Shown: piece after piece, positions 1-32,369 of the stretch
Position numbering within the stretch: position 1 is the stretch's first letter
Layout: every line of letters begins with the position of its first letter
Origin: a virus
IMG/VR virus record: IMGVR_UViG_3300005962_000004
Span: 1-32,369 of that record
Reading direction: 5' to 3' (one strand)
Length of the DNA stretch: 32,369 nt
Translations under genes and position numbers: made by a program
Notes under the pieces: generated by a model
Seen by the model: the letters and a program-made list of their open reading frames with translations, nothing else
What the model was told of the DNA's origin: nothing
Databases searched by the model: none

Positions 1-276
1 ATGGTGCCAGAAACGTACTCCTGGGCAGAGATTGGGGCGCGATATGGCATTGACTTGTCTGACATCCCAGACACTAATCCGCACATCGAGCTTGGGATTA
101 CGCTATTTGAGCGATTATCGCCGGATGAGCAACGTGCGATTTTGGGGCCGGCTAAGTATGAGGCCTGGATCAACGGTGAGTTTGACCTGGCTGATATTGT
201 GGGGCGTGCGTATTCGCGGGAGTGGGGATCGCATCGCTACGAGAAGAGCTTAAGAGAGCTTCTCAGGAAGGATTGA
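1..276 (+). CDS. Minor head protein, C-terminal fragment (SPP1 gp7 / Mu F-like)
   Basis: Only the last 91 codons are present; the left edge cuts the gene, so the ATG at base 1 is probably internal. The tail of the protein has the typical end of phage head-morphogenesis proteins: a Pro-Asp-Glu-Gln segment, then 'ILGPAKYEAW', a short acidic linker and 'VGRAYSREWG' before a basic end. In the family this protein sits inside the capsid next to the portal and acts in head assembly. It lies directly before scaffold and capsid genes, and the portal is at the other end of the window, which agrees with the usual portal, minor head, scaffold, capsid order. Family assignment is from the C-terminal pattern only. 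Confidence 0.7.
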   Translation: MVPETYSWAEIGARYGIDLSDIPDTNPHIELGITLFERLSPDEQRAILGPAKYEAWINGEFDLADIVGRAYSREWGSHRYEKSLRELLRKD

Positions 277-301
277 AACAAGATTAAGATTGTGCTATAA
301 T
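273..301 (+). promoter_or_regulatory. Sigma70-type promoter for the scaffold/capsid operon
   Basis: TTGAAA at 273-278, a 17-bp spacer and TATAAT at 296-301, with TGC just before the -10 box (extended -10). The -35 box overlaps the stop codon of the minor head gene. Transcription should begin near 308, giving a ~24-nt leader with GGAG before the scaffold ATG at 332. It would allow extra transcription of scaffold and capsid relative to packaging genes. Confidence 0.75.
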
Positions 302-331
302 ATACTCAGAATATTTTGCGTGGAGTGGAAA

Positions 332-931
332 ATGGACGAGAAGACTCAGGTAGTCACCGACGGCGCAACCCAGACGGTTGCACAATCCGACACCCAGGCG
401 GTGGAGGAGCAAGAGCGTTTTGACGCTGAGTACGTGCGAAAATTACGCGCGGAAGCGGCTGAGTATCGCAAGCGGCTGCGAGAACTGGAGAGCAAGGTCA
501 AAGCCGATGAAGAGGCGAAGTTGACCGAGCAAGAAAAACTCCAAAAGCGGCTTGCGGAACTGGAGCGCAAGGAAGCCGAGTACAAACAGATTCTCCAGGC
601 AAGAACGCTGGAGTACGAGGTCAAGTTGCAAGCGTCCAAGCTGGGAGTGGTTGACCCGGATGCGGCTTACCGCCTGCTTGACCTCAAACAAATTGAGTTT
701 GACGATGATGGCAGGCCGGTCAATCTTGAAAGGGTGCTCAAAGAACTGGTAGCGCAAAAGCCTTATCTCGTGGTTTCAGGTGGCATGCCATCTCCCACCA
801 ACCCGGCACAGGGACGCATCTCCGGTCAGCAGGTCTTCACGCGTTCGCAGCTGCGCGACCCGAAATTCTTCGCCGCCAACCGCGACGCCATTATGCAGGC
901 ATTGCGGGAGGGGCGCATCCTTGAAGATTGA
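332..931 (+). CDS. Capsid scaffolding protein
   Basis: A 199-residue acidic and basic, strongly helical protein. Residues from about 25 to 110 are almost continuous Glu/Lys/Arg/Leu coiled coil (for example 'LRELESKVKADEEAKL'), followed by a shorter C-terminal part that ends in a charged helix. Scaffolding proteins of this kind guide procapsid assembly and then leave or are degraded. The start was set at ATG 332 because GGAG lies 7 nt upstream; an in-frame TTG at 290 has no such site and lies upstream of the predicted transcription start. It is followed 8 nt later by the capsid gene. The call rests on composition and position between minor head and capsid genes. Confidence 0.8.
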   Translation: MDEKTQVVTDGATQTVAQSDTQAVEEQERFDAEYVRKLRAEAAEYRKRLRELESKVKADEEAKLTEQEKLQKRLAELERKEAEYKQILQARTLEYEVKLQASKLGVVDPDAAYRLLDLKQIEFDDDGRPVNLERVLKELVAQKPYLVVSGGMPSPTNPAQGRISGQQVFTRSQLRDPKFFAANRDAIMQALREGRILED

Positions 932-939
932 GGTGAAAG

Positions 940-1845
940 ATGGCAAATATTACTGCTACGACTGCAAGTGCGTTTATTCCAGAGGTCTGGGCGAATCGTG
1001 CGCTTGAGATTCTGCGCGCCAACATTGTGTTGGCGAAATTGGTGACAAAAGATACCGACGTGGCGACGTTTCAGGTCGGCGACGTGCTGCACATCCCCTA
1101 CCCCGGCACGTTTACCGCCAATGACAAGGCGTCCAATACTGCAGTAACTCTGCAAACGCCATCTGGTGGCGCGGACATTTCCGTCACGCTGAACAAGCAC
1201 AAGGAAGTATCTTTCCTAATCGAAGACCCGGCGCGCGCACAGGCGAATCAAGAGCTGATGGATCGCTATATCAGTGCGGGTGTGCAGGCGATTGCGCAGG
1301 CGATTGAGACCGACCTTTTTGCTCTCTACGCAGGGCTTTCCGCAACCGTTGGCACGAGTGGCACGGACATCAATGCCGCGACCATCCGCGCAGCGCGCAA
1401 GGCACTGAATGACAATCGGGTCCCGCTTGCTCCGCGCCACCTGGTGATTTCGCCGAAAGATGAAATCGCTCTGCTCGGCGATAACAATCTGGCGACCTAT
1501 TTCGCCAATTCCCGACCCGAGGCGGTGGCGCAGGGCGCACTTGGCAATCTCTATGGCTTTACCATCTGGATGAGCCAACTCGTGCCGGTCGTTGCTGGCA
1601 CGCCGAACTCCACAAAGAATTTGGCATTCCATCCTGATTTTGCCATCCTGGCCATGCGCGCCTTGCCGGAGCCACCTGCTGGTTCCGGGGCTCGCTCGGC
1701 TGCCCTGCGTGATCCGGAAAGTGGTCTGGTTGTTCGCGTGACCTCCGCTTACAATCCGACCTATCTCGGCGTGCAAGTGACGATTGACGTGCTCTACGGC
1801 GTTGCGATATTACGGAACGAAGCCGGGGTCGTAGTGCTGTCGTAA
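940..1845 (+). CDS. Major capsid protein (HK97-fold, P22-coat-like)
   Basis: A 301-residue protein starting 'MANITATTASAFIPEVWANR', the usual opening of capsid proteins in which an N-terminal segment precedes 'ALEILRANIVLAKLV'. The middle has the regular 'GDVLHIPYPG' and 'AIETDLFALYAGL' segments, and the end 'VTIDVLYGVAILRNEAGVVVL' is the P-domain strand common to coat proteins. It builds the icosahedral shell. GAGGTGA lies just upstream of the ATG. A 10-bp hairpin after the stop separates it from the connector genes. No separate decoration protein or maturation protease is seen next to it, so the adjacent scaffold is probably used instead of a cleaved delta domain. Confidence 0.9.
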   Translation: MANITATTASAFIPEVWANRALEILRANIVLAKLVTKDTDVATFQVGDVLHIPYPGTFTANDKASNTAVTLQTPSGGADISVTLNKHKEVSFLIEDPARAQANQELMDRYISAGVQAIAQAIETDLFALYAGLSATVGTSGTDINAATIRAARKALNDNRVPLAPRHLVISPKDEIALLGDNNLATYFANSRPEAVAQGALGNLYGFTIWMSQLVPVVAGTPNSTKNLAFHPDFAILAMRALPEPPAGSGARSAALRDPESGLVVRVTSAYNPTYLGVQVTIDVLYGVAILRNEAGVVVLS

Positions 1846-1857
1846 TCCCCCAATTCA

Positions 1858-1905
1858 AGGGCGGCGGCAGAGTCCTCTCTTCTTCTCCTTGCTCACCGCC
1901 GCCCT
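1858..1905 (+). terminator. GC-rich hairpin after the capsid gene (possible attenuator)
   Basis: Perfect 10-bp arms AGGGCGGCGG (1858-1867) and CCGCCGCCCT (1896-1905) enclose a 28-nt pyrimidine-rich loop. No T tract follows, so full intrinsic termination is doubtful. It could lower transcription of downstream genes or protect the 3' end of capsid mRNA. Confidence 0.5.
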
Positions 1906-1919
1906 ACTCTGAAAATTGT

Positions 1920-2126
1920 ATGGCGAAATATATTGTAAACAAATACGGCGTGACACACTCAATCCCCGATGATTGGCCGTTGCCTGATGGTAGCAGGCCG
2001 GCGACGGAAGAAGAGATTGCCGCTTGGTGGCGAGCGCAGGGCGTGGAGGTGAGCGATGGCGAGAGCCAGCATGAGCCAATTAATCAGCCTGGTGAGAGAC
2101 CTCATCGGCGATCCCGCCGGAGCTAA
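1920..2126 (+). CDS. Small protein after capsid, unknown
   Basis: A 68-residue reading frame starting 'MAKYIVNKYG'. The first ~40 residues look coding, with a short beta-like start and 'ATEEEIAAWWRAQGV', a pattern seen in small head-region phage proteins. The last 23 codons overlap the connector gene that starts at 2056 and are Arg-rich, so the C-terminus may be poorly constrained. No clear ribosome binding site precedes ATG 1920. GGAGGTGA inside this frame at 2045-2052 serves the next gene. Function is unknown. Confidence 0.55.
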   Translation: MAKYIVNKYGVTHSIPDDWPLPDGSRPATEEEIAAWWRAQGVEVSDGESQHEPINQPGERPHRRSRRS

Positions 2127-2586
2127 TCAGATTTTCACGGACGATCAAATCGAGCGGTCGCTTGACGTCCATCGCTGGGATTTGCGTTATGTTCCCCTCA
2201 AACCTTTTCCAACTGTTATCTCCGCCCATACTGAGTATTTGGACTGGTACAGTGATGAGCCATACTGGGAGGCGGACGCCACATTGTATGATAGCGACTA
2301 CAACGTACTGGTTCCGGCTTCCAGCGATCCAATGCATGGCCGCTGGTCATTTGCGACGCATCAACCAGTTGTTCTGGCAAGTGGCAAAGTGTACGACCCC
2401 TATGGTGCGGCGGCAGACCTATTGCAAATGTGGGCCGGCCTTGTGGCAACAGAGTTTGACGTTTCTGCAGACGGCGCAACCATGACCCGCTCACAGAAGC
2501 GCTTGGCTTTGTTGGAGTTGGCTGCTCAATATCGTAAGCGGCAAAGGATTGTTACAGCCAAGCAGGAGCGTACAGATGCCTGGTGA
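2056..2586 (+). CDS. Head-tail connector (adaptor) protein
   Basis: A 176-residue protein. Its N-terminal 'LISLVRDLIGDPAGANQIFTDDQIE' region, split here only for description, is the hallmark of gp6/gp15-type adaptors that bind under the portal: a helix, a short DP loop and a 'FTDDQIERSLD' helix. The middle is rich in Tyr/Trp/Asp and the end is a helical segment with 'RLALLELAAQYRKR'. The start is fixed by GGAGGTGA ending 3 nt before ATG 2056. It overlaps the next gene by 11 nt, suggesting translational coupling. It fits the expected position two genes after the capsid. Confidence 0.8.
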   Translation: MARASMSQLISLVRDLIGDPAGANQIFTDDQIERSLDVHRWDLRYVPLKPFPTVISAHTEYLDWYSDEPYWEADATLYDSDYNVLVPASSDPMHGRWSFATHQPVVLASGKVYDPYGAAADLLQMWAGLVATEFDVSADGATMTRSQKRLALLELAAQYRKRQRIVTAKQERTDAW

Positions 2587-2920
2587 CTTGGACAAAATCC
2601 GCGCCGAACAAGCGAAACTCATGCCAGAGACGGTATACGTCCAACGGCTGACCCGTGTCTCTGATGCCGCTGGAGGTTGGACAGAGGTCTGGCAAACCGT
2701 TGCTACAACGAAGGGGCGCATTGCTACTCAGAGCGGCATCGAGACAAAGCGTGGTGGTGCGATTGTGACTGATATGTCAATCATCGTGACTTTGCCGCAT
2801 GATACCGATTTGCGCCAAAGTGACCGATTGCAAATCGGCGGAAAGCAATATGAGATTGAAAGCATTCTTGAGCGCAGTGAAAAAACGGCACTGCGCGTCG
2901 TGGTGAAAAGTGTGAGGTGA
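2576..2920 (+). CDS. Head closure (stopper) protein, SPP1 gp16-like
   Basis: A 114-residue, mostly beta protein. 'YVQRLTRVSDAAGGWTEVW' followed by 'DTDLRQSDRLQIGGKQYEIESI' is the pattern of head-tail joining proteins (Phage_H_T_join type), which close the portal channel after packaging. ATG 2576 has GGAG 7 nt upstream and overlaps the end of the adaptor gene; an in-frame upstream TTG at 2549 is less likely. Order adaptor then stopper is standard for siphoviruses. Confidence 0.75.
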   Translation: MPGDLDKIRAEQAKLMPETVYVQRLTRVSDAAGGWTEVWQTVATTKGRIATQSGIETKRGGAIVTDMSIIVTLPHDTDLRQSDRLQIGGKQYEIESILERSEKTALRVVVKSVR

Positions 2921-2923
2921 AAG

Positions 2924-3274
2924 ATGACTGAGATCTCCCCTGAGTTGATGTTTGTTATCGGCCTGATTGCCTCCGTGATTGTCTGGCTTGTGAAACTTGC
3001 CAGCAAACGCGGAAAGGCCATTCCGAGCGGCTGGCTGACTGCTGGTGTGTACGTTGTTTCTGCCATTCTGGCGTTCCTGTTTTCGCCTGTTAGCCTGCCG
3101 CCATTCCCGACATGGGGTGGTGACCTGGCTGAGTTTGTGCCTGTGTTGGTGGCATGGGCAGGCGAGTTGCTGGTACCGCTTTCGGCGTTTGTTGGATTTG
3201 CAACGCTTGTCTATAATGCACTGCTCAAAAAAGTCCTGGACAGTATTGCAGATAAACTCACGGTGAAAGGATAA
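2924..3274 (+). CDS. Small membrane protein, holin candidate
   Basis: A 116-residue protein with about three hydrophobic helices: residues 8-25, 37-52 and 72-94, linked by short charged stretches such as 'KLASKRGKAIP'. GAGGTGAAAG precedes the ATG. It sits between the stopper gene and the tail completion genes, an unusual place for a membrane protein, and is followed at once by a coiled-coil protein with one C-terminal membrane helix. A pair of small membrane proteins of this type is often a lysis (holin and XhlA-like) pair, but there is no endolysin beside them, so the role is inferred only from topology. Confidence 0.5.
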   Translation: MTEISPELMFVIGLIASVIVWLVKLASKRGKAIPSGWLTAGVYVVSAILAFLFSPVSLPPFPTWGGDLAEFVPVLVAWAGELLVPLSAFVGFATLVYNALLKKVLDSIADKLTVKG

Positions 3275-3279
3275 TTGTC

Positions 3280-3645
3280 ATGGATGCGGTCGGGACTGAA
3301 AAACGCGCTGCGGGTGTGGCACTGCACCGTCAAATCACTGAGTTCGCGACCCGCATAGAGCAGGTAGCACACGATGTCGCCGAAATTAAGCAAATGCTTC
3401 GCGGAATCGAAGAGCGTGTCAGAGTACTTGAGACTCACGAGGCCGGAAGTCATCCACTTATGGAAAGTCGGATTGATGTCGCACTACGGAAGATCGAGGA
3501 ACACGACCGGCGCATAAAAACACTCGAGGATATGGTGGTAAAACTGGATGATAACAACCGTTTGCTCTCGTGGCTCGGCGGCATACTTGGTTCGACAGTT
3601 ATTGTCTGGCTGATAACACAAATCTTGCGGGCGATAACTGGATGA
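3280..3645 (+). CDS. Coiled-coil protein with C-terminal membrane anchor (XhlA-like)
   Basis: A 121-residue protein. Residues ~10-90 form a long coiled coil ('IEQVAHDVAEIKQMLRGIEE', 'RKIEEHDRRIKTLEDMVVKL'), and residues ~97-117 are a single hydrophobic helix. This layout matches haemolysin XhlA-like phage proteins that pair with a holin, and also some phage membrane-bound proteins of unknown role. AAAGG lies 9 nt before the ATG. Its stop overlaps the next start (ATGA). Together with the preceding membrane protein it forms a two-gene membrane unit inserted in the connector block. Confidence 0.5.
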   Translation: MDAVGTEKRAAGVALHRQITEFATRIEQVAHDVAEIKQMLRGIEERVRVLETHEAGSHPLMESRIDVALRKIEEHDRRIKTLEDMVVKLDDNNRLLSWLGGILGSTVIVWLITQILRAITG

Positions 3646-3977
3646 GTGCGCGAATTATCATCAAATACAACAACCTGCCCCGCATTGCAGCGCAACTGCC
3701 GGAAGTGGTATCTGCCATCATCCACAAGGCGGCATTTGATGTTGAGGCAAACGCGAAGGACATTGTACCCGTTGATACCGGGAAACTTAAAAATTCCATA
3801 ACTTGCGAATTCCCATCGCAGACAATAGCCATCATCGCTCCGCACACGGACTATGCCATTTATGTCGAGATCGGCACGCGCCGTCAGCGGGCCAAACCCT
3901 ACATGCGTCCGGCAGCCGAAAAGGTTGCGCCCGCATTCTTCGCCGCTATGCAGCGGCTGGAGGAACGGCTACAATGA
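3642..3977 (+). CDS. HK97 gp10-like tail completion protein
   Basis: A 111-residue protein. The signature 'VPVDTGKLKNSI' followed by 'YAIYVEIGTRRQRAKPYMRPA' is the characteristic pattern of the HK97 gp10 family, which works at the head-tail neck. The start at 3642 is fixed by the ATGA overlap with the preceding gene; its own stop overlaps the next start in the same way. The two genes on either side (stopper side and tail terminator) support the neck role. Confidence 0.85.
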   Translation: MSARIIIKYNNLPRIAAQLPEVVSAIIHKAAFDVEANAKDIVPVDTGKLKNSITCEFPSQTIAIIAPHTDYAIYVEIGTRRQRAKPYMRPAAEKVAPAFFAAMQRLEERLQ

Positions 3978-4369
3978 CCGTTCTTAATGCCGACCGTTGG
4001 CTGTATGACAAACTGACAACCGACAGCCAGTTATCGGCTGCGCTCGGCGGGCGTGTCTATGTGGACGTTGCACCACAAGGTGAGCAGTATCCGCTGGCGA
4101 TATTGACCCTGGTAACAGCACAGCAAATTGGCAACCTGTTCGCTGACAGGGTGATGGATGCCGAGACCTGGCAGGTGGCTGTCTGGACAGATAAGCCGAG
4201 CTATATGGCCATCGAGCCAATTGCAGACCGTATCCGTGAAATCCTGCATAAAGCAAGCGGAACGGGCGTACTGGCAGCGATATATCAGGAGCAACGACGG
4301 ATAGCGGAGCAGGATGGTGATAAGGAGTACAAGGCAATCATCCTGGAATTCAAAATCTTTACTCAGTAG
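3974..4369 (+). CDS. Tail terminator / tail completion protein
   Basis: A 131-residue protein starting at an ATGA overlap. 'WLYDKLTTDSQLSAALGGRVY' followed by 'APQGEQYPLAILTLV' and a C-terminal strand 'YKAIILEFKIF' is the general pattern of DUF3168/gpU-like terminators: N-terminal helix, 'YP' turn, then a beta sheet. These cap the tail tube and join it to the neck. The major tail protein follows directly, as usual. Confidence 0.7.
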   Translation: MTVLNADRWLYDKLTTDSQLSAALGGRVYVDVAPQGEQYPLAILTLVTAQQIGNLFADRVMDAETWQVAVWTDKPSYMAIEPIADRIREILHKASGTGVLAAIYQEQRRIAEQDGDKEYKAIILEFKIFTQ

Positions 4370-4378
4370 GAGTGTCAA

Positions 4379-5353
4379 ATGGCAGAAAAAGCATCTATTT
4401 TCCAAACTGTACAAATCGGCATTGAATCCACGCCGGGGACGGCAGTGCCTGCTAACCGCAAGCTGACATCGCTTTCAATCATTCCGGCCATCAAGACGGA
4501 TAGCAAGACGCTTAAACCAATTGGTAGCAAATATCCATCGCTGGCGGTCGTGAACAAGGAATGGGTGGAAGCAAAAGTTGAGGCCGAACAGTTGACGTAT
4601 AACGAGATTTTGTATCCACTCGTGTCGCTACTGAGCCAGCCAACACCGGTACAGCAAGGCACTACTACGGCTTACAAGTGGACGTTCACCAGCAATTCAT
4701 TTGGCGAGGATGCCGGAAAAACGCTCACGGTTGAACAGGGTGACGCATTAACTGCATGGCGTTCTGCCGGCGTAAAGGTCAAGGGGCTGGAATTTACGTT
4801 CAAACGTGACGAAGTCTCGGTATCCGGCGACGCAATCGGGCAGCCGCTTGAAACCGGCATCGCCATGACCGCAAACCCAACCAGTATGACACCGAAACCG
4901 GTACTGCCCGTCCATCTCAGCTTATATATGGCAGACAGTCTTGCCGGCTTAGACAGTGCACAGCCGCTGACACGCGGTTTCTCGCTGACATGGGGGTTAA
5001 CCGATAAAAACACGCTGGCATGGCCAATCGGGCAAAAACCGGTGCTGATTGAGAGTGAGCCAAAACTGGAGGCGAAAATCTCGCTTGCTACTGATGCAAT
5101 TGGGCTTGGGCTGATTACGCAGATGCGCAACGCGGCCAAAAAGTGGTTTCGCATCAAGGCAGTTGGAGACGCAATCGAGGGTACATACAATCACACTTTT
5201 CAGATTGACTTCGTGGCAAATATCACAGAAGCGGGCGAATTTTCGGATAGCGATGGCATCTACTTAGTGGAGTGGACGCTTGTTGGCGTCCATGATTCTG
5301 CCTGGGGCAAGGCGTTTGAGATTAACGTCATTACAGATGTCCAAACGCTATAG
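4379..5353 (+). CDS. Major tail (tube) protein
   Basis: A 324-residue beta-rich protein beginning 'MAEKASIFQTVQIGIESTPG', typical of siphovirus tube proteins ('...G.E..PGTAVPANRKLTSLS'). It is longer than small tube proteins, which is common for this family. Repeated strands around 'VEWTLVGVHDSAWGKAFEINV' close the fold. It should polymerise into the tail tube around the tape measure. GGAG precedes the ATG. It stands between the tail terminator and the chaperone genes, so the assignment is firm from order plus sequence type. Confidence 0.85.
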   Translation: MAEKASIFQTVQIGIESTPGTAVPANRKLTSLSIIPAIKTDSKTLKPIGSKYPSLAVVNKEWVEAKVEAEQLTYNEILYPLVSLLSQPTPVQQGTTTAYKWTFTSNSFGEDAGKTLTVEQGDALTAWRSAGVKVKGLEFTFKRDEVSVSGDAIGQPLETGIAMTANPTSMTPKPVLPVHLSLYMADSLAGLDSAQPLTRGFSLTWGLTDKNTLAWPIGQKPVLIESEPKLEAKISLATDAIGLGLITQMRNAAKKWFRIKAVGDAIEGTYNHTFQIDFVANITEAGEFSDSDGIYLVEWTLVGVHDSAWGKAFEINVITDVQTL

Positions 5354-5361
5354 GAGAGTAT

Positions 5362-5691
5362 ATGGCAATCCGACTAAGTGATCTGACAAAAGAGACGCGC
5401 AAGGTGTCCGTGAACGTTGGCGCATCCGAACCGCTGGAAATCGAATACCGCACTCGTGCCTATACACCGGAATTGGAAGAATCCATCGTTGGCGCACAGG
5501 AGCGGCCCGCAGCGGCACTGGCGCAAGTACTTGGAAAACTTATCGTTGCCTGGAATCTCGTTGATGATGATGGCAAGCCCTACCCGCTTGACGCTGTGCA
5601 TCTCAGTAAGTTGCCTGTACAGGTAATGCTCTTAATATTCCAGACTGTCGCCGAGGACATGCGCCCAAACCCGCAGACCGCCGGGAATTAA
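5362..5691 (+). CDS. Tail assembly chaperone (gpG-like), zero-frame product
   Basis: A 109-residue protein with the usual N-terminal part of tail chaperones: 'IEYRTRAYTPELEESIVG' and a helical C-terminal half ('LSKLPVQVMLLIFQTVAEDM'). It covers the tape measure protein during tail assembly. Near its end is the heptamer C CCA AAC (5664-5670) followed by a long stem-loop, so a share of ribosomes should shift to the -1 frame and make a longer protein. The zero-frame stop is TAA 5689-5691. Confidence 0.85.
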   Translation: MAIRLSDLTKETRKVSVNVGASEPLEIEYRTRAYTPELEESIVGAQERPAAALAQVLGKLIVAWNLVDDDGKPYPLDAVHLSKLPVQVMLLIFQTVAEDMRPNPQTAGN

Positions 5692-5879
5692 AGCGATGGC
5701 TAATTTCCGGCGGCAAAGTTGGTCAATGCCCAGATTGGTATAGGATTATCCGCGCGGCGCGCTATCTTGGCGTCCCCCCGTGGGAGATGATGGCGCAACC
5801 AGTGTGGTGGATGGAGATTGCTCTAATTGCTGAAGAGGCAGAAGCGGAGATGATGAAGCATGCCAATTCGAGCGGCTGA
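5362..5879 (+). CDS. Tail assembly chaperone GT fusion by -1 frameshift
   Basis: Reading 103 codons in frame and then slipping back one base at 5670 gives a 172-residue fusion ending at TGA 5877. The T part reads from Pro-Ala-Asp-Arg-Arg-Glu into 'LKRWLISGGKVGQCPDWYR', then 'AARYLGVPPWEMMAQ' and an acidic helix, which is the well-known second-ORF pattern of siphovirus chaperones ('YLGVPPWEL.EQP'). The T frame has no start codon of its own in a suitable place, which supports expression by frameshifting. By the lambda model the GT form recruits tube subunits to the tape measure. It overlaps the start of the tape measure gene by 20 nt. Confidence 0.85.
5664..5713 (+). promoter_or_regulatory. Programmed -1 frameshift signal: CCCAAAC plus stem-loop
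   Basis: The slippery heptamer C CCA AAC is at 5664-5670 in the correct phase. After a 7-nt spacer, a stem of 13 pairs forms between 5678-5690 (CCGCCGGGAATTA) and 5701-5713 (TAATTTCCGGCGG) with one G-U pair and a 10-nt loop. The spacer length and stem are those of a stimulatory structure. The zero-frame stop sits in the 3' end of the stem's left arm. Confidence 0.9.
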
Positions 5880-8088
5880 ACTGCAGGTGGTAATTGGTGC
5901 GGATGTGAATGCTGCCGTACAGGGCATCCGTGGGGCGATGGGACAAATCCAGCAAGCCGGAATGACTGCACTTGGAGTATTTACTGGCAATCTGCTCTAT
6001 GGTGCGGTGCAGCAGGCCGGCCAGGCACTCATTGGCTTGGGACAGGATGCTCTACAATCCACAGTTAGTTGGGAACGGTTACGCTTTTCGATTGAATCGC
6101 TAATGGCCAGCGAGTTGCGGGCGAAAGATTCGACATTATCAGTGGCCGATGCACTTAATCTGGCCAAAGGACAGGCCGCTGATACGCTTAAATGGATTCA
6201 GGATTTGGCTATCATCTCGCCGTTTCCGACGGAAGTAGTTGCACAAGTTTTTCAGATGCAAATGCGCATGGGCCAAACAAGCGACCAGGCCAAAACGCTG
6301 ACGAAAGCTTTGCTGGATATGGGCGCGGCGACTGGCCTGAGCGGCGAAAATCTGTACGGTGCAGGCCTGGCCCTATCACAAATCGGCGGGAGCGCAAAGC
6401 TCTCCGCTCAGGATCTGCATCAATTGATAAATGCCGGGATTCCGGTAAATGAAATTTTGCAAGAAATGGGAATTACGTGGGACCAACTCGGGAAAAAAGC
6501 GGTATCAGGCCAGGCATTTATAGACGCTTTTATTAAAAAAGCGGGTGAATTTTCCGGGTCTGTTGACCGCATGCAAGGTTCGTGGTCTGCGATGCTTGGC
6601 GCACTGAGTGACGCGAAGGACGTTGGCTTGCGGGAATTGTTCGCAGGCGTGTTTACGGCGTTGCAGCCGGTGGTACAGCAATTCTCAGATTGGCTGCTTG
6701 GCCCAGGAATGGAAAAGTTGAGGCAACTCGGTGCTGATTTGGGGATGCTTGCTGTTCGGCTCATTGCAATTGGCAAGGCACTATTTACGTCAGGGGCTTT
6801 TTCCCAGCAATTTAATGTCGCGCTTGGGCGCCTCTCGCCAACGCTACGCGAAATCTGGGAAAAAATCTCGCCATTCATTCAGCAGGGATTGGCTTGGATT
6901 TCGGAGCACAAGCAAGAGGTTATTGCTGCGCTGACCGGTATGGCGATAGCATTTGGTGCATTAACCATCATCGGGGCGATTTCGGGGCTGATTACTGCGT
7001 TGGCCAATCCTATCACGCTAATCATTGCACTGGCAGGTTTGCTGGCAGTGGCATGGCAAAAGGACTGGGGTGGGATCCAGAGGAAGACAGCAGCGGTATG
7101 GGCATGGCTTAAACAAACATTTATACAGGTGACATCGTGGATAAGAATCAATATCCCAACTGTGCTGAAGACGTTGAAAAAGACATGGGATACCATCTGG
7201 GAAGGTATCCAATCGGTTGTCTCTACGGTGCTATCAGCAATAGCAAGCGTTATGCGGGCGTGGCAGACGGCAATGAAGGGTGACTGGCGTGCGTTTGGGA
7301 CGCACTTACAGCGAACCTGGGACGCCGTCTGGGGAAGTATCCAGGCAGTCGTTTCAGCGGTACTGTCAGTGATGATGAGCATTATGCGTGCATGGCAAGC
7401 CGCGATGAAGGGCGACTGGCGTACATTTGGGGTATACCTACTGCAGGCTTGGGATGCCGCCTGGGAAGGTATCCACACGGTCGTCTCGGCGATGCTGTCA
7501 GCAATAATGAGCATTGTGCAAGGATGGCAAGCTACATTACAGGGTGGCTGGTATGCATTTGGTGCATATTTACAGCAGGTGTGGAATAACGCGTGGAATT
7601 CGCTGGCACAGATTGTTAGCAATGCATGGGCGACGGTCAAGAATGCAGTAGAAAATCTAATAACAAACATTATCACATTTTTCATGGAAACCAACTGGAT
7701 AGAGCTTGGTGAAAGTATCATTAACGGCATAATAAATGGAATTCTAAGCAATATAGAGGCACTCATAGATGCCATATTAGATGCGGTACAAGCAATGTGG
7801 GATGCTGTAACGGATTTTTTGGGAATCGAATCGCCGTCTAAATTGTTTCGTGATGAAATCGCTGGGAATATCATGGAAGGATGGGCGCAGGGTATCCGGG
7901 CGCATATCCCGCGATTAGAAACAACAATGATTTACACGGCTAAACACATGACGTTTGCGGCTCAGCCTGCACAACCGACACGGGCAACTGGGACTGAAAT
8001 GAGTGCAATTACATTCTATGCTCCAGTGACATTCCGCGTCGAAAATGAACAGACGATGAGAAATATATTAAAGGAGCTACGAAAATGA
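5860..8088 (+). CDS. Tail tape measure protein
   Basis: A 742-residue, mainly helical protein. The N-terminus has the conserved tape measure start ('AAELQVVIGADVNAAVQGI'), then a region like 'GASGLSGENLYGAGLALSQIG' type segments with 'LHQLINAGIPVNEILQEMG' around residues 180-230. Residues ~354-400 hold two hydrophobic helices, and residues ~443-574 are three tandem 44-residue repeats starting with Trp-Asp. The C-terminal 'FLGIESPSKLFRDEI' is a typical tape measure end. It sets tail length; by the usual 1.5 Å per residue rule this would be roughly 110 nm. It starts inside the T frame with GGAG upstream. Confidence 0.9.
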   Translation: MPIRAAELQVVIGADVNAAVQGIRGAMGQIQQAGMTALGVFTGNLLYGAVQQAGQALIGLGQDALQSTVSWERLRFSIESLMASELRAKDSTLSVADALNLAKGQAADTLKWIQDLAIISPFPTEVVAQVFQMQMRMGQTSDQAKTLTKALLDMGAATGLSGENLYGAGLALSQIGGSAKLSAQDLHQLINAGIPVNEILQEMGITWDQLGKKAVSGQAFIDAFIKKAGEFSGSVDRMQGSWSAMLGALSDAKDVGLRELFAGVFTALQPVVQQFSDWLLGPGMEKLRQLGADLGMLAVRLIAIGKALFTSGAFSQQFNVALGRLSPTLREIWEKISPFIQQGLAWISEHKQEVIAALTGMAIAFGALTIIGAISGLITALANPITLIIALAGLLAVAWQKDWGGIQRKTAAVWAWLKQTFIQVTSWIRINIPTVLKTLKKTWDTIWEGIQSVVSTVLSAIASVMRAWQTAMKGDWRAFGTHLQRTWDAVWGSIQAVVSAVLSVMMSIMRAWQAAMKGDWRTFGVYLLQAWDAAWEGIHTVVSAMLSAIMSIVQGWQATLQGGWYAFGAYLQQVWNNAWNSLAQIVSNAWATVKNAVENLITNIITFFMETNWIELGESIINGIINGILSNIEALIDAILDAVQAMWDAVTDFLGIESPSKLFRDEIAGNIMEGWAQGIRAHIPRLETTMIYTAKHMTFAAQPAQPTRATGTEMSAITFYAPVTFRVENEQTMRNILKELRK
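7186..7581 (+). repeat. Three tandem 132-bp repeats in the tape measure gene
   Basis: Units start at 7186, 7318 and 7450, each beginning with TGGGA (Trp-Asp) and encoding 44 residues with a 'MKGDW..FG' core; a degenerate start of a fourth unit is at 7582. The units differ at many silent and replaced positions, so this is an old duplication kept in frame. Confidence 0.85.
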
Positions 8089-9986
8089 TTTGGAAAATTA
8101 AATCCTTCGACGGATATGTGTTTGGCAATGCATTTCTCGCGGCTGAAGACAATCCGTTGTTACAACCCGCGGTAAGCAGTAGGATGATAAAACGCGGTGC
8201 AGTTGTCGCGCCTGCGCCGGGCGGAATGACACGAGAAGGCGATTACTTGATTGTTAGCGTGGTGGGCCTGAATGAGATTAGCCGCGAGGCGATGATTAAT
8301 GCAATTGACGTAACTAATCCAAATTTGCGCGAGTTGATAGGCACTGACGATAACAATGTGGATTGGTATGTTATGGCGCGCCCGATACGGCATGTATACG
8401 ACAGAGGCCGCGATGTCCTGACGTTTGAGGTACCGGACAGGATATGGCGGCGCAAAAATAGCAGTAGCGTATCGTGGAAGGTGACGGCAAGTGGGCAGAG
8501 CCATACACTGGCAATTGGCGGCAATCGTCCGGCCCAACCGGTCATCAGTATTACGCCCCGCAGGGCAAAAGCGGGTGGTTTTGCATATGCACGCTGGATA
8601 CTGGCTTATAATCCAACCAGCAATGTCATGCTAAATTATCCATTACACATCTGTAATGCCAATCTGGATACGGCAGCGCTGGTCAGAGCAGGCAAATGCC
8701 AGGCAGATGGCGATGACATCTGGGTTATTGTAGATGGTCATCCGGTAAGTCGCTGGCTGGTTGGTATGAACACAACCACCACAAGTGTTATTGCGACAAT
8801 CAGCTTTGCGCCAAAAATCGAAATGACACTTGATACTGCCATTGCTGGCAGTGGAACGGTCAGTGAAATTGTGCTTGAGAAAACAAATGCTAATGCTGCC
8901 GCGCTAAAACGGTTAGCGGCAGTACGGAACAAAATGGTGCTGATTGACAACGAGGTCTTTACGTTTAGCGGTGTAGACAAGGCCAATTACAAATTAACTG
9001 GCGTAACACGGGCACAGCGTGGGACATCAATGGCATCTCACGCAGTAGGAGCGATTGTTCGCTGGATACAGCATGACATCTGGCTAGTATACGGCAATAG
9101 CACCATGAGGGCACCGGAAGAAGACATAGCGAAAAAACCGATTTGGAATCTATCAGCATCTACTGCGACATCATGGAGCTATACTCAGTATTATGATGCG
9201 GATTATCCCACACGGCCAGGGACGTGGACGCCATCTGTTATACAGAGTACAGGGGGGAAAAGCCGTTGGTACGGCGGAGATAAGGGAGCAGACGCCGAGC
9301 CGGCTACGCATATGGGGATGCAAGCAAAAGCATACCAGGTGGGAAATACGTGGAAATCGGAGACTGCGCAGTTAGAGTGGCGATTTTACCATCCTGGCGG
9401 AGTGACCGCTGTCAGCGCGACTGGGAAGAAATACAAAAAATTGGCGAGTTTTGGCGCAATTGCAGGATTGCAGAAGAAGAATACCAATGCATTTACAACA
9501 GTCTGGACGGAAACAGCTCCGGGGATGTCTGCTGTGTGGACGCCGTTTGCACGGCCAAATGTCTCACTGGGCGGGACATTTACGGCATTACGATTTTATT
9601 TTCAGTGCACATTGGCGGCGGCGGCGCACAATGAGGCGGATTTGCAAATTGATACACTTACGCTTACATTGGACAGCTCGAAAATCCCGCAGGTGACAGT
9701 AGGAGTTGAGACTGATAATTATTGGATGGATACGATACTGCGTGTGCGCGAGACGGGCGATGAAATCCGGCTGAGGGGCATATGCCCGATTAATAAGACG
9801 CTGATAGTGGATTGTGAGAACAAAACCGTAACATTGGATGGCGAAAATGCATTTGGATTTTTATCGCTTAACAGCGCGCGGAGTGCGTGGCTGGATTTAC
9901 CCCCCGGTACGGCAACACTGATAATGAGAGATAATGGCATTACAGACGTAGATATTACTGTCGAGTGGGAAGACCGACAGGTATGA
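8085..9986 (+). CDS. Distal tail protein (Dit-like) with a large insertion
   Basis: A 633-residue protein. It opens with 'MIWKIKSFDGYVFG' and a Dit-like beta region to about residue 130 ('WYVMARPIRHVYDRGRDVLTF'), and it closes with 'WLDLPPGTATLIMRDNG' which matches the C-terminal galectin-like end of siphovirus tail proteins. Between them is a large insert of ~350 residues, rich in Thr, Ser and Trp, with carbohydrate-binding-like composition ('WSYTQYYDADYP'). Dit proteins form the hub ring at the tail tip. It overlaps both neighbours by ATGA. The insert's role in host binding is inference. Confidence 0.7.
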   Translation: MIWKIKSFDGYVFGNAFLAAEDNPLLQPAVSSRMIKRGAVVAPAPGGMTREGDYLIVSVVGLNEISREAMINAIDVTNPNLRELIGTDDNNVDWYVMARPIRHVYDRGRDVLTFEVPDRIWRRKNSSSVSWKVTASGQSHTLAIGGNRPAQPVISITPRRAKAGGFAYARWILAYNPTSNVMLNYPLHICNANLDTAALVRAGKCQADGDDIWVIVDGHPVSRWLVGMNTTTTSVIATISFAPKIEMTLDTAIAGSGTVSEIVLEKTNANAAALKRLAAVRNKMVLIDNEVFTFSGVDKANYKLTGVTRAQRGTSMASHAVGAIVRWIQHDIWLVYGNSTMRAPEEDIAKKPIWNLSASTATSWSYTQYYDADYPTRPGTWTPSVIQSTGGKSRWYGGDKGADAEPATHMGMQAKAYQVGNTWKSETAQLEWRFYHPGGVTAVSATGKKYKKLASFGAIAGLQKKNTNAFTTVWTETAPGMSAVWTPFARPNVSLGGTFTALRFYFQCTLAAAAHNEADLQIDTLTLTLDSSKIPQVTVGVETDNYWMDTILRVRETGDEIRLRGICPINKTLIVDCENKTVTLDGENAFGFLSLNSARSAWLDLPPGTATLIMRDNGITDVDITVEWEDRQV

Positions 9987-10990
9987 GCAGAATTCTCGTT
10001 TTTGACCGCTTCGGTACGGCCTTAGATGAACTGGATGCGCTTACAAAGCGCAGTTGGTTGTTGTGTGGTGAGGGCATGTGTACGTTCCGTATGGCAACGA
10101 GCGATCCGAAGTGCACAGAGACGCTCTTGCAATTCGGGAATTTTCTGCTCATCCAGGATGATGAGCTCCCCGACTGGTGCGGTGTCATTGAGCCAGATCG
10201 CAATTGGGGATACGGCTGGGTAGAGGTGCGCGCCTATACGGTTGAGCGGCTGCTGGCAAATTGCGGCACGCCGATTCGGAAAATCACGGGAAGCGCAGGG
10301 GCAATTTTTGCGCAGCTTATCAGCATCTATAATCAACAAGCGTCTATGCCGTTTGTGCTTGGAACGGTATATCGCGGAGGGCCGCAACGCGAGGAAACGC
10401 TGGGTGACAGTGTGTATGAGCATCTCAAGCGGGTATGTGAGAGAAGCGGAAATTACTGGCGGTTTGTGCCAGGCATTAAAAACGGCCAGCTGATTATTAG
10501 AGCTGAGTGGCTTGAGTCGCTGGGAGAAAATAACAATCAATTATTGGCGGAAGGACTGAATCTGGCTTTGGAGGAGCCGCTTATGACCGAGTACGGCCCC
10601 ATCTGGAATGTCGTCACAGGGCTGGGAGACGCATCTACAACAGGAAGCAGACTGAGCGTCACGGTGGAGGACGCGGAGAGCATAAACAAATTCGGACGGC
10701 GGAGTACATCCATCGTCTTTTCGGGCAATACCACGTTCCCCGCCCTGGAGCAGAACGCGCGCGAGTATCTGCGGCGATACTCGCAACCGCTGAAACAGGT
10801 GACGGCAAAAATTGTTCGCAACGGAGATGTTTTCCAAAACTTACGAATCGGTGACTGGTATCAGGTGTCATTGTCCAGTGCTGGATTTACCGCCGGCATG
10901 CTGGGCTATCAGGCAACCATGCGGCTGATTGGTATGGAGCGGGATGACGAGACGGATACAGTGGATGCAGTAATGATGGAGGAGGCATGA
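9983..10990 (+). CDS. Tail tip hub / baseplate protein (Tal-like, gp37-type)
   Basis: A 335-residue protein starting 'MSRILVFDRFGTALDEL'. The pattern of a strand-rich N-terminal domain with 'GNFLLIQDDELPDWCGVIE' and 'VRAYTVERLLANCGTPI', followed by a domain with 'LGDSVYEHLKRVCERSGNYWRF', fits the T4 gp27-like hub domains of siphovirus tail-associated proteins (ReqiPepy6 gp37-like family). It should sit below the distal tail ring and link to the fibres. The start at 9983 follows the ATGA overlap; an in-frame GTG at 9965 is less likely. Confidence 0.7.
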   Translation: MSRILVFDRFGTALDELDALTKRSWLLCGEGMCTFRMATSDPKCTETLLQFGNFLLIQDDELPDWCGVIEPDRNWGYGWVEVRAYTVERLLANCGTPIRKITGSAGAIFAQLISIYNQQASMPFVLGTVYRGGPQREETLGDSVYEHLKRVCERSGNYWRFVPGIKNGQLIIRAEWLESLGENNNQLLAEGLNLALEEPLMTEYGPIWNVVTGLGDASTTGSRLSVTVEDAESINKFGRRSTSIVFSGNTTFPALEQNAREYLRRYSQPLKQVTAKIVRNGDVFQNLRIGDWYQVSLSSAGFTAGMLGYQATMRLIGMERDDETDTVDAVMMEEA

Positions 10991-10991
10991 C

Positions 10992-11294
10992 ATGAGCGCA
11001 CTGGATATGGCCATACCTGGCAACATTTTGGAGCGGCTGGAACGACTGGAAGCGGCTGTGCGCGCATTGCAAATGCGCAACGTCGAGGCGGTATCTATTG
11101 ACGAGATAGCAGCAGATTTGGGAGAGATAGCAGTTGGGAGCATCATTAATTTATCCTCAACAGCGATGATGACGAAAAATGTTATCAGAGACGGTGAGAC
11201 GCTGTACATTCCTGCGGACTATGTCTATATTGTTCCGCTTCGGATACAAGTTGACGGCGACCTTGAAATTGACGGAGAGGTGATGGTGCTATGA
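10992..11294 (+). CDS. Small tail-tip / fibre-base protein
   Basis: A 100-residue protein with an N-terminal coiled-coil helix ('NILERLERLEAAVRALQM') and a C-terminal beta segment ('LYIPADYVYIVPLRIQVDG', then 'LEIDGEVMVL'). Trimeric fibre pieces often have this form: a short coiled coil followed by beta strands. It overlaps the following fibre gene by ATGA and so is probably coupled to it. Family not recognised; the fibre role is inferred from form and place. Confidence 0.6.
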   Translation: MSALDMAIPGNILERLERLEAAVRALQMRNVEAVSIDEIAADLGEIAVGSIINLSSTAMMTKNVIRDGETLYIPADYVYIVPLRIQVDGDLEIDGEVMVL

Positions 11295-12658
11295 GCATTA
11301 ATATTCCCATCAACACTGGAGATGTTGATGAGCCCGCGAGCGGACGTCTGATAATCTATGCAAAATCGGATGGGTTGTATATCCGCAGAGCAGGTGATCC
11401 GACGGGACTGCGTCTACGGCTGGGCGCAGACGACACCATGTCATCGCAATTGCTCAACAATAGTACATTAACGCTGAGATATGGTAACGTTGTAATCTGG
11501 GATAGCACAGCGGATGCAGCGGTAAAATTAACCAATATAAAGGGCGATTACCGTGTAGCGGGAGTGGTCAACGCGCCGGCAATTGGGCCGGGCAGTATTG
11601 GCGGGGTAATGACACAGGCTGGAGAGATTGTAGATGTCTTGTGTGACACGGAGGCTGTCGCGCGCGGAATGTTCTTGGTTACAAGCACGGTGCCTGGACG
11701 CGCGACCGCAAACGGCTATTGGAGGACGGATAATGCATTTGCGATTGCCTTAAGTGCAAAAGCAGCAGGTAGTGAGGGGATGGTACGGGCAGTGTTAATG
11801 CAGGGATTGCGGACGATAATTGTGGGCAATGCGGGTTGGGCGTTGGGCGGTTCCACCGGCGAGATAACAAACAATTCACAAAAATTGACATTTGCCAACG
11901 AGACTTGGGTATCAGTCTCGGCGGCAGCAATGCCAATAGCTCTGATAGCGCAGGCTGGACTGGGATATGGGATAACGGCTGGCTATTCAATTGGGGGCAC
12001 TGACAATACGAATAATTATGCGACAGCATATAAGCTCAATCTGGCAAGCGAAACAATCGGCACGGCAAGTGGGGCAAATCTTGGAACAGCGCGTAGAGGT
12101 TTGCGCTATGGACATAATGCAACCAACAAGGGATGGGTAGTTGGCGGATATACCAACGCAAACGTTAGCATAACGGATAAGATTACATTTGCAACAGATT
12201 TACGGAGCGCAGGCGCAGATTTGAGTGTATTAGATGCGCGTCGGGTTGGTGTAGGAGACGGAACACAGATTTTTACGGTAGGTTCGGCGGAGCCAACTAA
12301 CCGCATTTTGGTTGGAACGGAGACAATCTCAGCCTACACAGACGCTAATATCACAGTATCACTGAATTATTGCTCGATGGCATTCCCTGCCAGAAACGGC
12401 TACTATGTACAGGGGACAAGCGGTGCAAAAATCAATTTCGCGAGCGGAATTGGGAGCAGAGGCCCGGGAACGGCGGGAGTGCATAATATAGCCAATGGGA
12501 TAACGAATGGAATAGCAATTGGATATGTAGCAGGGAATGATGCCGCTCCGATGGGCACAACAGAGAGATTCAACCCGGCAACAGAGATATTCTCAGCTTC
12601 AGGAACGATGAGCGCAGGAAAATATAATGCGGCGGTATTCAGCGTAGGAGCATATTGA
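11291..12658 (+). CDS. Tail fibre with kelch-like beta-propeller (receptor-binding candidate)
   Basis: A 455-residue protein. Residues 1-~180 look like a fibre shaft or attachment part ('LIIYAKSDGLYIRRAG'). From about residue 182 there are six or seven repeats of ~45 residues beginning with a GG-containing strand such as 'GWALGGSTG', 'GYSIGGTDN', 'GWVVGGYTN' and continuing with 'KLTFAN' or 'KITFATDL'. This is the kelch/galactose-oxidase-like pattern found in some phage fibre proteins and suggests a sugar-binding propeller. As the last long tail gene before unknowns it is the best candidate for host recognition. Confidence 0.7.
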   Translation: MSINIPINTGDVDEPASGRLIIYAKSDGLYIRRAGDPTGLRLRLGADDTMSSQLLNNSTLTLRYGNVVIWDSTADAAVKLTNIKGDYRVAGVVNAPAIGPGSIGGVMTQAGEIVDVLCDTEAVARGMFLVTSTVPGRATANGYWRTDNAFAIALSAKAAGSEGMVRAVLMQGLRTIIVGNAGWALGGSTGEITNNSQKLTFANETWVSVSAAAMPIALIAQAGLGYGITAGYSIGGTDNTNNYATAYKLNLASETIGTASGANLGTARRGLRYGHNATNKGWVVGGYTNANVSITDKITFATDLRSAGADLSVLDARRVGVGDGTQIFTVGSAEPTNRILVGTETISAYTDANITVSLNYCSMAFPARNGYYVQGTSGAKINFASGIGSRGPGTAGVHNIANGITNGIAIGYVAGNDAAPMGTTERFNPATEIFSASGTMSAGKYNAAVFSVGAY

Positions 12659-12670
12659 TAGGAGGTTGCG

Positions 12671-13264
12671 ATGGATGACATTACGCAAGCACTTGAGCAA
12701 GCACTGAGTGAGATTGACGAATTCGCTCAGCCGCGCTCGGATTTCGCGCTGGCGCACTTTGTGGTGGCACAGCACGATTTGCCGGCGCGCCAACGAAAAC
12801 AGGTATTGGATGAATTGCAAGTGCTACTGTATGCGATCTATGACTTGCGTGATAAGCGCGAATTGGCAGAAATTGAATTAGAAGAATTGGAAGCGGCGCA
12901 AACCGATAATGATTTCGTGCGACGGCGCAATGATGTTCGGAAGAGGCAATTACGGCGTGAGATTTGGAACATTAATTTTGCCCTGCGCGGGCGCGAGCGG
13001 GAGGCGATGACGCTCCTGCGATTGCTGGAACAGATGCCGAAGTACACGCGAGAGGAGTTTGAGAGTCAAGAGGCTGAGTATTGGCGGCGACGGCTGACGC
13101 GCCAATGGCAGGAATTACAGTTGGGCGGTGGGGGGAATCTATCCAGTTTGTTGGGTATGGCTACAATGCCCGGACAGGCGATGCCGATGATAGCCGGGCA
13201 GGAAAATTTGATGAGATTGATTGATATGAGCGATGCTAAAAAATTAGAGGAAGGTGAAAAATGA
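12671..13264 (+). CDS. Coiled-coil protein, unknown (end of tail operon)
   Basis: A 197-residue protein that is almost entirely helical: 'ARQRKQVLDELQVLLYAIYD' and a long Glu/Arg/Leu coiled coil to about residue 145, then a Gly/Met-rich linker ('LLGMATMPGQAMPMI') and a charged end. AGGAGG precedes the ATG. No family recognised. Position after the fibre gene would suit a fibre chaperone or a tail accessory protein, but nothing in the sequence proves it. The stop overlaps the next start (ATGA). Confidence 0.65.
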   Translation: MDDITQALEQALSEIDEFAQPRSDFALAHFVVAQHDLPARQRKQVLDELQVLLYAIYDLRDKRELAEIELEELEAAQTDNDFVRRRNDVRKRQLRREIWNINFALRGREREAMTLLRLLEQMPKYTREEFESQEAEYWRRRLTRQWQELQLGGGGNLSSLLGMATMPGQAMPMIAGQENLMRLIDMSDAKKLEEGEK

Positions 13265-13521
13265 AGATTGCGATTGTCACGCTTCTACAGGTCGCCTATG
13301 CAATGTTAACGCAGGAGGTGGTAGATGCAAAAAAACATGGATACGACGAAGAGGTATCACGGCTACTGACGGCGCAAGCGGCGTTGCACGGCGTGATTGC
13401 TGCGCTGACGGCACAGACAGATAAGGAGGTGGATGATGCTGTCGAAAGAATAGAGCGGAGGCTGAAGGAAAGACTCCAAACAGTACGGGCAGATATGGAA
13501 AAGATGTCGCCTGACAGATGA
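13261..13521 (+). CDS. Small helical protein, unknown
   Basis: An 86-residue protein with an apolar start ('MKIAIVTLLQVAYAMLTQEV') and a charged helical C-terminal half ('VERIERRLKERLQTV'). It is coupled to the preceding gene by an ATGA overlap. It is the last gene of the structural operon before the hairpin-rich region. The N-terminal segment is too short and mixed to call a signal peptide with certainty. Function unknown. Confidence 0.6.
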   Translation: MKIAIVTLLQVAYAMLTQEVVDAKKHGYDEEVSRLLTAQAALHGVIAALTAQTDKEVDDAVERIERRLKERLQTVRADMEKMSPDR

Positions 13522-13545
13522 CGGTAGTCAACAAAATGCCAACAG

Positions 13546-13570
13546 CCCTACCCCGCTATTGGGGCAGGGG
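13546..13570 (+). terminator. Hairpin at the end of the structural operon
   Basis: CCCTACCCC (13546-13554) pairs with GGGGCAGGG (13561-13569) with one mismatch and a 6-nt loop, followed by only a short TTT. It is the first structure after the last structural gene, so termination or 3'-end protection is likely. Confidence 0.5.
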
Positions 13571-13663
13571 TTTAAGACTGCACTCAGTATGGGGGAAGAA
13601 GAAATGCAAAGCAGTGGCTCCTCCCTTGTTGCGTTACTTGCAACATGTGCACAGTATCAGGGT

Positions 13664-13699
13664 GGGGCGTGCAACCCGAAATACAGGGAAGCACGCCCC
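13664..13699. terminator. Long hairpin between convergent operons
   Basis: GGGGCGTGC (13664-13672) pairs perfectly with GCACGCCCC (13691-13699); inside, CCC and GGG can pair after a symmetric AA/AA internal loop. It lies 11 nt beyond the stop of the last minus-strand gene and could act for both directions. No T tract is visible on either side. Confidence 0.5.
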
Positions 13700-13710
13700 T
13701 AAGAACAAGC

Positions 13711-14067
13711 CTAAATTCCCAATTTGCTGAGTGCTTCCGCGAGCCGCTCCGCCGCCGGCCCAACACCTTCGGCGGATTGATATGCTTCAGCCAGTTGGCT
13801 GGCAAGCTCACGGAGCGCGGCTAAAACTTCAGACATCTCGACTTTTTCAGTTACCACGCCCAGGCCGGCGCAGTCGGGGCACGTAGTCTCCTCGCTGGCC
13901 GGCAGGTCGGCTGCCCAGACTGGCTCTTCGCCAGGAGTTGGCAGTCTGCCGTACTCCTGCTTGAACGCCAACGCCCATCTCCAGTACTCAGCCCAGATTG
14001 GGGGTTGGACGACCCCCTCACCTTTGCAGGTGGGGCAGGTTGTTTCTTTTACAATGTAAATGGTCAT
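13711..14067 (-). CDS. DnaJ-type zinc-finger protein, unknown
   Basis: A 118-residue protein with two CxxCxGxG motifs: Cys11/Cys14 ('CPTCKGEG') and Cys63/Cys66 ('CPDCAGLG'), together enough for one zinc site like half of the DnaJ Cys-rich domain. Between them is a Trp/Pro-rich stretch and after them a helical tail ('LRELASQLAEAYQSA'). It is the last gene of the first minus-strand operon and its start overlaps the stop of the preceding gene (ATGA). Function unknown; a small zinc-binding adaptor is a reasonable guess. Confidence 0.7.
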   Translation of the reverse strand: MTIYIVKETTCPTCKGEGVVQPPIWAEYWRWALAFKQEYGRLPTPGEEPVWAADLPASEETTCPDCAGLGVVTEKVEMSEVLAALRELASQLAEAYQSAEGVGPAAERLAEALSKLGI

Positions 14068-14423
14068 TCTGTCCTCCTTTTGCTGGAACGCTTAGGGCGC
14101 CCGCCGCGTTTGCCATTCTCGGCGGATGCTCGTGCCTTGCGGGGGCTTTTAATCCTGCCGAGTGTCGCGGCGGCGACGCTGACGGGAATTGGGAATAGGG
14201 AAGCAGCGGTACCAATCCACTGCTTTAGTAGCTCAAGCTCGTCCGGGGTAACCTGAACAACCTGATACCCCATCAAGAGCCATGACTCGATATCGAGCGG
14301 CATCCCGTCCTCCAAGACAACAACAGGTTGGTTGTAACTGGAGGATGGATGCGCTGTTGTTATAGTTGCTTGGATTGTATGGCGATTGCCGTCGCCGAGA
14401 ATATCAACATAAGAGAGTATCAT
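14064..14423 (-). CDS. Unknown protein with basic C-terminal tail
   Basis: A 119-residue protein. The first half is beta-like ('MILSYVDILGDGNRHTIQ', 'YNQPVVVLEDGMPLDIE') and the last ~20 residues are basic with 'NGKRGGRPKR', similar to AT-hook or ribosome-like tails that bind nucleic acid. ATG 14423 is chosen because AAAGGAG stands 9 nt upstream and the conserved structured element ends there; a longer upstream frame would run through that element. It is coupled to the next gene by ATGA. Confidence 0.65.
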   Translation of the reverse strand: MILSYVDILGDGNRHTIQATITTAHPSSSYNQPVVVLEDGMPLDIESWLLMGYQVVQVTPDELELLKQWIGTAASLFPIPVSVAAATLGRIKSPRKARASAENGKRGGRPKRSSKRRTE

Positions 14424-14533
14424 TGTTTTCTCCTTTCTGCCCCTTTGGCCGGGGCAGGGTATTAGAATCTGGTGGTTCTTCTGCCCACCTGGCTGCTTGC
14501 CATCTTGCGATGGCGAGCAGATGCTGGACAGAA
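14424..14533 (-). promoter_or_regulatory. Structured leader element, copy 1
   Basis: 110 nt filling the gap between two minus-strand genes. In minus-strand order: CCAGCATC; hairpin 1 (14493-14504 with 14509-14520, GCAA loop); the invariant CAGGTGGGCAG (14481-14491); then hairpin 2 CTGCCCC/GGGGCAG (14437-14457) with loop GGCCAAA, just before AAAGGAG. It is the most divergent of the four copies, yet hairpin 1 keeps its pairing. Confidence 0.75.
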
Positions 14534-14908
14534 TCAATCCAGGATCACACTCTTGCAATATGGACAGATAGTGTGATCCTCTGCTTTTTCAATACTGTGT
14601 CCGCACTCTGGGCACAATGGGGGTACCTCCACTCCCTCATCCTGGACAAGAACGTAAATGCCATTCTTGCCCAGGGGACGATATCCGCTGTGGCTAATGC
14701 CATCGCCATCCCACACCTCCACGACTGCATATGGAGTTTTGGGTTTCAGCAGATAGCTCGCCACCCAACGGAATCCGTTGTCCCTATCACTGCCGGCGAT
14801 TTTGAGCGCCTCAATTTTTCCTTCGACTACTCGCCAGCCGGCACTAAAACCGCCAGAGCCAAAATATTGATGGCCATTGCGGCAAACCAGCTCTTTTACC
14901 TTTTGCAT
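14534..14908 (-). CDS. C-terminal zinc-ribbon protein, unknown
   Basis: A 124-residue protein. Four cysteines near the end, Cys99/Cys102 ('CPECG') and Cys115/Cys118 ('CPYCK'), form a rubredoxin-like zinc ribbon; Cys9 and His12 near the N-terminus might add another site. The middle is beta-rich ('FRWVASYLLKPKTPYAVVEV'). AGGAAG lies upstream of the ATG, directly after element copy 2. Likely a nucleic-acid or protein binding accessory factor; no family recognised. Confidence 0.65.
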   Translation of the reverse strand: MQKVKELVCRNGHQYFGSGGFSAGWRVVEGKIEALKIAGSDRDNGFRWVASYLLKPKTPYAVVEVWDGDGISHSGYRPLGKNGIYVLVQDEGVEVPPLCPECGHSIEKAEDHTICPYCKSVILD

Positions 14909-15018
14909 TTTTACTTCCTGCCCCTGTTAGGCCGGGGCCAGCCGTTAGGATTTTGGGGGCAATCCTGCCCACCTGACCGCCCACCAGGCGACTGGTGGGC
15001 GGATGCTGGGCGGGATAG
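14909..15018 (-). promoter_or_regulatory. Structured leader element, copy 2
   Basis: 110 nt between two minus-strand genes. Hairpin 1 is 11 perfect pairs (14977-14987 with 14992-15002), with CCGCCC/GGGCGG where other copies have CTGCCC/GGGCAG. The invariant 11-mer is at 14965-14975. Hairpin 2 is GCCCC/GGGGC (14920-14938) with loop GGCCTAACA, next to the AGGAAG ribosome binding site. Confidence 0.8.
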
Positions 15019-15252
15019 CTATTTACCCTCTTTGGCAGTGGCGCGTTCCCGCGCCTTAATGTACTCTTCGAGTTCTCGAAGAGTATAAAACCTTAAAATG
15101 TGATTCTGATGCGGGTAAGACCTATCGGGGTGTACGTGGTAGGAGGGTTTTGCCCCCCATCCATCCTCCGGCAGGACGGTCTTGGCAGAGGTGACCGCCC
15201 AGGACATCCCTAACTTCCACAGACGTTTCGACAATGAATCTTTTTTGGACAT
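15019..15252 (-). CDS. Small unknown protein
   Basis: A 77-residue basic protein: 'MSKKDSLSKRLWKLGMSW', a middle with several His/Tyr/Pro ('SYHVHPDRSYPHQNHI') and a C-terminal helix ('LRELEEYIKARERATAK'). AAAGGAG stands ahead of the ATG and element copy 3 directly before it. It has no recognised domain. It lies between the 86-residue paralogue and the zinc-ribbon gene in the first minus-strand operon. Confidence 0.6.
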   Translation of the reverse strand: MSKKDSLSKRLWKLGMSWAVTSAKTVLPEDGWGAKPSYHVHPDRSYPHQNHILRFYTLRELEEYIKARERATAKEGK

Positions 15253-15363
15253 GTCTCTCTCCTTTCTCCCCCTGTAAGGCCGGGGGTCGCCGTATGGATT
15301 TTGGGGGCGATTCTGCCCACCTGACTGCCCACCAGGTGCCTGATGGGCAGATGCTGGGCGGAA
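15253..15363 (-). promoter_or_regulatory. Structured leader element, copy 3
   Basis: 111 nt between two minus-strand genes. Hairpin 1: 15325-15335 with 15340-15350, 11 pairs including one G-U. Invariant 11-mer at 15313-15323. A weak middle hairpin TCGCC/GGCGA follows, then hairpin 2 CCCCC/GGGGG (15268-15286) with loop GGCCTTACA, immediately before AGAAAGGAG. Very similar to copy 4. Confidence 0.85.
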
Positions 15364-15624
15364 TCAATGCCAGGGATCGTATAAGAGTCGCCCGTCTTTG
15401 GGGACATAAAGGGTACCGGGGTAATAGAAGTACTTCACATGGACGCCCCAGCCATCTTTGTACCTCCGTACTGAGTATTCCGGGCGGGAGTACTCGCCAT
15501 GATTCAGATAATACGTCCCGGTACGCCGGAATACACCCGGTCGTTGCGCCGATTCTACCAATTGCGGGATAGAACGGAGGTAATCCAGTGCTTCTTTCTT
15601 CGTGCGGAAGGATAAGGTTTTCAT
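15364..15624 (-). CDS. 86-residue unknown protein, paralogue A
   Basis: First gene of the first minus-strand operon. It begins 'MKTLSFRTKKEALDYLRSIP' (a strand plus helix) and has a Tyr-rich C-terminal half ending 'GRLLYDPWH'. The gene at 18696-18956 encodes a closely similar protein of equal length ('MKTLTFRTKSEALNYLRSIP' start, same last 11 residues), and the promoter and palindrome upstream are also shared. AAAGGAG precedes the ATG. No family recognised; the small size, dual copies and regulated promoter suggest a host-interaction or anti-defence type gene, which is inference. Confidence 0.7.
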   Translation of the reverse strand: MKTLSFRTKKEALDYLRSIPQLVESAQRPGVFRRTGTYYLNHGEYSRPEYSVRRYKDGWGVHVKYFYYPGTLYVPKDGRLLYDPWH

Positions 15625-15670
15625 TTTTAGTCTCCTTTCTTGGGTTTGGATTGGATCTGATTCTGCCTAC

Positions 15671-15698
15671 ATTATACCCAACGTTAGGTTTCTGTCAA
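15671..15698 (-). promoter_or_regulatory. Promoter of the first minus-strand operon
   Basis: On the minus strand TTGACA (15693-15698) and TATAAT (15671-15676) are separated by 16 bp. Both boxes are consensus. The upstream end of the -35 box touches the 37-nt palindrome. Confidence 0.85.
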
Positions 15699-15735
15699 GT
15701 GACGATTGTCATATGTTTTATATGACATTCGTCAC
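15699..15735. promoter_or_regulatory. Palindromic operator, copy A
   Basis: Arms of 16 nt, GTGACGATTGTCATAT and ATATGACATTCGTCAC, with a 5-nt centre (GTTTT) and one mismatch between arms. It abuts the -35 box of the minus-strand promoter. The same palindrome with a 4-nt centre is at 19025-19060. A dimeric or tetrameric regulator is implied. Confidence 0.8.
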
Positions 15736-15967
15736 CCATTCCTGTATTTGAGTCCAGGCGAACCATTTTCCCCTGACAGAAGTATCAGGACTGGAACAGT
15801 ACCTTATCAATTGAATTTCAAGCGGTTTAGGTGACAGCCCCCCTACTTAGTGCGGGGGCTTGGTAAAATCTTAGAATTAGATGATAATTTTCTCCCAACC
15901 CTTGACGGTCGCCGGGATAGAAATTTATCATTAAAGTATCTGCAATTTGTGCGAGAAAGGAGGCCAA
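15736..15967 (+). other. Intergenic region with hairpin and probable promoter
   Basis: No gene seen. AGCCCCC (15836-15842) pairs with GGGGGCT (15854-15860), a 7-bp hairpin followed by an AT-rich stretch. TTGACG (15902-15907) and TATCAT (15926-15931), 18 bp apart, form a moderate promoter for the plus-strand accessory genes starting at 15968. Confidence 0.5.
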
Positions 15968-16156
15968 ATGGGAAAACCTACATTGCAATTTCACCTCGTG
16001 CGTGATGGCGAGCGGTCATTCGCGATTATCGCGACACTCGCCGGGTGGTTGGTGGATCGAGTCGAGGCTCCCACTCTGGAGGAGGCCGAGCAGATTGCTC
16101 GGCAGAGAATAAGGGAGCTTGAGGAAGCAATTAGTAAGGAAAAGGAGGAACTATGA
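15968..16156 (+). CDS. Small unknown protein
   Basis: A 62-residue protein: an N-terminal beta region ('LQFHLVRDGERSFAIIATLA') and a C-terminal charged helix ('LEEAEQIARQRIRELEEAI'). Start at 15968 is supported by AAGGAGG 5 nt upstream. It is coupled to the following membrane protein by ATGA. First gene of the plus-strand accessory group. No family recognised. Confidence 0.6.
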   Translation: MGKPTLQFHLVRDGERSFAIIATLAGWLVDRVEAPTLEEAEQIARQRIRELEEAISKEKEEL

Positions 16157-16881
16157 GCAAAGTCTTAAAACGTATTTCTACGTACCTCTTTGGCGCATTT
16201 GGCATTGCGGTTTTTGGATTGGTCATCAGCCTGACCTATTCCGCTCTGGCAGTAATTTTCCCCGCTGATCTCATAAACCACATCTGGGGACTTGTGCTTT
16301 TTGACATCTCGGCGGTTGCCTGGGGACTGGCCTATGTCTATTTGAGCGAGACAATAGCACAGTACGCAATCGCCGCACTTGGATTTTTGACTGGCTTTGG
16401 TGGCACAATCATCATGATTGCCGCGGCTGTGCTGATGTCGAGTGGTCTGGCTGCAGGCGCAGACATCTCGCGCTGGATAAGCTACGGCTTTATCGTTGTT
16501 GCCGTCGTCCACCTCATCTTGCTCTATGCTCACCAGGCTGCCAAACCAGCCGTCCATGAGCAGATCGAGGTTGGCGTTGCACGCGGTGGGATTGTCAGTA
16601 CGGCGATTCGCCAAGCCGTGACTGAGCTGGAACAGCAGCAAGAGGAACTGGCGCGTGCAATCTATGGCGAGATCGTCAATCGCGTCAAGCGGGAGCTTGG
16701 GCTTGATGGCACGTCTGCTCCGCGCATGCGATTAGCCATCCCACCGCCTCCGCCGCACATCATAGCCCCCGCCACTCCTGCGCCTCCCGCGTCCATGATG
16801 CCATCTGTACAGCGTCCAATTGTGCCACGCGCGAGTGATGATGGCAATAAGCCATCGCCTTCAGGTGACGGAAAAAACTGA
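16153..16881 (+). CDS. Four-helix membrane protein with proline-rich tail
   Basis: A 242-residue protein. Four hydrophobic helices lie at about residues 12-36, 42-65, 69-97 and 107-125. They are followed by a coiled coil ('VTELEQQQEELARAIYGEI') and a Pro/Ala-rich disordered tail with 'PPPPP'. The tail should face the cytoplasm if the N-terminus does. No enzyme motif seen. In a phage accessory locus, beside an SH3 lipoprotein, it may act at the host envelope, for instance in exclusion of other phages; this is inference. Confidence 0.65.
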   Translation: MSKVLKRISTYLFGAFGIAVFGLVISLTYSALAVIFPADLINHIWGLVLFDISAVAWGLAYVYLSETIAQYAIAALGFLTGFGGTIIMIAAAVLMSSGLAAGADISRWISYGFIVVAVVHLILLYAHQAAKPAVHEQIEVGVARGGIVSTAIRQAVTELEQQQEELARAIYGEIVNRVKRELGLDGTSAPRMRLAIPPPPPHIIAPATPAPPASMMPSVQRPIVPRASDDGNKPSPSGDGKN

Positions 16882-16884
16882 GTA

Positions 16885-16926
16885 GCTCGCCGGCGGTGCG
16901 TACGCGCCCTCGCGCTGCCGGCGAGC
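16885..16926 (+). terminator. Hairpin after the membrane protein gene
   Basis: Perfect 10-bp arms GCTCGCCGGC (16885-16894) and GCCGGCGAGC (16917-16926) begin 3 nt after the stop codon. The 22-nt loop holds the GTG start of the next gene. No T tract. It may limit readthrough or mask the start. Confidence 0.5.
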
Positions 16927-17234
16927 TGGCACCGAATGAATTAGTGGCGTGGCTGAACGAACTTTCCGCCTCCGCCACTAACCGTGCCACTAACGCCGCC
17001 ACTAACGCCACTAACGGCAAAACTGCCGGCATGTGGCTGGAGATTGTAAAGGTCAAGGGTCGCCTTTACGTTCGCATTATGCGATGGCGACCGGGCAAGG
17101 GGAAGGAATTTGTCAAATATCTGGGTGCATTGAAGACAGTCAAAGAGCAAGGAGGTTATTATGCAGCCGAAGCGGAGCGGCTTGAGCGCAAGAGACTTGC
17201 AAGAGCTGGCCGAGAGGCTTGCATTGATGCTTAA
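16896..17234 (+). CDS. Unknown protein with Ala-Thr-Asn repeats
   Basis: A 112-residue frame from GTG 16896. The N-terminal part ('NELVAWLNELSASATN') leads into four Ala-Thr-Asn repeats coded by GCCACTAAC, then a basic beta domain ('MWLEIVKVKGRLYVRIMRW', 'KEFVKYLGALKTVKEQ') that could bind nucleic acid. The start is uncertain: GTG 16896 has no good ribosome binding site and lies in a hairpin loop; ATG 17031 would give only the basic domain. The last 74 nt overlap the next gene. Family not recognised. Confidence 0.5.
   Translation: MRTRPRAAGELAPNELVAWLNELSASATNRATNAATNATNGKTAGMWLEIVKVKGRLYVRIMRWRPGKGKEFVKYLGALKTVKEQGGYYAAEAERLERKRLARAGREACIDA
16974..17015 (+). repeat. GCCACTAAC cluster 1 (four copies)
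   Basis: Exact 9-mers at 16974, 16986, 16998 and 17007, spaced 12, 12 and 9 nt, all in frame as Ala-Thr-Asn. An inverted TTAGTGGC is at 16941-16948. Confidence 0.9.
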
Positions 17235-17403
17235 TCATGCAGGAGCATTCCCGGTCAGTGGAGTAACAGTAATTGAAGGATTTTTAATTTTCGCCGTAAA
17301 AATCCCCGGGCACTCCTTGAATTATGACAGGACGTCCAGGGTGTTATTGCTTGATGGAAAGGATGTGACGCTGTGGGCAGAACAAGAATCGCAATCATCT
17401 TGA
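17161..17403 (+). CDS. Small unknown protein
   Basis: An 80-residue protein with a helical first half ('ARDLQELAERLALMLNHAG') and a beta second half ('VTVIEGFLIFAVKIPG', 'RVLLLDGKDVTLWAE'). AGGAGG precedes ATG 17161 at 5 nt, a stronger start than that of the gene it overlaps. Its end overlaps the GTG of the SH3 lipoprotein. No family recognised. Confidence 0.6.
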   Translation: MQPKRSGLSARDLQELAERLALMLNHAGAFPVSGVTVIEGFLIFAVKIPGHSLNYDRTSRVLLLDGKDVTLWAEQESQSS

Positions 17404-17762
17404 GTACCATTGTGTTAGTGGCATGCCTGCCGCTTAACCGCGCCACTAACTACGCCACTAACTACGCCACTAACTCTGCTACGCCACTAACACCGACAGC
17501 AACTAACGCCACTAACTCTGCTGTGCTACTTACGCGCGCCACTAACATTTGTATTGTGACAGCCTGGTGGCTCAACGTGCGCTCAGGGCCTGGAATCGAG
17601 TATCAAGCGATTGGCCATTATGAGCGCGGTGAGACTGTTATCATCCTGCGTGAGGCTCACGCAAAAGATAATGGAAAATGGGGACACACGGGCAAAGGAT
17701 GGATTAATTTGCGATTTGTTGATTGCCGGCCAGATGTCCCCCTTATAGAGGCCGGCCATTAG
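17373..17762 (+). CDS. SH3-domain lipoprotein (secreted)
   Basis: A 129-residue protein from GTG 17373. The N-terminus has a short basic part, a hydrophobic helix ('IAIILSTIVLVAC') and a lipobox Leu-Val-Ala-Cys with Cys18 as the lipid site. A Thr/Asn-rich linker made of Ala-Thr-Asn repeats follows, then a bacterial SH3 domain ('WLNVRSGPGIEYQAIG', ending with 'KGWINLRFVDC'). It should be anchored outside the cell membrane and bind wall peptide. Phage lipoproteins of this size often block superinfection; that role is inference. It overlaps the preceding gene by 31 nt. Confidence 0.75.
   Translation: MGRTRIAIILSTIVLVACLPLNRATNYATNYATNSATPLTPTATNATNSAVLLTRATNICIVTAWWLNVRSGPGIEYQAIGHYERGETVIILREAHAKDNGKWGHTGKGWINLRFVDCRPDVPLIEAGH
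17442..17546 (+). repeat. GCCACTAAC cluster 2 (six exact copies plus variants)
   Basis: Exact copies at 17442, 17454, 17466, 17483, 17508 and 17538; variants GCAACTAAC at 17499 and GCTACTTAC at 17525. The exact copies are in frame as Ala-Thr-Asn except the copy at 17483, which sits in a shifted phase. An inverted GTTAGTGGC is upstream at 17414-17422. Confidence 0.85.
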
Positions 17763-17769
17763 ACGTTGC

Positions 17770-18582
17770 TTACAGCGCGTCGATACCCATGCGCACAGCG
17801 GCTTGGATGGACACGTTGCGGACAAGTATGTCATTGTCCTTAATACCGAGGATAATAATCTGTTTGGCAGGCGCACCAATGCGTTCCGCCGCCTCTATCG
17901 CGCTTATGCGGCACGATGGGGAATCGCAGCATCGCAGCACGTGTTCCAAAATATGGAGCGCTGGTTCACCGATGAAACCGGCGGCTTTTACAGCCGCCAC
18001 CTGCAAGCGGTGGTCAGGCGACGGCTGCAATAGGGCGCGCTCCAGGATAGGTAGTGCGCGGACACCAAAATAGCCCGCGAACTCCACTGCTAAAGCAGCA
18101 TTATAAATGCTGGCAGTCTGTTGCTGAACAATCTGGAAGGCCTCTTCCTCGCCCTCCAGGTGGTAGCATCCGATAACGGACGCTGCCCACAGTAACGTCC
18201 TTTCGGTCTGGGGATACCCCTGGCGATAGGCCGCCATGATTAACTCGGCTGCCTGGCGCATCCCATCTGCGTCGTCTACCTTCCACGGGCCGGCGACGAC
18301 CGTGTAGCCTGAGGCATCCCAGCCGCCAACATATATTTTACAGTCTCCGACTGGAGAGACAAGGAGGATGTAATCCTCCCTCATTCTTTCACTTCGCTCA
18401 TCCTCCCCCCAATCGTCCGCCTCGCCCCACAAGTCCGCGGGGTCCCACAAGGAGGCTGATCCTCGAAGCGGAGCATTAAGGACATAATGTCCTTGCTCGT
18501 CCTGCGTCAAGAACGAGCCAGCCTTCCAAGAGTACATCGCCCCCTCCCTGTCTTGCACGACATCAAAAGCTAAATATTCCAT
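17770..18582 (-). CDS. HEAT-repeat protein
   Basis: A 270-residue protein. The N-terminal ~125 residues are acidic and beta-like with Trp-Gly-Glu-Asp clusters ('DLWGEADDWGEDERSE'). From about residue 150 there are four helical repeats of ~32 residues: 'AALAVEFAGYFGVRALPILE', 'VAAVKAAGFIGEPALHILEH', 'ISAIEAAERIGAPAKQIIIL', 'VSIQAAVRMGIDAL'. This is the HEAT/PBS-lyase pattern, a protein-binding scaffold. It is the second gene of the second minus-strand operon, separated from the first by element copy 4. Partner unknown. Confidence 0.7.
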   Translation of the reverse strand: MEYLAFDVVQDREGAMYSWKAGSFLTQDEQGHYVLNAPLRGSASLWDPADLWGEADDWGEDERSERMREDYILLVSPVGDCKIYVGGWDASGYTVVAGPWKVDDADGMRQAAELIMAAYRQGYPQTERTLLWAASVIGCYHLEGEEEAFQIVQQQTASIYNAALAVEFAGYFGVRALPILERALLQPSPDHRLQVAAVKAAGFIGEPALHILEHVLRCCDSPSCRISAIEAAERIGAPAKQIIILGIKDNDILVRNVSIQAAVRMGIDAL

Positions 18583-18695
18583 GTTTTTTCTCCTTTCTCC
18601 CCCTGTCAGGCCGGGGGCCGCCGTATAGATTTTGGGGCGATTCTGCCCACCTGACTACCCACCACCTTGCGGTGATGGGCAGATGCTGGACAGAA
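18583..18695 (-). promoter_or_regulatory. Structured leader element, copy 4
   Basis: 113 nt between two minus-strand genes. Hairpin 1: 18655-18666 with 18671-18682, 12 pairs with two G-U and a GCAA tetraloop; its inner pairs CACC/GGTG replace CAGG/CCTG of copy 3. Invariant 11-mer at 18643-18653. Hairpin 2: CCCCC/GGGGG (18599-18617) with loop GGCCTGACA before AGAAAGGAG. Confidence 0.85.
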
Positions 18696-18956
18696 TCAAT
18701 GCCAGGGATCGTATAAGAGTCGCCCATCTTTGGGGGCATAAAAGGTGCCGGGGTAGTAGAAGTATGCCACGTGGATCCCCCAGCCATCTTTATAGCGACG
18801 TACTGAGTATTCGGGGGAGGAGTACTCGCCGTGATGCAGACAATATACCCCGGCGGGCCAAAATACACCCGGTCGTTTCGTTGATTCCTCCAACTCCGGA
18901 ATGGAGCGGAGATAGTTCAGTGCTTCGGATTTGGTACGGAAAGTCAGGGTTTTCAT
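18696..18956 (-). CDS. 86-residue unknown protein, paralogue B
   Basis: First gene of the second minus-strand operon and a close relative of the protein at 15364-15624: same length, same start and identical last residues 'KDGRLLYDPWH', with most changes conservative. One difference is 'GVYCLHHGEY' where paralogue A has 'GTYYLNHGEY'. AAAGGAG precedes the ATG. The whole unit (operator, promoter, gene and element) is duplicated, so the two proteins are likely expressed together. Confidence 0.7.
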   Translation of the reverse strand: MKTLTFRTKSEALNYLRSIPELEESTKRPGVFWPAGVYCLHHGEYSSPEYSVRRYKDGWGIHVAYFYYPGTFYAPKDGRLLYDPWH

Positions 18957-18996
18957 GGTTGGTCTCCTTTCTTTGTTAGGATTGAATTCTACCCAA

Positions 18997-19024
18997 ATTA
19001 TACCTATCGTTAGGTTTGTGTCAA
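18997..19024 (-). promoter_or_regulatory. Promoter of the second minus-strand operon
   Basis: On the minus strand TTGACA (19019-19024) and TATAAT (18997-19002), 16 bp apart. It is nearly identical to the promoter at 15671-15698 and also touches the palindrome. Confidence 0.85.
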
Positions 19025-19060
19025 GTGACGATTGTCATATGTTTATATGACATTCGTCAC
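19025..19060. promoter_or_regulatory. Palindromic operator, copy B
   Basis: Arms GTGACGATTGTCATAT and ATATGACATTCGTCAC with a 4-nt centre (GTTT). It lies between divergent promoters: the minus-strand -35 box is adjacent and the plus-strand -35 box is 11 bp away. The ribbon-helix-helix gene at 19145 is the natural candidate for its binding protein. Confidence 0.8.
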
Positions 19061-19071
19061 CTGTTTATGCA

Positions 19072-19099
19072 TTGACAAATCTGTACAATCCGTTATAAT
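19072..19099 (+). promoter_or_regulatory. Promoter of the regulator and replication genes
   Basis: TTGACA (19072-19077) and TATAAT (19094-19099) with a 16-bp spacer; both consensus. It would drive the regulator at 19145 and the replication genes beyond. Confidence 0.85.
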
Positions 19100-19144
19100 G
19101 TTGCCAGTTGATAGTGATTGGTAAATTCTTTCGCAGGAGGTCGT

Positions 19145-19348
19145 ATGCAGGTAAACGTAAATTTATTAGACGAGGATGTCCGAATGCTGGATCAGATGAT
19201 GGCAGAGGACGCATACGTCAATCGGTCGGCGTGGGTACGGCGACTCATCCGCCAAGAGTGGGCTCGGCGGTATAGCAAGCCGAACCCGGCTATTAGCGTA
19301 GCGGACGCAACAACAGCGGCAAGGGCTATTAAGGGGGAAAACGCATGA
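19145..19348 (+). CDS. Ribbon-helix-helix transcription regulator
   Basis: A 67-residue protein. 'MQVNVNLLDEDVRMLDQMM' is a short beta strand leading to helix A, followed by 'VNRSAWVRRLIRQEWARRY' as helix B: the MetJ/Arc/CopG-like layout in which paired strands read DNA. The C-terminal ~25 residues are a loose Ala/Thr-rich tail. ATG 19145 has AGGAGGT just upstream; an in-frame TTG at 19118 would put the ribosome site inside the gene. The gene starts 85 nt from palindrome B and is probably its autoregulator and controller of both minus-strand operons. It overlaps the next gene by ATGA. Confidence 0.75.
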   Translation: MQVNVNLLDEDVRMLDQMMAEDAYVNRSAWVRRLIRQEWARRYSKPNPAISVADATTAARAIKGENA

Positions 19349-19605
19349 TTACCATGACCCGTACTGAGTACCTGCGAGCGCTCACCGCCCGCTTTGGCTA
19401 TCACGCCAGAATCCCAGCGGAATTTATGACCGCTGGAGAATTGCTGGAAATCCTTGAAGAAATGGAGGCGCTAAAACATGGGCTTGCTGCACAGGATCAT
19501 GACAGGAACAACCACCGTACGGGATGCGTACCTGACAGTGGCAATCATCGTGATTGCGTTGATTGCCGGTGTACTGTTGGGACTGCTGATGAGATAACGG
19601 AATAA
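19345..19605 (+). CDS. Small unknown protein
   Basis: An 86-residue frame coupled to the regulator by ATGA. The first ~50 residues look coding ('RTEYLRALTARFGYHARIP', 'AGELLEILEEMEAL'). The rest is Cys/His/Asn-rich and out of character, and there it overlaps a better small membrane-protein frame (19478-19597). The C-terminal part may thus be constrained by the overlapping gene rather than by its own function. No family recognised. Confidence 0.5.
   Translation: MITMTRTEYLRALTARFGYHARIPAEFMTAGELLEILEEMEALKHGLAAQDHDRNNHRTGCVPDSGNHRDCVDCRCTVGTADEITE
19478..19597 (+). CDS. Tiny single-pass membrane protein, overlapping
   Basis: A 39-residue protein in another frame inside the preceding gene. 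'MGLLHRIMTGTTTVRDAYL' is followed by a single hydrophobic helix of ~20 residues ('VAIIVIALIAGVLLGLLMR') ending in Arg, a neat membrane anchor. GGAGG lies 9 nt before ATG 19478. Such a clean helix is not expected by chance in an out-of-frame reading. Function unknown. Confidence 0.5.
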   Translation: MGLLHRIMTGTTTVRDAYLTVAIIVIALIAGVLLGLLMR

Positions 19606-19655
19606 CCGTAAAACCGCCACAAAAGGCGGCATTCCCCAAAAAAGGAGATGAAGCA

Positions 19656-20411
19656 ATGGTAGCAAACCAACCCACTTACGACCCCTGGGCGGAAGCGAAC
19701 AATCCGCCCGAACCCGCATACCAGAATTATCTCTGGGGCCGGGTAACCATCAACGCCTGGCCGTGCGCTTTGGTTAAGGGCAGGGGGAAAGTCCCGTATG
19801 ACCCGCGAGAGCATGGAGACAATCGCCAGACGGCAATTGACGTCATGATTGACGCTCTGCCAGAGATGCAAATCAACAACGATAATGTTCTGAAACGCAC
19901 CACTCTGGCAACCAGCAAAGACTGGCGTACAATTATCAAGCCGTCCATCAACGCGCTGGGATATGCCGACGTGCGGGAAATCGTCGGCAAATGGGTAAAA
20001 GTCGAAATTGTGCGCACAGGTCGCACATACTATAAAGATGGCGAAGAGAAGCATGAGACAACCTTTAAGTTCATCAAAGTCTTCGCCGACGAGGCGGCCT
20101 GCCGCGCCGACTTCCTGGCGGCTACCGAAGCGGATGATGACCAGGCTAACGAGATTTCGTTCGCGCCCTCTGTCCCGGTTGCCGCTCCTTCCCCTAATGA
20201 CGAGGAGCGGAAAGCCGCCTGGGCATTTGCGCAGGCCGCGTTGCAGTCAAAGACCGCAAACTGCCAAACGTATGAGGAGGTATTGGCGCGAGTGCCCGAG
20301 GCCCTGGCGATGTACCCGCAGGTGGCAAAATTTTTCACCCCTGACAGCCCGGAGGTCGCTAATTGGCTGGCGGACTGGCGGGCAAAACACGCGCAAGAAA
20401 TACTGTTTTAG
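19656..20411 (+). CDS. Probable single-stranded DNA-binding protein
   Basis: A 251-residue protein. Residues ~25-130 have beta segments around 'YLWGRVTINAWPCALVKGRG', 'QTAIDVMIDALPE' and 'WVKVEIVRTGRTYYKDGEE', with a C-terminal helical region ('EERKAAWAFAQAALQS') and an acidic linker. It is the first large gene of the replication-recombination set and is followed by a structure-specific nuclease and a RecA-like ATPase, where phages usually code an SSB or annealing partner. I do not recognise a named family, so the SSB call is inference from order and fold-like pattern. AGGAG precedes the ATG. Confidence 0.45.
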   Translation: MVANQPTYDPWAEANNPPEPAYQNYLWGRVTINAWPCALVKGRGKVPYDPREHGDNRQTAIDVMIDALPEMQINNDNVLKRTTLATSKDWRTIIKPSINALGYADVREIVGKWVKVEIVRTGRTYYKDGEEKHETTFKFIKVFADEAACRADFLAATEADDDQANEISFAPSVPVAAPSPNDEERKAAWAFAQAALQSKTANCQTYEEVLARVPEALAMYPQVAKFFTPDSPEVANWLADWRAKHAQEILF

Positions 20412-20420
20412 GAGGTCAAA

Positions 20421-20588
20421 ATGTCTGACACAACCTTACTCGCCTCCAATCATTCTACGTCCTTGCATTTCGTCCCGCCTTGCCCAGACGATGAAATGCC
20501 TGAGGCAGAAAAAGAGCGTTTGTTCGAGGAGCTTTGCGCTCGCATTGACGCCGGTGAATTTGACCCGGAGCGCGAAATTCTGATATAG
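20421..20588 (+). CDS. Small acidic protein, unknown
   Basis: A 55-residue acidic protein: 'MSDTTLLASNHSTSLHF', then a Pro/Asp-rich stretch ('VPPCPDDEMPEAEKER') and a helical end ('LFEELCARIDAGEFDPE'). GGAGGT lies 6 nt before the ATG and it starts 9 nt after the putative SSB gene, so it is in the same operon. No family recognised. Confidence 0.65.
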   Translation: MSDTTLLASNHSTSLHFVPPCPDDEMPEAEKERLFEELCARIDAGEFDPEREILI

Positions 20589-20681
20589 GGTGTTGGCTCA
20601 GGCTGTGCCAGCCTGCCTGCGAGTCTCCTCCTTCGTGTAGGGGCGGGGGGAATTGCTCCCCCGCCCCGAAAGGGAAAGGCT
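20589..20681 (+). promoter_or_regulatory. Two-hairpin leader of the nuclease gene
   Basis: A small hairpin (CAGGCT/AGCCTG around 20600-20616) is followed by a strong one: GGGGCGGGGG (20640-20649) with CCCCCGCCCC (20658-20667), 10 perfect pairs, 8-nt loop. The ribosome binding site follows within 10 nt. No T tract. It resembles the minus-strand elements in layout but not in sequence. Confidence 0.6.
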
Positions 20682-21464
20682 ATGAACAAGCTAAATGCCA
20701 TCCTAATCGACAGCAAAGAGCCCGCTTGGGTACAGAAACTGGATTTCGGCGTGCCCAAAATGATTGGGCCATGCGAGGCCGGCGACGCTTGGGCAATTAC
20801 GTCCGACGGTTACACACTTATCATCGAGCGCAAAACTCCGGATGACTTCCTGCAAAGTCTGAAAGATGGACGGCTGTTCGAGCAAGTAAAGCGTCTCGGA
20901 GAGTACCGCTATCTGGCACAACTGCGCGGCGAGACCCCCACCATGCTGCCGTACCTAATCATCACCGGGATATTTAGGCCTACAAACGACGGCAAGGTAT
21001 ATACCAGCCGGCAGACTAATTGGAGCTTTGCGGCAGTCATGGGCGCGCTACTGAGTATCCAGGAGGCAGGTGTCTACGTGACATTCTGCAACGGCGACAG
21101 CGACTACCGAGACTGTATCCTGCGCCTGGCCAGCCGAGACCGCAGCGAGACGTTGGATATTCTGCCGCAGCGCCCTATCGAGTTGCTGGGGCCTAAAGAG
21201 GCAGTTGTTGCATCTCTCCCCGGCATCGGGATAGAGCGGGCTAAAGCCGCGCTGGAGTGGGGCGGCTGGCATCTGGGGTGGACGCTAATCGGATTGACCG
21301 AACCGGACATACCATCTCCTATACCGCGTTCGGTGCGGGAAAATATCCGTACCCTGTTTGGATTGGGTACGGATGAAGAGTTAATCATTATTCCAAAACA
21401 GAAAGGAGAAGACCATGTTCCAGAAAGCAGTACGCACGCAGGGGAAACTGCGCATGACAATTGA
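20682..21464 (+). CDS. ERCC4-type structure-specific nuclease
   Basis: A 260-residue protein. The XPF/MUS81 nuclease core is clear: 'ILIDSKEPAWV' with Asp10, Gly-Asp at 34-35, 'IIERKTPDDF' with Glu49-Arg50-Lys51, and 'LKDGRLFEQVKRL'. A helix-hairpin-helix segment follows around 'VASLPGIGIERAKAAL'. It should cut branched DNA (flaps or junctions) during replication or recombination. It overlaps the following ATPase gene by 50 nt. Together with the RecA-like ATPase it forms the phage's recombination pair. Confidence 0.85.
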   Translation: MNKLNAILIDSKEPAWVQKLDFGVPKMIGPCEAGDAWAITSDGYTLIIERKTPDDFLQSLKDGRLFEQVKRLGEYRYLAQLRGETPTMLPYLIITGIFRPTNDGKVYTSRQTNWSFAAVMGALLSIQEAGVYVTFCNGDSDYRDCILRLASRDRSETLDILPQRPIELLGPKEAVVASLPGIGIERAKAALEWGGWHLGWTLIGLTEPDIPSPIPRSVRENIRTLFGLGTDEELIIIPKQKGEDHVPESSTHAGETAHDN

Positions 21465-22257
21465 TGGGCCTGCCGGCAGTGGAAAGACCTATACTGCCCT
21501 GAGGTTTGCCCACATTCTGGCCCAAGGGGGCAAAATTGCGGTCATTGACACGGAGCGCGGGAGCGCAAGTAAATATGTCGGCGAGGCTCCCGATGGCATT
21601 CCCTGGCAATTTGATACGGCGCAATTGACGACGTTCGGGCCCGACCGTTATACTGAAGCGATTTTAGCGGCAGGCCGCGCCGGCTACTCAGTGCTGGTGA
21701 TTGACAGCTTAAGCCATGCATGGGAGGGAGTCGGTGGTGCGCTGGAAATGAAGGATAAAATTGCCGGCAGCGGGAACCAATTTACCGCATGGCGCGAAGT
21801 CACTCCACTTCACAACCGCATGATTGATGCCATCTTACAAGCCCCCATGCACGTTATTACAACCATGCGCTCCCGCACAGAATATGTCATCGAGACTGAT
21901 GAGCGCGGAAAAATTATCGGGGTGCGCCGTGTAGGCATGGCCCCGGTACAGCGTCCTGGCATGGAGTATGAATTCGACATCGTCTGCGACATGGACTGGA
22001 ATCACGTTATGACGGTGAGCAAAAGCCGCTGCCCGACGGTAGCAGATTTGCGCGTAGAAAAGCCAGGGCCAGAATTCATCCGCTTAGTAATGGAATGGCT
22101 AAATGGCGGTAGCCCAGTGCCGCCCAAAAAGACAATCATGCTGGAAGACCTGATCGCTCAGTATGGAGCGGAGGCGGTACTGAACGCGAACGGCGGGATG
22201 CTGCCCGTCACGCAGGAAGAGATTGAGCAAGTGGCAAAGCGGTTAGGCGCAATTTAA
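21415..22257 (+). CDS. RecA-fold ATPase (Sak4-like / AAA_24)
   Basis: A 280-residue protein. Walker A 'GPAGSGKT' is at residues 18-25, Walker B-like 'VLVIDSLSH' at about 94-102, and 'VITTMRSRTEYV' follows, the layout of phage AAA_24 ATPases. These are small single-domain RecA relatives that help strand annealing or exchange with the phage SSB. AAAGGAGA precedes ATG 21415, inside the end of the nuclease gene. The C-terminus has a small helical domain ('MLEDLIAQYGAEAV'). Confidence 0.85.
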   Translation: MFQKAVRTQGKLRMTIDGPAGSGKTYTALRFAHILAQGGKIAVIDTERGSASKYVGEAPDGIPWQFDTAQLTTFGPDRYTEAILAAGRAGYSVLVIDSLSHAWEGVGGALEMKDKIAGSGNQFTAWREVTPLHNRMIDAILQAPMHVITTMRSRTEYVIETDERGKIIGVRRVGMAPVQRPGMEYEFDIVCDMDWNHVMTVSKSRCPTVADLRVEKPGPEFIRLVMEWLNGGSPVPPKKTIMLEDLIAQYGAEAVLNANGGMLPVTQEEIEQVAKRLGAI

Positions 22258-22296
22258 TCTGTGCAATCCAATTCGGTGGTAAACCGGAAGGCCATT

Positions 22297-22932
22297 ATGC
22301 CAATCTTTGAGCATCCCATACATTATGCATGGGTTGAGTATGCACTCAATCTGGCCGCGCAGGGCGGTTCGCCCGCCTTGCTGCGCCCCTGGCTCGTCGA
22401 ACAGGGTTTAAAGGGCGGTGCGGCGCGCCGCACCGCCGACACCCTGACTTGGCTCTGGTGTCCAAGAGAGCCATATGCTAAGTACTTGCGGGATAAGGCC
22501 CTGGCGCTTTACCCACAGCTTCTCCCGGATGACCACCTTGTTCTGCATTGGGGCATGGCAATTTGCATCTTTCCCTCTTTCCGCCATAGCGCGCAGGCGG
22601 TCGGTCGGCTCTCCCGCTTACAGGACTATTTTTGTAAAGCCGACATTCTCTCGCGCGTCCCAGAGAAATACCGTAATCAATCTATTTTCAGGCGTGCCAT
22701 CGGGCGTATCATCCAAACTTTTACATCCTGGGGCGTTCTTGCTGAGCAGGGCGAACAGTGCTACACCGCTCTTCCTGCCCGTCCCATCCACGCCCCAGCG
22801 TTGACTACTTGGCTTTTTCTGGCTCTACTCAGTGCAGAGCCAGAACGCTGTTGGCGGCTGGATGATTTGCAATATGCCGCCGAGTTCTTTCCGTTCAAAA
22901 TTGACCATATTTCCTTTTCTCCTGCACACTGA
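22297..22932 (+). CDS. Unknown helical protein, possible winged helix
   Basis: A 211-residue protein from ATG 22297, chosen because GGAAGG lies 5 nt upstream; GTG 22261 is an alternative with no good site. It is helical and Arg/Leu/Pro-rich. The segment 'SIFRRAIGRIIQTFTSWGV' followed by a short strand 'EQCYTAL' could be the recognition helix and wing of a winged helix. It lies between the recombination ATPase and the helicase. No family recognised with certainty. Confidence 0.6.
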   Translation: MPIFEHPIHYAWVEYALNLAAQGGSPALLRPWLVEQGLKGGAARRTADTLTWLWCPREPYAKYLRDKALALYPQLLPDDHLVLHWGMAICIFPSFRHSAQAVGRLSRLQDYFCKADILSRVPEKYRNQSIFRRAIGRIIQTFTSWGVLAEQGEQCYTALPARPIHAPALTTWLFLALLSAEPERCWRLDDLQYAAEFFPFKIDHISFSPAH

Positions 22933-22968
22933 CCTGCGCACCACCATTTATCGCAAAAGGAGTCCCGC

Positions 22969-23223
22969 ATGAACCCCGTGCACCAACAAATGCATTGTCC
23001 AGATGAAATGCTCGCCGGCATAACCTTTAAGGTCGTAGACCTGCAAACAGGGAGGCAAGCAGATACCGAAGAAATTGTGAAGGAAGATTGGGCCAGAAAT
23101 CTGGTTTATACCGACATAGCAGGGTTTGCCATATTAGAAGATGGCTCACTTGTATTACTGGATGAATGCGGCAATTTTGTACATTGCCCGCAAGGACGAT
23201 TCCGGATCGTGTGCACAGGATAA
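22969..23223 (+). CDS. Small acidic beta protein, unknown
   Basis: An 84-residue protein. Beta-like strands ('ITFKVVDLQTGRQADTEEI', 'FAILEDGSLVLLDECGNFV') suggest a small compact domain; three cysteines in the second half are not in a zinc pattern. AAGGAG precedes the ATG at 6 nt. It lies 21 nt before the helicase gene and is likely co-transcribed. No family recognised. Confidence 0.65.
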   Translation: MNPVHQQMHCPDEMLAGITFKVVDLQTGRQADTEEIVKEDWARNLVYTDIAGFAILEDGSLVLLDECGNFVHCPQGRFRIVCTG

Positions 23224-23244
23224 TTAAGCCGGCGGAGAGAGGCT

Positions 23245-25098
23245 ATGTCCATCACTCTTACCGACCTGCACATCCCAGAGCACGAAATGAGAATTCTGGC
23301 CCAGGCGTACACCATCAATGACGCCTGGCTCGGCGATCTGGAATTGATAGCCGCTGCAATTGATACCAATCAACCGCCAAGCCGCATTCCGGCTACACAA
23401 CCCTGGGCCTTGATTGCCGAACAACTACTCAGTAATGGGACGATGGGGGAGGGCATTACCCCGGCGGCTCTACGCAATGCGGTAATGATGGCTATCGGGC
23501 GAGCGATTGAGTGGCGACGCAATGCCGGCAAGCGCCCCAAAATAGCGAACAAACTAAATGCGCTGAGAGCAGCACGGGTGATCAATCCATATTTGGAGTC
23601 GCCGGACGAAGACCTAAAGGCACGGATTACTGCAACATTGATGGACAGAGATACCCCTACACTGGAGCGGAAGCAAATCGCAGAAGCACTATTGCTTGAC
23701 TGGCTGGGAGCACATGGGCGGTTTATCCGCTCTGCCGACGGATTTGTCTATTATCTTTACGAAGAAACGCACAAATTGTACGATTTAGGCTCTACTACAT
23801 GGGCCGCATGGCTACACGCATTGACGGGAATCAACCCAGCATTGACAGATTACAAGGTGCTACTCAACGCTACTCAAAGCGCAGCGCACAATCAAGGTCA
23901 GGAACACCCTGTGGTAAAGCTGGCATATTGGGACAACACCGCAAAAATTTTGCGCGTAACCCGTTTTGATGGCGTAACGTATGTATTAAACGGCGATGAA
24001 ATACGCCAAGAAAACAATGGCGATGGGCCAATCATCTTTTTTGATGCGCCGACTTGGCAAGCGTACGAACCCGATTTCGATGCCGGCTATGACGATTTCA
24101 TCGCACCGCTTACCCGACAGACGTGGAGCGATACAACTCAATGGGCGGCGGCTGTTTGGATACTTTCGCTTTTTTTCACAGAGCTGTGCCCAACGCGCCC
24201 AATCGCGGTATTTTTGGGCGAAAAAGGCAGTGGGAAAAGCATGACCTTGCGCATGATTTTGCGCTTGCTTTTTGGAAACATGGCTGAACTATTAACTACT
24301 CCAGACAAACCTGACGACTTTATGGTGAGTGCCTACCACAATCACATTCTGGCACTCGATAATTTTGACGGCTTTCAGGAATGGATGCGTGACCGCTTGG
24401 CCGGCTTGGCGACTGGCGTCGAAATGCAAATGCGTACTTACTACACTAACAAAGACCTGACTCTTGTAAAGTTCCGCACCTGGATCGCTGTAACTGCTCG
24501 CCAGCCGGACACTCTCAAGCGTGACGACTTGGCAGATCGATTGTTGATTTTCAAGCTGGAACGCATCAAAGATGAGCAACGCATGCGTGAGGGGCATTTC
24601 CTCGATGCAATTGCCGCAACCCGCAATCGCTGGTGGGGGGCGCTGCTGAACCTGCTAAATCAGATAGTCGCCTATTTGCGCAACAATGATTTGCCGGCCA
24701 CCAGTTCGCTGCGTATGGCGGATTGGGAGGTTTTTGGCCGTGCAGTATCCCAGATGATGGGAAAAGCAGAAGAATGGAGAGTGATTGTGACCGAGTTGAA
24801 AAAGGCACAAGGTGAATTTTTGGCAGAGGACGTCATCGTTGAGGCTATCCAAAAATGGCTGGAAAACCCGGCTAACGTCAACCGCAGGGTGCTGGCGCGT
24901 GATTTGTACGCTGAATGCGAAGCAATTCTTTTTAAGGGCAACAAGCCAGATAGCGATTGGCCAAGAAGTGTCATGTCGTTCGTCAAACGCTTGCAAAATG
25001 TAAGCGAGTACTTAAAAATCGAATTTGGAATGATTACAACTATGGAGCGGCACAGGACATGGTACATTTTCACAGGGAGCGAGGAGGTGAGGAGGTGA
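23245..25098 (+). CDS. P-loop replicative helicase/ATPase (SF3/D5-like)
   Basis: A 617-residue protein. The N-terminal ~300 residues are helical with no clear motif. Walker A 'GEKGSGKS' is at residues 325-332, followed by 'MILRLLFGNMAEL', a Walker B-like 'HILALDNFDGF' near 367-377 and a sensor-like 'RTWIAVTARQPDTLKRDDLADR'. This is the layout of phage/plasmid primase-helicase ATPases without the primase. The primase is coded separately 293 nt downstream, so the two probably work together at the fork. The last codons overlap the first origin-like repeat. Confidence 0.75.
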   Translation: MSITLTDLHIPEHEMRILAQAYTINDAWLGDLELIAAAIDTNQPPSRIPATQPWALIAEQLLSNGTMGEGITPAALRNAVMMAIGRAIEWRRNAGKRPKIANKLNALRAARVINPYLESPDEDLKARITATLMDRDTPTLERKQIAEALLLDWLGAHGRFIRSADGFVYYLYEETHKLYDLGSTTWAAWLHALTGINPALTDYKVLLNATQSAAHNQGQEHPVVKLAYWDNTAKILRVTRFDGVTYVLNGDEIRQENNGDGPIIFFDAPTWQAYEPDFDAGYDDFIAPLTRQTWSDTTQWAAAVWILSLFFTELCPTRPIAVFLGEKGSGKSMTLRMILRLLFGNMAELLTTPDKPDDFMVSAYHNHILALDNFDGFQEWMRDRLAGLATGVEMQMRTYYTNKDLTLVKFRTWIAVTARQPDTLKRDDLADRLLIFKLERIKDEQRMREGHFLDAIAATRNRWWGALLNLLNQIVAYLRNNDLPATSSLRMADWEVFGRAVSQMMGKAEEWRVIVTELKKAQGEFLAEDVIVEAIQKWLENPANVNRRVLARDLYAECEAILFKGNKPDSDWPRSVMSFVKRLQNVSEYLKIEFGMITTMERHRTWYIFTGSEEVRR

Positions 25099-25366
25099 TC
25101 AGCGTTTTCCGTAAACTTTTTGCAACGCGAGGAGGTGAGGAGGTGAAAGGCGTTTTCCATAAATTTTCTGTTGCATGCAAACGCTTGGAGTTTTGCAAAA
25201 AGTTTTTAAAAGTGGCGTAGGACCTCCTCACCTCCACCATGAAACGATGTAAAACGCGAGGAGGTGAGGAGGTGAAAAGCGTTTTTCATAAAATTTCTGT
25301 AGCATGCGAACTTTTGAAGTTTGCAGAAATTTTTTGAAAATGGCGTTGGACCTCCTCACCTCCTCC
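25081..25366 (+). repeat. Origin-like inverted-repeat block
   Basis: The 18-mer GAGGAGGTGAGGAGGTGA occurs at 25081-25098, 25129-25146 and 25258-25275. Its inverse ACCTCCTCACCTCC is at 25222-25235 and 25350-25363. Copies 2 and 3 with their inverses make two similar ~107-nt units, each closable into a stem of 14 or more pairs with AT-rich inside; copy 1 is a shortened unit. The gap between helicase and primase has no credible gene. Replication origin is the best reading. Confidence 0.65.
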
Positions 25367-25391
25367 AAAATAGAATCTCTGGAGGCGAGCT

Positions 25392-26261
25392 ATGAACAAA
25401 TACATCCAGCAATTCCATGAACAGGGTATCTCGTTAATCCCGCTCAGGCCTCGGGATAAAAGACCCGATCCATCCCTATTGCCAGATGGACGCTGGGAAC
25501 CCTACCAACACACCCCCAATACTGAGCATGAACTCAGGGCATGGTTTTCGTCTCCCCGCAATTACGGGGTGGTTTGCGGCTGGCAAAATCTGGTAGTGTT
25601 GGATTTTGACGACTGGGCAACTTATAACCGTTGGGCGATGTGGGCAATTGGGGCCGGCCCGTTGGCTAAGATGATAGCAGATAGTGCGTTTCGCGTAGCC
25701 ACCAGTCGCGGCGTGCATCTGTACATCCGGACATTACTGGATGCCAACCGTAAATTGCCGGGATTGGATATTAAGGCACGCGGCTATGTTGTAGGGCCGC
25801 TTTCTGTTCATCCCAGCGGAGCGTTGTACGAGCCGCTGAACGACATGTATTTTCCGTATGTGCCCAGTCTCGGCGACATTCTGCCGGTCGAATGGCTGGC
25901 GGCAATGCCCTCCCCCCATACTGAGTTGCAAGTCCCCACCGCCCAAGAACGGGATATTTGGGACGCAGTTAATGCAGGTTATGATGCCGGCAAAGATGTC
26001 ATCAGGTTAATCCGTGAGAAATTCCGGATTGAGACGTTTTTCCCCGATCGGCGCAGTAGCGACGGCGGCAAAGGGCGGTGGTGGATGGCGCGATGTCCAT
26101 TTCACGATGACCAACATCCCAGTCTATGGATTGACGCTGAGCGGGGGATATGTCGATGCTACGTTTGCCACGATAAGCCGCTGGATGTCATCAACCTGTA
26201 TGCTGCGCTCAAGGGGATAACCAATGAGCAGGCTATCCGCGTGTTAGCGAAAATGTTGTAA
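25392..26261 (+). CDS. Prim-pol DNA primase with C-terminal CHC2-type zinc finger
   Basis: A 289-residue protein. The archaeo-eukaryotic primase/polymerase core has 'VVLDFDDW' with the catalytic Asp-x-Asp at 71-73, 'SRGVHLYI' with His109 and 'LDIKARGYVVGPLSVHPSG' with Asp126. At the C-terminus is a DnaG-like zinc finger: Cys235 and His238 ('CPFHDDQHPSLWID') and Cys256 and Cys259 ('CYVCH'), followed by 'DVINLYAALKGITNEQA'. It should make primers at the fork. GGAGG lies 9 nt before the ATG, just after the repeat block. Confidence 0.85.
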   Translation: MNKYIQQFHEQGISLIPLRPRDKRPDPSLLPDGRWEPYQHTPNTEHELRAWFSSPRNYGVVCGWQNLVVLDFDDWATYNRWAMWAIGAGPLAKMIADSAFRVATSRGVHLYIRTLLDANRKLPGLDIKARGYVVGPLSVHPSGALYEPLNDMYFPYVPSLGDILPVEWLAAMPSPHTELQVPTAQERDIWDAVNAGYDAGKDVIRLIREKFRIETFFPDRRSSDGGKGRWWMARCPFHDDQHPSLWIDAERGICRCYVCHDKPLDVINLYAALKGITNEQAIRVLAKML

Positions 26262-26365
26262 AATAAATGTGGGATGGTGGATTATGGCGAAACCAAAGCC
26301 TGGTTGTTATTTTGCTTCTTGCGTTTTCGTTTAATATTCTGAAATGTATTTAACGATGGTAAAAT
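26262..26365 (+). promoter_or_regulatory. AT-rich gap with extended -10 promoter for the methyltransferase
   Basis: No gene seen. TGG-TAAAAT ends at 26365; a transcript would start about 6-7 nt later, near ATG 26372. The -35 region is weak. It is of the same class as the promoters around 28040 and 28097. Confidence 0.5.
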
Positions 26366-26371
26366 ATGGAT

Positions 26372-27529
26372 ATGCCGAGGAAAAATGAGCACGAGGGAGT
26401 TTCTGGCCTTGCCCCCGCGTCTCAAAATGTAAATGTGCGCGTCCTACGTACCCGCCTTACTCAGTTGCGTGAAAAGTGGAAAACTGAAACGGGTCAACTT
26501 TGGCAATTGGGCAAACACCGGTTGCTGATTGGAGATTGTACAGTGCATGAGGATGTGGGGCGGCTGATGGGTGGAGATATTTCCGTTTTGATACATGCTG
26601 ATCCTCCTTATGGGATGGGGAAGGAATCTGACGGAGTAGAGAACGATAATCTGTATGGGGAGAAATTGGACGATTTTCAGATGAAATGGTGGAAAGCGTG
26701 CCGCCCGTTTCTGGCTGATAATGGGAGCGTGTACATCTGGGGACGGGCCGAAAATTTGTGGCGTTTGTGGTATCGCCGGCTGAAAGACAGCGAACGGCTG
26801 ACGTTCCGCAATGAGATTGTATGGTACAAGCCGGGAGGGGTGAGCGGCATGAAAAGCAACACGCATAGGCAGTACCCGACTGCCACAGAAAGATGTTTGT
26901 TTTTTATGCTTGGTGAGCAGGGATTCAACAACAATGCTTCTAATTATTGGGAGGGATGGGAAGGAATTCGTTCTTATCTTGAGGGGGAGGCAAGAAAAAT
27001 CGGATTAAACAACAAGAAACTGCGGGAGATATGCGGAGTAAGCTCAATGTACTCTCATTGGTTTACGAAAAGCCAGTGGACTCTTATCCCGGAGCACCAC
27101 TATCTGAAATTGCAGGCTGCAAGTAGGAATGCATTTACAAAAGATTATGATGCCTTTAAAAAAGAGTACGATGCCCTTAAAAAAGAGTACGATGCCCTTA
27201 AAATGGAATTTTATAAATCCAGAGCATATTTTGATAACACGCATGACAGCATGACAGATGTTTGGATTTTTCCCCGCGTGGCTGGCGCTGAAAGATGGTT
27301 TCACCCTGCTGCCAAACCGGTTGAGCTTTCTGAGAGAGTAATTAAATCGAGTAGCCGGGAAGGCGACGTAGTATTAATTCCATTTGCTGGCTCTGGTCCT
27401 GATTTTATCGCGTGTGAGCGTACTGGCCGTCTGGCGCGAGGTCTGGAAATCCGGCCAGATTTTTCTGCTGCAATTCTGGAACGGTTTCACGCCGCTTTCC
27501 CTGACGAGGAAATAAGGCTTCTTGAATGA
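26372..27529 (+). CDS. DNA methyltransferase (N6-adenine or N4-cytosine type)
   Basis: A 385-residue protein. 'HRLLIGDCTV' leads to the catalytic motif 'DPPYG' near residue 77, and the AdoMet-binding motif comes last ('LIPFAGSGPDF', then 'RTGRLARGLEIRPDF'), the beta-class order. A target-recognition part lies between, with an inserted lysine/Asp/Tyr heptad repeat at 27143-27205. It should methylate phage DNA against host restriction. ATG 26372 is preferred over 26366 because the -10 box is so close; no ribosome binding site is present for either. Confidence 0.85.
   Translation: MPRKNEHEGVSGLAPASQNVNVRVLRTRLTQLREKWKTETGQLWQLGKHRLLIGDCTVHEDVGRLMGGDISVLIHADPPYGMGKESDGVENDNLYGEKLDDFQMKWWKACRPFLADNGSVYIWGRAENLWRLWYRRLKDSERLTFRNEIVWYKPGGVSGMKSNTHRQYPTATERCLFFMLGEQGFNNNASNYWEGWEGIRSYLEGEARKIGLNNKKLREICGVSSMYSHWFTKSQWTLIPEHHYLKLQAASRNAFTKDYDAFKKEYDALKKEYDALKMEFYKSRAYFDNTHDSMTDVWIFPRVAGAERWFHPAAKPVELSERVIKSSSREGDVVLIPFAGSGPDFIACERTGRLARGLEIRPDFSAAILERFHAAFPDEEIRLLE
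27143..27205 (+). repeat. 21-bp tandem repeat in the methyltransferase gene
   Basis: Three units (27143, 27164, 27185); the last two are nearly identical and encode Glu-Tyr-Asp-Ala-Leu-Lys-(Lys/Met), the first Asp-Tyr-Asp-Ala-Phe-Lys-Lys. Heptad spacing suggests a variable-length coiled-coil spacer between domains. Confidence 0.85.
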
Positions 27530-27550
27530 TTGGGGAAATTACGGCGGGTT

Positions 27551-28027
27551 TTAAGACTGATGACTATTGTGCACTTTTTCGTTGAATTGGATTTCGTACA
27601 GTCCCAATCTCCCCCTGATTGGGAAGAAATCGACGATGCGTGGGTTGGCCAATAACCATCCAACGCCCTCCTCTGCATACCAGACCATGTCCTCCTCGGT
27701 AGGGAGAGCATCGCCCTCCTTGAGGAGAACGTACTTTTTCCGGCCAAAGGAAAAATCCGGCTTTTCTCCCCGGCGGGCTCGCCGGAAGATGCCCACCAAA
27801 TCTACAATGCCAACAACGCCGCCGATGGGGAGCGACTCCGGGAACGTGATGCCATGCCGGCGACACCATTGGCGTTCCGCCTCAATCAGTGCTGGGGCAG
27901 GGGATCGGGAACTTGCACATATAGCGATTGGCCCCCGGTATTGCGTGGCCCATGTACGATTCTCGACGGTTTTGATCCCGTGGACAATCATTGATGCCCA
28001 CGGTTGGCGAATTGACAATGCCTTCAT
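27551..28027 (-). CDS. ASCH-domain protein
   Basis: A 158-residue protein with the ASCH opening 'MKALSIRQPWASMIVHGIKT' and 'VENRTWATQYRGPIAICAS', then 'GGVVGIVDLVGIFRRA' and a C-terminal 'GRLGLYEIQF'. ASCH folds are PUA-like and bind RNA or modified bases; in phages they occur near DNA-modification genes. It is the only minus-strand gene in this half and lies between the methyltransferase and the PP-loop protein. The TATAAT box is 7 nt from the ATG, so the transcript would be leaderless. Confidence 0.85.
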   Translation of the reverse strand: MKALSIRQPWASMIVHGIKTVENRTWATQYRGPIAICASSRSPAPALIEAERQWCRRHGITFPESLPIGGVVGIVDLVGIFRRARRGEKPDFSFGRKKYVLLKEGDALPTEEDMVWYAEEGVGWLLANPRIVDFFPIRGRLGLYEIQFNEKVHNSHQS

Positions 28028-28034
28028 ACTTGCA

Positions 28035-28043
28035 ATTATACCA
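28035..28043 (-). promoter_or_regulatory. Extended -10 promoter, leaderless type (ASCH gene)
   Basis: On the minus strand TGG-TATAAT ends 7 nt before the ATG, so the start of transcription should fall on the start codon. No clear -35 box. Confidence 0.65.
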
Positions 28044-28093
28044 GTGTCCGCGGGGAAAACATTAAATTAGGGTTATAGTTTGCTTAGAGTATA

Positions 28094-28102
28094 TGGTATA
28101 AT
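28094..28102 (+). promoter_or_regulatory. Extended -10 promoter (PP-loop gene)
   Basis: TGG-TATAAT with a weak TTATAG 18 bp upstream. The ATG at 28114 is 11 nt after the -10 box, leaving a leader of only a few nt; GGAG at 28105 would mostly be lost from such a transcript. Confidence 0.65.
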
Positions 28103-28113
28103 GTGGAGCAGAA

Positions 28114-28860
28114 ATGATTGTCCACAAAGTGGCCCAGATTGAGCATCCGGAGATTTTTGGTGCAGATGGTTTGCCATTACCGTCTGATGCCCTTGTGCCT
28201 ATTGCTAAGGCGATAGCGGGTGATCGGATACTGCTCTCTTTTTCGGGCAAGGATAGTCTTGCTATGTGGCTTTATCTTCGGGATAAGTTCGAGATTATCC
28301 CGTATTTTTGTTATACCGTTCCGCATCTCTCTTATGATGATGAGATGCTGGATTACTACGAACGCTTTTTCGGTACGCACATTATCCGTCTTCCGCATCC
28401 GCGTACTTATGAGCTGCTCAATAGTGCCGCATGGTTGCCGTTGGACAAATGGGCCATTATTTACAATGCTCAATTGCCAATATTCAACTATTCTGACATC
28501 GAGGATATACTTGCAAAGCAATTCGGGCTACCGGATACTTATCTTTCTGCTGTCGGTATCCGTGCCGCCGATAGTCCAATGCGCTCTGTTTTCATCAGAC
28601 AGATGGGACCAATCGGATTCAAGCGGCGCAGGTATTACTACGCTATCTGGGATTGGAAAATTGATGATGTAAGGAGGATAATTGCCAGACACGGGGTTAA
28701 ATTGTCAAAATCCTATTTGTATTTTGGCTCCACAGGAGATGGGATAGATTATAATTTCCTAAGATTTTTGCGTGACAATTTGCCTGATGATTATCAGCGC
28801 GTGTTAGATGTGTTCCCGATGGCTGATATTGAGTTGTTCCGCTATGAGGCCGTGCGATGA
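28114..28860 (+). CDS. PAPS-reductase-like PP-loop protein
   Basis: A 248-residue protein with the PP-loop 'LLSFSGKDSLAMWLYL' (Ser44-Gly45-Lys46-Asp47-Ser48) which binds ATP pyrophosphate, then 'IIPYFCYTVPHLSYDDEML' and a C-terminal region with 'KSYLYFGSTGDGIDYNFLRF'. Phage members of the PAPS reductase/ATP-sulfurylase group are widespread and mostly unassigned; some relatives (DndC) act in DNA sulfur modification. It lacks the long extra domains of DndC. It is coupled by ATGA to the next gene and is near a methyltransferase and an ASCH protein, so a nucleic-acid modification role is possible. Confidence 0.8.
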   Translation: MIVHKVAQIEHPEIFGADGLPLPSDALVPIAKAIAGDRILLSFSGKDSLAMWLYLRDKFEIIPYFCYTVPHLSYDDEMLDYYERFFGTHIIRLPHPRTYELLNSAAWLPLDKWAIIYNAQLPIFNYSDIEDILAKQFGLPDTYLSAVGIRAADSPMRSVFIRQMGPIGFKRRRYYYAIWDWKIDDVRRIIARHGVKLSKSYLYFGSTGDGIDYNFLRFLRDNLPDDYQRVLDVFPMADIELFRYEAVR

Positions 28861-29297
28861 AAAGCTACAAACCGCAAAGCCCGAAGGCAAGGAAACCAGT
28901 AGTCAAAAAGACTTTCAAGCGTCTGCCGGACATTGAGACAATGTTCAATGTTGATGGCGATCCCCTCGAAAATGTTGACTTTGATCCTGACGACCTCGAA
29001 GCCAGTGCTACGGCAGAGATGTCAGAGATCGTCAGGCTCATCAGGGAGAAAAAGAAGCAATCGGCAGACCGCTTTCGGATAGCCGAAGACACTGACTATT
29101 GGGTAGCTCTTTGCTTCCAATGCCGCGAACAACGTGATGAATTTCTTAAAAAAGCTGGATGGAGCGAATTGGGTGAAAAATACCTGAATGGTCTTGAAAT
29201 CGCTCGCCGCTTAGGTATTGACGTTAAAGTTTTTGATCTCAAGCCTTTGCCGTTGCGAGGAAAGCCGAAAAAATTTTCGCGCGAGGAGGTGATCTGA
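28857..29297 (+). CDS. Unknown protein paired with the PP-loop protein
   Basis: A 146-residue protein. Residues 1-~20 are basic, 20-75 acidic and probably flexible ('VDGDPLENVDFDPDDLEA'), and 80-130 form a compact helical part 'DYWVALCFQCREQRDEFLK' and 'WSELGEKYLNGLEIARRLGI'. It overlaps the PP-loop gene by ATGA, which suggests joint action. I believe such pairs recur in phages, but I cannot name the family. Confidence 0.65.
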   Translation: MKSYKPQSPKARKPVVKKTFKRLPDIETMFNVDGDPLENVDFDPDDLEASATAEMSEIVRLIREKKKQSADRFRIAEDTDYWVALCFQCREQRDEFLKKAGWSELGEKYLNGLEIARRLGIDVKVFDLKPLPLRGKPKKFSREEVI

Positions 29298-29298
29298 A

Positions 29299-29406
29299 AT
29301 GCGTAGGGCGTTGCGAAAGCTACTCGATAAGGCTCGTACGTTAAAGGGGGCGCTTAAACGCGTTGCGCGTGCCGTCCGCGGACGCAGTGGCGCAGACCAT
29401 CGTTGA
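29299..29406 (+). CDS. Tiny basic peptide before the terminase genes
   Basis: A 35-residue, Arg/Lys-rich peptide: 'MRRALRKLLDKARTLKGAL' then 'KRVARAVRGRSGADHR', with only three acidic residues. It is an amphipathic helix by pattern. Its ribosome binding site is almost full length, GGAGGTGATCT ending 4 nt before ATG 29299, stronger than any nearby. It starts 1 nt after the previous stop. A small DNA-binding or internal virion peptide is possible; function unknown. Confidence 0.55.
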   Translation: MRRALRKLLDKARTLKGALKRVARAVRGRSGADHR

Positions 29407-29420
29407 TGTGTTGGTTTTTG

Positions 29421-29446
29421 GCGTGGGGGAGAGTCTCCCCCCACGC
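29421..29446 (+). promoter_or_regulatory. GC-rich hairpin before the small terminase
   Basis: GCGTGGGGG (29421-29429) pairs with CCCCCACGC (29438-29446), 9 perfect pairs, 8-nt loop, directly followed by AAGGA. No T tract. Same layout as the hairpin at 20640-20667. Confidence 0.65.
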
Positions 29447-29458
29447 AAGGATGGTTTT

Positions 29459-29947
29459 ATGGCTCTGGGCAGGAGACCAATCTTAACAGACACAGTCATC
29501 GAGAAAATTTGCGAAGCCTACTCAATCGGCGCAACCTATAAGATTTGCGCTGCTTATGCTGGAGTTTCTGAGGCTTCGTTGTCTGGATGGCTGCGACAGG
29601 CGCGGGAATTGCAGGAAAAATTAGAAAACGGCCAGCTGAAAGAGAGCGAGTTGACGAGCCATCAGAAGCAATTGTTAAAATTTTTGAGGAAATTCACTGC
29701 TGCCGAAGCCAATGATGCCATGAATTTGCTCCAGGTGATTGACCAGGCGGCTGCCAGAGACCCGGTGTGGGCGGAGAAGCGACTATTGCGCCGCTATCCA
29801 GACATGGCCATTCCCGCCCGGGCAGAAAATAAAATCAGCGTTGAGCAGACAATCGTTTTGGAGTGGCGCACGTATGATGACGATGAAAAGCGTGCGGAGG
29901 GTGTCTCTGCCGCGAATGCACAGGGCGCAAGCGGAGATACAGAGTAG
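29459..29947 (+). CDS. Terminase small subunit
   Basis: A 162-residue protein. 'LTDTVIEKICEAYSIGATY' and 'CAAYAGVSEASLSGWLRQA' form a helix-turn-helix DNA-binding domain as in phage small terminases, followed by a coiled coil ('LQEKLENGQLKESELTSHQ') and a C-terminal region with 'DPVWAEKRLLRRYPDMA', common in this family. It recognises the pac/cos site and activates the large subunit. ATG 29459 is preferred over upstream in-frame starts because AAGGA lies ~8 nt before it. It overlaps the large subunit gene. Confidence 0.8.
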   Translation: MALGRRPILTDTVIEKICEAYSIGATYKICAAYAGVSEASLSGWLRQARELQEKLENGQLKESELTSHQKQLLKFLRKFTAAEANDAMNLLQVIDQAAARDPVWAEKRLLRRYPDMAIPARAENKISVEQTIVLEWRTYDDDEKRAEGVSAANAQGASGDTE

Positions 29948-31082
29948 CAATGCCCGCTTCCGCGTTGTGTGCTGTGGCCGGCGGTTTGGCAAGACTCGGC
30001 TGGCCGTCCTGATTGCATTGGCGGAGATGCTACAGGGTGGCTCGGTGTTGTGGATCGCGCCGACCCATGACAAGGCGATGATAGGCTGGCGGCTGTTCGA
30101 GGAGTTAGTCGCGCAAATTCCCGGTGTGACCGTTCAGCGGGGGAATGGCCGTATCGAGTACAATGGTGGCTGGATTGCTGTCCGCTCTGCCGACACAGAA
30201 GGCGGCTTGCGTGGCGAGGGATTATCCCTGGTTGTAGTAGATGAGGCCGCGCACATCCGCGACCTGGAGCGCATTTGGCAGCAAGAGCTTCGACCGTCGT
30301 TGACTGACCGCAAAGGCCGCGCGGTGTTCATCAGCACACCGCGCGGATTTAACTATTTTTACGATTTATTCAAAATGCCCGAGCGTGATGCCGACTGGCA
30401 ATCATGGCAGTTCCCGTCATCCGCCAATCCGTTTCTTGACCCCGCAGAAATCGAAGCCGCTCGGCGCGAACTGCCTGCGCTGGTATTTCGCCAGGAATAC
30501 CTGGCCGAGTTTGTACAGCTGTCCGGCGCAATGTTCCGTCGCGAGTGGTTTGAGATTGTGGAGGGTGCACCGATGCTAATTGCCCAGGTGCGGCATTGGG
30601 ACTTGGCGGCAACCAGCAAGACGTCCGGCGACTACTCCGCGGGCGTCAAGGTCGGGTTGGCCGCTGACGGTACGGCCTACATCCTTGACCTTGTACATGG
30701 CCGCTGGGAGTGGCCAACACTCTTGCGCATTATCGGGCAGACGGCGCGCGCAGATGGCCCCGGTGTCGCACAGACCATCGAGACAGCGGGTGTCCAGCGT
30801 GGGATGTTGGACTTGCTACATGCCGAGCCGGGACTTGCGGACATCCCATTCCGCGGTGTGAAGCCGCTGGCGGATAAGATTGCGCGTGCTAACACCTGGC
30901 TGGCGCGCGCTGAGCAGGGGAAAGTCAAGCTACTGCGTGGTGCGTGGAACGCCGCCTGGCTGGACGAGGTTTGCGCTTTTCCTGAGGCCGAGCATGATGA
31001 TATCGTGGACGCTACCAGCGGTGCGTTTGCCGGCTTAGCTACGCCGCGCCATGTGGAATATGCAGAGAGCATCTGGAGGTGA
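29883..31082 (+). CDS. Terminase large subunit
   Basis: A 399-residue protein. 'RMHRAQAEIQSSNARFRVV' leads to Walker A 'CGRRFGKT' (residues ~31-38), Walker B 'LSLVVVDEAAHI', and 'AVFISTPRGFNYF'. The RNase H-like nuclease begins with 'VRHWDLAATSKTSGDYSAG' and ends with 'EAEHDDIVDATSGAF'. It packages and cuts the DNA at the portal. ATG 29883 gives the conserved segment before the Walker box; ATG 29916 is also possible. Neither has a good ribosome site, so coupling to the small subunit is likely. Confidence 0.9.
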   Translation: MKSVRRVSLPRMHRAQAEIQSSNARFRVVCCGRRFGKTRLAVLIALAEMLQGGSVLWIAPTHDKAMIGWRLFEELVAQIPGVTVQRGNGRIEYNGGWIAVRSADTEGGLRGEGLSLVVVDEAAHIRDLERIWQQELRPSLTDRKGRAVFISTPRGFNYFYDLFKMPERDADWQSWQFPSSANPFLDPAEIEAARRELPALVFRQEYLAEFVQLSGAMFRREWFEIVEGAPMLIAQVRHWDLAATSKTSGDYSAGVKVGLAADGTAYILDLVHGRWEWPTLLRIIGQTARADGPGVAQTIETAGVQRGMLDLLHAEPGLADIPFRGVKPLADKIARANTWLARAEQGKVKLLRGAWNAAWLDEVCAFPEAEHDDIVDATSGAFAGLATPRHVEYAESIWR

Positions 31083-31083
31083 C

Positions 31084-32369
31084 GTGTTGCCGAATCCTAT
31101 CTATAGCAGCCTGCTTGATCTGCTTGGGCGCGATGAGCAGTCGCGAGTTGATATCATGCGACGGCGGTGGGAGGCATATTACGGCAAGCTACCGCCGGCG
31201 TTGAAGGTCAAGCCGGGGCAAACTGACGATAATGTGCGCTTAAACTATGCGCGCATGATTGTTGATAAGGGCGTATCATTCCTGTTCGGGCAGAATGTCG
31301 AATTTGAGTTAGACGAAACACAGAAGACACAGGCGGAGGAGTGGCTGGATTCTGTCTGGCAAGCAAACCGCAAGATGACATTGCTCCAGACTGTCGCGCT
31401 TATCGGCGGCGTAACGGGGCACGCGTTTATCAAGATTATCCCCGCCCAACCATACCCGCGCCTGGTGCCGCTGGATAGTGAAATCGTGACGGTGGCGGTC
31501 GCCCCGGATGACCTGCAGAATATACTGAGCTATCAAATTGCATACGTTGCCCGTGATCCCAAAACGCAGAAGCCGATTGGTGTCCGTCAGGTAATCGAGC
31601 GCGATGGCCAGCGGTGGACGATCACTGACCAAGTGGGGGACGTGGAGGGACTTGTCTGGACAACCGTCAATCAGGCTGTTTGGCCATACACATTTAGCCC
31701 GATTGTTGATTGCCAAAATCTGCCCGCGCCTGGCGAATTTTGGGGTTGCAGTGACCTGGAGGATGATGTGCTGGAGATATTGCGAGCCATCAACTTCATT
31801 GCCAGCAATACGGCGCGCATTATCCGTTTCCACGCGCACCCCAAGACGTGGGGCCGCGGGTTCGTGGCAAAGGACTTGCGCATCGGAGTTGACGAGACGA
31901 TTATCCTGCCAGGTGATAACGCCGAATTGCATAATCTGGAGATGCAGAGCGATTTGGCTTCCAGCCTGGCCTTTCTTGACCGCTTACGTCAGGCGATGCA
32001 CGAAATTAGCCGTGTGCCTGAAGTCGCCACCGGCAACCTGGAGCGGGCAGGCAGTCTGTCTGGCGTCGCATTGCAAATTCTGTCCCAGCCACTACTCGAA
32101 AAAACAGGTACAAAGCGGCTGCTATACGGTGATATGCTGATTGAGCTGAACCGCCGGCTGCTTGCGCTGGGCGGATTTGGCGAAGACCATCGCACTGTCA
32201 TCCACTGGCCAGAACTGCTACCGTCTGATCCGATGCAGGAGCGACAGGCTGCGCTGATTGATAAGCAGTTGGGTGTCAGTGCTGATACTATCTTGCAACG
32301 ACTTGGCTATGAGCCCAGCCTGGAGCGGGAGAAGGCACAGGCCGAAAGCGCGCAGCTTGGCGAGCAAAT
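31084..32369 (+). CDS. Portal protein, truncated at the right edge
   Basis: 428 codons are present before the window ends. The N-terminal part ('RWEAYYGKLPPALKVKPGQ' and 'LNYARMIVDKGVSFLFG') and the later 'VPEVATGNLERAGSLSG' with 'LQILSQPLLEKT' fit SPP1 gp6-like portals. The portal forms the dodecameric ring at one vertex of the head. GGAGG lies 4 nt before GTG 31084; TTG 31087 is a second possible start with better spacing. The missing C-terminus is probably short. Confidence 0.85.
   Translation, partial: MLPNPIYSSLLDLLGRDEQSRVDIMRRRWEAYYGKLPPALKVKPGQTDDNVRLNYARMIVDKGVSFLFGQNVEFELDETQKTQAEEWLDSVWQANRKMTLLQTVALIGGVTGHAFIKIIPAQPYPRLVPLDSEIVTVAVAPDDLQNILSYQIAYVARDPKTQKPIGVRQVIERDGQRWTITDQVGDVEGLVWTTVNQAVWPYTFSPIVDCQNLPAPGEFWGCSDLEDDVLEILRAINFIASNTARIIRFHAHPKTWGRGFVAKDLRIGVDETIILPGDNAELHNLEMQSDLASSLAFLDRLRQAMHEISRVPEVATGNLERAGSLSGVALQILSQPLLEKTGTKRLLYGDMLIELNRRLLALGGFGEDHRTVIHWPELLPSDPMQERQAALIDKQLGVSADTILQRLGYEPSLEREKAQAESAQLGEQ

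Follow-up and report, generated by a model that had tools for sequence, protein, structure and literature searches.

The window (the whole stretch of DNA analysed here, a virus record of 32369 bp) carries a tailed-phage gene set, with a major capsid protein assigned to phrog_283, a tape measure protein assigned to phrog_58 and a large terminase, and it also codes for an ERCC4-type nuclease, a Sak4-like annealing protein and a Prim-Pol. Relatives of the capsid protein were found in at least 86 viral contigs, and it has a 66% match in one genome, G554, of the same phylum as an Anaerolinea assembly, which points to the Chloroflexota as possible hosts. On the minus strand of this phage lie two operons whose genes are separated by four copies of a structured spacer, hereafter the element. 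The features of the locus are the following:

13711..14067, minus strand: last gene of operon 1, with a weak DnaJ-type CXXCXGXG zinc motif, overlapping the preceding gene and without an element
14064..14423, minus strand: cargo gene, 119 aa, no family
14424..14533, minus strand: element copy 1, with hairpin 1 at 14479-14533, hairpin 2 at 14437-14457 and the Shine-Dalgarno sequence AAAGGAG (fold -49.9 kcal/mol, z -6.0)
14534..14908, minus strand: cargo gene, 124 aa, with a weak C-terminal zinc ribbon
14909..15018, minus strand: element copy 2, with hairpin 1 at 14962-15016, hairpin 2 at 14920-14938 and a weak Shine-Dalgarno sequence, GGAAG
15019..15252, minus strand: cargo gene, 77 aa, no family
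15253..15363, minus strand: element copy 3, with hairpin 1 at 15311-15363 and hairpin 2 at 15268-15286
15364..15624, minus strand: gene A, 86 aa, first gene of operon 1, 79% identical to 18696-18956, without a Pfam, PHROG or NCBIfam family
15671..15698, minus strand: operon 1 promoter, sigma-70-like, TTGACA-16-TATAAT, 12/12
15699..15735, no strand: near-perfect 16+5+16 palindrome adjoining the operon 1 promoter, putative operator
17770..18582, minus strand: operon 2 cargo gene, 270 aa, HEAT repeats (Pfam HEAT_2, E 1.1e-6)
18583..18695, minus strand: element copy 4, with hairpin 1 at 18641-18695 and hairpin 2 at 18599-18617
18696..18956, minus strand: gene A paralogue by sequence comparison, first gene of operon 2
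18997..19024, minus strand: operon 2 promoter, sigma-70-like, TTGACA-16-TATAAT, 12/12
19022..19063, no strand: the same 16+5+16 palindrome, putative operator, between the operon 2 promoter and a divergent plus-strand promoter at 19072-19099

Each copy of the element is 110-113 nt long and fills, without a spare base, the gap between a stop codon (TGA, TAG, TGA and TGA, respectively) and an ATG start codon. The copies occupy all the non-overlapping gaps between minus-strand genes of the two operons, the last gene pair (14064/14067) being overlapped, and a covariance-model search found none elsewhere in the window. When the window was compared with itself by blastn, the copies matched one another with E values of 2.7e-26 to 6.8e-15, so that their likeness is not due to chance. 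Coordinates and blastn thus bear out the original prediction, which placed one element, exactly from stop to start, in every open minus-strand gap. The same prediction held that the genes downstream are unrelated and that the element rather than the protein is conserved, and indeed no two of the four downstream proteins gave a blastp match at E<=1.

The two operons have in common the promoter score (12/12) and the palindromic putative operator, and a block of about 480 bp comprising promoter, 86-aa gene and element is duplicated between them with 83% identity. Copies 3 and 4 (15253 and 18583) lie within this block and were spread by its duplication, and the four copies therefore do not represent four independent events. 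Recombination among the copies is also suggested by conflicting sites, since hairpin 1 groups copies 1 and 4 against 2 and 3 (4/5 sites) and the remainder groups 1 and 2 against 3 and 4 (4/4 sites), a phylogenetic conflict that reaches a Fisher p of 0.048 on 9 sites in all. Gene tails shared upstream of copies 1 and 3/4 were considered as a recombination footprint and discarded, given that 139 of 2116 stop contexts were equally good, and 28 of 2116 when only the last 13 nt were compared, which is not significant. In the related phages G028 and G050, other genes replace the island and the element is absent.

Hairpin 1 is a single long stem of about 21-22 bp, counting its internal loop. Its foot consists of 9 bp (UUCUGUCCA/UGGGCAGAA), one position of which is C-A in two copies, and is followed by an internal loop in which four invariant nucleotides, GCAU, face five, YCAGG, with one variable position. 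Above it stand an upper stem of 11-12 bp, half or more of whose positions are variable, and a variable tip loop of 4 nt with one invariant base. Invariant positions thus amount to 8/9 in the internal loop against 11/24 in the upper stem, and the internal loop and the 3′ strand of the foot are the most conserved parts of the hairpin, whereas the tip loop is not conserved. The sequences CCAGCATC and CAGGTGGGCAG, earlier listed as invariant motifs in their own right, are conserved, but each is one side of the foot stem and internal loop rather than a separate motif. Likewise, the two GNRA loops that had been noticed do exist, although only in copies 1 and 4. Hairpin 2 has 5-7 bp and stands directly before the Shine-Dalgarno sequence, and its loop starts with GGCC in every copy, as had been predicted. 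Each copy is on the strand that is transcribed and closes with a ribosome-binding site, the leaders being of the AGAAAGGAG type or AGGAAGTAAAA in the alignment, and in some fold models the Shine-Dalgarno sequence is partly paired.

Each copy folds better than all 200 of its shuffles (z -3.8 to -6.0). In the four-copy alignment, standard pairs fill 97% of the pair cells and 6 of the 26 pairs have changed on both sides, in agreement with the earlier claim that hairpin 1 changes its sequence and keeps its pairing. When the 3′ letters were shuffled in 500 trials only 1-3 reached the observed values, and structures slid along the alignment were only 33-50% paired, which together with the 97% figure shows that the hairpin is maintained; the stems are kept while the sequences of the upper stem and tip loop drift. 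The covariation also claimed for hairpin 2 is present, but at one pair only (C-G to G-C), and hairpin 2 of copy 4, folded alone, does no better than its shuffles. Departures from strict pairing, five G-U cells against three C-A cells in the pair table, give no indication of which strand is under selection. Furthermore, a single event of template switching in DNA is able both to build a stem and to mend it (PMC8794818), so the paired changes are no proof of selection on RNA. A sound covariation test would take more than these four copies, which come from a single phage and of which two lie in a recent 480-bp duplication. The source of the paired changes could have been recombination among the copies or a switch of template from one hairpin arm to the other (PMC8794818). 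The original statement that this is an RNA structure and not just repeated DNA therefore holds as regards a conserved structure, and an RNA rather than a DNA constraint is no more than probable. The element is a real and probably functional two-hairpin spacer.

The full element was confined to one phage in all the searches made. As expected from the original prediction that no named RNA family fits, Rfam 15 gave no match in the window at the gathering threshold, and the best sub-threshold matches of a relaxed search (12-20 bits against thresholds of 36-100) were unrelated. A covariance model built from the copies, R1, was run on phage and bacterial genomes as had been proposed, and outside the window it scored highly only in a near-identical contig (L011, genome G001), where copy 4 occurs with an identical score. 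It found no element in a further 62 viral contigs related through capsid or nuclease (63 with G001), in 13 genomes from the same order as G554 or in 396 Anaerolineae genomes, of which 9 candidates each were scored; with so few candidates per genome, distant relatives may escape such many-genome searches. Nor was the full element found in named phages and plasmids. A DNA pattern for hairpin 1 retrieved from viral contigs only the same phage (L011) and matches that R1 scored as chance. Among its three matches in genome contigs, the best (L143, 12 bits) falls within a nadD-like coding sequence and was rejected, and the two remaining have no R1 match.

Hairpin 2 and its ribosome-binding site do recur once outside this phage, as GCCCCGGCCTTACAGGGGCAGAAAGG, directly ahead of the start codon (ATG) of one small gene on L219. 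This A+T-rich contig belongs to an unrelated phage with different terminase and portal families, and its copy, which as in the window is on the strand opposite to the packaging genes, keeps the invariant GGCC loop start and has no hairpin 1. It is a single match, and by a rough estimate the 18-base pattern alone would be expected to give about one match by chance, but its position before a start codon and five further matching bases make it convincing. The presence of the hairpin 2 leader without hairpin 1 indicates that the two hairpins are separable modules and that the element is modular. The leader gave only short chance matches in named phages and plasmids, and none with up to one mismatch in 392 Anaerolineae genomes. 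As for gene A, its single non-self relative (49%) was found in the integrase-bearing phage contig L217, and none in named phages and plasmids. There, two RBS-proximal hairpins, GGGGCGGAACCCC and AGGGCGGCACCCT, at 4515-4561 and 4955-5000, each followed by GGAGAAAC before an ATG, precede the gene A relative and its neighbour; their sequence differs from that of the window's element.

Repeated palindromic elements of other kinds occur in several of the capsid relatives. The strongest case is G033 (L195 and L196, IMGVR_UViG_3300038954_000748), in which we found 25 copies, all on the plus strand, of a three-way junction of about 50-60 nt (for example L195:8298-8355, L195:10549-10604 and L196:3977-4034), formed by P1, P2 and P3 with a GUC..GAC foot and followed by URAA. 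This junction has no sequence relation to the element of the window, and it matched neither Rfam nor any of 392 Anaerolineae genomes. Some copies lie in gaps before start codons and others within long ORFs. The three stems differ in nearly every copy and yet remain paired (96.6% pairing, 119 two-sided changes), with one G-U in 442 pair cells, and this near absence of wobble pairs suggests maintenance by copying at the DNA level. It is a caution for the window's element too: where phage hairpins are repeated, their paired changes may arise in DNA. Two further capsid relatives carry repeats around gene boundaries:

L079 (G039), 4925-5010, 6575-6670, 9400-9465, 16725-16815, 17195-17295 and 17690-17775: about six copies of a palindromic repeat (GTGCCGCACTGGGGTGCGGCGCTCCCAGGCGG)
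L098 (G045), 368-502 and 1430-1563, and 2061-2163 and 3911-4013: two more repeat families of about 100-135 nt, at or near gene boundaries

We tentatively read the window's element as a reusable, modular intercistronic mRNA leader, copied with its cargo genes, in which hairpin 1 would act as a T7-type processing and stability signal and hairpin 2 would provide the leader for translation, an interpretation that we regard as quite possible if a little short of probable. Cleavage of hairpin 1 at its internal loop by an RNase III-like enzyme of the host would split the polycistronic transcript and leave a protective 3′ hairpin on the upstream message, and the 5′ leader that sets the translation of the next gene would consist of hairpin 2 and the ribosome-binding site. 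We infer this translational role from the position of hairpin 2 and its reuse in L219, and the processing role from the likeness of hairpin 1 to the T7 signals. Duplication and recombination would copy the unit, each captured cargo gene would receive the same leader, and the cargo genes, each served by one of two co-regulated promoters, would presumably share the same expression. An intrinsic terminator was discarded, since no T run follows the G+C stem and no terminator was called within any copy.

The RNase III signals of the T7 early region (R0.3-R1.3) are likewise hairpins in the cistron gaps of a phage operon, unrelated to the adjoining genes, and several T7 early gaps, as folded in this analysis, form hairpins of 9-13 bp with short loops. 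A hairpin in the cistron gap on the transcribed strand is present in 4/4 copies of the element. In signals of this type stems of about one turn enclose an asymmetric internal loop, which in R1.1, located between genes 1 and 1.1 of T7, has 4 nt on one side and 5 nt on the other (PMC6121014). GCAU and YCAGG between the 9-bp and 11-12-bp stems of hairpin 1 resemble this arrangement. This likeness could be a coincidence, given that a C-G pair can form within the loop. Unlike the T7 signals, the element has a second hairpin beside the ribosome-binding site and all its copies are homologous 110-mers; its cleavage is a prediction.

The invariant internal loop would suit a regulatory leader as well as it suits processing. 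In such a leader the GCAU/YCAGG loop, or the GGCC loop of hairpin 2, would be bound by a protein or a trans RNA that switches the translation of all the cargo genes together. The conservation of the internal loop and foot 3′ strand over the tip loop, the recurrence of GGCC in L219 and the partial pairing of the Shine-Dalgarno sequence in some models all fit it. However, no candidate RNA-binding protein or other partner is at hand, copy 2 has the same hairpins despite its weak Shine-Dalgarno sequence, and no element is present in the messages of gene A themselves, and we consider this reading rather unlikely. Still somewhat less likely is that the copies are DNA-level linkers, homologous 110-bp segments at gene boundaries through which cargo is swapped by recombination, their hairpins being incidental or kept by template switching. 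Lambdoid boundary (linker) sequences, shared at module borders, have been proposed as such recombination points, and the element resembles them in this respect, although within a single genome they are not known to recur as structured spacers. The restriction of the copies to module boundaries, the 480-bp duplicated block, the conflict between hairpin 1 and the remainder and the phage's Sak4-like annealing protein are what a linker would lead one to expect. A linker requires identity, however, and not stems of differing sequence that drift in pairs, unless template switching keeps them (PMC8794818), and the mosaic signal comes from 9 sites and no alternative operon arrangement was found.

It is improbable that the element is a host-derived dispersed palindromic repeat (REP/MITE-like) spread passively in the operons, since passive copies would not always run from stop to start in one orientation with a ribosome-binding site, and the window holds no further copies. 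Like REP/BIME and other dispersed bacterial palindromic repeats, which can stabilise mRNA, it consists of repeated intergenic stem-loops, but it is not dispersed, has one orientation only and had no host copies in the 396 Anaerolineae sampled. Related phages do carry other repeat families, and Anaerolineae carry dispersed two-hairpin repeats of 100-200 nt, apparently a host repeat family (L166, L173 and L174 of G145, and G325; at least 47 matches in G145 and 12 in G325), with weak R1 scores of 20-28 bits; these share no sequence with the element. R1 reached E<=0.01 in 3 of 396 Anaerolineae against 0 of 391 actinobacterial genomes. Matches of R1 to a G+C-rich repeat tract in G158, to a site outside any repeat in G325 and to the host repeat family in G145 were rejected. 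An attC-like site in a gene-cassette array is very improbable indeed. Repeated units of gene and structured spacer, and a hairpin with a conserved foot and variable top, do recall one, but the RYYYAAC/GTTRRRY core sites gave one accidental match in copy 2 and none in the other three, and no integrase was found among the window proteins scanned. The element also resembles the ESAS of Cluster K mycobacteriophages, a 17-bp inverted repeat with a 13-bp SAS (consensus GGGATAGGAGCCC), in being a repeated inverted repeat of unknown function directly upstream of the start codons of genes of different families (PMC3203893). It is longer, has two hairpins and is without a SAS, and membership was rejected as GGGATAGGAGCCC is missing before the start codons of all four copies.

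A repeated structured spacer in phage operons is of a kind already known. That the element represents a new class of phage intercistronic RNA, combining an RNase-III-type hairpin with an RBS-proximal one so that each cargo gene becomes a plug-in expression unit, with sequence-unrelated versions evolved by unrelated phages of the same capsid lineage, is conceivable but doubtful. If the mRNA leader reading is true, the spacer and not the gene is conserved, any inserted gene would obtain its own processed message and ribosome-binding site, and the phage would standardise the expression of newly acquired genes. The layout would then be an example of T7-style processing in a phage that finds its nearest bacterial match among the Chloroflexota. 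The four copies are natural variants that form a directly testable set.

Elsewhere in the window, 12-nt repeats (GCCACTAACNNN) at 16961-17025 and 17429-17493, encoding AT(N) repeats, sit within the overlapping plus-strand genes 16896-17234 and 17373-17762. At 25079-25367, in the gap after gene 23245-25098, GCGAGGAGGTGAGGAGGTGA units form part of long repeats, both inverted and direct, that are imperfect and may mark a replication origin or operator. Finally, the protein encoded at 28114-28860 weakly matches the phosphorothioation-defence protein SspD (PADLOC E 1.7e-4), and its gene adjoins a DNA methylase gene at 26366-27529.
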